DNA of 56,429 nt from Moorena bouillonii PNG (GTDB lineage Bacteria > Cyanobacteriota > Cyanobacteriia > Cyanobacteriales > Coleofasciculaceae), in NCBI RefSeq assembly GCF_001942495.1, contig NZ_MKZS01000001.1, positions 4,085,884 to 4,142,312 on the forward strand, given 5' to 3'. Shown here in pieces: positions 1-56,429 of this stretch. Position 1 is the stretch's first letter; each line of letters begins with the position of its first letter. A program made the translations under genes and the position numbers. The notes under the pieces were generated by a model. That model saw nothing but the letters and a program-made list of their open reading frames with translations. It was not told the DNA's origin and did no database searches.

Positions 1-2900
1 CCCTGCCACTGTCTCTATTACCTCCTCAAAATCTTTAGCTTGATTAGGATTAATAGTAAACTCTCCCGGAGCTATCTGTTGATACCTTTCTCCCGCAAAT
101 ACTAAAGTACAAACCTCTCCTACTGAGCGGAGTAAGGTCGCTAACTGTTGCCCTACTCCCTGAGAGTCTGCCAGTATCAACCAACTCTTAGAATCATCAT
201 TCCTTTGTTCTAACTTCGTTTGAGAGCTTTTAGCTACAATTACCGTTTGTGCTGACAATGTTTCTGCCATTCCCTCCACTTCTGGCATAGTAACTACTTC
301 AGTAAAACCCGTTTCTCTCAAGACATGATGCCATTTTTCACGACTCAACAAAGGATAATCTGGTCGTAATTCATAATCCCTGAATTTCCACCATCCTTCT
401 AACAACCCAAATACTAAATCTACCCATAGTGTTTTAGCTGTTGCTTCAGATAACACCAACATTCCCCCATCTGCTAACAGTTCTCGCACATGAGATAACG
501 TCTGCTTCATATCTGTCGTTGCATGAAGTACATTAGCTGCAATAATTACATCATATTGATGAGCCTCAAATCCTTGAGTTGTCGGGTCTACTTCTATGTC
601 TAAAGTTTGATACTTTATGAACTTATAATCCCGGAATTTCTCTTGAGCTTTGGCTGTAAATAATGCCCCTATATCCGTGAATGTATATTCGGTTTGCTGA
701 GGATTTAGATGAGGTAGGATATAGCTTGTAGTCCCTCCTGTTCCCCCTCCTATTTCCAACAACCTGAGCCCCCGGCTTTTCGGTAATTTTTCTAGAGCTT
801 TGGTGATGGATTTTTCTACTATTGTGTTCATCACTTTCGCTACTGTTGAGTCTTCATAAAGTTGAGTCGCTGCTGTCAAATCTCCTTGGGGGAACACTAA
901 CTCTCCTGGGTCTATTGCTCCTCGTAATACCCCACTTAGTTTAGACCCACAACGAGAGAGTAGTGTCAATGCTGCTGTTTCTTCTGGATATTTCTTCTGT
1001 AAACTGCTGATTTTTTCCGTAGGCTTGACTTCAGGTAAGGTTTGTGCTACTTCCCACTGCTGATTCTTTGAGTTGAGTATTCCTGACTCTGTTAATATTT
1101 GCAGCAAACGCTTAAACAGTGGTCGATGGGTAGGAACTATACCTAATTTTTGGGCTGCTACATCAAATGCAAAGCTTTCTGTTGGTTTGTATGACCAACT
1201 CATTGACTGTAATGCTTGTACTATATAATCTCTGCTTAATTCTTCTAAGCTTGTTTCAAAAGACGCTGTTGTTTCATTATCTACTTGAGTTACTAATTCT
1301 GTCAGAGTTGGAGTTAATTTTTGGTTGATTTGTATAGGAGGTATGAGGAAATATGGTGGGAGTAGTTTACCTAAAATACCTTTGTTTCTCCACTCTACTT
1401 CATATAACCAATTTTCTATTGATTCGGTTTCTGTTCCCAGTAGGGTCTGTTTTGTTGCTAGTTTGACTTGTAAACCTTTGATGTTGGCAATTATTTCTCC
1501 TTCTGGAGTTACTATGGTGACAATAGTAGTCAAACTTTCTGGAGTTTCCACTTCTTGACTGGTTACTGATACATATGCCCATAGACTCAGCCCTGGATTC
1601 TTATATACTCTAAATTGTTCTATTCCTACTGGCAGATAAGTTTTGTCATTATCCGTTGCTGGCAGTGCATGAGACATTACTTGCAAGGCAGCATCTAATA
1701 GTGCTGGATGGAAATGATAGTCGTTTGTTTGTGTTATCAATTCTTCGGGGAGTTTGATATAACCTAATGCTTGGTTTGAACCTGACCACAATTCTTGGAT
1801 GCCTTGGAAGGTATTCCCGTAGTCTATCCCTACTTGTTGAAATTTTTGATAATGTTGTTTGACTTCTATTGTTTGATTGCATTCACTCTTGTATTTTTCT
1901 AGGTCAATTTTTGTCTGAGTAGGAGGGGTTGATTCTTTTCTGATTTTTCCTGTCGTGTGGAGTCCCCACTCCTGTTGTTCTGGTTGAGAAAATATTTGAA
2001 ACTTATAGCTTTGGTTATCTGTTGGGGTGAGTATGGTTTGGGCATTTGTCAATTCTCCTGTTGGTAGTATCCATCCTCTAGTTATGGTTAGGTCTTCTAT
2101 TACTATCTGGGATGTTTTTAATTGGTGATTTCCTGCTGCCATTGCTATTTCTAGGTAGCCTGTTGTGGGAAATAGTGCTTGATTAAATACTCGGTGATCC
2201 CTCAGATAGTTGGGTGAGTTTTCTCCTATTTGTGATGCAAATATTTTTTGTTCGCTTGCACAATTTAGCTTTTGACCTAATAGGGGATGGAGGTTTTCCC
2301 CTTGGGAAAATTGTCGTTGAGGCCAGAAGTTGTTGTTGGTTTCTATCCAATAACGTTCCCGTTGGAATGGATATGTGGGCAATGCTACTTTTTGACGACT
2401 ATAGTCGGAGTCAAATCCTGACCAATCTATTTTGACTCCTTTTACATACAATTGTCCTAAGCTCAATAGCATTTGTTGCCACTCATCCACTCCCGGACGT
2501 AATGAGGGCAACCATTCTCCCACACCTTCTGTTACACATTGCCTTCCCATTCCTAACAATATTGGTTTGGGTCCTATTTCCAGGAAGGTTTCATATCCTT
2601 GCTCTTCCAGAGTTTTCATACTCTGGGCAAATCTTACTGGTTGACGCACATGACTTACCCAATACTCAGCAGTGGTTATTTCTGCACCTACTTTAGTACC
2701 TGTAACATTTGATATTAGTGGTATTTTTGGTTCATTATAGGTGACCTGTTTGGCCACTGCTTCAAATTCTGTTAACATTGCTTCCATTAATGGGGAGTGG
2801 AAGCCATGGGATACTTGTAGTTGTTTTGTCTTAATTCCTTCTGATTCTAGGATAGCACAAATACTTGTTATGGCTCCACTCTCACCAGAAATTACTATAC
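1..2900. repeat. Near-identical copy of the DH-MT-KR stretch at 10488-13387
   Basis: This stretch repeats 10488-13387 at a constant offset of 10487 nt without indels. By eye, 1-1575 differs from its partner at only a handful of bases. Identity drops abruptly after about 1575, stays high to about 2340, and is clearly lower in the AT part. The sharp boundary suggests a gene-conversion tract rather than uniform old duplication. Confidence 0.9.
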
Positions 2901-5025
2901 TTTCCGGTCCGTTAACTGCTGCTATTGTTACTTGGGAAGTATATTCTTTTATAGCCTCTGTTACCTGAGATTCTGATGCCATTACCGATACCATCTCACC
3001 ACCAGAGGGTAACTGTTGCATCAATTTTCCTCGCATGGCTATTAGTTTGAGACCGTCTTCTAGACTGAATACTCCGGCAATGCAAGCTGCTACATATTCT
3101 CCTACACTGTGACCCATGACTACATTAGGTTTGATGCCCCATGAATCCCATAATTTAAAGAGGGCGTATTCCAGGGCAAATATAGCGGGTTGGGTGTAGG
3201 CTGTTTGGTCTAATACATTAGAACTTGACTTTTGTGCATCCTTAGGGTAGATTACTTCTAATAGAGGTACTTCCAGATAGGGTTGTAGAATTTGGTCACA
3301 TTCATCTAAAGCTTGACGAAAAGTCGGTGCTTGTTCATACAGTTGCCTTCCCATATTCACATACTGAGAACCTTGGCCTGTGAATAGGAAAGCGACATGA
3401 GGAACACTACTGTCAGTAGAAAATTCTTTTTGAAATACTCCTGCAACTTCCTCCCCAGCACCAAGGTTACTGAGTTGTGTTGCTAATTGTTGCTGGTCAG
3501 CAGCGATAAGAGCAAGACGATGGTTATGGTGTACTCGTCCACTATTGGCTGTATAACAAATATCTGCTAGTTGTGATTCTTGATTAGTTTCTAGGTAATT
3601 TTGATAACGACTGACTAACTCGTCGAGCGCTTTTTGAGTTTTAGCCGAGAGGGTTAATAAATGTAAGGGGCGCCGATAGGCATCTTCGCTTTTAACTAGT
3701 TTCGGTGCTTCTTCGAGAATGACATGGGCGTTAGTTCCACCCATCGCAAAGGAACTAACTCCAGCTCGGCGAGGCGTGCCATTGCTTTTCCATTCTGACA
3801 AAGTGGTATTGATGTAAAAGGGACTGTTGGCAAAATCAATTTGGGGATTGGGTTTTTCAAAGTTCAGGCTAGGAGGAATTAATTTGTGATTGAGAGCCAA
3901 TGTTGTTTTAATCAGTCCCATTACTCCTGCTGCTGCCTCTAAATGCCCAACATTAGTTTTCACTGAACCCACAGCACAAAAGCCTTGTTTTTGGGTACTT
4001 TGCTGAAAAGCTTTGGTCAAAGCTTCAATTTCAATCGGATCTCCTATTTCTGTCCCCGTGCCATGAGCTTCTATATATGTGATCGTATCTGCGTTTACCC
4101 CAGCCACAGCCTGAGCTTCTGAAATAACAGCTGCTTGACCTACCACACTAGGTGCAGTGTAGCCAACTTTTAAAGAGCCATCGTTATTAATGGCTGAACC
4201 CTTGATTACTGCATATATATAATCCCTATCTGCAATTGCATCTTCGAGTCCCTTGAGTAGTACAATACCTAGACCAGGATTAAATATTGTGCCCCTAGCT
4301 TGAGCGTCAAAGGCTCGGCAGTGACCATCAGGGGAAGTAATCATCCCGTCCTGATACAAATATCCTACTGTTTGAGGAATACGGATGCAGACACCACCAA
4401 CAAGAGCCATATCGCATTCCCCATTGAGTATACTTTGGCAGGCCAAATGAACTGCTACTAATGAACTCGAACAAGCCGTTTGTACCCCAATCGCTGGTCC
4501 TTTTAGATTCAGCTTGTAAGCAACGCGCGTTGCAAAGTAATCTAGGTTATTTGATAGATATTGTTGTAATAATAAGCTAGGGTTCAAGCTCTCTTGACGA
4601 CGACCTTGCAATAAATAACTACTCTGGATCATGCTAGCATAAACCCCGATAGCACCTTCATAGGTATATGGATTATAACCAGCCTTCTCTACTACTTCCC
4701 AAGCACATTCAAGAAATAGCCTTTGTTGCGGATCTAGTTCTTCAGCCTCTTTAGTACTACAGTTAAAGAAACCAGCATCAAACATATCTATGTTAGGAAG
4801 AATGCTGCCAACCCTGACGTAGTTAGGATTATTGATTAGCTCTTTTTCTACCCCAGAGTTGAGCAATTCTTGTTCTGAAAAAAAGGATAAGGATATTGAC
4901 TCAACTCCATCTCGAATATTTTGCCAAAACTGTTCAATATCTTTTGCTCCTGGACAACGCCCAGACATTCCAATTATTGCTATATCCTGATTATCGTTCA
5001 GGTTTTCTTCTAAGTGATTCATCAT
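1..5025 (-). CDS. Type I PKS, KS-AT-DH-MT-(KR...), 3' end outside window
   Basis: Polyketide synthase module that should extend the cysteine/thiazoline intermediate with malonyl-CoA and C-methylate it. I translated it directly; it stays open to the left edge, so the product is partial (about 1675 codons seen). It starts at ATG 5025, 6 nt after an AAGGAGA ribosome site (5032-5038); a second ATG follows at 5022. Domains: KS ~15-440 (TACSSSL ~183, EAHGTGT, NVGH); AT ~530-850 (GHSVGEY ~638, HGFH ~742, malonyl type); DH ~920-1200 (HRVFNQALFP, so Gly of HxxxGxxxxP is Asn); C-methyltransferase ~1290-1575; start of KR at the edge. In the paralogous module the rest is KR-ACP. The KS has QTACSSSL instead of the usual DTACSSSL. 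The N-terminus is acidic and may dock on the basic tail of the upstream NRPS. In an apratoxin-type pathway this builds the methylated enoyl unit after cysteine. Confidence 0.93.
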   Translation of the reverse strand, partial: MMNHLEENLNDNQDIAIIGMSGRCPGAKDIEQFWQNIRDGVESISLSFFSEQELLNSGVEKELINNPNYVRVGSILPNIDMFDAGFFNCSTKEAEELDPQQRLFLECAWEVVEKAGYNPYTYEGAIGVYASMIQSSYLLQGRRQESLNPSLLLQQYLSNNLDYFATRVAYKLNLKGPAIGVQTACSSSLVAVHLACQSILNGECDMALVGGVCIRIPQTVGYLYQDGMITSPDGHCRAFDAQARGTIFNPGLGIVLLKGLEDAIADRDYIYAVIKGSAINNDGSLKVGYTAPSVVGQAAVISEAQAVAGVNADTITYIEAHGTGTEIGDPIEIEALTKAFQQSTQKQGFCAVGSVKTNVGHLEAAAGVMGLIKTTLALNHKLIPPSLNFEKPNPQIDFANSPFYINTTLSEWKSNGTPRRAGVSSFAMGGTNAHVILEEAPKLVKSEDAYRRPLHLLTLSAKTQKALDELVSRYQNYLETNQESQLADICYTANSGRVHHNHRLALIAADQQQLATQLSNLGAGEEVAGVFQKEFSTDSSVPHVAFLFTGQGSQYVNMGRQLYEQAPTFRQALDECDQILQPYLEVPLLEVIYPKDAQKSSSNVLDQTAYTQPAIFALEYALFKLWDSWGIKPNVVMGHSVGEYVAACIAGVFSLEDGLKLIAMRGKLMQQLPSGGEMVSVMASESQVTEAIKEYTSQVTIAAVNGPESIVISGESGAITSICAILESEGIKTKQLQVSHGFHSPLMEAMLTEFEAVAKQVTYNEPKIPLISNVTGTKVGAEITTAEYWVSHVRQPVRFAQSMKTLEEQGYETFLEIGPKPILLGMGRQCVTEGVGEWLPSLRPGVDEWQQMLLSLGQLYVKGVKIDWSGFDSDYSRQKVALPTYPFQRERYWIETNNNFWPQRQFSQGENLHPLLGQKLNCASEQKIFASQIGENSPNYLRDHRVFNQALFPTTGYLEIAMAAGNHQLKTSQIVIEDLTITRGWILPTGELTNAQTILTPTDNQSYKFQIFSQPEQQEWGLHTTGKIRKESTPPTQTKIDLEKYKSECNQTIEVKQHYQKFQQVGIDYGNTFQGIQELWSGSNQALGYIKLPEELITQTNDYHFHPALLDAALQVMSHALPATDNDKTYLPVGIEQFRVYKNPGLSLWAYVSVTSQEVETPESLTTIVTIVTPEGEIIANIKGLQVKLATKQTLLGTETESIENWLYEVEWRNKGILGKLLPPYFLIPPIQINQKLTPTLTELVTQVDNETTASFETSLEELSRDYIVQALQSMSWSYKPTESFAFDVAAQKLGIVPTHRPLFKRLLQILTESGILNSKNQQWEVAQTLPEVKPTEKISSLQKKYPEETAALTLLSRCGSKLSGVLRGAIDPGELVFPQGDLTAATQLYEDSTVAKVMNTIVEKSITKALEKLPKSRGLRLLEIGGGTGGTTSYILPHLNPQQTEYTFTDIGALFTAKAQEKFRDYKFIKYQTLDIEVDPTTQGFEAHQYDVIIAANVLHATTDMKQTLSHVRELLADGGMLVLSEATAKTLWVDLVFGLLEGWWKFRDYELRPDYPLLSREKWHHVLRETGFTEVVTMPEVEGMAETLSAQTVIVAKSSQTKLEQRNDDSKSWLILADSQGVGQQLATLLRSVGEVCTLVFAGERYQQIAPGEFTINPNQAKDFEEVIETVAG

Positions 5026-5044
5026 TATCAGTCTCCTTAATAAC

Positions 5045-5305
5045 TTTGTCTAAAATTGCCACTTTAATTTTCTAGTATAGCACTACGCAAATAGGTTAGG
5101 ACACTTCTAAATTCTCAAACTCAGTCAGGGATTACTTCTGACTTCTGACTTCTGACTTCTGACTTGCGCGTAGCGCTATAATACCTTAGTTTGGATCGCT
5201 CATACCCAGGATTTTTTTTCCAGTTTCTGATGATTTACCAAAAGGAATAAGGGGTAGGGTCGGTAAATAGGTCTACTCTCTTCGGTTCTATCCCCAGTGT
5301 TTATT
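5045..5305 (-). pseudogene. Vestigial copy of the NRPS 3' end (PCP C-terminus and tail)
   Basis: The spacer between the NRPS and the last PKS is a decayed copy of the NRPS 3' end. 5048-5085 matches 5352-5388, and 5180-5305 matches 5384-5520. Shared runs include GATCGCTCAT and GTAAATAGGTC, with several small gaps. A block of about 95 nt (5086-5178) interrupts the copy; it contains a TCTGACT heptamer array and a GCGTAGCGCTATAATA segment. No reading frame survives. It is either a remnant of a lost PCP or NRPS end, or a tandem duplication of the gene end. Confidence 0.65.
5132..5165. repeat. Heptamer array, unit ACTTCTG
   Basis: Four to five tandem copies of ACTTCTG. The same heptamer array occurs inside the bimodular PKS gene at 23591-23623. 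Confidence 0.85.
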
Positions 5306-5331
5306 GTAGCATATAATCCTGCGCAAAAAAA

Positions 5332-8300
5332 TTATTTCTTGTGGCGTATACTTTTTCTAAAATTGCCCCTTTTTTTCCTAGCAATACCTTTTTTAGATCG
5401 CTCATCTCCACGATTTTTGATAGTTCCTGATGACCTATCAATCTGATCCAGATATTGACTTAAGGAATTTACAGTAGGGTTAGTAAATAGGTCAACTACT
5501 TTCAGTTCTATGCCCAATAGTTCTTGCAATTTGCTATGCACTCGGATAGCATGTACAGAATTGCCCCCTATATCAAATAAATTGTCGTGAATTCCGACTT
5601 TTTCCATCTGAAGAACCTCTCGCCAAACAGCAGCAATTTGTTGCTCTATTTTTGTTTGAGGTAGTATGTATTCAGTTGTGGTCATAGTTTCTACTTGAGG
5701 TTCTGGCAATCGTTTACGGTCTATTTTGCCATTAGCAGTTAGTGGGAAAGCTTCCAAAATAACATACTTAGAAGGAATCATATACTCTGGTAGTTTTTGC
5801 CTTAGGTACTTACGCAACTGTTGAGAACAAGAATTTAATTCCTGATCAAGTTGGCTAATTTTATCTTGTTCTTCTATCTGATTTTCAGTAGTAATAGGCT
5901 GTTGCTTTAGCACAGCATAAGCAATTAAACGTTTGTTTTGTTCTGAATCTCCTATAGTAGTAACAATTGCTTCCTTCATTCCCGGAAATTGCTTTAATGC
6001 TGCTTCAATTTCTCCCAGTTCAACACGATAACCATTGATTTTTACTTGGAAGTCCTCTCTACCTAAAAACTCAATATTACCATCAGGTAAATATCTTCCT
6101 AAATCTCCTGTTTTGTATAATCTCTCTTGAGTAACTGGGTGGGTAATAAAGCTAGCTTTGGTTTTTTCCTCATTTTTCCAATATCCCTTAGCTAATCCTA
6201 CACCTCCAATATAAAGTTGTCCAGGTACCCAAACTGGTCTAGCTTCCATCAATTCATTGAGTACATAGAAACGTTGATTCAACAGGGGTTTACCGTAGGG
6301 AATACTCTTCCAATTAGGATCAACCTTTTCAATCTTATAACCAATTGACCAGATTGATGCTTCTGTTGCTCCACCTAAACTCATAACTTGAACATTAGGC
6401 CACAGAGACTGGATTTTTTCTGGTAAGTCTACTGGTAACCAATCCCCACTCAGCATAACCACTCGCAAACCCTCTACTGGCACTCTTGAAGTTCCGAATA
6501 AATGTTCTACCAACATCTGCATCAAAGGAGGAACTGAGTTCCATAAAGTCACTTGATGGGTTTCAATTAATTCTATCCAGCAAGCAGGGTCTTTGGCTGC
6601 TTCTGGCGGTGGCATCACTATAGTTCCTCCTGCTCCTAGCACGCCGAAGATGTCGTATACTGATAGGTCAAAGTTCAAATTTGCTAAGGCCAATACCCTG
6701 TCTGATGCTCTGACTTCAAACCGTTGATTAATGTCTAGGATTGTATTTACAGCTCCCCGATGATCGATCATTACACCCTTGGGTAAACCTGTAGAACCGG
6801 AAGTGTAAATCACATAGGCTAAATCTTCTGGAGTTTGTACTGGTTCTAAGGGAGTCGGATTTTCTACTGCTAGCTCTTCACTATCTACAGACCAGCAGTT
6901 AATTCCCTCAGGCCAACTCAGGGACTGTTTGAGGTGAGTTTGAGTCAATACTTGTTTGACTTCTGCTTGCTCAAGTAGATACCACTGGCGTTCCTGAGGT
7001 AGTGCAGGGTCTATCGGTAGGTAAGCTCCACCAGACATCAAGATACCCAATACCCCTACTACCTGTTCCCAACCTTTTTCCATGACTACGGCTACTAGCT
7101 CATTCGGTTTGACTTCTAATTTACGTAATCCATCTCCTAATTGATGAGACCGTTGATACAGTTCTTCATAAGTTAGGCTTTTCTGGGGACTAATCACAGC
7201 TATCTCTTGACCTTGAACTTTTACTTTCTCAACAAACAAGCCATGCAAGAGCCCTTCAGGCAAAGATTGAGTGGTCTGATTTACTTGTGCTTGTAGTGCT
7301 AGCTGGGCAGTTGGTAATAATTGGAAGTAAGTTTCCATCCAAGGTTCGTCCGAGGTAGCTAGCTGCTGAAGCAAATCACAATAAGCCTCAAACATTTTAT
7401 CTATTAAACCTTCCGGGAATAGCGCTTCAACGGCATACCAATTAAAGATCAATGCTCCGTTTTTCTCAGCGACTACATTATCCAGCCACACTTGAGGTGT
7501 TGTACCTACTTTATACACTTCCTCTCCGAATTCGTCCAAACCAAGTCTTCTTCCCAACCTTTCATCAACTAGATACTCGAAGCCTAACATGCTAGTAAAC
7601 ACCACCCCCATTGGTTGACTACGCCCTCGGCGATGTAACTCTCGCTGCACTTCTACTCCATTGATATACCGATGTTCTAAATCTACCCAGAGCAGTTTTT
7701 GCAACTTTTGAGCACGACTAATAAATGGAACTGCTTGTGAGTGATCCACCGCCAGCAAAATATTCGAGGTGAAATCACCCAAAAGCTCATTAACCTGAGG
7801 GTGTAAGGGCAGACGGTTAAATATAGTCAGGTTGATAGTAAACTTTGGACTTTTACTCCAGTAATTTAATATATAGGCAAAAGCACTTAACAATACCCCT
7901 GATGGGCTTAAATCTGCTTTCCGGGCCTTGTGTTTTAACTGTTGCCAATTCGTCGTAGATAGTCCAGCTGTGTGAGTCTTGAAGCGAGGGTTGGTGATTG
8001 CAGATGTTATTTTCGCTTGGGGCATTTCTGGTGCCGGAGGTAGCTCATCGAGGCGGTTGAACCAATATTGCTGAGAACGGAGATACTGAGGACTATCTTT
8101 GAGTGCCAATTCTGCTAGCACATAGTCTCGGAACGAGATTTCCGTTGCTGGTAGTTCACTCTCTGGCTCCTTGTACAGTTGCGCCCACTGCTCAAATAAC
8201 ATATAGAAACTCAAGCCATCCAAGATCAACATATCGATGTCGATATACAAACGGCACCATTGTTCATTCAAACGGGCAGCCCGTAAATCAAACAAAGGCC

Positions 8301-8862
8301 ACTGGTTTGTTGGTAACACCTGATGGGACATCTGATTGCGAATATTCTCTAGCTCTGAAGCAATTGTTTGAGGAGACTCTCCGGACAAATCCAAAACTTC
8401 AATTTCATAGGGAGGCACTTGCTCGAGTATTTGCTGGTTGCCGTCCGCTAAAACTACCATCCGCATCATTTCATTGTGCTCAATTAATTGCCTCCAGGCT
8501 TGGTTGACGCGTTCCAAATTTAAGTTTTCACAATCTAATTCTATGTATACATGGGTCGCAATATTGCCTAAATTAAAGAATCCATTGCGACCTATCCAAT
8601 AAGCTTGTTGGATTGCATTCAATGGAAATGGTTGATACCTTTCCTCTGGAGCCGGAATCAGGGTCGGCCAACTAGATGTGGCAGTGATATTACTACTCTT
8701 TTGCCGAAGTAAACTGACTAATTCAAGTTTATTTTGGGATAATAAATCGCGAATTTCTTTGGTTAACGTTCCCTTGGGAGCACTAATTTTTAACTCATCA
8801 CCTTCCGTCCATAATTTAATGTTTTGGCTAGAGATTTGAGATAGAATTTCGGTCAGTTTCAT
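5332..8862 (-). CDS. NRPS: TubC docking-heterocyclization-adenylation(Cys)-PCP
   Basis: Nonribosomal peptide synthetase module of 1176 aa that should load cysteine, condense it with the polyketide chain and cyclise it to a thiazoline. Domains: TubC-type N-terminal docking domain 1-55 (KLWTEGDELKISAPKGTLT); Cy domain ~70-510 with the heterocyclization signature DMLILDGLS (DxxxxDxxS, ~212) in place of HHxxxDG; A domain ~535-1040 (YTSGSTGLPKG ~687, GGATEASIWS ~833, KTGDLGRY, NGKIDRK); PCP ~1065-1140 (GGNSVHAI). Pocket regions (FDLSVYDIFG, LWNSVPP, MLSGDWLP) are those of cysteine-activating domains, although I did not derive the full code. No oxidase is present, so thiazoline rather than thiazole is expected. 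The ATG overlaps the upstream stop by 4 nt (ATGA), implying translational coupling. The last ~30 residues are strongly basic. Confidence 0.93.
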   Translation of the reverse strand: MKLTEILSQISSQNIKLWTEGDELKISAPKGTLTKEIRDLLSQNKLELVSLLRQKSSNITATSSWPTLIPAPEERYQPFPLNAIQQAYWIGRNGFFNLGNIATHVYIELDCENLNLERVNQAWRQLIEHNEMMRMVVLADGNQQILEQVPPYEIEVLDLSGESPQTIASELENIRNQMSHQVLPTNQWPLFDLRAARLNEQWCRLYIDIDMLILDGLSFYMLFEQWAQLYKEPESELPATEISFRDYVLAELALKDSPQYLRSQQYWFNRLDELPPAPEMPQAKITSAITNPRFKTHTAGLSTTNWQQLKHKARKADLSPSGVLLSAFAYILNYWSKSPKFTINLTIFNRLPLHPQVNELLGDFTSNILLAVDHSQAVPFISRAQKLQKLLWVDLEHRYINGVEVQRELHRRGRSQPMGVVFTSMLGFEYLVDERLGRRLGLDEFGEEVYKVGTTPQVWLDNVVAEKNGALIFNWYAVEALFPEGLIDKMFEAYCDLLQQLATSDEPWMETYFQLLPTAQLALQAQVNQTTQSLPEGLLHGLFVEKVKVQGQEIAVISPQKSLTYEELYQRSHQLGDGLRKLEVKPNELVAVVMEKGWEQVVGVLGILMSGGAYLPIDPALPQERQWYLLEQAEVKQVLTQTHLKQSLSWPEGINCWSVDSEELAVENPTPLEPVQTPEDLAYVIYTSGSTGLPKGVMIDHRGAVNTILDINQRFEVRASDRVLALANLNFDLSVYDIFGVLGAGGTIVMPPPEAAKDPACWIELIETHQVTLWNSVPPLMQMLVEHLFGTSRVPVEGLRVVMLSGDWLPVDLPEKIQSLWPNVQVMSLGGATEASIWSIGYKIEKVDPNWKSIPYGKPLLNQRFYVLNELMEARPVWVPGQLYIGGVGLAKGYWKNEEKTKASFITHPVTQERLYKTGDLGRYLPDGNIEFLGREDFQVKINGYRVELGEIEAALKQFPGMKEAIVTTIGDSEQNKRLIAYAVLKQQPITTENQIEEQDKISQLDQELNSCSQQLRKYLRQKLPEYMIPSKYVILEAFPLTANGKIDRKRLPEPQVETMTTTEYILPQTKIEQQIAAVWREVLQMEKVGIHDNLFDIGGNSVHAIRVHSKLQELLGIELKVVDLFTNPTVNSLSQYLDQIDRSSGTIKNRGDERSKKGIARKKRGNFRKSIRHKK

Positions 8863-11800
8863 AGAGTAATCTCCTCCCTATCTTCATTGATTTCTTCAGT
8901 TGGTACAGTATTTGAGTAACTAACTTGTTCTAACAATAGCTGTTGATATAAATATTCTACCAATGCCTTAATGGTAGGGTAGTCCAAAGTTACAGTAGAA
9001 GGTACTGAACACTTTAAACTACCTTGCAACTTATTCCTCAACTCCACAGAAGTCAAAGAGTCTATACCCAAATCAAAAAACCCTGTATCCATTTCAATTG
9101 ATTCAGGATGACTAATTCTCAACACTTGAGCCACCTGACGACGCACATGAGCCACCAACAACAAGCGAAGCTCATTAGGTGGTGTAGCCTCCAACTTTAA
9201 CAGAAAATCTGACTTCGATGGTTGGGCTACCTCCAATATAGTTTCCTGCCAATCCACTAAAAACGGCCACTGTGCCACTCTCTCCTGCCACCCTGACCAC
9301 TCAATAGGCATCACCCCTACTTCCACATCCGAACTACTCATCAATAGTTCCAAAGACTCCAATACCTGAGCCGGAGATATTAAACCCATCCCATTCTTAC
9401 TGAGCATAGCGGCTGTCTCTGTATCTCGCCCGAGCGCTCGTCCCACTTGAGAAACTGCTCCCCAATGGATACTCAATCCCGGTAATCCCATAGTTCGACG
9501 ATAATGAGCTAAACCATCAAGAAACCCATTAGCAGCAGAATAATTTGCCATGCCCTGACCCAGTGAACCCAACAGAGATGTTGCTGAAGAAAACAGCACA
9601 AAGAAGTCTAATGGTTGACTTTGAGTCAATTGATGCAAGTGCCAAGCACCTTGAACTTTCGGTTCCATCACCTGTTCAAAACTAGACCAAGTCTGATTTC
9701 GTAGCACTCCATTTGATAGCACCATCACAGAATGAATCACTCCTACTAACGGTCGCTTTGACTCCTCAATCCTCTGCAACACCCCTTTCATCGACTCCAA
9801 ATCAGTCACATCGGCTTTTTCCACTACCACGGACGCTCCTGCCATTTCTAACTCGGTTATTTTTTTCCTCGTAGCATCATCCGGTGAACGGCGTCCTAAC
9901 AATATCAAATGTTTAGCTCCCTTTGACACCATCCAACTAGCTACCAGCAAACCCAAACCTCCCATACCTCCTGTAATCAAATAGCTTGCTTCAGAACGGA
10001 AACTTAAGGGCTTTTGAGTTTTACCATCAGCTTGTTGTGCCACTAATTGCCGATGATGACTACCCACCAACCGAGCTACATAACGACTATCCCCACGCCA
10101 TGCTACCTGGTCTTCCCTATCCTCCGACCAAATTTCTTTAAATAGGGCATCAACTTTACCCTCTAAAGTCTCCTCTGGGTCCAAATCTATACGAGTACAG
10201 TTCAACTCTGGATGTTCCCAGCTAATCACTTTCCCCATTCCCCACACCGAAGATTGAGCTACTCCTGGTATCACCGGATGATTATTCGGCACCGCCTGAG
10301 CACCATTTGTCACCAACCATAATCGAGGGACAGTTGATAACCCGCCTTTCACCAATGCTTGTACTAAAGATAGAGTTGTGCCACACCCTAACTTCGATAA
10401 ACTTCCTAACTCCTCAGAATTAATCCCATTCCCCACTCCGGCTTCAGTCGTCCAACATTGTACCACTCCATACAATGATGGTGACTTCCCTGCCACTGTC
10501 TCTATTACCTCCTCAAAATCTTTAGCTTGATTAGGATTAATACTAAATTCTCCCGGAGCTATCTGTTGATACCTTTCTCCGGCAAATACTAAAGTACAAA
10601 CCTCTCCTACTGAGCGGAGTAAGGTCGCTAACTGTTGCCCTACTCCCTCAGAGTCTGCCAGTATCAACCAACTCTTAGAATCATCATTCCTTTGTTCTAA
10701 CTTCGTTTGAGAGCTTTTAGCTACAATTACCGTTTGTGCTGACAATGTTTCTGCCATTCCCTCCACTTCTGGCATAGTAACTACTTCAGTAAAACCCGTT
10801 TCTCTCAAGACATGATGCCATTTTTCACGACTCAACAAAGGATAATCTGGTCGTAATTCATAATCCCTGAATTTCCACCATCCTTCTAACAACCCAAATA
10901 CTAAATCTACCCATAGTGTTTTAGCTGTTGCTTCAGATAACACCAACATTCCCCCATCTGCTAACAGTTCTCGCACATGAGATAATGTCTGCTTCATATC
11001 TGTCGTTGCATGAAGTACATTAGCTGCAATAATTACATCATATTGATGAGCCTCAAATCCTTGAGTTGTCGGGTCTACTTCTATGTCTAAAGTTTGATAC
11101 TTTATGAACTTATAATCCCGGAATTTCTCTTGAGCTTTGGCTGTAAATAATGCCCCTATATCCGTGAATGTATATTCGGTTTGCTGAGGATTTAGATGAG
11201 GTAGGATATAGCTTGTAGTCCCTCCTGTTCCCCCTCCTATTTCCAACAACCTGAGCCCCCGGCTTTTCGGTAATTTTTCTAGAGCTTTGGTGATGGATTT
11301 TTCTACTATTGTGTTCATCACTTTCGCTACTGTTGAGTCTTCATAAAGTTGAGTCGCTGCTGTCAAATCTCCTTGGGGGAACACTAACTCTCCTGGGTCT
11401 ATTGCTCCTCGTAATACCCCACTTAGTTTAGACCCACAACGAGAGAGTAGTGTCAATGCTGCTGTTTCTTCTGGATATTTCTTCTGTAAACTGCTGATTT
11501 TTTCCGTAGGCTTGACTTCAGGTAAGGTTTGTGCTACTTCCCACTGCTGATTCTTTGAGTTGAGTATTCCTGACTCTGTTAATATTTGCAGCAAACGCTT
11601 AAACAGTGGTCGATGGGTAGGAACTATACCTAATTTTTGGGCTGCTACATCAAATGCAAAGCTTTCTGTTGGTTTGTATGACCAACTCATTGACTGTAAT
11701 GCTTGTACTATATAATCTCTGCTTAATTCTTCTAAGCTTGTTTCAAAAGACGCTGTTGTTTCATTATCTACTTGAGTTACTAATTCTGTCAGAGTTGGAG

Positions 11801-14800
11801 TTAATTTTTGGTTGATTTGTATAGGAGGTATGAGGAAATATGGTGGGAGTAGTTTACCTAAAATACCTTTGTTTCTCCACTCTACTTCATATAACCAATT
11901 TTCTATTGATTCGGTTTCTGTTCCCAGTAGGGTCTGTTTTGTTGCTAGTTTGACTTGTAAACCTTTGATGTTGGCAATTATTTCTCCTTCTGGAGTTACT
12001 ATGGTGACAATAGCAGTCAAACTTTCTGGAGTTTCCACTTCTTGACTGGTTACTGATACATATGCCCATATACTCAGCCCGGGAGTCTTATATAGTCTGA
12101 ATTCTTCTATTCCTGCTGACAGATAAGTTTTGTCATTATCCGTTGCTGGCAGTGCATAAAACATTACTTGCAAGGCTGCATCTAATAGTGCTGGATGGAA
12201 ATGATAGTCGCTTGTTTGTGTTATCAATTCTTCGGGCAGTTTGATATAACCTAATGCTTGGTTTGAACCTGACCACAATTCTTGGATGCCTTGGAAGGTA
12301 TTCCCGTAGTCTATCCCTACTTGTTGACATTTTTGATAATGTTGTTTGACTTCTATTGTTTGATTACATTCACTCTTGTATTTTTCTAGGTCAACTTTTG
12401 TCTGAGTAGGGGGGGTTGACTCTTTTCTGATTTTTCCTGTCGTGTGGAGTCTCCACTCCTGTTGTTCTGGTTGAGAAAATATTTGAAACTTATAGCTTTG
12501 GTTATCTATTGGGGTGAGTATGGTTTGGGCATTGGTTAATTCTCCTGTTGGTAGTATCCATCCTCTAGTTATGGTTAGGTCTTCTATTACTATCTGGGAT
12601 GTTTTTAATTGGTGATTTCCTGCTGCTATTGCTATTTCTAGGTAGCCTGTTATGGGAAATAGTGCTTGATTAAATACTCGGTGGTCCCTCAGATAGTTGG
12701 GTGAGTTTTCTCCTATTTGTGATGCAAATATTTGTTGTTCCCCTGCACAATTTAGCTTTTGACCTAATAGGGGATGGAGGTTTTCCCCTTGGGAAAATTG
12801 CCGTTGAGGCCAGAAGTTGTTGTTGGTTTCTACCCAATAACGTTCTCCCTGGAATGGATATGTGGGTAATACTACTTTCTGGCGAGTATAATCAGAGTCA
12901 AACCCTGACCAGTCTATTTTGGCTCCTTTTACATACAATTTTCCTAAGCTTGATAGCATTTGTTCCCATTCATCCACCCCTGGACGTAATGATGGCAGCC
13001 ATTCTCCTACATCTTCTGTTACACATTGTCTTCCCATTCCTAGCAATATTGGTCTCGGTCCTATTTCTAGGAAGGTTTCATATCCTTCCGACTCTAGAGT
13101 TTTCATACTCTGGGCAAATCTTACTGGTTGACGCACATGATCTACCCAATATTCAGCATTTGTTATTTCTCCATCTACTTCAGTACCTGTGACGTTTGAT
13201 ATTAGTGGTATTTGGGGTTGATTATAGGTGACTTGTTTAGCTACTGATTCAAACTCTGCTAACATCGGTTCCATCATTGGAGAATGGAAAGCGTGGGATA
13301 CTTGTAGCTGCTTGGTCTTTATTCCCTCTGATTCAAATAAACTACAAATATTTTTTATGGCTACACTCTCACCAGAAATTACTATACTTTCTGGTCCATT
13401 TATCGCTGCTATTGTTACTTGGGAACTATATTCTTTTATAGCCTCTGTTACCTGAGACTCTGATGCCATTACGGATACCATCTCACCACCGGAGGGTAAC
13501 TTTTGCATCAACTTTCCTCGCATGGCTATTAGTTTCAGACCATCTTCTAAACTGAATACTCCGGCTACTGTTGCTGCTACATATTCTCCTACGCTGTGAC
13601 CCATGACTACACATGGTTTGATTCCCCATGAAGACCATAATTTAGCCAAAGCATATTCAACAGCAAACACAGCTGGTTGGGTGTAAGCTGTTTGGTCTAA
13701 TAGATTATCACTTGACTTTTGTGCATCCTCAGAGTATATGACCTCTAATAGAGGTACTTCTAGATAGGGTTGTAAAATTTGGTCACATTCCTCTAAAGCT
13801 TGACGGAAAGTTGGTGCTTTTTCATAAAGTTGCCTTCCCATATTCGCATACTGGGAACCTTGACCTGTGAACAGGAATGCTATTTTCTGACCTTCGCTAT
13901 TTCGTTTTCCTGAAAATAGTCCTACTAATTCTTCCTGAGCTTTCCACCCAAGTAGTTTCTCTATTAATGCTTTTGGTTCAGAAGCAATAACTCCTAATCG
14001 ATAATTAAAATGTGCTCTACCTGTAGAGGCTGTATAACATACATCTGCTAGTGGTAACTCGGGATTAGTTTCTAAATAATTTTGATAATTACTGACTAAA
14101 TCTTCTAGAGCCTTTTCTGTTTTCGCAGATAGAGTTAACAGATGGATCGGACGTTCAACAATATTCTGACTTTTAACTTGAGAAGGAGCCTCTTCTATAA
14201 CTATATGAGCATTAGTGCCACTAAAACCAAAAGAACTAACTGTAGCTTGCCTTGGTTGGCCTTCAAGCACTTCCCAATCTTTTAATTTTGTATTGACATA
14301 AAAAGGGCTATTTTCAAAGTCAATATGTGGGTTTGGTTGATTAAAATGTAAGGATGGAACTAATTTTTGATTTTTGAGGCACAAAATTGTCTTGATCAAA
14401 CCAGAAACTCCGGCAGCCGCTGCTGAATGACCAATATTAGTTTTTACCGAGCCAATCGCACAAAACTGTTTTTTGTTCGTCCATTTAGAAAAGGCTTCTG
14501 TTAAAGCTTCTACTTCTATCGGGTCTCCCAGAGGTGTTGCTGTACCATGAGCTTCTACATAACTAATAGTTTCTGGGTTAATTCCAAATTTCTGATAAAC
14601 TGCTTCTTCTAAACTGGCTTGAGATTGACTACTAGGGGCACTAATCCCGTTAGTATTACCATCATAATTAACTCCTGTTCCTTTGATTACTCCATAAATA
14701 TGGTCGTTGTCTTGAATTGCTTGACTGTAGCTTTTTAATAAGAGAACACCACAACCTTCGCTCCAGGCTGTACCCGATGCTGAAGCATCAAAAGTCTTAC

Positions 14801-17687
14801 AACGTCCATCAGGAGATACAACTTGAAACTGACTTGACATTATTTGGAAGTCTGATGTTGGCATTAGAGTAATACCTCCAGCGATCGCTATTTCGCTCTC
14901 TCCTCGTTGTATGCTTTGGCAAGCTTGATGAACAGCTACCAATGACGACGAGCAGGCAGTATCAATAGCTACTACTGGCCCTTGAAGGTCAAGCATATAG
15001 GCAATTCTTGCTGGTATCATTGACGGACCATTTCCTGTAGCCGCCATCCTATGAACATCTAATCCTGAAATTGACAACAACTTAAGATAACCACCATTTA
15101 CCGTAACTCCCACAAATACTCCATATTGTTTACCTCTAAGAGAGTCTGTAGCATATCCAGCATCTTCTATAGCGTGGTAAGCTTCTTCTAAAAATATTCT
15201 TTGCTCAGGCTCCATAAACCAAGCTTCTTCCGGAGAAATATGAAAAAATAAAGGGTCAAATTTATCAATTTCATCTAAAAAACCGGCACATTTTGAATAG
15301 GAAGTACCTGGATTATCTGGATCTGGATGATACCAATTTTTTTCTTCCCATCTTCCAGGAGGAGCTTCCGTTACACTGTCAATTCCATTCTTTAAATTTT
15401 CCCAAAATTCTTTCCAGTTATTCGCTCCTGGATATCTACATGAAATACCAATAATCGCTATATCTGTAGTTGGTATATGATTTTGACTAGGATTAACCTC
15501 ATCATTAACCTCTGTCTTAACTTCTGGTTCTACTACTTCTAATAATAATTTTTCTGCTGTTTCTAAAGATATTTCTACTGAACTAATCAAAGATAAGATT
15601 TTCTCTGAGCTATCCATGTTAATTAACTTGTTTTGAATATTATCTATTTGATTTTCTGCTATAGCTTTATCTTGTGTTTCTGTTTCCGTATTTCCTAACA
15701 ATAGTTGTTCCGCATTTTCTAAGGAAACTTCACCAGATTGTAATTGAAATAATATCTGTTCCTCTTTAGTCATTTTGTTTTCAATGGATAACCGAGCATC
15801 CAACTCTTGTTCCTGTCTAGAATAGGAGTCAGGCATAACTACCACTACCCTGCCAAAATGCTTCCCGCGTCGCATATAATCAAAGGCTTTAAGAACATCT
15901 TCTATTGGAAATGTTTTGTAAGGTAGTGGCTTCAAGCGATCGCGGTCAAATTCAAGTGCCAAATTATCCCATATCTGAGAAAACAATTGATTATCTTTGG
16001 CAAATTCTTCTAACAAATCAAAAGTAAAATATTTGATATCTGGGCGTTTCTGATAGACTTGCTCGTGACTCCAAATGCCCAACTTACCAAGTTCAACATA
16101 TCGCCCTCTATCGGCAAGGATCTCTAGATTTTTCTGGATGTATTCTCCATGAGTCAGGCTATTGAGAATAACATCTACCCCACGGCCCTGAGTGAATTCC
16201 ATCACATCATTTACAAACTCCATCGTTCGAGAATTCATCACATACTTAATTCCCTGTTCCCGGAGATAATTCATCTTACCTGGACTAGTAGTAGCAAATA
16301 CTTCCGCCCCAAAAAGTTGAGCCAACTGAATTGCTGCTTGTCCAATCCCACCTGAAGCAGCGTGAATTAATACTCTATCTCCTGGCTGAATTTTGGCTAA
16401 GTTAATCAACCCGTGATATGCAGTCGAAAACGGCCCCCAAATACTAGCTCCATCTTCCATATTCAGATTAAAATTTTTACGCACCAGTTTGTCCGGCGAG
16501 CAGATAATAAAGCTACTAAATGCATCGTGAATTCTCATTACCATTACTTCATCGCCGACTTGCCACTGCGATACTTCTGCCCCAACAGCTACGATAGTAC
16601 CTGCACCTTCAAAACCAAAAGTGAGATCTTCAGCATTAGCAATGCCAAATGTTTTTTCGTAATACTCTTGGAGCATACCAAGTGCATTGAGTATATCCCG
16701 AAAATTAACTGGTACAGTTTTGATTTGAACCTCAACTTCACTTGGGCTTGGAACTCTACGTTCTAGAGGTACCAAAGTTAAATTGTTTAACGAACCATAA
16801 CTAAATGTCTTCAACTGAAATGGTTGACAATTCAATGAATCTGTTCTTATTTCTTTTCTTACAGCCTCTTGAGGAAAATTTTGAGGGTTATTACTTGCCG
16901 TTGTCCTTTTGTCAAAATTTTCCTCTATTCTACTTGCTACCTCTGGTTGGTGAAAGGTTATTTCGTGCATAGCTACTTCTTTATCTATAAATCCTGGTAG
17001 CGTTTTGCGGATTTTTGAAGTTAAGTGTTCCTTTAAAGTTATTAAAGATAGTCTGGGTTTTTCCGACATTTCATAGGCTATATTTTTAGCCACTTCTAGC
17101 ACATCTTTTCTCGGTACAACTGGAAAAGAAACACCCCGTTCAGCTAATTCTTTCCCTCGATAATTTTGGGCAGTATACATCATTTCAAACCCTAAAGCAC
17201 CGAATTTCTCAGGGAGAATTAACGTGCATCCGACACCTGGAGTAAAACCATACTTCATAAAATTAGTAGTGTAAATACTTTCTTGACTTAACACTACTAA
17301 ATCTGCATACAATCCCAAAACCAAACCACCGCCAATACTATGACCTTGCATAGCTGCAATTACTGGTATTTCACAATCTAATGCTATTCTAAAAAAATCT
17401 AAATCATTACATTTGCTGTCTCCTTTCCAAATACTGATTAACCGTTCTTTTGTCCCTCCCGAACAGAAATAATTTCCATAGCCTGTCAAAATTACTACTT
17501 TATAACTTTGGTTTTGAGCAACTGCACCAAAACATTTGTATAATCCTTCAATTATTCCAGGAGAAAATATATTGCAGTTTTCTTTATCTTGCATCGCGAT
17601 TTGCACGACACCATTACCCAACTCCACCAGTTGTACTACATCAGAGTTGCCCTCTACTAAGTCCAAATTAAGATTTAGGTTTGCCAT
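8859..17687 (-). CDS. Fused ECH2-ER-KS-AT-DH-MT-KR-ACP polyketide synthase
   Basis: A 2942-aa protein that finishes beta-branching and then carries out one extension. Domains: ECH2 decarboxylase ~1-255 (FCSGG ~77, GHSIGGG ~114); enoyl reductase ~290-655 (HAASGGIGQAA ~442); linker ~655-745 with two copies of a helix motif (GEVSLENAEQLLL, VEISLETAEKLLL); KS ~748-1170 (DTACSSSL ~912); AT (GHSVGEY ~1362, HAFH, malonyl type); DH ~1640-1925 (HRVFNQALFP; YGNTF); C-methyltransferase (LEIGGGTGG ~2149); KR (TGGMGGLG ~2576, active-site Tyr in ANYSAANGF, no LDD motif); ACP (GIDSLTSVE ~2876). ECH2 and ER at the N-terminus resemble CurF and the corresponding jamaicamide protein. ER would reduce the branched enoyl to a methyl branch. 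The acidic C-terminus (TEEINEDREEITL) fits docking to the TubC domain of the next protein. It overlaps ECH1 by 13 nt. Confidence 0.94.
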   Translation of the reverse strand: MANLNLNLDLVEGNSDVVQLVELGNGVVQIAMQDKENCNIFSPGIIEGLYKCFGAVAQNQSYKVVILTGYGNYFCSGGTKERLISIWKGDSKCNDLDFFRIALDCEIPVIAAMQGHSIGGGLVLGLYADLVVLSQESIYTTNFMKYGFTPGVGCTLILPEKFGALGFEMMYTAQNYRGKELAERGVSFPVVPRKDVLEVAKNIAYEMSEKPRLSLITLKEHLTSKIRKTLPGFIDKEVAMHEITFHQPEVASRIEENFDKRTTASNNPQNFPQEAVRKEIRTDSLNCQPFQLKTFSYGSLNNLTLVPLERRVPSPSEVEVQIKTVPVNFRDILNALGMLQEYYEKTFGIANAEDLTFGFEGAGTIVAVGAEVSQWQVGDEVMVMRIHDAFSSFIICSPDKLVRKNFNLNMEDGASIWGPFSTAYHGLINLAKIQPGDRVLIHAASGGIGQAAIQLAQLFGAEVFATTSPGKMNYLREQGIKYVMNSRTMEFVNDVMEFTQGRGVDVILNSLTHGEYIQKNLEILADRGRYVELGKLGIWSHEQVYQKRPDIKYFTFDLLEEFAKDNQLFSQIWDNLALEFDRDRLKPLPYKTFPIEDVLKAFDYMRRGKHFGRVVVVMPDSYSRQEQELDARLSIENKMTKEEQILFQLQSGEVSLENAEQLLLGNTETETQDKAIAENQIDNIQNKLINMDSSEKILSLISSVEISLETAEKLLLEVVEPEVKTEVNDEVNPSQNHIPTTDIAIIGISCRYPGANNWKEFWENLKNGIDSVTEAPPGRWEEKNWYHPDPDNPGTSYSKCAGFLDEIDKFDPLFFHISPEEAWFMEPEQRIFLEEAYHAIEDAGYATDSLRGKQYGVFVGVTVNGGYLKLLSISGLDVHRMAATGNGPSMIPARIAYMLDLQGPVVAIDTACSSSLVAVHQACQSIQRGESEIAIAGGITLMPTSDFQIMSSQFQVVSPDGRCKTFDASASGTAWSEGCGVLLLKSYSQAIQDNDHIYGVIKGTGVNYDGNTNGISAPSSQSQASLEEAVYQKFGINPETISYVEAHGTATPLGDPIEVEALTEAFSKWTNKKQFCAIGSVKTNIGHSAAAAGVSGLIKTILCLKNQKLVPSLHFNQPNPHIDFENSPFYVNTKLKDWEVLEGQPRQATVSSFGFSGTNAHIVIEEAPSQVKSQNIVERPIHLLTLSAKTEKALEDLVSNYQNYLETNPELPLADVCYTASTGRAHFNYRLGVIASEPKALIEKLLGWKAQEELVGLFSGKRNSEGQKIAFLFTGQGSQYANMGRQLYEKAPTFRQALEECDQILQPYLEVPLLEVIYSEDAQKSSDNLLDQTAYTQPAVFAVEYALAKLWSSWGIKPCVVMGHSVGEYVAATVAGVFSLEDGLKLIAMRGKLMQKLPSGGEMVSVMASESQVTEAIKEYSSQVTIAAINGPESIVISGESVAIKNICSLFESEGIKTKQLQVSHAFHSPMMEPMLAEFESVAKQVTYNQPQIPLISNVTGTEVDGEITNAEYWVDHVRQPVRFAQSMKTLESEGYETFLEIGPRPILLGMGRQCVTEDVGEWLPSLRPGVDEWEQMLSSLGKLYVKGAKIDWSGFDSDYTRQKVVLPTYPFQGERYWVETNNNFWPQRQFSQGENLHPLLGQKLNCAGEQQIFASQIGENSPNYLRDHRVFNQALFPITGYLEIAIAAGNHQLKTSQIVIEDLTITRGWILPTGELTNAQTILTPIDNQSYKFQIFSQPEQQEWRLHTTGKIRKESTPPTQTKVDLEKYKSECNQTIEVKQHYQKCQQVGIDYGNTFQGIQELWSGSNQALGYIKLPEELITQTSDYHFHPALLDAALQVMFYALPATDNDKTYLSAGIEEFRLYKTPGLSIWAYVSVTSQEVETPESLTAIVTIVTPEGEIIANIKGLQVKLATKQTLLGTETESIENWLYEVEWRNKGILGKLLPPYFLIPPIQINQKLTPTLTELVTQVDNETTASFETSLEELSRDYIVQALQSMSWSYKPTESFAFDVAAQKLGIVPTHRPLFKRLLQILTESGILNSKNQQWEVAQTLPEVKPTEKISSLQKKYPEETAALTLLSRCGSKLSGVLRGAIDPGELVFPQGDLTAATQLYEDSTVAKVMNTIVEKSITKALEKLPKSRGLRLLEIGGGTGGTTSYILPHLNPQQTEYTFTDIGALFTAKAQEKFRDYKFIKYQTLDIEVDPTTQGFEAHQYDVIIAANVLHATTDMKQTLSHVRELLADGGMLVLSEATAKTLWVDLVFGLLEGWWKFRDYELRPDYPLLSREKWHHVLRETGFTEVVTMPEVEGMAETLSAQTVIVAKSSQTKLEQRNDDSKSWLILADSEGVGQQLATLLRSVGEVCTLVFAGERYQQIAPGEFSINPNQAKDFEEVIETVAGKSPSLYGVVQCWTTEAGVGNGINSEELGSLSKLGCGTTLSLVQALVKGGLSTVPRLWLVTNGAQAVPNNHPVIPGVAQSSVWGMGKVISWEHPELNCTRIDLDPEETLEGKVDALFKEIWSEDREDQVAWRGDSRYVARLVGSHHRQLVAQQADGKTQKPLSFRSEASYLITGGMGGLGLLVASWMVSKGAKHLILLGRRSPDDATRKKITELEMAGASVVVEKADVTDLESMKGVLQRIEESKRPLVGVIHSVMVLSNGVLRNQTWSSFEQVMEPKVQGAWHLHQLTQSQPLDFFVLFSSATSLLGSLGQGMANYSAANGFLDGLAHYRRTMGLPGLSIHWGAVSQVGRALGRDTETAAMLSKNGMGLISPAQVLESLELLMSSSDVEVGVMPIEWSGWQERVAQWPFLVDWQETILEVAQPSKSDFLLKLEATPPNELRLLLVAHVRRQVAQVLRISHPESIEMDTGFFDLGIDSLTSVELRNKLQGSLKCSVPSTVTLDYPTIKALVEYLYQQLLLEQVSYSNTVPTEEINEDREEITL
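10488..13387. repeat. Partner copy of the DH-MT-KR stretch at 1-2900
   Basis: Partner of the repeat at the left edge, inside the DH, methyltransferase and KR coding region of the fused PKS. 10488-12062 is almost base-identical to 1-1575. From 12063 substitutions cluster and change amino acids, e.g. LSAGIEEF here against LPVGIEQF in the other copy. Confidence 0.9.
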
Positions 17688-18451
17688 GGAAATAATCCTT
17701 CTTTTTGAAAACGTTTAATTTTTTCTTGAACAGTAGGTTCTGCTATTAAGCTCGAAATCTCGTTGACGGCTAAATCTTGAGTTTCTGCCTGAATAATCCA
17801 TAACTGATTAATATAATTTTTTAACTCTTTCACCCCTGATGAGGGTAAATACTTTAAACGTCGAATATATTTACTTATTAACTGATTAATATTACTGCCA
17901 TATTCATCAATTAATCCCCACTTATCAGCCTCTGATACTGAAATAGCTTGAGTCGTTAGTGCTAAACGGTAGGCTTTTTGAAATCCCACTCGACGAATCA
18001 AAAAAGGCAATACACAAGCTGGTAATAATCCAAATAATAATTCTGATAAAACAAAAGTTGCCGTTTCATCAGCAATAACTAGATCGCTTGCTGCTACTAA
18101 ACCAACTCCCCCTGCCTGTACTTTACCACGCACAAGTGACAAAATTACTTTGCTACTTTGAGACATTTGTTTCAAAATATTGTAGTAACCATTAGCACTA
18201 GCTTTTGGATCAAATTGTTTTGCTGTTGCCACTTCTTCAAAATCCATCCCTGTACAAAACACATCAGGTAGTCCTTCTAATATCACTACTTTAACGACTT
18301 CTTCCGCTTCAGCAGCTTGCAAAGCTGACAACAATTCCATCGTTAATTGACTATTGATGCTATTGTTAGATTCAGGTCGATATATCTGAATCCTTTGTAC
18401 AACATCTTGATAACTGATTTTCAGGGTTTGATAACTCATGGCTATACCCAT
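17675..18451 (-). CDS. Enoyl-CoA hydratase ECH1 of the beta-branching cassette
   Basis: Crotonase-family protein of 258 aa, the ECH1 dehydratase that converts HMG-ACP to 3-methylglutaconyl-ACP (CurE type). Oxyanion-hole segments are FCTGMDFEE near residue 75 and GKVQAGGVG near residue 112. The start is uncertain: ATG 18451 overlaps the HMG-CoA synthase gene by 10 nt, and ATG 18439 (MSYQTLK) lies just after its stop. It sits between the synthase and the protein that begins with ECH2, the usual order of an HCS cassette. Confidence 0.92.
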   Translation of the reverse strand: MGIAMSYQTLKISYQDVVQRIQIYRPESNNSINSQLTMELLSALQAAEAEEVVKVVILEGLPDVFCTGMDFEEVATAKQFDPKASANGYYNILKQMSQSSKVILSLVRGKVQAGGVGLVAASDLVIADETATFVLSELLFGLLPACVLPFLIRRVGFQKAYRLALTTQAISVSEADKWGLIDEYGSNINQLISKYIRRLKYLPSSGVKELKNYINQLWIIQAETQDLAVNEISSLIAEPTVQEKIKRFQKEGLFPWQT

Positions 18452-19719
18452 TCATATTCTCGGTGAAATTCCTTGATTCTTTTCAGCACTAAGCGACCTT
18501 TACCTTCAATTTGTTCCCACACACCAGGAAATAGTTTGTAATCTAGGGTAACATTTCTAGTGCCAAAGGCAACTGCCGAACTATGACTTAGTAACTGCTC
18601 ATATTCTTCCATACTTAAGGAATAGCGCATTGCTAACTGTGATGAAATTTTTTGTTGAGCTTGAATTTCCTTTCCTTGCGGGGTGACGACTCCACTATAA
18701 AATTCCGAACAACAACCAGAGCCATAAGAGAATACACCAATTCGTCGGGCTTTGCTAAAATCTGCATTATCAATCATGCTAGCTAAAGATAAAAATACTG
18801 TAGCTCCCATAATATTACCCACCTGTTGACAATAGACTAATCCCGGCATCACCCGTTTCTGAAAGTCCTCTTCAATCTCCACAGGTTTTGCCCTTTTAAA
18901 CTTACGCATCATACTTCTGTGAGCCCCTTTCACCATACCCCCAAAAGGAGTATGAAAGCTCAAGTAATCAAAAGTTTTTTGGTAATCTACTCCTTCTACT
19001 CGATCTTGATACTCTCGGTAAGCATTTTCACAACAATCTAGGTAAGATAGCAATGATAAATCTGCATCTCCTGCTTCTGAGTCTGGGTTAGGTCTGCAAG
19101 TATCCATGACTTCATACCCATAATAACCATTGCATCCTACATCAACTTGGAAAATTTTAGGAACATCACTGACCAAAATAGCTACTGCTCCAGCACCACT
19201 GCTTGGTTCCACAAAAGACCAATCTTCGCTGAGAGCTTCTCCTCCCTCTACAACAACAGGTCGAAATATATCAGTTCCTATAACCAAAGCTTTAGCCCCT
19301 GGACATGTTTGGGATAAAATCAAATTTAATGCCATCTGTAAACCTGCTGTACCTGAGTAGCAAGCTTGCTTAATCTCAAACATTCGGCAGTTACGACTTA
19401 GCCCCAAATAATCATGGATATAAGTGCTCATAGATTTGCCAAAATCAATGCCAGATTCACTACAAGCTATCACCATTTTGATTTGTTGATTCTCCAGATC
19501 ACTGAGACTATCAATAATAGGTTTGGCTGCATTAATAGCATTGGAAACTGGATCTTCATAGGGCATAGCAACTGTCTTCTCTTTCATCAGAAGATTATCG
19601 AAGCGAGTCATTTCTAAGTGACGTGCTTCGCCTAACATCCGCACATCTAGTTTAGCCGAACCCCCATATACATTTAGTGCTTCAATTCCAACTTGTTGCA
19701 TGAGTTTACTCCTGTCCAA
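18442..19719 (-). CDS. HMG-CoA synthase-like beta-branching enzyme (HCS)
   Basis: 425-aa HMG-CoA synthase homologue that adds an acetyl carbanion from the donor ACP to a beta-keto chain on the acceptor ACPs. The active-site cysteine lies in KQACYSGTAG near residue 119, and the conserved His region is FHTPFGGMVKGAH. Length and order match CurD/JamH-type enzymes, and it is flanked on both sides by the other cassette members. It overlaps the decarboxylase gene by 14 nt and the ECH1 gene by 10 nt, so the cassette is one translationally coupled unit. Confidence 0.95.
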   Translation of the reverse strand: MDRSKLMQQVGIEALNVYGGSAKLDVRMLGEARHLEMTRFDNLLMKEKTVAMPYEDPVSNAINAAKPIIDSLSDLENQQIKMVIACSESGIDFGKSMSTYIHDYLGLSRNCRMFEIKQACYSGTAGLQMALNLILSQTCPGAKALVIGTDIFRPVVVEGGEALSEDWSFVEPSSGAGAVAILVSDVPKIFQVDVGCNGYYGYEVMDTCRPNPDSEAGDADLSLLSYLDCCENAYREYQDRVEGVDYQKTFDYLSFHTPFGGMVKGAHRSMMRKFKRAKPVEIEEDFQKRVMPGLVYCQQVGNIMGATVFLSLASMIDNADFSKARRIGVFSYGSGCCSEFYSGVVTPQGKEIQAQQKISSQLAMRYSLSMEEYEQLLSHSSAVAFGTRNVTLDYKLFPGVWEQIEGKGRLVLKRIKEFHREYEWV

Positions 19720-20929
19720 TTAATAAAGCTGTATTGATACCCCCAAAACCAAAACTGTTGCTGATAGCATATTTAATCTCAGCTTGAACAGAAGTTTCTT
19801 TCACCCAATTGAGACTGGTATCAATAGGATTAACTAAATTTTTAGTTGGATGACAAAAACCAAACTTCATTTGTAATATGGTGGCGATCGCTTCCACTAC
19901 ACCAGCAGCAGTTAAGCAGTGGCCTATTAAAGATTTTGTTGAATTAAGTAGGCAATGCTGAAGTCCTACTGATTTGAAAGCTGCCACTTCTGTTTTGTCG
20001 CCAAGGGGGGAACCAGTACCGTGGGTATTCACATAATCAATACTCTCTGGCTGAAGGTCTGCCATGGCTAAAGCAGTATTCATAGCCCGTTCTTCCCCTT
20101 TTTGGGAAGGTTCGGGACTACGGTTCCCATCTAAAGCCAATCCCCAACCCTTAAGTTGGCCATAGGATTGAGCGCCCCGTTGTTGAGCGTGGTCAGTTCT
20201 TTCTAAAATCACTGCTCCACAACCCTCTCCATAAATAAAGCCATCATGGTCTTGATCAAATGGCCGACAAGCATGGTTTGGGCGATCGGCAAAACGTTCA
20301 CTCCCCATTGCACCTAAATTCATCAGTGCTTGGAATTCATACGCCGATAGATCGGATAAAGCTCCCAGGGCAATACAAATATCACTGTTCCCCATTAAAA
20401 TTTGACGGGCAGCATGAATTATAGCAACTGCTCCACTAGCGGAAGCCCCACCTACACTGTAACCCTCACCTTGAATCTGAAAACATTGGGAAATAAGACC
20501 CAATATATCTGTATCCCAAAAGGTCAGTCCATAAGTTGGTCGTATAAACTCCTGACGTGAGTGATAATGTTGCCAGGTTTGCTGCTGATAACGTTGTTGT
20601 AAATTTGAACCACCTACAACTAATCCTACTCGTTCTGGGTTAACTTGGCTAGAGGTGAGTTGAGCATCTTCCCAGGCTTCAGCAACAGCTACTATTGCGA
20701 CTTGGCCGCTCTTAGTAGCAGTACGTAAGAGTCCACCGTACTCAGGAAATAGGATTTTAGCGTCAATATCGGGAAGTTCAGCACCAATAAATGGTTTGAT
20801 GCTTTCACGGCCAGGCTGTTTTAGATGAGCAAATTGAGTTTCCCCTGATAATAGAGCTTCTTTAAAAGTAGCAACTCCTTGACCAATGGAAGTAACAATG
20901 CCCATACCTGTTATCTCTATGTTGCTCAT
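19706..20929 (-). CDS. Decarboxylating ketosynthase of the HCS cassette
   Basis: 407-aa stand-alone KS-like protein that decarboxylates malonyl-ACP to acetyl-ACP for beta-branching (CurC type). The condensing cysteine is replaced: the normal TACSSG site reads GGASASGAV near residue 160, so the nucleophile is Ser. The two His motifs remain (NTHGTGSPLGD and LIGHCLTAAG). Loss of Cys with retention of both His is the signature of this KS class. It starts 20 nt after the donor ACP gene. Confidence 0.93.
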   Translation of the reverse strand: MSNIEITGMGIVTSIGQGVATFKEALLSGETQFAHLKQPGRESIKPFIGAELPDIDAKILFPEYGGLLRTATKSGQVAIVAVAEAWEDAQLTSSQVNPERVGLVVGGSNLQQRYQQQTWQHYHSRQEFIRPTYGLTFWDTDILGLISQCFQIQGEGYSVGGASASGAVAIIHAARQILMGNSDICIALGALSDLSAYEFQALMNLGAMGSERFADRPNHACRPFDQDHDGFIYGEGCGAVILERTDHAQQRGAQSYGQLKGWGLALDGNRSPEPSQKGEERAMNTALAMADLQPESIDYVNTHGTGSPLGDKTEVAAFKSVGLQHCLLNSTKSLIGHCLTAAGVVEAIATILQMKFGFCHPTKNLVNPIDTSLNWVKETSVQAEIKYAISNSFGFGGINTALLIGQE

Positions 20930-20949
20930 TGATGCTCCCTCTAGCTTTG

Positions 20950-21201
20950 TTAATTTTTTGCTTCTAATTTTCCTGCAAATATATCAGCTAGTTCTCCCAA
21001 ATTTTGGGCTCCAGCCAATTCAATGCGTGGGATATTTAAGGATAAATCTTCCATTACCATCATTATAATTTCTGCCCTATTTACTGAATCAATACCTAGG
21101 TTTTTTAGGCTATCAGTGGGTCCTATGGGAACTTTTTTTAATTCTGGTGCTATTTCACAAGTATATTTTTTAATTATATTAAAAATTTGTTTTTTGTTCA
21201 T
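20950..21201 (-). CDS. Discrete donor acyl carrier protein of the HCS cassette
   Basis: 83-aa carrier protein with the phosphopantetheine site GIDSVNRAE (Ser near residue 39). It should carry malonyl, then acetyl, for the HMG-CoA synthase step. It lacks the Trp that marks acceptor ACPs, as expected for a donor. It is the first gene of the ACP-KS-HCS-ECH1 set, 34 nt after the bimodular PKS. Confidence 0.93.
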   Translation of the reverse strand: MNKKQIFNIIKKYTCEIAPELKKVPIGPTDSLKNLGIDSVNRAEIIMMVMEDLSLNIPRIELAGAQNLGELADIFAGKLEAKN

Positions 21202-21235
21202 AATATTATCCTGAAAAATTATACTATATCTTTAA

Positions 21236-24200
21236 TTAATTTTTGATTTTTTGAATCATTTTATTTCCTTCCTGAACTGTTAATTCTTTATTGGCAACTT
21301 TCTTCAAGATTGAGCGTAATTTTTGTTTCATTTCCTCCTGTGAATCTCCAGATAAATAGTCTTTTTGAATAGATTTTTTATGATCTCTTGGGAATGTACT
21401 TCCTCCTGTAGAAGAAGAAATTTCCTGGCTGATATATTTTGCTAAATCTAATAAAGTAGGGTAGTCGTATAGTTTAGTTGCTTTGATATTCAAATTGTAG
21501 GTTTTATTGATGTTAGTTATCCATTCTACTCCCACAATAGAATCTAAACCTAAATCAACAAACTTTTTGTCTTCTTCAATTTCACTGATATCCGCATACA
21601 GAGCTTCTGCTAATTGTTGTTTCAAAATTTCTTTGACTTGTGATAAATTGCTCTGGGGGTGAGTTATTTGAGATTGCTTGCTAATGCTTGCTTCACTTGA
21701 GGCAGATGGCGATCGCTCTACATCAATATTTGTACCCTGAGCTGATAGGGTGTGAGCGACATATTTAGCAAAATCTGGCAAAGTAGGGTAATCGTATAGT
21801 TTAGTAGCTTTTATATTTAAATTGTAGATTTTATTGATGTTAGTTATCCATTCTACTCCCACAATAGAATCTAAACCTAAATCAACAAACTTTTTGTCTT
21901 CTTCAATTTCACTTATATCTGCATATAAAGCATCTGCCAAACTTTCTTTGAGGGTTTCTCTGATTTTAGTCACATCTCTATCAAGGCTATTCAATTGAGT
22001 TATATTTTCAGATTCAATATCAGCAGCAGGTTTTACTTGAACTGCTTTTGGTGTAACATCTATAGTTGATTCAGCATTCGATAAAGATAGTGATTCTGGA
22101 TCTGATAATTTTAGTTTTGGTTGCTGTAATATTTTGTCTTTGTTCATTTGTATTTCCTTTAGTTTAATATTTACTCCATCGAGTTGTACTTTTTTTTCAG
22201 ATGTTATGCTCTTTTTGTCTTGACTTTTTCGTTCTCGAATATCTGTTATCCAATACCTTTTTCGTTGCCAAGGATATGTTGGTAACTCTACCTTATTACG
22301 GAAATAATCCCGATCAAATCCTAACCAATCAATTTTTATTGATCGTACATACAATTGCCCCAGACTTTGTAGCATTTGTAACCAGTCTGGTTTCCCAGAA
22401 CGTAAACTGGGCAACCATAGTTTTTTTTCTCCCATGAGACACTCACGACCCATACCTAAAAGTATGGGTTTTGAGCCTATTTCTAGGAAAATTTCAGCAC
22501 CTTGTTTGTGTAAAGTTTCCATCCCTTCCGCAAATCTTACTGGTTGACGCACATGACTCACCCAATATTCAGCAGTGGTTATTTCTCCACCTACTTCTTG
22601 ACCAGTAACATTTGATATTAGTGGTATTTTTGGTTGATTATAGGTGATTTCTGTGGCCACTGTTTCAAATTCTGTTAACATTGGTTCCATCAATGGGGAA
22701 TGGAAAGCATGAGATACTTGTAGCGCCTTGGTCTTGACTCCAACGGATTCAAATTGACTACAGATACTTGCTATGGCTGCACTCTCACCTGAAATTACTA
22801 TACTTTCTGGTCCATTAACTGCTGCTATTGTTACTTGGGAACTATATTCTTTGATGGCCTCTATTACCTGAGATTCTGATGCCATTATAGATGCCATCTG
22901 ACCTCCGGAGGGTAACTTTTGCATCAACTTTCCCCGCATGGCTATTAATTTTAAACCATCTTCTAAACTAAATACCCCTGCTACTGTTGCTGCCACATAT
23001 TCTCCTACACTGTGACCCATGACTACATCTGGCTTTATACCCCATGATTCCCATAATTTAGCTAGGGCATATTCAAGGGCAAATATAGCGGGTTGAGTAT
23101 AAGCTGTTTGGTCTATCAAAGTCGAACTTTCATCTTTAACCTCAACTGGATAAAGTATATCTAATAAAGAAACCTCTAAATAGTTTACCAGCATTTCACT
23201 ACACTGGTCAATAATTTTATTAAAAGTGGGTTGAGTCTCGTATAACTGCCTTCCCATTTGCAGATATTGAGAACCTTGACCAGTAAATATAAAGGCTATT
23301 TTTGTTCTAGTTTCACTTATTTGTTTTCCTGAAAATATTCCAGCAACATTCTCACCTTGTTTATATTGTTTGAGTTTCTCTAATAACTCTTGTTTATCAG
23401 AAGTAACCACTGCTAATCTGTGGTCAAATTTTGATCTCCCGATGTTGGCTGTGTAGCAAATATCCCCTAAATAATTATCATTATTTTCGGCTTCTAAATA
23501 ACTTTCATAACTATTAACTAAATCTTCTAGTGCTTTTTCAGTCTTGGCCGACAGAGTTAGTATATGAACCGGACGTTCTAGATATTCTTCACTTCTGACT
23601 TCTGACTTCTGACTTCTGACTTCAATAGGAGCCTCTTCTAAAACTATATGAGCATTCGTACCACTCATACCAAAAGAACTAACTCCTGCCACCCTTTTCT
23701 CCCCTTTGGACAACCAAGGAGTCAGTTGAGTGGGTACCTTCAAAGGCATATTTTCCCAATCAATATAAGGGTTAGGATTAGCAAAATGCAGATGAGGCAC
23801 AATTTTATGATGTTGCAATTGCAAAATCACCTTAATCATACCTGCTATTCCAGCTGCTGCTTCCAGATGACCGATATTAGTTTTAACTGAACCGATGTTC
23901 AATGGATTTTCCTGATCACGTCCCTCCTCAAACACCCTAGCTAAAGCTCTCACTTCCATAGGATCTCCTAGAGAAGTTCCTGTACCATGAGCTTCCACAT
24001 AACTCACTTGTAACGGTTTTACCTTGGCTGCTTTGAGAGCTTTCTGAATCAGTTTTTCCTGAGCCAGTTTATTCGGTACTGTCATTCCGCTACTTGGTCC
24101 ATCATGGTTAACAGCCGAACCAGGAATTACTGCTGATATCCTGTCCCCATCCTTGAGCGCATCCGACAAACGCTTCAGTACCACAATGCCACATCCCTCT

Positions 24201-27200
24201 CCCCTACCAAAACCATCTGCAGCAGCATCAAAAGTTTTACACTTACCATCAGGTGCTAGAGCCTTTAATCTTGATAGTGCGGTTGTTACTTCCGGAGAGA
24301 GAATTAGTTGAACTCCTCCAGCCAAAGCCAAGTTGGACTCACCCTGACGCAGACTCTCACAAGCTTCATGGATAGCTACTAGAGATGATGAACAAGCTGT
24401 ATCTATTGCCATTGATGGACCTTGCGTTCCTAAAAAGTAAGATAACCTACCTGCTACAAAACAAAACAAATTTCCTGTAGCATCGTAAGGGCTTATATCT
24501 TCGGCTGCTTGGTGAAAACCTAAATTCGCGTAATCATTTTGACCGATACCCAGGAACACCCCTGTCTGAGTGTTTTCTAATTGTTGAGGGTTAATACCAG
24601 CTCTTTCTAAAGCTTCCCAAGTTACTTCCAAAATGAAGCGTTGCTGTGGATCAAGACTATAAGCTTCTCGGTTAGAGATTCCAAAAAATCGTGGGTCGAA
24701 CTGATCTACTTTTTCTACTAATGCTGCGTGACGGATATACATTTTCCCTGGAGTATCAGGGTTGGGGTCGTAGTAGGAATCTAGATCCCAACGTTCTAGG
24801 GGAATCTCTGTAATGGAGTCTTTGCCATTGGATAACAATTCCCAGAAGCTTTCTGGTGTGTTGGCATTTCCGGGAAATCTACAGCCTATGCCGATGATGG
24901 CTATTGCTTCACTTCTTGAGCGATCCATCATCTCCAATTTATTAGTTTCTGCTTCTTCAGAAGATGAATCAATTTCTGTTATCTTCCATCCCATTAATTC
25001 CTCTATATATGATGATAATTTGGCAATGGTTGGGTATTCTATGGCTATTGTTTCAGGTAAGGTTGTTCCTAGTTGATTTTGCAGTCGATTTTTTAATTCT
25101 ATTGTCATCAAAGAGTCCATTCCCATAGAGGCAAAACCTACATTTACTTCTGGTAATTTAGATGAACTTAAACCTAGTACCTGAGATACTTGCACTCGAA
25201 TGTGTTCAGTTAAAAATTCCTGACGTTTCTCTAGTGATGCCTCCTCTAATTTTGCTAAAAATTCGGCTTTAACTTTTTGGTGTCGTGTATCTTTTGCTGC
25301 CCATTCCTCCTTCTCTAATAATTCTCGTAGCAATGAATTTTTTTTGATACCACTCCAACTTTCTGAGAGTACCTGCCACTCTATACTTGCTACACCTACC
25401 TGAGCTGTAGCAGATTCATTTGTTAATAGTAAATCTAAGGCATACATTCCTTCTTTGGTCGCCATCTCAGTTATGCCACTGCTGTGCATCCTATTTTGAT
25501 GCTCCACTGCTAAACGAGCAGCCATTCCCCCTGATGCCCATGCTCCCCAATTAATCGCCAATCCTGATAATCCTCTGCTGCAACGATAACTAGCTAAAGC
25601 ATCCATAAAGGCATTGGCTGCAGCATAGTTTCCTTGGCCAAGAGTCCCCAACATCGAAGCTATTGAGGAGAAACAGACAAAGAAATCTAATGGCTGATTT
25701 TCAGTTAATTTATGTAAATGCCAACTTCCTTTTACCTTGGGCGACATGACTTTGGCAAAACGCTCCCAATTCATTTGTTGTATGGTTCCATCATCTAACA
25801 CTCCTGCTGTATGAATTATGCCTTTGAGTGTTGGCATTGATATCTGAATTTGTTTGAGAATTTTGCCTATGTCTTCTTCAACAGAAACATCCCCCAACAT
25901 CACCTTCACTTGACATCCTGTTTCTTCTAATTTTTTTATAGATTCACTTACTTTTTCTGAGGGAGGGCGACGCCCAGTTAAGACAATATTTTTCGCTCCC
26001 TTGGATACTAACCATTGGGCAGTATGTAACCCTAAAGCTCCTAACCCTCCTGTTATTAGGTAACTACCATCTGATGATAAGGATAGGGATTCAGAAAATT
26101 CTTGAGGTTCTTGCCTGGCCAGACGAGCTACATAGGTATTTTCTCCCCGTACAGCTAGATTATCTTCTTCTTGTTCATTAACTAATAATTTCCACAGCAT
26201 TTCTACTTCGTCTCCTGCTGCAGCTTGTGGGTCTAGATCTACTAATCCTCCCCATAATTGGGGATGTTCTAGGGACACTACTCTACCTAATCCCCACAAG
26301 GGTGACGCTGCTAGTCCTGTTAGATTTTTTTCTGTTTGGGATAATACTGATTGAGACCCACGGGTTACTAACCATAGTTCAGGAATGCTAGAGTTTTTGA
26401 CTAAGGTCTGTAACAGGTGTACTACGCTGCCACATCCCCATAATTGAGCTTCTTCTAGGGTTTCCAGGGTTAAGTCTTTTGATTGGGGAGCATCTAAACT
26501 CCACAAGTGAATTAACTTCGTAATGGCAGTTTCACTACTTTGTTGAATTTCTTGATACAGCTTTTCAAATGCTTCGGGAATCTGAGGATTAAGTTGATAA
26601 GTACCTGTTGCTTGTCTTTGATAGCTCTCTCCTCGATAAACTAAGCTGTATTTATGACCCTGTTGTTGTAATTTTTGAGCTAATTTTTCTGCTACTCCTG
26701 TGGTATCGGCTAAAATTAACCAATGACTAGGTTCAATGTTTGCATTGGGGTTGTTTTGAGCTAAGGGTTTCCACTGGATTTCGTAGAACCAGTTTTTGAT
26801 GGTTACTGCTGTTAATTGTTCTTGATGTTGTTTGGCTAATGTCTCTAATATTTCTGGTAAAAGTTTAAGCTCTTCTGGTGAAAATTTGGCTTCTGTTTCT
26901 AGTTGTTGAGTGAGAGCTTCTGTTTTTCCTTGAGTGAGTAGTTTAACAATTGAAGTGTCACTTATATTTTCTGACTTTTGATGTTCCTTATGTTTGTTTT
27001 CTGTTATTTCTATCCAATATCTTTCTCGCTGGAATGGATAAGTTGGCAATGCTACTTTCTGGCGACTAGAGTCAGACTCAAATCCTGACCAATCTATTTT
27101 TACTCCTGTTACATACAATTTTCCCAAGCTATAAAGCATTTGTTGCCACTCATCCACTCCCGGACGTAATGATGGCAACCAGACACCTACATTTCCTGGT

Positions 27201-29722
27201 AGACATTGCCTGCCCATTCCTAACAATACTGGTTTCGGTCCAACTTCTATAAAGGTTTCATACCCTTGTTGATGTAGCGTTTCCATTCCTTGGGCAAATC
27301 TTACAGGTTTACCGACATGATTAACCCAGTATTGAGGGGAAGCAATAGTATTATCTGCTTTTGTACCTGTAACGTTAGATATAATAGGTATTTTAGGTTG
27401 ATTGTAGGTTAGTTGATTAGCTATAGCTTCAAACTCTCCTAACATTGGTTCCATTAATGGTGAATGGAAAGCATGAGATACCTCTAGTTTTTTAGTTTTT
27501 ATTCCCTTTGCTTCCAGGTCATTTACTACACCTGTTACTGCTACAGAGTCTCCAGAAATAACTGTGCTTTCTGGTCCATTTATTGCTGCGATGCCTACGG
27601 CGGGCTTCGCCAACGCTATTTCTTTTTTGTGAGGTTCTAGGAGTCTGCTAACTGTAGATTCTGAAGCCATCACAGAAACCATTTCTCCACCTGAAGGTAA
27701 CTGTTGCATCAGCCTGCCCCTAGCAGCTATTAATCTCAAACCATCTTCAAGATTGAAGACTCCTGCTACACAAGCAGCCACATATTCTCCTACACTGTGA
27801 CCCATTACTATGCTGGGTTTAATTCCCCAAGATTCCCATAACTTAAATAGCGCATACTCTATTGCAAACAGAACTGGTTGAGTGTAAGCTGTTTGGTTTA
27901 TTAAAGATGAATCTTGAGAATCTGTAGTTTTGTTATATAGAACATCTAATAGAGAACATTCTATTTCCGTTTCCAATATTATATCACACTTATCCAATAC
28001 TTCACGGAATACAGGCTGTGTTTTATACAGTTGTTTTCCCATATTGACATACTGGGAACCTTGACCTGTGAATAAGAAACCTAATTTCGGTGTTCTTATG
28101 CGTTCTGCAAGTTCCCCTATTAATACTCCCGCTGTTGCCTCCCCAGCTTGGTATTCCTTAAGTTTTTCTACTAACTCCTGTTTGTTTGAGGCGATCGCTG
28201 CTAGTCGATGGTTAAAATGGACTCGCCCAGTATTAGCGGTATAACAAATATCGGCTAACTCTGATTCTGCATTAGTGTTTAAATATTTTTGATAACGACT
28301 GACTAACTCTGAAAGAGCTGTTTCAGTTTTAGCTGAAAGGGTTAATAGATGAACTGAAGGTTCCTTATCCCCTCTTCTTCCTTCCTTCTTATTTTCTCCT
28401 TCCTCAAGAACTACATGAGCATTTGTACCGCCAAAACCAAAGCTACTCAACCCTGCTCTAAGTGGATAAGGTTTTCCTACCCTATCAACTTTTATTTCCC
28501 AAGATTGAAGCTTGTCCACCACAAAAAACGGACCTTCTTCTAATTCAATATCAGGATTAAGTTGCTGATAATTTAATGAACATGGAAGAGTTGCATACCT
28601 CATGCACAGCAAAACTTTGATTAGTCCAGCCAAACCTGCTGCCCCTTCCAAATGACCAATGTTTGTTTTAACTGAGCCCAAACCACAACTATTAGCAGGT
28701 AACTTACCACTTGAACTCAACCCTTTAAACGCTTCATTTAAAGCCTCGACCTCAATTGGGTCTCCTAGAGATGTACCCGTACCATGTGCTTCAATATAAC
28801 CTACCGACTCTATATCAATATTAGCTTCCCTATAAGCCTGTTCCAACAATTTTGCCTGAGCTTGGGGATTTGGTGCTGTAAAAGAACTTGCTTGCCCTCC
28901 ATGATTCACTGCTACACTGCGAACAACCCCATAAATAGAATCACCATCCGTCAACGCTTTTTGATAATCTTTAAGTACAACTACTGCCCCTCCTTCTCCC
29001 CTGACAAACCCATTAGCACCCGCATCAAACACCCGGCAGACTCCATCAGGAGATAACATACCCGCAGCACTATAAACTTGGTTATTCACAGGAGAACACA
29101 TTAAATTAACGCCTCCTACCAATGCTGTTTGACACTGCCCACGACGTATTGCATTTACTGCTTCATACATTGCTACCAAAGAGCTGGAACAAGCCGTATC
29201 AACAGTTAAGCTAGGGCCGTGAAAATTATAAAAATAGGAAAGGCGATTGGCAAAAGTTGCTGGAGCTGTACCAGTAGCAATTTGAGCTATTTCGGCTGTC
29301 TCCAAACCTTTTTCTAATAAACTTCTGTAGTCATAGTGACAAACTCCTACATAAACCCCTACTGATTTACCCTTTAATGTATCCCTTGCATATCCTGCAT
29401 CTTCCATCGCTTCCCAGGACAATTCTAACAACAGCCTTTGCTGGGGGTCCATTAACTGCGCTTCCCTAGGAGTAATCCTAAAAAAGGATGAGTCAAACAA
29501 ATCTATATCTTTCAAAAAACCACCGCGTTGAATAGATAAATCTATTTCTGAACTCATGGAGTTAAATAGATTTCCCCAACGCTCTGAAGGAAGATTCTGC
29601 ATTGAGTCCCGACCTTCCTTAAGTAGCTGCCAAAATTCTTCTTTAGTATCTGCTCCAGGAAAACGGCAAGCCACACCTACAATGGCTATTCTTGCTAGTG
29701 AACTGCTCTGGTTAGAATGCAT
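21236..29722 (-). CDS. Bimodular PKS: KS-AT-KR-ACP / KS-AT-ACP-ACP
   Basis: 2828-aa synthase for the first two extensions. Module 1: KS ~8-430 (DTACSSSL ~178), AT ~540-845 (GHSVGEY ~642, HAFH), KR with TGGLGALG ~1222 and a B-type LDD motif (GVLDDGT), ACP (GMDSLMTIE ~1537). It has no DH, so a beta-hydroxyl stays. Module 2: KS ~1605-2030 (~1777), AT ~2135-2440, no reductive domains, then two nearly identical ACPs ([10 protein letters not shown] at ~2617 and ~2727). The Trp six residues after the Ser is the mark of beta-branching acceptor ACPs, so the beta-ketone is handed to the HCS cassette. Both ATs are malonyl type. The C-terminus carries a helical docking-like segment ([17 protein letters not shown]). 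Repeat-derived insertions lie in AT1 (27590-27618) and in the KS2-AT2 linker (23591-23623). Confidence 0.95.
23591..23623. repeat. In-frame heptamer array in the PKS KS-AT linker
   Basis: Four to five copies of ACTTCTG inside the second KS-AT linker, encoding the low-complexity peptide [12 protein letters not shown]. The array is identical in unit to the non-coding one at 5132-5165. Confidence 0.85.
27590..27618. repeat. Repeat-like insertion in the first AT domain
   Basis: A GC-rich segment containing GCCTACGGCGGGCTTCGCC, in an otherwise AT-rich gene. It encodes ALAKPAVG just before the conserved IAAINGPES strand. The sibling AT domains read [17 protein letters not shown] at this point, so AT1 is longer here. 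Confidence 0.6.
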
Positions 29723-29798
29723 TCAAATTTTCCCCCTGATTCAAAATTTCCCCCTGTGGACCTGTGAAAACGTTGTTTTTTTTTCAGTCATAGTCCTA

Positions 29799-32700
29799 CT
29801 AACTAAAATTAATATCTTCCCGTTCTGAAAGATACTCTGCTACCGCTATAAGAGTTTTGTAACTAAAAAAGAAGGTAGACTTTAACTTAATCCCAAACTT
29901 TCTTTCTATAAGAGCACGAAATTCTAACAACTCCAGTGAATCCATTCCTGACTCCATTAGTGGTGTGTCACCAGGCAATCTCTCCATACGTTGAACACCC
30001 AGTAGAGATTTTAATAATTTTCGACATTCCTGTTCAAAAATTTCTAATTTGGATGAACTTTCTTGTGAATTATTAATACTAATAAAATCGAATTCTGCCT
30101 GCCCATGCTTACCATTTTCTGTCAAATTTTGTTTAATTTTTTCAGAAAATGTTTTCTCCTGTACTTGATGCTTTCGAGCAAATATAACAGATTCTCTTGC
30201 CTTAGAAAGAGCGTGCATCTCACAGGGTAATCCCAATGGTATTATTTCATCAAACCCACAATCACTGAGAACTTTTTGCCACAGTGGTATACTCAGTAAA
30301 CAACCAACTTCTAGTCGGTATTCTGGATCTTCAAACAACCAAAATCCTTGAAGCAACCCTCCAAAGTATAAAAGAATATCAATTGGTTGAGTAAACTCTA
30401 GTAATGCCAATAACCCCCCAGTATTTAATAGTGAGTTACTGTTATTTAAGGTTTGATGAATTAATTTTGTGTTATGGAGTACGTTATTAGCAATTACCAC
30501 ATCAAAACTTTCAGACTTTATCCCCTGAGCATCAAGAGATTTTTCTATGTCAAAGGTTTGATATTTCACCCAAGGAAACTGCTTGAACTTACTCTCACCA
30601 TAACGTGTAAAAACGCTAGAAATATCAGTAAACCAAAATTCAATTTGCTCTGCATGAGAAGCTAGCTTTTCTAGCAATATTCCTGTAACACCTCCTGTTC
30701 CTGCTCCAATCTCCAAGATCCGAATAGGTTGTGCCCTCTTTTCTTCTAACAACCGCTGTTCTACTTCCCAGCAAACCCCATCTGCTAGCAACTCATTAAA
30801 GTAGTCAGCAACACGATGTCCTAGAAATAGTCCAGCAAATAGCTCCATATCCCCATCTGTAAAAACAACTTCGTTGACATCAACTTCACCGCGTAGAATC
30901 AAAGGATATTTCTCTAGACACCTTTTGACTACTGTTAACCAGGATAAATGAGCAGGATATTTTTCAGAAAAATAATCATAAAAAGCAGAAACTTCAGACG
31001 AAATATTTTCTAAGGCAAAGGTCTTACATCTTGCTAATGTGAACACTCTATCTTTCTCAATTTTTAGAATACCACGCTTATGCAAAATTTGTAACAAAGC
31101 ACCTAAAAGTCTCTGGTAACGTGGTGAGATGTTTAGCTGGGAAACCAACTCAGACTCCTGATAAGATTCACCCTCTCTGAGAAATACACCCATATCTTGA
31201 AAAACACGCAAAAGCCAACGTGCGGCAAAGGCTTCTAGCTCATATTCTGGAGCCATTAAATTACATAGTTCTAAAGTAGCTAATTCGTGTAGAGTTATTT
31301 TTTCTATAAGCTTTTTGTTTAAAACTGAAGATTGATACCACTTTGATTTTTGAAAGTTTGAGATGGCTTCATGGTATTTTAACAATCCTTCTATTTCTTT
31401 TATTCCTGGTTTGACTACTCCCCACTGTTCCACAAATTCTAGTAAATCTTTTGCTAATACTTGCCAATTTTCTACAGAAGTCCTTACTAAAAACTCACGA
31501 ATTCCTAGCACCTCATTAGAATTTTTAGTTTCTGTGAAGATTGCAGCTACCAATTCACCTTGATATTCTAATAATAAATGTGCTGTTGGAGTTTGTTTCA
31601 ATAAAACTTGAAAGAAGGGTTCGTTTACAGGTTGATTAAATGTCGCACACTTTAACAGATTTGGTATATCGTTTACAGTTGCATACCGTATCTGATATTT
31701 ACGCTTTTCAAAATGATTAACTGTGATTCGAGTCAATGGCAACGTTTTCGGATACTTACGAAAAGCTTCTTTCCGTGAAAATAAACCCACCTCTGCTGCT
31801 GCCATCAAGAACACATCTGCTTCTACTAAATGTTGCATTGAGAAGGCATGATAGGCATCAAAATGCAGAGATTCACTTTCGTCTATATATTTTTTGACTA
31901 CTGCTGGCGTTAAACTATGTACTTCTAGGAGCAATAATCCATGTCTAGTTATTATTGATGACCATCTTTCTAAGTGTTCTACTAAACTTTGTACTGCTAT
32001 GTGAGGTGGTATCAGCTTTCCTTCTCGATCTACATCTACTACTTGATAATCTAACTGAGAACGTGCTTGAGCTATTTCTGTATTTTTTGGAGCTATAAAT
32101 GGTCGGTCATGATCTAGGAATGAACGAATATGTAATACTTTTTCTGGTTCTATTCCTTGTGCTTTCAATTGCTCTAATAATTTTTCTGGTGCTCCTATAT
32201 CTCCTGGAATGACTAGATGGGGAATATCTACTAAATTTTTATCTGTGACATCTAATGCTTCTTGATTGTAGTCTACTCCTACCATGATGATAGGATACTC
32301 TGTTAATACTTTTCCCCTAGCAGAGAATTGTTTGATGATTTTATATATTCGTTTCAGTAGCGTTCCATCCCCACAACCCATGTCTACTATATAGCTTGGT
32401 TGCTCTTCTATTGGCTGTTGGTTAAATATAGATATGATGATTTTATCTGTATCGGCAAAAAACTTTTCGTGTTGAAAGCCACTTGCTACTACATTTAATG
32501 TTCTATTTACGTGTCTTTCTTTTTCAGTCTTATTTCTTTGAAATACTCTCTGAGGATTTCCAAATAGTAATTCTTTCATCTGTAACAACATAGGAGCATA
32601 AGACGCTGTTGTTCCTAAGTTTAAGGATCTGTCACGCATAAATCTACCTATATCTGTTAAATATAGCCCTTCTGTTTTTTCTTCTGCCCATCCTAAATTG

Positions 32701-33215
32701 ATGAATAATGTTGATAGTTCTTGTTTAAGGGAATTTGTTAATGTGTTAAATATTTTTTTTGATTCATCCAGTAAGTTTTGTTTTTTCAGTTCTAGTAGCA
32801 GGGGGATGAGTAATACTCCATCTAATAAATCACTTAGTAATGAGTTTTCTGTATCCCATCTTCGAGATGAACAATTAATCCAATTGCTGATTCCTGTTTC
32901 TACTTCTCCTTTTAAATATAACTCAAATGGATATTTATATAAGCTCATCAGAGCTTTAGGGATGATTTGATGTTGTTGACTTTGTTCTGTCAATATGTAT
33001 TCTTCTGCTTGAGAGCGATATAGGAATGATAATGACTCTAGGAGTCGCATAGCTACCATTAGATGTCCACTATTTGCTGCTAAATGCTCTACTATTTCTT
33101 CTAATTTCAGTGATTTTTTCTGTGATAGTAACTCGAATACCCCTGCTTCTGAACAAGCACAAATCACTGGTACAGCTACAAACCCATGAGCATAACGATT
33201 TATTTTATCTAGCAT
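29799..33215 (-). CDS. aprA: PKS loading protein: MT1-(pseudo)GNAT-MT2-ACP, AprA-like
   Basis: 1138-aa loading protein. Order: N-terminal helical region and methyltransferase 1 (DMGCGDGT ~277, HIRSFLDHDRPF ~360); GNAT-like domain ~505-640; methyltransferase 2 (LEIGAGTGG ~834, NNVLHNT); ACP (GMDSLELLE ~1091). This is the arrangement of AprA from apratoxin, where MT1 is an iron-dependent enzyme that methylates malonyl-ACP, the GNAT-like domain decarboxylates, and MT2 adds the last methyl to give a pivaloyl starter. That function is inferred from the family and the following modules. It begins the assembly line, 76 nt before the bimodular PKS. No strong ribosome site is visible before ATG 33215. 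A saxitoxin- or gephyronate-like loader has related parts but would not be followed by this module order. Confidence 0.88.
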   Translation of the reverse strand: MLDKINRYAHGFVAVPVICACSEAGVFELLSQKKSLKLEEIVEHLAANSGHLMVAMRLLESLSFLYRSQAEEYILTEQSQQHQIIPKALMSLYKYPFELYLKGEVETGISNWINCSSRRWDTENSLLSDLLDGVLLIPLLLELKKQNLLDESKKIFNTLTNSLKQELSTLFINLGWAEEKTEGLYLTDIGRFMRDRSLNLGTTASYAPMLLQMKELLFGNPQRVFQRNKTEKERHVNRTLNVVASGFQHEKFFADTDKIIISIFNQQPIEEQPSYIVDMGCGDGTLLKRIYKIIKQFSARGKVLTEYPIIMVGVDYNQEALDVTDKNLVDIPHLVIPGDIGAPEKLLEQLKAQGIEPEKVLHIRSFLDHDRPFIAPKNTEIAQARSQLDYQVVDVDREGKLIPPHIAVQSLVEHLERWSSIITRHGLLLLEVHSLTPAVVKKYIDESESLHFDAYHAFSMQHLVEADVFLMAAAEVGLFSRKEAFRKYPKTLPLTRITVNHFEKRKYQIRYATVNDIPNLLKCATFNQPVNEPFFQVLLKQTPTAHLLLEYQGELVAAIFTETKNSNEVLGIREFLVRTSVENWQVLAKDLLEFVEQWGVVKPGIKEIEGLLKYHEAISNFQKSKWYQSSVLNKKLIEKITLHELATLELCNLMAPEYELEAFAARWLLRVFQDMGVFLREGESYQESELVSQLNISPRYQRLLGALLQILHKRGILKIEKDRVFTLARCKTFALENISSEVSAFYDYFSEKYPAHLSWLTVVKRCLEKYPLILRGEVDVNEVVFTDGDMELFAGLFLGHRVADYFNELLADGVCWEVEQRLLEEKRAQPIRILEIGAGTGGVTGILLEKLASHAEQIEFWFTDISSVFTRYGESKFKQFPWVKYQTFDIEKSLDAQGIKSESFDVVIANNVLHNTKLIHQTLNNSNSLLNTGGLLALLEFTQPIDILLYFGGLLQGFWLFEDPEYRLEVGCLLSIPLWQKVLSDCGFDEIIPLGLPCEMHALSKARESVIFARKHQVQEKTFSEKIKQNLTENGKHGQAEFDFISINNSQESSSKLEIFEQECRKLLKSLLGVQRMERLPGDTPLMESGMDSLELLEFRALIERKFGIKLKSTFFFSYKTLIAVAEYLSEREDINFS

Positions 33216-33343
33216 TGATTTAATTTTATTTTAGAGCTGATTTATAAAGTAGGCATTCCTGAATTATGGGATGAATCTGATTGGAACCGGAACATCCTGG
33301 AAATGTAGGTAATAGTCGAGCAACAACCGAATAGCATGCTTGA

Positions 33344-33598
33344 TCATGTCCAGAGATATGGTTGAAAATTATCCGTGAGGGAGTATTCATCAACCTCATT
33401 TTTTGATAGCCAACCTAGGGATTCCATCATTTTTAAGGCTACTTGCAAATGACCCGTATTTGCCCCTAGAGTATTAGCTATTTGCCGGTGGGTTATTCTC
33501 TTTTGTTTTATTAAGTCAAATAATCCCTTTTCTCTACAGGCTAAGATTACAGGAATAGAAACAAACCCATATTGATAACGATTAATTAACTCCAGCAT
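33344..33598 (-). pseudogene. Truncated paralogue of the loading protein N-terminus
   Basis: An 84-codon reading frame (MLELINRYQYGFVSIPVILA...) that aligns with the first ~80 residues of the downstream loading protein (MLDKINRYAHGFVAVPVICA...), including the TGHLQVALKMMESL helix. It stops at 33344, and no methyltransferase motif follows. 33216-33343 carries a short open stretch in another frame (LDMIKHAIRLLLDYYLHF) that I do not recognise. It is most simply a fossil of an older loading-module copy. A functional leader peptide is possible but unsupported. Confidence 0.75.
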
Positions 33599-33649
33599 TT
33601 TTTTTATACCAATTATTTATTATATTTTTTGCTTTTAATACCACTTCTG

Positions 33650-34120
33650 ATCTGGATACCCGCAGGCAGTTTCCATTAAACTAAGCCAGTGAGTCACTCC
33701 ACTGATTCGTCTCCAGAACCGTACGTGACAATGCACGTATCATACGGCTCTTCATTACAGTACAATCCTTGACAGTGGCTCCTCTAAAACGGATTTTAAT
33801 CTAATTCGTTAGAACTAAGTTTCTCTATTACCTCTACACTGCTCTACAAAACTGATACAAAGCGTCACATAACGTGACCATCTGATCATGTTTAATTACT
33901 GCTGACCCTGAGACCGTCGGCGGTTACTCACCCACAGGCATTAAAGTCAAGACAACCGTATTTTTGGATCCTTATAATTGGGTTTAAATCTCGATATTCC
34001 ATAAATTGAAACTCCAGTTAAAACACCATCTGCTCCTGCGTGTTGAGCCATCATCTTTTTCTGTTTGTTATTAAGTTTGAGCTTTGTTGTGATGGATCTC
34101 ATCTGTGTGTTTTGAGAGTA
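33650..34120 (-). mobile_element. Decayed IS200/IS605-type (TnpB) remnant with right-end hairpins
   Basis: On the minus strand a short frame near 34129-33947 carries a TnpB-like N-terminus (MRSITTKLKLNNKQKKMMAQ HAG). Downstream, around 33950-33900, another frame reads NACG, a stop, then VTADG, which resembles the C-terminal end of TnpB. The whole catalytic core is missing. Further on, 33757-33722 forms a strong hairpin (GAGCCGTATG ... CGTACGGTTC), followed by CAGTG/CACTG arms at 33702-33685. Structured 3' ends of this kind sit downstream of tnpB and contribute to its guide RNA. I see an internally deleted, non-autonomous element, not an active one. Exact ends are not determined. Confidence 0.5.
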
Positions 34121-34131
34121 GACTAGCATAC

Positions 34132-34289
34132 TATAGCAAGTCTTATACCCATGAGGTACAACTCTCTGGGTTCTAGGGAGCCGGGAGCGGGGAGCGGGGA
34201 GCGGGGAGCGGGGAGCGGGGAGCCGGGAGCCAGGATAAGGGAAGAGGGCAAAAAAAATGTGTACCTCATAGCTATGACGAACGCTATAT
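34132..34289. repeat. Inverted-repeat element with internal GGGAGCG array (copy 1)
   Basis: Imperfect terminal arms (CCCATGAGGTACA at the left, TGTACCTCATAGC at the right, each flanked by TAGC...TATA-like ends) enclose tandem GGGAGCGG-type units at 34177-34235. The same arms and layout recur at 37927-38073 and 55282-55428. Confidence 0.8.
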
Positions 34290-34937
34290 ATAGATAGGCT
34301 GCTTAATAACTTTTGGTATCTTATCGTTATTATTTGAGAAAGTCAACACTTTTTTTTTTTTTTTGTACGAAAATAGTTATAAAGCAGACATGACAAGGGA
34401 TATAGCTCTCATTTTTCGTATAAAACACTCCTATTCATTAGGATTAATTTTCATTAATTATTGTTTACAATCAATAAGCTTATGACTAAATTTTACCAGG
34501 GTAAGCTCATCTAATTTAGTAAAAAAGGTACTTGACAAAAGTATCAAAACAGTATCCTTTATAGCTATCAAGGGACAAAACTTGTAGGCTCTTCCGGATC
34601 TGTGGTTGAAAACGTATTAAAAGGCACAAAATCGAAAATCAACGTGGCTGGAACTGGCGGAATTACCTGACATAAGCTTGTCTTATCACCGCAAAGCCGG
34701 AAGAGCCAACTTGTAACATATAGTAATCTTAAATCATTTGTAAAATCACTGGAATTATTAACAATAGTTGCAACTACGGTATTACGTGCCTTCTGCCTTC
34801 TGCATCCTGCCTTAAAGCAGCCTGACGGGGTGACAACCAAGCCAGAAGCCTTATGGATTGGCAATTAGAGCGACTTGTGGTCAAAAAAATAATGCTGATG
34901 GGGTGACAAGGAAGCTAGAAGGTAGACTGAATCAGAG
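34290..34937. other. Intergenic, no convincing gene; one inverted repeat
   Basis: AT-rich sequence with a 16-T run near 34350. An inverted repeat pairs GGCTCTTCCGG at 34587-34597 with CCGGAAGAGCC at 34697-34707. A minus-strand frame at 34864-34568 spans this repeat and shows no recognisable motif, so I do not call it a gene. Confidence 0.6.
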
Positions 34938-35186
34938 TCATAGTTCTTTAGTTGCCAAATCAAATCCTACTACTTGTTTGGTTTTAGTAATTTTTATACC
35001 TCGCCGTAGGCGACGCTTTAGGCCGTAGGCCTCCGCTGCGCGAACGAGCCCCGCGTGGCCGTAGGCCAAACGCGAACGAAGATAAAAAGCTATTCCTGGC
35101 TTTAACCCTAACTGTTGTAACTGAGTCCAAATTTGGCTTTCTTGTTTAATGAAATGATTTTTTTTAGCTCTTCCGTACTTGTTATT
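34938..35186 (-). pseudogene. Gene fragment, FeoA/metalloregulator-like, with repeat insertion
   Basis: A stop-to-stop frame of about 82 codons without a start codon. It contains TQLQQLGLKPGIAFYL, then a repeat-derived GC-rich insert (about 35003-35080, rich in GTAGGC and GCGAACG), then GIKITKTKQVVGFDLATKEL. The L-x-LGL-x-PG pattern followed by a short beta-rich segment resembles FeoA-type SH3-like domains. The similarity is weak and this is a fragment. Confidence 0.3.
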
Positions 35187-35204
35187 TTAACTTAACAATT
35201 TGAC

Positions 35205-35592
35205 GAAGGGAGCAGGGAGCAGGGAGCAGTGGAAAGAGGCAGTATTTAGAAATACTTGTTAAGTAAATAGCCTCAGAATCCTGTCTTGATGCAAAGCGCG
35301 AGTGGGGGAAACCACGCCAGTTTCTCATGGGGGAGACCACGGCAGTCGCTCATGGGGGAAACCCCCAAGACCGCGCTGCCTCCCCAAGACCGCACTGGCT
35401 CCCCAAGACCGCGCTGCATCGCTTGTAGAGTAAGTTTTCTGTTTTTTTTACCTGAAATTTAGCATAGCAGGTACTGAAGAACCAAGAAATTCGATTCTCT
35501 GAAAAAAATGCCACGCGCACGCTAACATTTTGATTCTGTAATTTGTTCCCGATTCCCGATTCCCGATTCCCGATTCCCGATTCCCTACTCCC
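35205..35592. repeat. Cluster of short tandem repeats in intergenic DNA
   Basis: Three arrays are packed here. GGGAGCA units lie at 35208-35230. A degenerate GC-rich block at 35290-35420 has repeated CATGGGGGAAACC and CCCCAAGACCGCGCTGC segments. GATTCCC units lie at 35550-35583. No gene is visible. Confidence 0.75.
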
Positions 35593-35667
35593 TTAAAAAA
35601 CAATATCCCATTCCATAACCGTACATTTTATTTCAATTACCCCTCCGAAAAAAAATTATAAAACCCC

Positions 35668-35696
35668 TTGACAAATTTAACTATTATCGTTATGAT
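35668..35696 (+). promoter_or_regulatory. Sigma-70-type promoter for the 84-aa protein gene
   Basis: A perfect -35 box TTGACA (35668-35673), a 17-nt spacer and a -10 box TATGAT (35691-35696), 34 nt before ATG 35730. This is the clearest promoter in the window. Confidence 0.75.
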
Positions 35697-35729
35697 TATA
35701 TTTATAAACTTAACAACGAATTGTTAACT

Positions 35730-35984
35730 ATGTCTGACAATTTTCGCCCTAATCCAGAAAACAATCCTGAGGATATCACTCCTAGTAATACTCCTCAGGA
35801 ACCTTTCCGCAAAAAATACCCCATTAAGCACATTTTGAAAGGCTCTCGCCAGGCAATAAACAACACCATGTATACCCTTTATGCACGGGGTTACGCCCAA
35901 ATTGACGAATGGAGCCCCCTTCAGGCAACTGAGATTCCTGGGGAATTCATCACGGTAATGACGAAATACTTAACTCTGGGTTAA
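35730..35984 (+). CDS. Small conserved cyanobacterial-type protein, unknown function
   Basis: 84-aa protein starting MSDNFRPNPENNPEDI. I chose ATG 35730 over TTG 35721. The first ~30 residues are polar and probably disordered (Asn/Pro/Glu rich). The rest (KHILKGSRQAINNTMYTLYA, then DEWSPLQATEIPGEFITVMT) looks like a compact folded domain, and proteins of this appearance recur in cyanobacteria as hypotheticals. No signal peptide or membrane segment. It is monocistronic, with a strong promoter at 35668-35696 and a terminator at 36086-36120. A G7/C7 hairpin follows the stop at 35998-36015. I do not know its function. Confidence 0.75.
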   Translation: MSDNFRPNPENNPEDITPSNTPQEPFRKKYPIKHILKGSRQAINNTMYTLYARGYAQIDEWSPLQATEIPGEFITVMTKYLTLG

Positions 35985-36085
35985 GGGCTTAAATTTTGGG
36001 GGGGTTTCCCCCCCCTGGCCAAAGGCCAATCACATCGGATCACGTCCGAATGGGTTTACAACGTTAAGACATAGGTAACAATTCC

Positions 36086-36120
36086 TAGCCGTGGAAGGTA
36101 TTTCTGCGGCTATTTTTTTT
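36086..36120 (+). terminator. Intrinsic terminator after the 84-aa protein gene
   Basis: TAGCCG at 36086-36091 pairs with CGGCTA at 36107-36112, followed by an eight-T run (36113-36120). Confidence 0.7.
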
Positions 36121-36125
36121 GGTTA

Positions 36126-36189
36126 GAATGTAGAATTAAGAATGTAGAATTAAGAATGTAGAATTAAGAATGTAGAATTAAGAATGTAG
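36126..36189. repeat. Tandem 14-bp repeat, unit GAATGTAGAATTAA
   Basis: Four complete units and a partial fifth, directly upstream of a HIP1-containing palindrome (GCGATCGCC...GGCGCGG) and the antitoxin gene. Confidence 0.9.
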
Positions 36190-36281
36190 TGCGATCGCCT
36201 TTGGCGCGGCTTCGCCGATCGCTCTTTACCCACTCTTGAGAGTGCTACAATTCAATCAATACGGTTTCACAAAAACAATCT

Positions 36282-36482
36282 ATGACTAAATTAATCCAAG
36301 AAACCTTTGAGCAGATCGCACAGCTTTCGGAAGAACAACAAAACGCCCTAGCCATTTATTTACAAAAACACCTCGCGCTTATTTTGCAGCAAGCTGAAAG
36401 AGAGAAACGCATTGAAGAAGAAAATTATACACTTAACGACTTCAATGAAGAGACGCAACAAGCGATTATAAATATTGAATAA
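36282..36482 (+). CDS. Antitoxin-like small protein of a YafQ-type pair
   Basis: 66-aa acidic, helical protein (MTKLIQETFEQIAQLSEEQQ ...) of the kind that precedes RelE/YafQ-superfamily toxins in cyanobacteria. It is followed after 59 nt by a recognisable but broken YafQ-like toxin, the main reason for the call. The family would neutralise the toxin by binding it and would autoregulate the operon. No clear DNA-binding motif is visible. Confidence 0.65.
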   Translation: MTKLIQETFEQIAQLSEEQQNALAIYLQKHLALILQQAEREKRIEEENYTLNDFNEETQQAIINIE

Positions 36483-36541
36483 CAAAAAAACTTGACCGTT
36501 TGTGCCAATAAAGAATCTCTTTACAATGAACTAGGAATTTA

Positions 36542-36857
36542 ATGCTATCACCGGTTTTTGAAAACCGCTTTAAGAAAGACGTCAAACGGCTACAGAAGCG
36601 TGGCAAAAATATGGAAAAGCTTAAAACCGTTCAGGTGCGCTTTCCGTTGGCGAATTAAATTCGCCACGGGTCGCACCTCAATTGATAACTTACTAGAGAG
36701 AAAAGAACTAGAACCCAAATACAAAGATCATGCCTTAACAGGAAATTGGAGTGGATATCGAGATTGTCATATTGAACCAGACTGGATTTTAATCTACAAA
36801 ATCTCAGGAACCCATCTTTTTCTGGTTCGTTCCGGTTCCCATGCAGATTTATTCTAA
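36542..36857 (+). pseudogene. YafQ-like mRNA interferase toxin, disrupted by palindrome
   Basis: The N-terminal frame begins MLSPVFENRFKKDVKRLQKR at ATG 36542 and runs to ...KTV. After a 49-nt insertion (36632-36680) the protein resumes in another frame with IDNLLERKELEPKYKDHALT, then GNWSGYRDCHIEPDWILIYK and RSGSHADLF. Removing the 49 nt restores a complete toxin of about 88 aa with the typical YafQ C-terminus. The insertion adds an in-frame TAA and a frameshift, so the toxin should be dead. A fragment could still be made from an internal ATG at 36558. Confidence 0.85.
36632..36680. repeat. 49-bp palindromic insertion in the toxin gene
   Basis: Arms AGGTGCG...GGCGAATT and AATTCGCC...CGCACCT form a near-perfect hairpin. 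Its boundaries are inferred from the restored toxin reading frame. Confidence 0.8.
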
Positions 36858-36891
36858 ATGATCATGAATCCGGAAGTGCTTACGCTGATAT

Positions 36892-37054
36892 TGTCTGGTG
36901 GGCAAATCCACAGGATAACTTATCCTTTGGTCAAACTTTCATAATTTGCCCACCCTACCTGACTAGGATTTTTAGTGCGATCGCTCTTGTCTGGTGGGCA
37001 AATTGACATGAAAACTGATCACTTGGTCAAACTTTCATAATTTGCCCACCCTAC
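36892..37054. repeat. Two direct copies of a hairpin repeat
   Basis: Copies at 36892-36958 and 36988-37054. Each begins GTCTGGTGGGCAAAT and ends ATTTGCCCACCCTAC, so each is an inverted repeat with a variable loop. The two share CTTTCATAATTTGCCCACC. A HIP1 site lies between them. Confidence 0.85.
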
Positions 37055-37068
37055 CCCTTTCAAACGGC

Positions 37069-37890
37069 TCAACCATCTCGAAGCTTCTCAATTTCCTCTA
37101 CAGGTAAGCCAGTAGTCTGGCTAATTGTTTCATTATCTAACAGAGGCAAAAGTTGGCGTGCTACTTCGTTCTTAGCTTGTTTCTCTGCAAAAATCACTAG
37201 CCCTTGTTGGTCATGAATAAACATCTCTCTTTTTCCTAATTCCTCCAAATCCTTCCTACTTAAATTGGCCTCAGAAGCAATCCCAAATGCCTGTTGAAAC
37301 TCAGGTTTTTCGGCCATTTGCGGTGGCACCGTTTCTAAGGAAGGCGCATTTTTTAGAAAATACATCCACAACTCATCTAATTGCTCTAACTCCTCCAACT
37401 GCTTCTCAAACTTCGGTAGTTCCACAAACACTAACTGCAAGTGATTTTCGATGTAGTTGATGTTGGTAGTTTCTTCTCGTAACTTGAAATTAGAAATTAT
37501 CTTATTATGCTCAGGAAACATCACAAAATCGGTAATCGTCAGAGCAATCACTGGCTTGAGATAACGATAGCCTTCTCCTTTACCTAACTGTAGAGAGTAA
37601 GCTTTAGTAGCGTTATATAAAACTCTTCTAGCAAAGGATTCTACCTGCAAAACCTGCATTTCAATAATCACCAAAGAACCATTCCTAAGTTTGGCCTTCA
37701 CATCGAGGAAAGAGTCTTTGAGGATTGGAAGAGGAGAAGACTGATAAGGGTCAATAATTTCCAGGTCTTGAATCAGAGGTTGATTGTGGTAGACCAGAGC
37801 ATTGAGAAAGCTAATCAGAATCGGTTTACTTTCCTGGGATCCAAAGATTTTTTTGAAGGCAAAGTCGGTTTTGGGGCTGATAAATGTCAT
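37069..37890 (-). CDS. Rpn-family PD-(D/E)XK nuclease/putative transposase
   Basis: 273-aa protein starting MTFISPKTDFAFKKIFGSQE, the hallmark N-terminus of the Rpn/PDDEXK_2 family of recombination-promoting nucleases. The likely catalytic set is in DSFLDVKAKLRNGSLVIIEM (D...E-x-Q, about residues 58-78). The C-terminal third is charged and helical (SRKDLEELGKREMFIHDQ), typical for the family. Such genes are multicopy in filamentous cyanobacteria; a related broken copy is at the right edge. It appears intact and monocistronic. The native role (DNA cleavage, defence or selfish spread) cannot be decided from sequence. Confidence 0.85.
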   Translation of the reverse strand: MTFISPKTDFAFKKIFGSQESKPILISFLNALVYHNQPLIQDLEIIDPYQSSPLPILKDSFLDVKAKLRNGSLVIIEMQVLQVESFARRVLYNATKAYSLQLGKGEGYRYLKPVIALTITDFVMFPEHNKIISNFKLREETTNINYIENHLQLVFVELPKFEKQLEELEQLDELWMYFLKNAPSLETVPPQMAEKPEFQQAFGIASEANLSRKDLEELGKREMFIHDQQGLVIFAEKQAKNEVARQLLPLLDNETISQTTGLPVEEIEKLRDG

Positions 37891-37926
37891 TACTTAGCTC
37901 TCCACTAAACGTGGTATACTATAATT

Positions 37927-38073
37927 CTAGCAATTCTTATACCCATGAGGTACAAATTTATGGGTTTTAGGGAGCAGGGAGCAGGGAGCAGGGAGCAGGG
38001 AGCAGAGAAGAGGGAAGTCGGAAGAGCCAATAGTCAACAATTATGTGTACCTCATGAGTCCTATAAACGCTAG
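37927..38073. repeat. Inverted-repeat element with GGGAGCA array (copy 2)
   Basis: Left arm CCCATGAGGTACAA and right arm TGTGTACCTCATGAG, with outer CTAGC/GCTAG ends. The interior is GGGAGCA repeated about four times (37979-38005). Same family as 34132-34289 and 55282-55428. Confidence 0.8.
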
Positions 38074-38080
38074 ATAAGGG

Positions 38081-38548
38081 TCAACCGTCAACAAACTCCG
38101 GAATCTCTGGTGGCAACATTTGAGATACAGATAATAAACAATCGGGAAACTGTAACGGTGAAATTGTATTATCATCTGCCAGAATTACCTGACTTTGATA
38201 CCCTTGCTCAGTTGGTTCTCGAAAAACATGCAATTGACGATTAGTTAAATCAACTACCCAATAATCAGCAATCTCTGCCTCTGCATAATGCTTAGCTTTC
38301 TGTTCACAATACCTCCTTAAGTTAGTATCGGCAACTTCAATAATCAAATAAATTTCTGATGGTGTGGGATGATGGCCTAGGTATCGCAGTTCATCTGGCA
38401 TAACTACGGCTAGATCTGGTTGGGGTTCGGAGTAATTACTTAACTGAACTGGTAATTGTGTTTGAACTAACCCTTGGTGTCCTAAACGATTATCCAACAC
38501 TCGGTGAATGATCCGAATTCCAGTTGCATGGGGAGGGGTGCATCTCAC
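38081..38548 (-). pseudogene. Uma2-family (DUF820) nuclease-fold protein, N-terminus lost
   Basis: 155 codons from a GTG at 38548 match the Uma2/DUF820 family: the SEPQPDLAVV segment, EIYLIIEVADTNLRRYCEQK and a DYWVVDLTNRQLHVFREP core carry the usual Asp and Glu of this PD-(D/E)XK-like fold. Family members usually have about 40 more N-terminal residues with an ELxxGxI segment. Upstream sequence stays open for about 30 codons but does not resemble that segment. It is therefore probably a truncated copy, although a short active form cannot be excluded. Confidence 0.7.
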
Positions 38549-38663
38549 TTTTAAAATTCGGCAAAAACTACCACGAATATTACCACACTCCCATGAGTAG
38601 ATGGGTAAATTTTTATAGTTATTTATGAATTATAGCACTATACATTAAGGTTAGGAGATTGAT

Positions 38664-38752
38664 ATATAGCATTTATCATAGCTATGATGTACAGAGATTT
38701 TGTCTCCTTATTACCAATTCCCTATTCCCTACTCCCTACTCCCTACTCCCTG
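38664..38752. repeat. Half inverted-repeat element and ACTCCCT array at a CheW 3' end
   Basis: A single arm (GCATTTATCATAGCTATG, 38670-38687) like the left arm of the element at 55282. It is followed by an ACTCCCT/ATTCCCT array at 38717-38752 that runs into the last codons of the CheW-like gene. Confidence 0.65.
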
Positions 38753-39284
38753 CTCTATAAGCTATTGCTACACTCAATGCTCGTTCTAAATCTAGCAAAA
38801 AAATCGTTAATTTTTCTGCTTCCGTTTCCGTAGCGTGGCCTTTTGGCCATTGCGATACAGCGACATAATTTGCCATACCAAGGAGATAGCTTTGACTGTA
38901 AGAGTCTGGCAATTTCAGAATCGTTGATAAGGGTAAATCGATCATAGTCGGTAGCCTATCAACCGGTATGGCGCAGGCTTCTCCCCTAGGAGTTTTAACG
39001 ATGATCAAAAAATCGCCAACACTGGATAAATCAATAGGATATTTTGTGACAGCAGCGGTTTTATCTAAACTTTGATCTAGGCTTAGCTTAGCTTTACTAG
39101 GTTTGACCAGTATTGGTTTTAAAGGCAGCAGCGTCAAGGTTCGATTGTCTAGATGAATTAATTTGTTATCTCGGTTACTCTCCCTAATGTTGCTGGAAAA
39201 ATCCCTAACGTTTAAGACGACTGTCATTGGTAACGCTAACCAATATTTAGCGATTTTAAAGACAATAACTCGGACTTTTTTCAT
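38736..39284 (-). CDS. CheW-like adaptor protein
   Basis: 182-aa protein with a CheW-type fold: VIVFKIAKYWLALPMTVVLN at the N-terminus, then FLIIVKTPRGEACAIPVDRL and a late hydrophobic helix. It begins 4 nt after the CheA stop, so it is the last gene of the chemotaxis-like operon. It would couple receptor and kinase or compete with the other CheW. Two parts look repeat-derived: SQWPKGHATETE matches the GTGGCCTTTTGGCCA repeat found in the neighbouring CheA gene, and the last codons (AGSRE) lie in a heptamer array. It is a divergent CheW; a CheW-like domain of unknown partner is possible. Confidence 0.75.
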   Translation of the reverse strand: MKKVRVIVFKIAKYWLALPMTVVLNVRDFSSNIRESNRDNKLIHLDNRTLTLLPLKPILVKPSKAKLSLDQSLDKTAAVTKYPIDLSSVGDFLIIVKTPRGEACAIPVDRLPTMIDLPLSTILKLPDSYSQSYLLGMANYVAVSQWPKGHATETEAEKLTIFLLDLERALSVAIAYRAGSRE

Positions 39285-39288
39285 CTCC

Positions 39289-42200
39289 TTACTCCCGATT
39301 CCCGATTCCCTGTTCCCTGTTCTCTGTTCCCTTTGCTATATATAATTCATCCTTCATCCTTAACACGTTATTAATTGTTGCTAAAATCTCTTCATCTAAA
39401 TACGGTTTAGTTAAATAAGCCATAGCCCCAAGTTCGGTAGCAAGTTGTTTGTATTTTTTTTGACTACGGGAGGTGAGCATAATAATAGGAATATCAGCTA
39501 AAGCTGGCTCTTGATGACTAAGACTCAAAAGCTCAAGACCGTTTAACCGTGGCATTTCTAAATCACAGATGATCAGATCAACCCCATGACTTTTGCGCAA
39601 TAGTTCTATCGCCTCTAAACCATCTTTAGCTTGCACTACCTGGTTACCATTCCGTTCGAGAATTAGGCTTAAATTTTGTCGCTCAGTAATGGAATCATCG
39701 ACCACTAAAAAGGTTTTAGAAAGGTTACCATGAAGGTTAGCTGGTTGTTCGCGTAGCGTGGCCTTTTGGCCAAGGTTGGTAGGTTGAAGGTTAGCAGGTT
39801 GTTCGCGTAGCGTGGCCTTTTGGCCAAGGTTGGCTGGTTGAAGGTTGGCAGGTTGTTCGCGTAGCGTGGCCTTTTGGCCAAGGTTAGTGTTGGTTGAAGG
39901 TTGAAGGTTGGCAGGTTGTTCGCGTAGCGTGGCCTTTTGGCCAAGGTTAGTGTTGGTTGAAGGTTGAAGGTTGGCAGGTTGTTCGCGTAGCGTGGCCTTT
40001 TGGCCAAGGTTAGTGTTGGTTGAAGGTTGAAGGTTGGCAGGTTGTCTATGATCAGGTTGAAGGTTGGCAGGTTGAAGGTTATTGTTGGTTGCAGGTTGTC
40101 CATGATCAGGTTGTCTATGATCAGCTTTAAGCTTGTCTGGAGAACTTTCAACATTCAACCTGTTAACCTTCAACTCTGGAAAACCTTGGCCAATAGGCCA
40201 CGGTTCGCGAACAACATTCAACCTGTTAACTTTCAACTCCGGAGAACTTTCAACCTTCGACAAGGATGGCTGAGATTGAGGGAGCTGCTGTACATAGTTA
40301 AGTAACCCTGTACCGTCAATTACGAGAGTCAAACGACCATCGGCCAAAATACTGCAACCATAAACATAGGGAGGATATGCGATCGCATTAGGCAGCTGCT
40401 TGATCACCAGTTCTTGCTCTTCGAGTACTTGTTCCACTTCCAGCCCCACCCATCCTTCAGCGGTACCCATCAATAGGACAGGATTCATCTCTTGGGGTTT
40501 AGTGAGCAAGGGATTCCAACCGGGTAGTGTCGATACCTGTTGGGATGAGTCTTCCAGTAAGGATGAAAGTTGGTAAATGGGGGTGCTATACTCATTCCCC
40601 CTGTGATGCCAATTCAGGATTTTTTGATCACTTACCATCTGGATTTGCTCAGATGCTGGCAACACTATCTGTTCAACGTCATTAGCCACAAACCCATAGA
40701 CCCCCTCATTAGCTTGAACCACTAGCACCCTGGCATTTCTGAGGGCTTCTTGGATCTGCAAAGAAAAGGTCGTACCAAGACCCGGCTGGGAGCGAACCTT
40801 TACCCTACCGTTAATTCGTTGCAGTTGGGAGCGCACCACATCTAGGCCAATACCTCGTCCAGAAAGCTCGTTGATTTGAGAAACAGTGGAAAATCCTGGC
40901 TGACACAGTAAGTCTAATAGCTGATTTGGCTCTGGTGATTGGCCGAGGGCTTCCAATTGCTCAATACTGAGCAGGTTTGTTTCCACGGCACGATTATAAA
41001 TCTTTTCTAAGTCCAGTCCCTGACCATCATCTGTAACTTCAATGATGGTGCGATTTCCTTGATAGAAAGCACGAATTTCAATCTTACCGATAGCAGGTTT
41101 ACCCTTTTGTTGACGAACCTCGGAAGATTCAATACCATGGTCGAAACCATTGCGGACTAGATGCAGTAAAGCATCATAGAGATGATCAGCAATGGTTTTA
41201 TCAACTAGGACATTAGTAACACTGAGGGTTAATTCCGCTGACTTGTGATGGACATTAGACAACTGCTGCACCATGGAAGGAAAGGACTTAAGCAGATGTT
41301 CCAGAGGTATAGTCCGAACAGATTGAAGAGTATCCCTCAGCTGAGTTGATAGACGCTGTTCTCGTTCCACACTAGCAGCAGCGGTAGTAGCTAATAGGCT
41401 CAGGTCTTCTGTAGCTTGAGTCAATTGCAGGGTTTCTTCCCATGCCGAATCCCACAGCTTAGAAATTTGCTGATTACAGGAATCCTTCTTGAGCTGAGTG
41501 CGCAGTTGAGTAAGGGTGCGGCAATGTTGCTTGAGCCAATTGGAAAGTTTTTCAACTACCTCTTGACAGTTTTCATCCTGCCATCCTAACTGGTTTTGGT
41601 TAATCAGTAGTTCCCCAACTAGGTGAGATAGGTGTTTAAGACTGTCTAAATCAACACGCACTGTGGCTGATGTCTTGATCGAGCCCTCTGCTAATGAAGG
41701 CACATCAGCCTCTGCAGACTCCCGATCGGGAAGAGACATTGATATTTGCTTGACTTCTTTTCCTGATTCAGGGTTAACCGCTAACTCCGACTCTTGCTGA
41801 GGGTCAGTCTGAGGTTGGTTAAGATTGTCTGTTGCTACGGTTTCTGAAGATTCATCCAGAAATATAGTATCTGGAAATATACTATCTGCAGGTATACTAT
41901 CTGACTCAAGAGATTCTTCTTCAGGAAACACTTGATTAGCTTGCTCTTGTGCAAGAGAAATATTACCAAAAGTTTCCTCAAGTAATTCATCAATATTTGT
42001 TGAAGGTTGAAAGTTATTGTTGGTTGAAGGTTGAAGGTTATTGTTGGTTGAAGGTTCAAGGTTAGTTTGGGTTGAAGGTTCAAGGTTAGTTTGGGTTGAA
42101 GGTTCAAGGTTAGCAGGTTGAAGGTTAGCAGGTTGAAGGTTAGTTTGGGTTGTTCGCGTAGCGTGGCCTTTTGGCCAAGGTTCAAGGTTTTCCAGACAAC

Positions 42201-43533
42201 CTTCAACGTTCCAACCTTCAACATTCAACGATTGTGAACCTTCAACATTCAACGATTGTGAACCTTCAACCTTCAACGATTGTGAACCTTCAACCTTCAA
42301 CGATTGTGAACCTTCAACCTTCAACGATTGTGAACCTTCAACCTGTAACTCTTCTTGTGATCCAGCTAATTGTTGAAGGGCGAGGCTGGGGTTTCCTCCA
42401 CGAGTGCGATCGCCTGCTAAGACAGCGGTATGAGCTTCCTGGAAATTCGTTAAGGCAATCTTGGCAATTTCCATCACCTGTTCAGGCTGAACATCAAGGG
42501 CTTTGAGGGTGTTTTCGGCAATTGCTTTAAACCCTGGTAAGTTCAAGGATTCCCCTAACCCTACAAATATTTCAGCTTGTTCTCGCAAGGTCTCAGCAAT
42601 CTCTATCAGCGTAGCCTTGTCATAATCAGGGGTTGTTCGCGTAGCGTGGCCAATAGGCCAAGGTTGAAGGTTAGCAGGTTGAAGGTTAGTGTTGGTTGAA
42701 GGTTCAAGGTTAGTGTTGGTTGAAGGTTCAAGGTTAGTGTTGGTTGAAGGTTCAAGGTTAGTGTTGGTTGAAGGTTCAAGGTTAGTGTTGGTTGAAGGTT
42801 CAAGGTTAGTGTTGGTTGAAGGTTGAAGGTTGTCTGGAAAACTTTCAACCTTCAACCTGTCAACCTGTAACCCTTGAGAACTTTCAACATCCAACCTGCC
42901 AACCTGTAACCCTTCAGAACTTTCAACATCCAACCTGCCAACCTGTAACCCTTCAGAACCTTGGCCAATAGGCCACGCTTCGCGAACAACATCCAACCTG
43001 CCAACCTGTAACCTACCAACTTTCAACAAAGAAGCTAGGTGATCGATTCGTTGCTTGACTCCTACTTCAAAGATAGATTGGACAATATCAAACCCAAGTT
43101 CTGCTGATGTGGGTAGAGAGGCTTGATAGTCAAAACAATCTCCTAATTTAGCTTGCAGTTTAGCAAACACCCCTGCAGCTCGGTTGATAATCTCAGTATT
43201 CTTGCTCAACTCCCCAGTCATTTCAGCAGTCAGTGCCATCCTGAGGCACTGATATCCCTCAAACAGTAGTGTTTCTAGTTCTGTATCAATGGTTGCCTCA
43301 GGGGCTAACATTGCCCGGAAGACATCTTCGAGATAATGTGCTACACTTTTTATGGTTTCTTGCCGGACATTAGCAGCTGCGCCTTTCAGGGTATGAGTGG
43401 CTCGCATTAAGTCATAAAGTTGGTTTTTTGGCTTGTCCGGTGTTAAAGCCAGCAAGTGTTGTTCAATAACTTGCAGCAAGTCCTGGGCTTCCCCAAGAAA
43501 GTATTGATAGGTTTCTGGATCAATAGTTGACAT
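39289..43533 (-). CDS. CheA-type hybrid histidine kinase (Hpt-kinase-CheW-REC), repeat-expanded
   Basis: 1414-aa kinase of a type IV pilus/phototaxis-like pathway (PilL/PixL/HmpE type). Domains: Hpt with phospho-His in ATHTLKGAAA (~46); dimerisation and ATPase region with HLVRNGFDHGIE (~795), TDDGQGL and GRGIGLDVV; CheW-like regulatory domain ~930-1085; receiver with VVDDS, IICDLEMP (Asp ~1324) and LTKPY. Between Hpt and kinase, and between CheW and REC, lie three repeat blocks (about 170-290, 388-515 and 1090-1268) made of peptides such as NLEPSTNT, VEGSQSLK and LGQKATLREQ. Without them the protein would be near the usual ~1000 aa. The C-terminal tail (GTENREQGIGNRE) is encoded by a heptamer array. 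The gene follows the MCP gene with a 224-nt repeat-bearing spacer. Confidence 0.92.
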   Translation of the reverse strand: MSTIDPETYQYFLGEAQDLLQVIEQHLLALTPDKPKNQLYDLMRATHTLKGAAANVRQETIKSVAHYLEDVFRAMLAPEATIDTELETLLFEGYQCLRMALTAEMTGELSKNTEIINRAAGVFAKLQAKLGDCFDYQASLPTSAELGFDIVQSIFEVGVKQRIDHLASLLKVGRLQVGRLDVVREAWPIGQGSEGLQVGRLDVESSEGLQVGRLDVESSQGLQVDRLKVESFPDNLQPSTNTNLEPSTNTNLEPSTNTNLEPSTNTNLEPSTNTNLEPSTNTNLQPANLQPWPIGHATRTTPDYDKATLIEIAETLREQAEIFVGLGESLNLPGFKAIAENTLKALDVQPEQVMEIAKIALTNFQEAHTAVLAGDRTRGGNPSLALQQLAGSQEELQVEGSQSLKVEGSQSLKVEGSQSLKVEGSQSLNVEGSQSLNVEGWNVEGCLENLEPWPKGHATRTTQTNLQPANLQPANLEPSTQTNLEPSTQTNLEPSTNNNLQPSTNNNFQPSTNIDELLEETFGNISLAQEQANQVFPEEESLESDSIPADSIFPDTIFLDESSETVATDNLNQPQTDPQQESELAVNPESGKEVKQISMSLPDRESAEADVPSLAEGSIKTSATVRVDLDSLKHLSHLVGELLINQNQLGWQDENCQEVVEKLSNWLKQHCRTLTQLRTQLKKDSCNQQISKLWDSAWEETLQLTQATEDLSLLATTAAASVEREQRLSTQLRDTLQSVRTIPLEHLLKSFPSMVQQLSNVHHKSAELTLSVTNVLVDKTIADHLYDALLHLVRNGFDHGIESSEVRQQKGKPAIGKIEIRAFYQGNRTIIEVTDDGQGLDLEKIYNRAVETNLLSIEQLEALGQSPEPNQLLDLLCQPGFSTVSQINELSGRGIGLDVVRSQLQRINGRVKVRSQPGLGTTFSLQIQEALRNARVLVVQANEGVYGFVANDVEQIVLPASEQIQMVSDQKILNWHHRGNEYSTPIYQLSSLLEDSSQQVSTLPGWNPLLTKPQEMNPVLLMGTAEGWVGLEVEQVLEEQELVIKQLPNAIAYPPYVYGCSILADGRLTLVIDGTGLLNYVQQLPQSQPSLSKVESSPELKVNRLNVVREPWPIGQGFPELKVNRLNVESSPDKLKADHRQPDHGQPATNNNLQPANLQPDHRQPANLQPSTNTNLGQKATLREQPANLQPSTNTNLGQKATLREQPANLQPSTNTNLGQKATLREQPANLQPANLGQKATLREQPANLQPTNLGQKATLREQPANLHGNLSKTFLVVDDSITERQNLSLILERNGNQVVQAKDGLEAIELLRKSHGVDLIICDLEMPRLNGLELLSLSHQEPALADIPIIMLTSRSQKKYKQLATELGAMAYLTKPYLDEEILATINNVLRMKDELYIAKGTENREQGIGNRE
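39730..40270. repeat. Coding minisatellite block 3 in CheA
   Basis: Units of GAAGGTTGGCAGGTTG and GTTCGCGTAGCGTGGCC-TTTTGGCCAAGG alternate on the plus strand. They encode LGQKATLREQPANLQP on the minus strand in the linker before the receiver domain. Confidence 0.9.
41990..42360. repeat. Coding minisatellite block 2 in CheA, with orientation switch
   Basis: 41998-42135 holds GGTTGAAGGTT-type units. 42190-42350 holds the inverse, AACCTTCAACGATTGTG, in about five copies. A TTCGCGTAGCGTGGCC-TTTTGG unit separates them at about 42150-42180. The two orientations encode different peptides (NLEPSTNN and VEGSQSLK). Confidence 0.9.
42640..43020. repeat. Coding minisatellite block 1 in CheA
   Basis: 42655-42840 contains about six units of a 24-nt repeat (GGTTCAAGGTTAGTGTTGGT type). 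42845-43020 contains inverse-type units (AACATCCAACCTGCCAACCT). The minus-strand peptides are NLEPSTNT and LQVGRLDVESS repeats. Confidence 0.9.
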
Positions 43534-43542
43534 TTTTTTAGG

Positions 43543-43652
43543 GAGTAGGGAGTAGGGAGTCGGGAGTCGGGAGTCGGGAATCGGGAGTCGGGAGTCGGGA
43601 GAAGAAACTTGACTTTACCTGATCAGTATAATCAACGCTATATAAATAAAGC
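43543..43652. repeat. Heptamer array and half inverted-repeat element
   Basis: GGGAGTA/GGGAGTC units at 43543-43605 are followed by TTTACCTGATCAGTATAATC and AACGCTATA, which resembles the right arm of the 55282-55428 element. It lies between the MCP and CheA genes. Confidence 0.6.
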
Positions 43653-43757
43653 GAATAATAACCCCTAAAACCAATCTCAAAGCGCCAGTTGCTCCCCAAC
43701 CTCCCCGCGCCCACGCCCCGCGCCCCCGCCCCACACTCCCCACCCATAGCGCTATAA

Positions 43758-46700
43758 CTAGTTAACAGTAAACTGCTCAACAGCTGCCTGTAGCTTTTCG
43801 ATGGTGGTGAGGGATTCCTTGAAGGACTCCCAAAGCTGGGCAGAGTCTTCAGAGGTATTGGTGGATATGGCCGCAACTTCTTTCATGGTTTGGGTAACCG
43901 ATTGTGATTGTTCGAGTTGGGCTAGGGTTACCTGGGTAATCCCTGCAACTAACTGGCTAATCTCAGCAGTAGCTGATGCGATCGCATTTAGATTGCCCTT
44001 GCTTTCTTCTACCAATTCTGTGCCAGTATTAACCTGAGCGATCGCGACTTCGGTCACTTTAATCACCTCTCTAGTCTGAGTGCGGATTTCAGCAACTAAA
44101 TTAGAAATTTCCGTAGTTGCCTTGGCCGACTGTCGAGCTAAGGAGCGCACCTCATCAGCTACCACCGCAAAACCTTTACCATACTCCCCAGCTCGGGTGG
44201 CTTCGATAGCAGCATTAAGGGAGAGTAGCTGGGTTTGGGTAGCAAAATCACTAATCAAATTCAATACCCGGTCAACATTTTGGGAGTATTGACTTAACTG
44301 TCTAATTTGATGGCTGGCTTCCTCCACACTGTCCCGAATTCCTAGAATTCCCTCCACCGTGCGGTTCATAGCTGTCTCCCCCGATGCTACTTTTTGGTTT
44401 GCCTCTTGCACAGCTCGGTCGATGGATTGGGCGCTAGTGGTTACAGCTTGGGTAGAGTTAACCATGTTCTGGATTTGATCCATGGCTTGGGTCAACTCCT
44501 GACACTGATGCTGGGCTTCTTCAGAAAGTTTAGTAATTGCTGCTTCACTCTCTGTAGCAGTTTCAGCGACTTTCACAGAAGCTGAGAGTACCTCGATCAC
44601 AATTTGCCGTAAACTGTGAATGGTGTTGTTGTAAGCATCTGCAATAGTCCCAAGTTCATCATTGGTAATCGGAGCTCTAACGGTCAAGTCACCGTCTAGA
44701 GCAGGTCGAACAGCTGTGAGCAAATCAATAGCACGCTGTTGGAATAATTCCCTAGCCTCCTTTTCCTGTGATGCTAATTCTGCTAGTTTTTGGGATTGCG
44801 ATCGCAATTGTTCCAAATACTCAGCTCGCTGCAACGGTACACTCATCTGAGCGGCAATCTGAAGCATCCAATTAATCTCTTCCGTTTGCCAATCCCTAGC
44901 TTCAGAATTTTGATAAGCAGCCAGTAAACCCCACAGTGTATCCCCTTGGAAAATCGGCACAATAGTATAGGCTCTGGCCTGATATCGCTCTAGCTGCTCG
45001 ATATAACAACTTGAAAAATCCCCTTCGTAGATATCACTAACCACCCAGAAGGGTTTCTCTTCCCTAGAGAGATTGCCTTGGATGCTTTGTAGATAGCTAT
45101 CTCGGATGGTTGGAGCTTCCTGGCTAAACTGCTCAGGGGTATTTCCAGCCACCGTTTTCACGATACATTCACTAATATTTTTGTTGATGAGGGGATTATT
45201 AGTCTGTTCCTGGATTAGGGATGTCCAGCCACTAGCCACAGACTCAGCCACAAAGGAGCCACTCCAATCGGAATTGAAGCGATATATTGTAACACGGTCA
45301 ACCCCTAAGAGTTTACGAACTTCGTTGGTAGTCACATTAAAAATAGTGCGCAAGTCTTGGGATTGTTGAATTTTATCCGTGACCTTAGTCAGTACTCGTT
45401 CCCGTTCTGCTGCTTGATGTAATTCCTCAGACTTTAACCGCTGTGCCTCCAGTAGCTCAGCGTGTTGCAATGCTACTTCTAACTCAGCTGCAATCTCCAG
45501 CATCCAGCTAACCTCTGACTCCTGCCATTGCCTGAGATCAGAGTTTTGATAGGTAGCCAATAATCCCCAGAGTTTTTCATTCTGGTAAATAGCTACAATC
45601 ACATAAGCTTTGGCCTGATAACTTTCTAGCACTTGAAGATAACAAGGGGTGAAATCCTGATTGTAGATATCCTCCACCACCCGGTAGGTTTCCCCCCTAC
45701 TATAGGCACCCCCCTGGGTTTCTTGAAGATAAGTATCGACCTGGTTAATCGGTTGAGTAGCCAATTGTTGGATGCTGCATTCGCTGATATCAGCCCTGAG
45801 GGTGGGGTTATTAGTCTGGCTCTGTAGCAGAGAAATCCAGCCTCCAGCCACAGACTCTGCTACAAATTCACCACTCCAATCGGGATTAAAGCGATAGATA
45901 ACGGCTCGGTCAGTGTTGAGTAGCTGTCGCACTTCTTGAGTGGTGGTCTGGAAAATAGTCTTGATATCCAGAGAACGGCGGATTTTGTTAATCACTTTCG
46001 CCACAGTTGCCTCCCGCGCCTGCTGCTGTTGCAACTGAGTCCGTAACTCGTGGTTAGCTAGGTGAAGGGATAGTTCTGTGGCAATAGTCTGAAAGGAATT
46101 AATCTGTTGTGGAGTCCAGGATGGAACCGACCTGTCTTGGTTTGTCTGTACCAGGCATCGCTGCAGAACCAACAAACCCCAAGCTTTTCCCGATACGGGC
46201 AAGCATAAGCTTAGACTGGATTGAACTTGAAATTTATCCAGCAGCTGGAGTTGGTAGGGAGTGACGGAATCATTGCTGACCTGATCGATAATTACCCTTG
46301 ACTGCTGCAAATACTCTGTGGACAAGTCAGCCCCAAAAGCAGTAGCATCTAGGGTTTCCCCGACCGCAGGAGTCCACCCCCGTTCTACTGCTTCTGCCAA
46401 AACTATTCCGGTGCGAGAAGAATTGAAGCGATAAATTAACACCCGCTCGGCAAGGGAAAGATGTTGAACCCCATTGACTGTATTGTTCAGTAAGGTTTCC
46501 AAGTCCCCAGCTTCACTCATTAATCTGCTCAGCTCTAACAATTTTTCATGCTGGGCTTGGAACTGTTGTTGGAGTGCGTCTTCGTAGCTAAGCTTCAATT
46601 GCTGAATTTCCAGATTCACCCCTACCGTAAACTGCTCAACCTCCTGACCAAAGGATTCAAATTGCTCCAAATTTTTTTTCAGGTCTGATTTATCTACCCT

Positions 46701-46862
46701 TCGGCGTTGCTCTAGATCAGTTTTTAGCCTGTCTAGGTTAACCTTAAATCCCTCTAGGTTGGGGCGAGCAGAGTTAAAGAATTGCGGAGTATCCTCCTTG
46801 AGGAGATTGTGATTTTCTAATAGCAGTTCTGAATCATTATCATCCCATTGTGATTCTGACAT
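43758..46862 (-). CDS. Soluble methyl-accepting chemotaxis protein with three GAF domains
   Basis: 1034-aa PilJ/PixJ-like receptor with no membrane segment. N-terminal coiled coil; GAF1 ~105-275; GAF2 ~305-475; GAF3 ~500-670; HAMP-like linker ~715-770; MCP signalling domain with the tip [20 protein letters not shown] near residue 900. GAF2 and GAF3 resemble cyanobacteriochrome GAFs ([20 protein letters not shown]), and both keep a Cys where bilin attaches, but the CH motif reads CY (FTPCYLQVL and FSSCYIEQL). GAF1 lacks the Cys. Similar non-bilin GAFs occur in hormogonium/pilus receptors, so light sensing is possible but unproven. It lies between CheW (23 nt) and CheA, and should signal to that kinase. 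Confidence 0.92.
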
Positions 46863-46885
46863 CTGTCTAGAGTCGTAAATTTTAA

Positions 46886-47830
46886 TTATACTTCATACTT
46901 TATATCAAGTGCTGCTTGAACAATTCGTTGGGCATCTAAGATAATACTACTGGCTTCAGGAAGATAGGCTTTGACAAATTGTCCAAATCTGAGGGGCAAT
47001 AATCGATCGGGGGGTTGTAAGTTTTGCCAATGGTGCTGTTCTATTTCTTCCACTTGTGAAACCACCAGTCCCAGCAGTTTGCTGTTTACTTGAAGTACGA
47101 TTACCATGATTTTTGTCCTCGGCATGTCCTTGGGTTGCCAAACACCAGGAAATCCTAGCAGAGAGTTTAGATCTAACAACCACAGCATTTCACCACGCCA
47201 GTTGTAAATCCCAATCACACTATCGGCAGTATGGGGGATTGGCAAAATTTCAGCAACCGAGACATTCAGAATTGCTTGGATGTAGTTTACCTGTAACAAC
47301 GCCCCATTACCAGACCCTACTTGGAAGCGCAAAAATTTCTCCTGGGGGGGAAGTTGGGCATCAACACTGACCTTAACGGAGGTAGGGAGAGGTAATTGAG
47401 CTTGATTACCCTGGAAATTATGTTCATTTTTCTGCCAGGAGACAGAATAATCGACTTGATTAGTTCTTACCGTTGAGCCTGACTCTAGCCAAGTAGATAA
47501 GTCAAGCACCACCGGAATGCTTTCTAGTGTAATTTGTTTACGCCATGCTGGTTGTTTCTCGGTTAGGCTACGGCCCAAAATTTTGACGGTATCAATTGAG
47601 TTTGGTTTTAACTTGCTGATTGTGTGGTAGATAAATCTTACCACGGCTCCTGGTTTAGGAGCGGGGTCTGCTTCGAGTAAAACCAATAAACAGCTATCGT
47701 GAAGTTTAACTTTAGCTATAATACCTTCGTGCTGAAGTTTGTGATTCAGCATGGCGGCGATGACGTTTGGGTTTCCCTGTTTAGCTAATTGTAAAATTTT
47801 GCTTATCTTGGAAATCTGCTCTTTGCTCAT
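46886..47830 (-). CDS. CheW domain protein with N-terminal extension
   Basis: About 314 aa. The C-terminal half is a CheW domain ([20 protein letters not shown], then [20 protein letters not shown] and [13 protein letters not shown]). The first ~150 residues are an extra domain ([20 protein letters not shown] ...) of the kind found on PixI/HmpC-side CheW proteins in cyanobacteria. A GTG three bases upstream (47833) is an alternative start; I prefer ATG 47830. It is the first minus-strand gene here, divergent from the PatA-like regulator, and 23 nt from the MCP gene, so the two are probably co-transcribed. Confidence 0.88.
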
Positions 47831-47944
47831 CACAACAAGTTACTATCCAAATGATCAAACATTTATGATAAATAAATTCCAAGGTATTTAATAGCTTTAT
47901 TTGTAATAATTTTTAATTTTGGTTAGAGTGACTGCTCACGTTTT

Positions 47945-47950
47945 TATAAT
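47945..47950 (+). promoter_or_regulatory. Possible -10 box for the PatA-like gene
   Basis: TATAAT 20 nt before ATG 47970, in the 139-nt spacer shared with the divergent CheW gene. No good -35 box is seen (best near 47919-47928), so this is tentative. Confidence 0.35.
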
Positions 47951-47969
47951 TGCGTGAATTTATGGACCA

Positions 47970-49283
47970 ATGAAAACCAGGGTTGAATCTACCTCTAATA
48001 GCTTGAGTGCTAAGCTAGTACGCTACGGTCAGGAAAAATTTACTGGCCGGCTGGATCTGAAGGTGTCAACTGCTCAGCAATGGAGCTTCTACTTGAGTTA
48101 TGGCCGTTTGGTATGGGCATCTGGCAGTGTTCATCCCACTAGGCGTTGGCGTCGGCAGATAATCTATCATTGTCCTGAGATTAATCCTAATCGGATTGCC
48201 CTCAAAAAGATAGAGCCAGGGTCCTGTTGGGACTACCAGTTGATGGTGCTGTTAGCACGGAAGCGAATGATCAACCCCCAACAGACTGTAGTTGTAATTC
48301 AAGGCATTGTGGCAGAAATATTATTTGATATCCTCCAGAGCCTAACCTTAGTTTCTCGGGAGCAAACCCTAATTCAACCCAGTAATGGTTCTGTGTCGTC
48401 AAACACCATGGAAACTAGGGTCAACAAGCCTGACAATTTCTTGCTCAATGCCCAGTTAGGAGTACGTCCCTCTATGCAGGGGATTTTGCCACAAACCTGG
48501 ATGTTAGAGGTAGAAGCAACTATCAAGCAAGCTCAACAGGTCTGGCAGCAGTGGTCAGAAATGGGTTTGGAGGATATTTCTCCTGACTTAGCACCGGTGC
48601 TGTTGCAAAAGTCGGCTTTGGAACAGCAAACCTCAGTGGCGACCTACAAAAATCTGGTAAACCTAATCAACGGTAAGCGCACCCTGCGAGATATAGCAGC
48701 TCTGCTCAAACGAGATGTGTTACTGCTGACGCGATCGCTAAACCCTTATATTAAGAAACAACTGATTGAACTAGTAGAATTGCCTGACTTGATCGCTCCC
48801 AACTTTGTAGATCTCCCCGGCAAGGCAGGCACTAGTACCCAAAAATCCCAAACCCAAAAAGCCACAACCCAAAAATCCCATAAGAAGTCTGATCAGGCAT
48901 TAATAGTCTGTATTGATGATCACCCCCAAACCTGTAAAATTATGAAGGACGTGATTCAATCAGCAGGTTATCGATTTCTAGGAATCCAAGACTCTATCAA
49001 AGCTCTACCGTTGTTACTCAAACATAAGCCAGATTTAATATTCTTGGATTTGGTGATGCCGATTGTTAATGGCTACGAAATGTGCGCCCAGATCCGCCGG
49101 GTGTCAATGTTTGCCAATACACCAGTGATTATTCTGACGGCTAAAGATGGTATTGTAGACCGGGTGAGAGCCAGAATCGTTGGGGCTACTGATTTCCTGA
49201 GCAAACCAATCGACCATCAAAAAGTAGTGGCAACGGTGCGCAAGTATCATAAAACGTCGCCCACCAAGACCAATCCAGTTTAA
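47970..49283 (+). CDS. PatA-like response regulator (PATAN domain-REC)
   Basis: 437-aa regulator of the PatA/PixG/HmpA type. The N-terminal ~130 residues match the PATAN/DUF4388 region (RYGQEKFTGRLDLKV, FYLSYGRLVWASGSVHPTRR). A helical middle follows (INGKRTLRDIAALLKRD), then a Gln/Lys/Thr-rich linker (KSQTQKATTQKSHKKS), and a receiver at ~310-430 with CIDDHP, phosphorylatable Asp in IFLDLVMP, Thr in ILTAK and Lys in SKPID. In this family phosphorylation from the CheA partner controls pilus motors or development. It is alone on the plus strand between two minus-strand members of the locus. Confidence 0.9.
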   Translation: MKTRVESTSNSLSAKLVRYGQEKFTGRLDLKVSTAQQWSFYLSYGRLVWASGSVHPTRRWRRQIIYHCPEINPNRIALKKIEPGSCWDYQLMVLLARKRMINPQQTVVVIQGIVAEILFDILQSLTLVSREQTLIQPSNGSVSSNTMETRVNKPDNFLLNAQLGVRPSMQGILPQTWMLEVEATIKQAQQVWQQWSEMGLEDISPDLAPVLLQKSALEQQTSVATYKNLVNLINGKRTLRDIAALLKRDVLLLTRSLNPYIKKQLIELVELPDLIAPNFVDLPGKAGTSTQKSQTQKATTQKSHKKSDQALIVCIDDHPQTCKIMKDVIQSAGYRFLGIQDSIKALPLLLKHKPDLIFLDLVMPIVNGYEMCAQIRRVSMFANTPVIILTAKDGIVDRVRARIVGATDFLSKPIDHQKVVATVRKYHKTSPTKTNPV

Positions 49284-49290
49284 AAAGGCG

Positions 49291-49316
49291 AGACTCTGGA
49301 CGTGAAGCAAGAGTCT
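49291..49316 (+). terminator. Hairpin just after the PatA-like gene
   Basis: AGACTCT (49291-49297) pairs with AGAGTCT (49310-49316), 7 nt after the stop. No T-run follows, so terminator function is uncertain. Confidence 0.35.
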
Positions 49317-49390
49317 AGAGGTGGGGGAAATCAAGGATTTTACAATGGTTTTCGGTTAACAGTCAACGGTTAACCGTCCACAAACAATAA

Positions 49391-49753
49391 CTATTGAATA
49401 AGATCCTCTAGGGTACACAGCAGTTCTTCTGGATTCACTGGTTTAGCTAAGTAGGCATCAGCCCCCAGCATCTTTCCCCAAATTTTGTCCACCTCAGTAC
49501 CTTTGGTGGAGCAAATCACCACAGGAATCTCGCTAGTGTGAGGATTCACTTTCAGGGCTCTACAAAACTCAAAACCACTTTGACCAGGCAAAATTACATC
49601 TAAAACCACTAAATCCGGCGTATGATGAGATAATTTTTCCCGAGCCTCCTCAACGCTAGCCACGCCAGTAACCCCCAAACCCGCTTGTTGCAAACAGCGA
49701 GTTAGGTACTGTCTTTCTGTTACGCTATCTTCTACCACCAAAACAGTTTTCAT
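49391..49753 (-). CDS. CheY/PilH-like single-domain response regulator
   Basis: 120-aa receiver domain only. The acidic pocket is in VVEDSVTERQ, the phosphorylation Asp in VVLDVILPG (near residue 52), the Ser/Thr in ICSTKG and the Lys in LAKPVNPEE. The sequence is PilH/PixH-like and pairs with the PatA-like protein as the second output regulator of the locus. It faces the PatA-like gene tail to tail, 107 nt away. Confidence 0.92.
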   Translation of the reverse strand: MKTVLVVEDSVTERQYLTRCLQQAGLGVTGVASVEEAREKLSHHTPDLVVLDVILPGQSGFEFCRALKVNPHTSEIPVVICSTKGTEVDKIWGKMLGADAYLAKPVNPEELLCTLEDLIQ

Positions 49754-49917
49754 ATCTTATAGAATAGCACCTTATACAGAAAGTTTCTTAATGGCAAGGG
49801 TAGAATTACTGAATCAGATCAGGGTTTACCTGGCGCTATAGTTAGTGAAATCAGGGTCAACTCAGCTGATCTAACAAAGGGCATTAGATCATATCCCTGG
49901 TGACCAGAGCAGGGGAG

Positions 49918-50115
49918 CTTCGGAGCTTCGGAGCTTCGGAGCTTCAAAGGTAAGCTATCAGCGTGTCGCGTATCAGCCTATGCGCTACGTCCCAGCCTTG
50001 AAGCCTGTGCCACGCTACAGATGGTGCTATCAGCTCAAGGCTGACGGCTGACGGCTGACGGCACCTCAAGCAGCACCATCTGTAGCGCATATGCTTACCA
50101 GGGTAGCTTCGGAGC
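49918..50115. repeat. Inverted-repeat element GTAAGC...GCTTAC with heptamers (copy A)
   Basis: GGAGCTTC units at 49916-49945 precede a palindromic element (about 49950-50103). Its outer ends are GGTAAGCTATCAGCG and GCGCATATGCTTACC. Inner arms GCTACAGATGGTGCT and AGCACCATCTGTAGC enclose GCTGACG heptamers. Related to 52709-53008. Confidence 0.75.
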
Positions 50116-50847
50116 TTCGGAGTAGGAAATAAGGAATCGGGAACACAGGAGTAAATTAAGAGATTTTTAAAGGTCAGCAATCAATAATTTTAAAGACTTA
50201 AAAAACTATTTATCTAAAATGTATAGATATAGCAAAAAAGTCTTTTATTAAATCTTTTTTTGCTATGTTATTACAACTAATAAGATAGTTGGAAATAATA
50301 ACTCCTGAAACGATAAGCTGCAATGGGAGGAGAAGCTGTTGAATATTGCAATTGTATATTATCGATATAAATAAAAACAATGTAAAAATTGATTATATTA
50401 ACCTTTTTTTATTTTACTTTTTTCAAAGTAAAATAAAATGCTTTTTAGATTAGTAGCTTATGTTCAAATCAGGTAATTATAATTACAAAACTATAATCTG
50501 TGAAGCGTGACTATTAAATATTAATAGAAACTTCACACTATAAAACTCACAATATTATCACAAACTTAGCCTAACCTTGAAAAGCCTGATTCAAGAAGCC
50601 TTCTTGGGCTTTTTACAGAGCAGTAACACACAGGAGAGTTTTTTTAGTCAACCCGCTCGGGTTCCAAAAATCGGATTCATAAAATGATCAGCTAGGGCTG
50701 ATAAGTACATAGAAAGTTAAAAACAGTACTAGTCATGATAGTGAAGCACCATTACCCACTTGCCCACTGGTCAATGAGCCAAAGCCAGCCTCTGATTGAT
50801 CTAGGCTTGCTAGAACAACTGCGGGTCAGCAATTGAGAGGATTAACA
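50116..50847. other. AT-rich intergenic region upstream of the sigma-DUF1822-CHAT unit
   Basis: No convincing gene. It holds a TATAAT at 50492-50497 without a good -35, a plus-strand terminator-like hairpin at 50581-50614, and a ribosome site GAGAGGA at 50835-50841 that fixes ATG 50848. A leader RNA or small RNA ending at the hairpin is possible. Confidence 0.5.
50581..50614 (+). terminator. Terminator-like hairpin with no upstream gene
   Basis: AAAGCC (50581-50586) pairs with GGCTTT (50607-50612), with an inner AAGAA/TTCTT pairing and a T5 run. Because no plus-strand gene precedes it within 1.2 kb, it may end a small RNA or act as an attenuator. Confidence 0.5.
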
Positions 50848-51723
50848 ATGGTGGTTTATGTATCAGGGCGCATCCAGCCGATAAGCAGTCATAGCAGCTA
50901 CTGGGAGTTTAATTGGTTAGTTAAAAGTCAGTTAAAATTCACCCATGTAGACTCTCGTATCCTGGTTTGCGATCGCTGCATTGGTGTTGCTCAACTATGG
51001 CAGCCAAAGGCAGGGCAGCTGGGGAAAAAGACTCCTGTGGATGAAACCCTAAGAAACCTAATTGAAGAAGTATCCCGCTACCGGGACCCAAGTCCTGAGC
51101 GGCAGAAAGCCTTGAATCGTTTCCTGATCGTTGTTCAAAATCTACCTGGCATTTACAAATCTTCCCACGTAGACTATCTAGAGGCGTTAAATCGAACCTG
51201 GGAATGGGTCATCCGCAATCTGTACCAGTTTGAGCCAAGTTCAACCTCCGTTGAAAAAAGCTTAGTAACCTGGATCAACGGATATTTACGCTGGCGCATC
51301 CGAGATTTATATATTTCAGATAGTAACTATCCAAAGATTAGCACTAATCAACCGATCGGTAACAGTGAGGAGGATTCAAGGACTCTAGAAGACCGATTGC
51401 CAGACCCTAAACCTTGCTTGAGTAAACTGGATGATTACATTGAAGCAATCCAGACAGCTGAACGCCAGCGTCTAAGTCAAGGGATTCTCGCAGAAATTAA
51501 AAACGATCCAGATGGGAAACTAATCGGTTGTCATCCCCGCAACTATCCCGAATGTCATTGTCAGCTATTAGCAATCCGGTTGCTAGTACAAGAACCACCC
51601 CAGAGAATTGCTGACATTGCTAGAGAATTTAAGGCTAACCAACAAACTCTCTACTCTCACTGGAAGAAAAAATGCCTGCCGAAACTGCAAGATATTGGTA
51701 AAACGTTTGGACATCAACCATGA
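50848..51723 (+). CDS. Sigma-70/ECF-like factor of a DUF1822-CHAT unit
   Basis: 291-aa protein. I chose ATG 50848 because GAGAGGA lies 6 nt upstream; TTG 50833 is possible. Residues ~110-165 look like sigma region 2 (YLEALNRTWEWVIRNLYQFE, SLVTWINGYLRWRIRDLY). The C-terminus looks like region 4 with a helix-turn-helix (RIADIAREFKANQQTLYSHW). The first ~60 residues match neither region, and a Cys/His-rich stretch occurs later (GCHPRNYPECHC). Related sigma-like genes recur beside DUF1822 and CHAT genes in filamentous cyanobacteria. Its stop overlaps the next start (ATGA), so the two are coupled. It may regulate the unit or have been recruited as an adaptor. Confidence 0.75.
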   Translation: MVVYVSGRIQPISSHSSYWEFNWLVKSQLKFTHVDSRILVCDRCIGVAQLWQPKAGQLGKKTPVDETLRNLIEEVSRYRDPSPERQKALNRFLIVVQNLPGIYKSSHVDYLEALNRTWEWVIRNLYQFEPSSTSVEKSLVTWINGYLRWRIRDLYISDSNYPKISTNQPIGNSEEDSRTLEDRLPDPKPCLSKLDDYIEAIQTAERQRLSQGILAEIKNDPDGKLIGCHPRNYPECHCQLLAIRLLVQEPPQRIADIAREFKANQQTLYSHWKKKCLPKLQDIGKTFGHQP

Positions 51724-52706
51724 CTATTACAGAATCAACTAACATTAAGGTTTCTCTTAGCCCATACGCTCATAGTTATGCAGCACAGTTTGCTGCTGAA
51801 CAAACCACCCCTCGCAAGGGAAAACACGTCTATTTAAATACTTTAGCAGTTTATGCTATTAACAACTATCTTAAATGGCTCAATATTCCCAGTAATCTTG
51901 CTCAAAGTGATTGTTGGAATCCGGGTTTGAGAGCATTGTTTGATGTAGCTGATTTGGTTTTGCCCAACATTGGTAAATTGGAATGTCGTCCAGTGCTACC
52001 AGGTCAGTCAACCTTGAATGTGCCACTAGAAGTGACCCAAGACCGGATTGGCTATGTGGCAGTGCAGTTCAGTGAGCAATTAGACCAGGTAGAGTTATTG
52101 GGATTTGCTCCGTATCATGCGATCGCTAAATCCCTAGACCCTTTACCCCTAGAACAGCTTGAATCTCTCGATACACTAATTGACAAGATTGATTGGATTA
52201 AGAAATCGGTGAGAATAAGCCAATGGTTTGAAGAAATATTTCAGGCAGATTGGCAACCACCAGCATCACTTTTACCTCAGTATAGGTACAGGTCTAGTTT
52301 CAAAACGGTTACTGCCTTCAGAGGATCTGAGTTAGGTCTCAAGCGGCGCTCCATGCAAGAACCGAGGATAGAGGCTTTAAGGGGTAATGACAGATCAACC
52401 ATGCGAGCCAAGCTAATGGACTTAGCTGGTCAAGGAGTAGTCCTGCTGCTGCAAGTGAATTTCCAACCTCCTGATACTGAAGATATCGATATTTTTATGA
52501 GGCTATATCCTGCGGGTGATTCAATGTATTTACCACCAGATTTGCAGGTTAATTTACTTGATGAATCGGGCAATTCTTGTATGAAAACTCAAGCTGGAAA
52601 AACTAACGACAAGATCCATATTGATTTCAGTTGCCAACCACAGGAACGATTTAGTGTCAGATTAAAATTGGGAGATATAAGTATCACGGAAAAATTTATA
52701 ATTTAG
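51720..52706 (+). CDS. DUF1822 family protein
   Basis: 328-aa protein of the cyanobacterial DUF1822 family: a conserved N-terminus (GKHVYLNTLAVYAINNYLKW), a central LLGFAP segment and an LDxLI stretch. The C-terminal ~100 residues form a beta-rich domain (VVLLLQVNFQPPDTEDIDIF, then VNLLDESGNSCMKTQ and FSVRLKLGDISITEKFI) that recalls CHAT-associated beta domains. No signal peptide or membrane segment, so it is cytoplasmic. The function of the family is not known to me. It overlaps the sigma-like gene by 4 nt, and a CHAT gene follows after a repeat element, so the three probably work together. Confidence 0.82.
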   Translation: MTITESTNIKVSLSPYAHSYAAQFAAEQTTPRKGKHVYLNTLAVYAINNYLKWLNIPSNLAQSDCWNPGLRALFDVADLVLPNIGKLECRPVLPGQSTLNVPLEVTQDRIGYVAVQFSEQLDQVELLGFAPYHAIAKSLDPLPLEQLESLDTLIDKIDWIKKSVRISQWFEEIFQADWQPPASLLPQYRYRSSFKTVTAFRGSELGLKRRSMQEPRIEALRGNDRSTMRAKLMDLAGQGVVLLLQVNFQPPDTEDIDIFMRLYPAGDSMYLPPDLQVNLLDESGNSCMKTQAGKTNDKIHIDFSCQPQERFSVRLKLGDISITEKFII

Positions 52707-52708
52707 GT

Positions 52709-53008
52709 AAGCTATCAGCTATCAGCGATTAGCGCTACAGATGGTGCTACAGATGGTGCTATCAGCTATCAGCGATTAGCGCTACGCGCACGCTACTTGA
52801 GGTGCTATCAGCGATTAGCGCTACAGATGGTGCTACAGATGGTGCTTTTAAATAAAACAGGTAAGCATTGGAATAATGCTGAGTTACATCTTTTGAATAA
52901 AACAGGTAAGCATTGGCTTAATCTCTGTTACATCAGCTGACTGCTGACCACTGACCGCTGACCGCTGACCGCTGAACGCGCACGCGTGCGCGTAGCGCAT
53001 ATGCTTAC
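52709..53008. repeat. Inverted-repeat element GTAAGC...GCTTAC with heptamers (copy B)
   Basis: Outer ends GTAAGCTATCAGC (left) and GCGCATATGCTTAC (right), with repeated CTATCAGCGATTAGCGCTA and GCTACAGATGGTGCT units and CGCTGAC heptamers near 52940-52975. It fills most of the gap between the DUF1822 and CHAT genes. Its right end is open in frame with the CHAT gene. Confidence 0.75.
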
Positions 53009-53036
53009 AGCTGAAGCCAAGTTCAACACAAAAAAA

Positions 53037-55265
53037 ATGATTATAGTCAAGCTCCAACTAGTGGGAAGTGCCGAAGGTGGATTCCATACCACAGTCACTT
53101 CTATTCCTAGGGAATTTGACACCTTTGATGGCTGTCTACCTCCCCTCCCAGAAAACTTAAATAAATCATTCACCAAATGGCGGTCAGATTATCGAGAAGT
53201 GGAACAAGTACGCTCACCGATTAATCCTGACCAAACTGGGTTTCGCATCAAACCCAAAGGTGTGAGAGTTTCTTCTCCCACTAACACCACTCAGGATGTG
53301 AAATTATACTTGAATGAATGGCTCAATGCTGGCGATAGTGACTGGCAGCAAATCCGGGATAACTTAATTTCTATAGGAAGTCAATTTAAGCTTGCTGAAG
53401 AAGAAACCAGAGTACTATTGGATTCTCAAGACATTAAATTGGGCTACTTTCCTTGGCAAGAGTGGCAGTTATTTGAAGATCACTTCTCACCGGTGGAAAT
53501 TGCCTTAAGGGTCAGAGGTCGCCCTAAGGATAAAATCATTCCTGCTCAAGCCTGCTCCAAAGTCAGAATTTTGCTGGTTGTGGGTAGGAGTGACAATATC
53601 AATACTAATGCTGATCTCAACCTAATCCAGGAATTAGAAGAAAAAGGAGCAGAGGTAATCTATCTGATGCAGCCTAGTATCAGGGAGTTATGTGATGCCC
53701 TTTGGGAAACAGAAGGCTACCATATCTTTATTTTTACCGGTCACAGTGGCTCAGATCAAGATGGCCAAATTGGTTGGATTGAGCTGAATGACCAAGATAG
53801 TTTAAGTATTGAGGATTTCAAAAATTCCCTAAAAGCATCCATAGATAAAGGATTACAGCTAGCTATTTTTAATTCCTGTGATGGTTTGGGGTTAGCTAAC
53901 CAATTAGGGAAGTTAAACCTTCCTCGTACTATTGTGATGCGAGAACCTGTCCCCGATCCAGTAGCGATCGCTTTCTTACAGTATTTTTTCCAGGAGTTTA
54001 CCAGTCAAAAATCTCTTTTTGCTTCGGTTCATACAGCACGAAAACACCTGGAACATTTTAATTTACAGTATCCAGGTGCTATGTGGTTGCCAACCCTTTG
54101 TATTAGGGAATCCGCATTAGAGCAGCCACTAACTTGGCAAAAGCTTTATAAACCACCATCTGAGGAACGATCTGAGCAACGATCTGAGCCACAATCTGAG
54201 CCACCTTCTATCTCACCTAAAAATTTACCAATTAAGTTAGTAGTAACCTTACTAGGTATAGTAGCAATTTGTCTTGGGATTGGGTTATGGTTAAAATCAA
54301 AGGAAATACTAACGACACAATCAAAGCCTTGTCCTGACCAAGCCTCAAACCATAAACAGAATGGAACCCAACCTATTCCGTGTTTTGCTTATGTTGATGT
54401 TGATAAAATTCCTTCAGGAACATGGGTTTACAGTGGTAGCACATCTTGGGTGCCGATTCGCCGTAAAGTAGATCCAAGGATAAAACAAGTTTTTCCTAAG
54501 GTTAACTTGACTTACTACCACCATCCTACCCTACCACCGGGTACAGAAACTGGAATCAAAATGTTGCTAGATGGTCAAATTTCTTTCGTGCTGTCTTCAC
54601 GACCAATTAAAAAAAGTGAGTTCCAAGAGGCTGACGATAGACGATTTAAACTTAAGCAGGTTCAAGTCGCTAGTGATGCTATTGCTATTGCTGTTCATCC
54701 TGACCTAACTATTAAAGGTTTAACAACCGAGCAACTCAAGGCTATTTATACCGGGAAAATTACAAACTGGCGTCAAGTCGGTGGTCCCAATCTAAAGATT
54801 ACCCCTTACTCTCGCCCTAATGAAAGTGGAACTACTGAGTTCTTTCGCAAGACTATTTTAGTAGGAGATGATTTTAGTCAAAAGGTTAGTTTTATCCCAA
54901 CGACTACTCAAGCCGTGAGGAAGGTAGCTGAAACGAAAGGTGCTATTTACTATGCTTCGGCTCCTGAGATTGTTGATCAGTGTAAAGTAAAACCTCTACC
55001 TCTGAGGATATCCAAAACTGATTCTTTTATTACTCCCTATAAACCCCCACTTATCCCAACAGAAAATTGTCCTCAACAAGGACGCAATCAACTGAATAGT
55101 GAGGCATTTAAAACCAAGACATATCCGATCACCCGTCGTCTGTTTGTAATAATCAAACAAGATGGTCAAGGAGATGAGCGAGCCGGGGAAGCCTATGTCA
55201 ACTTGCTATTAACAGATGAAGGACAAAAGCTGATTGAAGAAGCTGGCTATATTCCGAGACGTTAG
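53037..55265 (+). CDS. CHAT caspase-like protease-TM-PstS-like binding domain fusion
   Basis: 742-aa protein from ATG 53037. In-frame GTG 52986 and ATG 53001 lie inside a repeat element and are less likely. N-terminal region ~1-175 is beta-rich. The CHAT domain ~175-360 has catalytic His in IFTGHSGS (~235) and Cys in IFNSCDGLGL (~280). A Ser/Glu-rich linker (PSEERSEQRSEPQSEPPS) precedes one membrane helix ~397-420 (VVTLLGIVAICLGIGLWL). The C-terminal ~460-742 is a phosphate-binding-protein-like domain (WVYSGSTSWVPIRRKV, LKAIYTGKITNWRQVGGPN, RPNESGTTEFF). Topology inferred from the binding domain: protease inside, sensor outside. It could be a ligand-gated caspase-like enzyme acting with the sigma-like and DUF1822 proteins. 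The family's substrates are unknown here. Confidence 0.88.
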   Translation: MIIVKLQLVGSAEGGFHTTVTSIPREFDTFDGCLPPLPENLNKSFTKWRSDYREVEQVRSPINPDQTGFRIKPKGVRVSSPTNTTQDVKLYLNEWLNAGDSDWQQIRDNLISIGSQFKLAEEETRVLLDSQDIKLGYFPWQEWQLFEDHFSPVEIALRVRGRPKDKIIPAQACSKVRILLVVGRSDNINTNADLNLIQELEEKGAEVIYLMQPSIRELCDALWETEGYHIFIFTGHSGSDQDGQIGWIELNDQDSLSIEDFKNSLKASIDKGLQLAIFNSCDGLGLANQLGKLNLPRTIVMREPVPDPVAIAFLQYFFQEFTSQKSLFASVHTARKHLEHFNLQYPGAMWLPTLCIRESALEQPLTWQKLYKPPSEERSEQRSEPQSEPPSISPKNLPIKLVVTLLGIVAICLGIGLWLKSKEILTTQSKPCPDQASNHKQNGTQPIPCFAYVDVDKIPSGTWVYSGSTSWVPIRRKVDPRIKQVFPKVNLTYYHHPTLPPGTETGIKMLLDGQISFVLSSRPIKKSEFQEADDRRFKLKQVQVASDAIAIAVHPDLTIKGLTTEQLKAIYTGKITNWRQVGGPNLKITPYSRPNESGTTEFFRKTILVGDDFSQKVSFIPTTTQAVRKVAETKGAIYYASAPEIVDQCKVKPLPLRISKTDSFITPYKPPLIPTENCPQQGRNQLNSEAFKTKTYPITRRLFVIIKQDGQGDERAGEAYVNLLLTDEGQKLIEEAGYIPRR

Positions 55266-55281
55266 TTCAGCAATCACAACT

Positions 55282-55428
55282 CTAGCATTTATCATAGCTA
55301 TGAGGTACACAATTTCGGGATTTTAGGGAACAGGGAACAGGGAACAGGGAACAGGGAACAGGGAAGAGATAATAGGGAATAGGGATGCGCTGCATCAATA
55401 CTGTACCTCATAAATACGATAAACGCTC
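55282..55428. repeat. Inverted-repeat element with GGGAACA array (copy 3)
   Basis: Left arm TAGCATTTATCATAGCTATG + AGGTACACA, right arm TGTACCTCATAAATACG + ATAAACGCT. The interior is GGGAACA repeated about five times (55326-55364). It is the clearest member of the family also seen at 34132 and 37927. Confidence 0.85.
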
Positions 55429-55511
55429 TATCTCTGTTCTGTCACTTTGGGAGAACTAAAATCAAGAGGAAAACCCACCCCACGGTCGAGGTGGGGTGTG
55501 GCCTTATTTAA

Positions 55512-56424
55512 TTAATTGGGCAAATGTTGAGTAAACTCATCTAGGGAGTTAACGGTTAATGCTGTGGCCATCAACTCTTCTAATTGTTCAAGATTTAAGG
55601 CTTGAATTCTGACGGATATCTCGACAGGAATCTCTGAAAATCGCAGTTTAAGGATGCGCTCTAAATTCCCTCGACGTTCTTGTTGGATTCCTTGTTCAAT
55701 CCCTTGTTCAATCCCTTGTTCAATGCCTTGTTCAATCCCTTGTTGAATTCCTTGAGCAAGACCCTCTTGTAAAATCTCTTGATACCAGGGTGATTCTCGT
55801 AATACTGTCATATCCCACCTCATGATTTGTTGAATTAAGGGTATCTCTAGGACAAAACTAGCAAAAAAAGCTAACAACGGTTCTAGTTGATTCAAGGTTT
55901 GATCTGCTCGTAAAGCCTGCACCGCTGAGGGCAATTTTGATTCACTACCACCTCCAAATAAGATCGGGACAAATGGAAATAGGGGAGGCAAAGGTTGTTC
56001 TAATACTAATTCAGCCTCTACTTCCCAGAGATTAATTACCCGATAATCGCCCAGGGGCTTTTAATCCCATGAATTCCTGGTCGTAACAGTCAACGATTGT
56101 GACTGTGGATGGGGGCGGCAAGATGTTAATTAATACTGGATAAGCGGATAGGTTGTATTTTTCCTCAGCTAAGGCAACATAATTGCGCATTCTCTGAGGC
56201 ATGTTCTGGTCATACCGTAGTTGTAATTCATTGAGAATCAGAAATTCGGAGTGTTCAGGACTCTTTGCTTTGACAATCACATCGCTTTCGCGACTAATCC
56301 ATTGAAACTCAGCATCAAGTAACTGAGATGCCCGCACTTGGGGATTACCGGTTACCCATTGCACCCAAGCATTAGGAGCGAGACTGATTAGGCGTTTGCT
56401 ACCAATATCTACAGGTTTTGCCAT
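55512..56424 (-). pseudogene. Rpn-family gene split by a +1 frameshift
   Basis: The upstream part (ATG 56424 to a stop at 56032) encodes MAKPVDIGSKRLISLAPNAW ... DAEFQWISRESDVIVKAKSP and ELQLRYDQNM, an Rpn/PDDEXK-like N-terminus. The second part, in another frame, continues DYRVINLWEVEAELVLEQPL and then the 55991-55512 frame with (IEQG)n repeats and a C-terminal helical domain (EQLEELMATALTVNSLDEF). Dropping one G from the GGG at about 56054-56056 fuses them into about 304 aa, the usual family size. Either a real frameshift or a sequencing error is possible. It starts 6 nt from the window edge. Confidence 0.75.
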
Positions 56425-56429
56425 ACAAT

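Follow-up and report, generated by a model that had tools for sequence, protein, structure and literature searches.

A probable sigma factor, a two-domain DUF1822 protein and a CHAT protease with a PstS-like sensor: a possible ligand-gated sigma switch in Moorena bouillonii

What might a caspase-like protease fused to a phosphate-binding-protein-like domain cut, and to what effect, when it is encoded beside a sigma-like factor and a DUF1822 protein? Filamentous cyanobacteria commonly encode caspase-like proteases, of which few have, to our knowledge, a known substrate. The question is raised by a locus in a stretch of 56,429 nucleotides (the window) from Moorena bouillonii PNG, a mat-forming cyanobacterium, in which a preliminary description had recognized three plus-strand genes as a unit. 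We propose that their products work as a switch, a membrane-spanning, ligand-gated caspase releasing a sigma factor, a reading to which we give about even credence and in which the substrate, the cut residue, the two docking partners and the ligand are each specific enough for direct testing.

The three open reading frames were confirmed, as was the overlap between genes 1 and 2 (4 nt), and the unit is real, with the starts of genes 1 and 3 corrected (Table 1). Orthologues of gene 1 start with MDEQL.., aligned with VDETL.. of the window protein, and the GTG at 51037 is preceded by a similar GGGA-type ribosome site, as judged by eye; the first ~63 codons of the earlier call are therefore probably untranslated. 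The best start of gene 3 is the ATG at 53037, not the GTG at 52986, and its spacing from gene 2 is 330 nt, versus about 10–30 nt in many relatives.

Table 1. Features of the locus, numbered from the first letter of the window
Feature	Position	Strand	Basis
Two-repeat Pho-box-like site	50918..50936	-	YTTAAYYWNNNYTTAAYYW with 1 mismatch; 100 nt before gene 1 start
Conserved upstream element AAARTCAGKTAAAMTYMA	50924..50941	+	Exact match; overlaps Pho-box-like site
Gene 1: divergent, probably ECF-type sigma factor, ~228 aa	51037..51723	+	GTG start; ORF open from 50833; orthologue alignment and profile comparison
Gene 2: DUF1822 protein, 328 aa	51720..52706	+	PF08852, E 6.5e-72; overlaps gene 1
DUF1822 N-domain, residues 9-184, proposed sigma-holding	51744..52271	+	AlphaFold2 pLDDT mostly 84-98; distances track those of sigma
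Disordered linker, residues 185-226, proposed cleavage region	52272..52397	+	AlphaFold2 pLDDT <50 for 195-223
Arg201 codon, near-invariant linker residue, candidate P1	52320..52322	+	R in 61/62 rows, K in 1/62
DUF1822 C-domain, residues 227-327, Ig-like beta-sandwich, proposed CHAT-docking	52398..52700	+	AlphaFold2; found beside CHAT without N-domain or sigma
Gene 3: CHAT-TM-PstS-like protein, 742 aa	53037..55265	+	ATG start; PF12770, PF12849
Region preceding CHAT, residues 1-175, in the position of EACC2	53037..53561	+	Aligns through most homologues
CHAT protease domain, residues 176-370, His236 and Cys281	53562..54146	+	PF12770
Transmembrane helix, residues 401-419	54237..54293	+	Mean Kyte-Doolittle hydropathy 2.65 (19 residues)
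PstS-like sensor domain, residues 455-742	54399..55262	+	PF12849 (PBP_like_2), E 2.4e-37

The gene 1 protein by itself has no sigma match in Pfam or NCBIfam, and its identity rests on profile–profile comparison. Aligned by hhalign with six smaller sigma factors of its own genome, it gave a probability of 93.6% and an E-value of 2e-7 (for a single comparison) over an alignment that spans sigma regions 2 and 4; the control, DUF1822, gave a probability of 0.1. A Pfam r4_2 match at E-values up to 0.5 is present in 14 of 41 members, the window protein not being among the 14. Gene 1 thus likely encodes a divergent sigma factor, probably of the ECF type.

The gene 2 protein matches PF08852 with 243 bits, above the gathering cut-off of 25 bits, and its AlphaFold2 model consists of two domains joined by a disordered linker. 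In linker columns 185–228 of 62 aligned rows, only F194 (42/62) and R201 (61/62) reach 40/62, and the motif [FYLVMIWT]R[SNGT] occurs in 55 of 59 unique linkers versus 14.0 (maximum 24) in 300 shuffles. The single arginine kept in this hypervariable linker is a candidate cleavage site. The motif is also present in eight loci without a downstream CHAT gene (L079, L082, L091, L092, L096, L098, L114 and L120). Among ten examined proteins that have only the C-domain (C-only), it is clear in six (as FRS, VRS, VRN or ARS) and not clear in L136, L138, L019 and L191.

In gene 3 the PF12770 match (E 3.3e-6; 27.2 bits versus a cut-off of 24) bears out the CHAT protease, whose His and Cys, earlier placed near 235 and 280, become His236 and Cys281 when counted from the ATG. 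Far from being lost in most homologues, the outcome named in the preliminary description as speaking against its reading, this dyad is retained by all 121 that could be scored. Asp193, found in 121 of 122 rows, is a candidate for an acidic S1 pocket, a feature that would fit an arginine at P1. For the preceding region, the name EACC2 is borrowed by position from PMC8195603. The single membrane helix and the phosphate-binding-protein-like domain of the earlier account were also recovered. The second-best hydropathy segment lies far below the helix, and the sensor domain matches TIGR02136 with an E-value of 1.1e-44 and 152.8 bits, below the curated cut-off of 206.6. Its matches to solved structures number 11, nine of them named phosphate-binding proteins, plus a generic ABC binding protein and Sll0540, the best match (9l8j, E 4.6e-24). 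The GST, SR and (S/G)GT loops are kept, and their Ser, Thr and Arg residues we take to be phosphate contacts; S468, T469, R522 and G598 are found in 25 of 25 proteins with such a sensor (PBP-type), and position 503 is Ser in 23 of the 25 and Thr in the window. No transporter gene was found among the flanking proteins scanned. With one helix and an exported-type domain, the topology suggested before, sensor outside and protease inside, is the natural prediction.

In the stretch from residue 356 that connects CHAT with the helix, Trp367 is the sole fixed position among the 25 PBP-type proteins, and a fixed arginine is therefore absent there. This bears on the alternative that the caspase cuts its own protein on stimulation, with DUF1822 as a scaffold and the sigma factor as a separate later step; self-cleavage is what Kaur et al. 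proposed for EACC2-caspase systems, on the model of EACC1 (section 9 of PMC8195603). Against the fixed arginine of the DUF1822 linker, we regard self-cleavage as unlikely, though a self-cut at another place in the protein keeps some probability.

A survey of gene neighbourhoods, called for in the preliminary description, indicates how constant the association is. Among the best 80 of 392 DUF1822-anchored loci, 46 have both sigma and CHAT genes, 23 CHAT only, 8 sigma only and 3 neither: the three families co-occur as a conserved but non-universal unit, contrary to the lack of co-occurrence that the preliminary description had named as refuting its reading. With rows of identical DUF1822 proteins removed, a sigma neighbour accompanies 81 of 112 two-domain DUF1822 proteins versus 0 of 12 C-only ones (Fisher p about 1e-6, rows not being fully independent), and CHAT adjoins nine of the twelve. 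Of these twelve, L020 is a remnant, L190 is split, L018 is truncated, and L186 and L187 are nearly identical to each other. About 24 rows, mostly from Nostocales and of the CHASE2 type where classified, have a full DUF1822 and CHAT with sigma not adjacent, so that the N-domain is not a strict sign of sigma in cis. In a few relatives the N-terminal partner of DUF1822-C is TRADD-N or PIN, with sigma absent and CHAT still beside it. The C-termini that follow CHAT in relatives include, by Pfam, CHASE2, PBP, pentapeptide, NB-ARC-TPR and macro domains and, by eye, ANF-type, STAND and WD40 ones. In the Moorena genome itself, three fetched DUF1822 regions (L010, L015, L018) gave no CHAT match, and one CHAT protein (L139) has no DUF1822.

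Distances in 58 sigma/DUF1822/CHAT triads point the same way at the domain level. Sigma tracks DUF1822-N (rho 0.80) over DUF1822-C (0.47), a difference of 0.33 (95% interval 0.18–0.46), and CHAT tracks DUF1822-C (0.72) over DUF1822-N (0.64) by a borderline 0.09 (0.001–0.183). Co-occurrence and coevolution agree in suggesting that DUF1822-N goes with sigma and DUF1822-C with CHAT.

From the computed conservation and modularity of the unit, the two domains with their disordered linker, the fixed arginine and the coevolution pattern, we infer sigma binding by DUF1822, cleavage of DUF1822 and its site, the direction of the signal and the ligand. DUF1822 would be a two-headed holder: the N-domain would bind the ECF-type sigma factor and restrain it, the Ig-like C-domain would dock on CHAT, and the disordered linker with its one fixed arginine would connect the heads. 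Outside the membrane the PstS-like domain would read phosphate, probably low phosphate, and a change in its state, transmitted through the single helix, would switch on CHAT; CHAT would cut DUF1822 in the linker, after the conserved arginine, and the released sigma factor would have its targets transcribed. Relatives have other domains in place of the outer sensor (CHASE2, ANF-type, STAND, WD40, macro, pentapeptide), and a small number of them also have another N-partner (TRADD-N, PIN), with DUF1822-C and CHAT constant. Proteolysis of the sigma-like factor or of DUF1822 had been suggested before; domain co-occurrence, coevolution and the linker arginine lend indirect support to the DUF1822 part.

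The same co-occurrence and coevolution data would also be expected if DUF1822 is a positive partner or chaperone that brings sigma to the membrane complex, where CHAT destroys sigma or DUF1822 and so turns the response off, and sigma–DUF1822 pairs without a CHAT neighbour do exist (9 of 112). However, the order seen here, sigma first and an overlapping partner second, is the usual one for sigma and anti-sigma genes. The experimental precedent, Csx30 of type III-E CRISPR, is moreover one of sigma inhibition in the passages of PMC10028731 that deal with it, and we judge a positive role improbable.

Whether the proposed switch responds to phosphate is touched upon by the region upstream of gene 1. 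Two sites of YTTAAYYWNNNYTTAAYYW grade (1 mismatch) occur in the 56-kb window, one of them upstream of gene 1, and when the 300 nt before the gene were dinucleotide-shuffled 60 times, no shuffle gave an equally good site; at up to 2 mismatches the window has 18 sites versus 15.7 expected. Being on the minus strand and of two repeats instead of three, the site is suggestive only. The element AAARTCAGKTAAAMTYMA occurs, besides the window, once in each of 15 other Moorena and Nostocales loci scanned, the loci from which the pattern was itself derived. The exact two-box Pho pattern has 21 occurrences in 2.31 Mb (both strands), of which 6, in as many PBP loci of the Rivularia/Calothrix type, lie upstream of the sigma gene at no more than 330 nt; these carriers are close kin, and the other 19 of the 25 PBP-type rows lack it.

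These features also bear on a conflict or cell-death module, in which the caspase would be an effector against invaders, sigma would amplify and the outer domain would sense a product of the invader, not phosphate. Sister modules with TRADD-N, NB-ARC/STAND, macro and PIN are tied to immunity and cell death in the text of Kaur et al. (PMC8195603), and paralogues are many per genome (16 DUF1822 matches, some being two parts of one gene). We nevertheless find such a module quite unlikely: the PBP subtype keeps phosphate-type loops and, in one clade, Pho boxes, and domain searches found no toxin or nuclease domain in the three genes. PADLOC gave gene 3 one match, to BovA (E 0.0005, covering 79 residues in CHAT), and of the cell-death or defence circuit considered earlier, nothing was found that suggests cell death or phage defence for this locus in particular.

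The sigma-release mechanism may be one case of something broader, although we hold this only tentatively and with some doubt: DUF1822-C would be a portable "cut-me" tag for CHAT caspases. The tag would consist of the Ig-like domain and, ahead of it, a short disordered linker that in most cases has a single fixed arginine, and its cargo would be any N-terminal part, such as a sigma-holding domain, TRADD-N, a PIN nuclease or an HTH-like domain. CHAT would be at the membrane or cytoplasmic and its sensor exchangeable, with up to ten or so circuits in a large cyanobacterial genome, and the window copy would be a phosphate-gated sigma switch resembling the Csx29–Csx30–sigma arm without CRISPR.

Among known systems, PstS and Sll0540 share their sequence family and presumed ligand loops with the window sensor, which differs in being fused through a helix to a protease and in falling below the TIGR02136 cut-off. 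In the DegS/RseA/RpoE pathway a membrane-spanning anti-sigma factor is first cut by an outside serine protease. The proposed system has in common with it an outside signal, proteolysis and sigma release; unlike there, a single protein serves as both sensor and protease and a soluble holder is predicted, which, if true, would make it a further route to sigma release across a membrane.

The gene trio itself is already known. Kaur et al. 2021 (PMC8195603) list EACC2-caspase proteins whose C-termini vary and whose gene neighbours are an ECF sigma factor and DUF1822, and since section 9 of that paper groups these components together with variable sensors, the earlier label of an undescribed system does not hold. 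The window shares with these systems the trio and a constant caspase module with a variable C-terminus: a dyad caspase follows a conserved N-terminal region (1–175), some of the variable C-termini are extracellular with TM helices (TM sensors such as CHASE2 are named there too), and the adjacent genes are DUF1822, with certainty, and a probable ECF sigma factor, by profile comparison. The main text of PMC8195603, in which the word DUF1822 occurs once, calls it a TPR protein; TPR is absent from our AlphaFold2 model. The terms PstS and periplasmic binding do not occur in that main text, and in its section 9 we found no domain split of DUF1822, no DUF1822-C in the TRADD-N partner and no cleavage site. 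New here are the subtype with a PstS-like sensor, which in one clade has Pho boxes, the division of DUF1822 into two domains and a disordered linker, N with sigma and C with CHAT, and the near-fixed linker arginine (61/62) as a candidate cleavage site.

A close parallel in arrangement is type III-E CRISPR CASP (Csx29 TPR-CHAT, Csx30 and CASP-sigma), likewise a sigma factor, a two-domain holder with a flexible linker and a CHAT protease. According to the account of Csx30 in PMC10028731, Csx29 cleaves Csx30, an inhibitor that binds an ECF-like sigma factor; the N-domain of Csx30 is enough for sigma binding, its C-domain docks on CHAT, and the route from the cut to sigma release is left open in that account. 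A DUF1822 profile searched against PDB sequences (hmmsearch, up to E 10) gave one match, which is not Csx30; any kinship of the two would be distant. By analogy, DUF1822 would hold sigma until an outside phosphate signal made CHAT cleave it, in the way that the type III-E CHAT cleaves Csx30, in which case the CHAT–holder–sigma arm of type III-E CRISPR would have a widespread non-CRISPR counterpart with exchangeable sensors. The N-domain/sigma and C-domain/CHAT contacts, shown for Csx30 in that account, are indicated for DUF1822 by co-occurrence and coevolution; CASP is activated by RNA via Cas7-11, an effector that did not come up among the proteins scanned, whereas a membrane sensor is proposed here, and the cut lies in a loop within the C-domain of Csx30, as opposed to the proposed interdomain linker of DUF1822.

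The window belongs to a cyanobacterial genome of 8.3 Mb very near Moorena, the best named relatives of its DUF1822 protein, from Moorena spp., being 94% and 93% identical. Three consecutive genes on one strand encode a sigma-like protein, this DUF1822 protein and a CHAT protein whose His236 and Cys281 are present and whose membrane helix covers residues 401–419. The start of gene 1 was chosen because orthologues and a ribosome site suggest it. Short 'gctatcagc..gctacagatggtgct' repeats occur upstream of the unit, and repeats of this type also fill the space separating gene 2 from gene 3. Elsewhere in the window, a scan of six long ORFs (those at 1–5025 and 8859–17687 left out) matched NRPS, PKS with CurL-like domains, HMG-CoA-synthase, enoyl-CoA hydratase and AprA-type methyltransferase models, reminiscent of apratoxin-type pathways.

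Positions of the features in the window
Feature	Position	Strand	Content
Gene 1	51037 (GTG)–51723	+	sigma-like, ~228 aa; 4-nt overlap with gene 2
Gene 2	51720–52706	+	clear DUF1822 protein
Gene 3	53037 (ATG)–55265	+	region of ~175 aa, then CHAT, membrane helix, PstS-like domain to end
Short repeats	49900–50110		
Short repeats	52710–52990		
PKS/NRPS genes	5332–33215	-	

The preliminary description took the three genes to be one unit, and a genome-neighbourhood survey bears this out: around the 80 best DUF1822 relatives, out of 392 identified in GTDB contigs, 46 loci carry both sigma and CHAT genes, 23 CHAT only (two of which, L108 and L118, gain a sigma ORF when larger overlaps are permitted), eight sigma only and three neither, some missing partners (e.g. 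at L051 and L052) reflecting contig ends. In 40 regions hand-chosen from the gene 3 matches, CHAT was matched in 37, with DUF1822 upstream in 26, 11 of them also with sigma, and neither in 11. The predicted His/Cys dyad is likewise retained, in all 121 scorable CHAT homologues (129 matches, the rest too short). Gene 3 was matched in 107 of 292 sampled genomes of the phylum, with at most three candidates scored per genome and many matches being separate PstS-like ORFs of ~350 aa. DUF1822 was matched 16 times in the window's own genome, some matches being two parts of a single gene, and the regions around the others contain nine CHAT-module proteins besides gene 3; among these regions, L010, L015 and L018 gave no CHAT match. 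Loci L011 (~1.526 Mb) and L012 (~1.485 Mb) are a duplication, likely a recent one: one sigma-DUF1822-CHAT-CHASE2 unit occurs twice, the two copies agreeing in the lengths, scores and first residues of their ORFs and having the same genes on their left.

The reading of gene 1 as sigma-70-like finds support in its family; the single protein matched no sigma model in profile scans. A profile of 41 relatives, compared with one built from this genome's six smaller sigma factors (ECF and similar), gave a probability of 93.6 (E 2e-7) spanning both region 2 and region 4, versus 0.1 for a DUF1822 control; against the five larger sigma factors the value was 10, with the HTH alone aligned. Pfam reports mainly generic HTH, with Sigma70_r4_2 in 14 of the 41 proteins (E no higher than 0.5), and the paralogues at L013 and L014 reach Sigma70_r2 at 0.003 and Sigma70_r4_2 at 0.0008, both below the curated cut-off. 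A gene 1 profile search of solved structures found no sigma factor. Kaur et al. 2021 (PMC8195603) likewise name this neighbour an ECF sigma factor. Gene 1 is likely, though not certainly, a divergent member of that type.

The sensor is exchangeable. Six CHAT proteins of this genome have a CHASE2 outer part (L009, L011, L013, L014, L016, L017), one has a PstS-like part as in gene 3 (L020) and one a pentapeptide part (L019). The 129 CHAT matches comprise 33 PstS-like, 59 CHASE2-like and 37 others with neither profile or truncated, including NB-ARC-TPR (L138), macro (L156) and pentapeptide (L019) domains by Pfam and ANF-type, STAND and WD40 parts by eye. In a tree built from 120 CHAT modules by a quick method, with long-branch warnings, eight sensor labels require at least 20 changes (minimum 7; shuffled mean 55.9). 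All 32 PBP-type modules, those with a PstS-like sensor, fall with nine ANF-type and one other into one strongly supported set, and therefore form a coherent subtype across several cyanobacterial genera. PstS-like domains were also seen fused to an apparent Ser/Thr kinase (L133:5404–7359, minus strand) and an apparent p20-type caspase (L135:4483–6549, plus strand; FFSGHG and DCCFSGA motifs), both by eye, and after a ~270-aa N-terminal region (L134:3628–5460, minus strand). At L053:3145–4515, in a Moorena relative, gene 3 has 456 aa, its CHAT part joining the PBP-domain end directly without the CHAT end, helix and most of the sensor, through a possible deletion or assembly fault.

Several observations give moderate support to phosphate as the candidate signal. 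Nine of 11 solved-structure matches of the sensor are named phosphate-binding proteins, and the ligand loops are retained in 25 PBP-type proteins. The cyanobacterial Pho box is built of CTTAACCT-type 8-mers in tandem, spaced by 3 nt (PMC1906773). An exact two-box pattern, selected after a first look at the data, occurs 21 times in 2.31 Mb on both strands; six PBP loci (labelled Rivularia, two; Calothrix, two; Plectonema; Richelia) account for six of these sites, all no more than 330 nt upstream of the sigma gene, where ~0.003 would be expected for each locus on one strand; the six loci are kin and not independent. None of the remaining 19 of the 25 PBP-type rows has the exact pattern. When a slightly stricter pattern was searched within 300 nt with one mismatch tolerated, five of 25 PBP-type rows (L051 and L052, whose gene 3 is off the contig, were grouped here from their kin) and none of 28 others had a site; Moorena accounts for three of the five, the window among them. 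Across the whole window the pattern shows no enrichment.

Among 58 complete triads, sigma distances track the N-terminal domain of DUF1822 (rho 0.80) more closely than the C-terminal one (0.47; bootstrap difference 0.33, 0.18–0.46), whereas CHAT distances follow the C-terminal domain (0.72 versus 0.64; 0.09, 0.001–0.183, borderline). Shared species history inflates all four values and does not alone account for the crossing pattern. PIN-domain proteins fused to DUF1822-C adjoin CHAT-pentapeptide proteins (L019:4713–5768, with a similar PIN-type ORF immediately upstream at 3852–4637; L146:4252–5202) and could be caspase-released nucleases. Longer DUF1822 proteins have HEAT repeats ahead of the C-domain (L143:3388–4815, L152:3600–5069), perhaps the reason DUF1822 was termed a repeat protein.

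The linker between the two domains is 14 to 42 residues long. Just two of its columns have the same residue in 40 or more of 62 rows: Phe (42) and Arg (61, the remaining row Lys). Of 59 unique linkers, 55 contain a hydrophobic/Thr-Arg-small motif, against 14.0 expected from shuffles. Among ten proteins with DUF1822-C alone the motif recurs in six (FRS at L146 and L018, VRS at L186 and L187, VRN at L188, ARS at L184) and is indistinct in four (L136, L138, L019, L191); it is retained also at loci without a CHAT neighbour. Several clan CD proteases cleave after Arg, so the fixed Arg is a plausible candidate cut site. Alternatively, it may serve in docking.

The three-gene module is thus real and conserved, and of a kind already listed by Kaur et al. 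2021 (PMC8195603), so that 'undescribed system' does not apply; that paper describes the trio and proposes that it is activated through autopeptidase action, the sigma factor coming in at a later step. In the type III-E CRISPR system a CHAT protease cleaves Csx30 (PMC10028731, Science 2022). This sigma inhibitor has two domains: the N-domain is enough to bind sigma, and the C-domain docks on CHAT. A DUF1822 profile search of PDB sequences found no match to Csx30, but the domain pattern suggests the same division of labour, and we therefore prefer a reading in which the phosphate state outside the cell would act on the PstS-like sensor, the sensor state would activate CHAT, active CHAT would cut DUF1822 in its linker and the sigma factor would be released. 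In the portions available of the DUF1822, EACC2, TRADD-N and CHAT-protease literature we found neither the domain split nor the PstS-like sensor nor the linker Arg described. Beyond the known kind, what is new is the PstS-like subtype of sensor, together with a proposed mechanism that is far better defined and open to testing.
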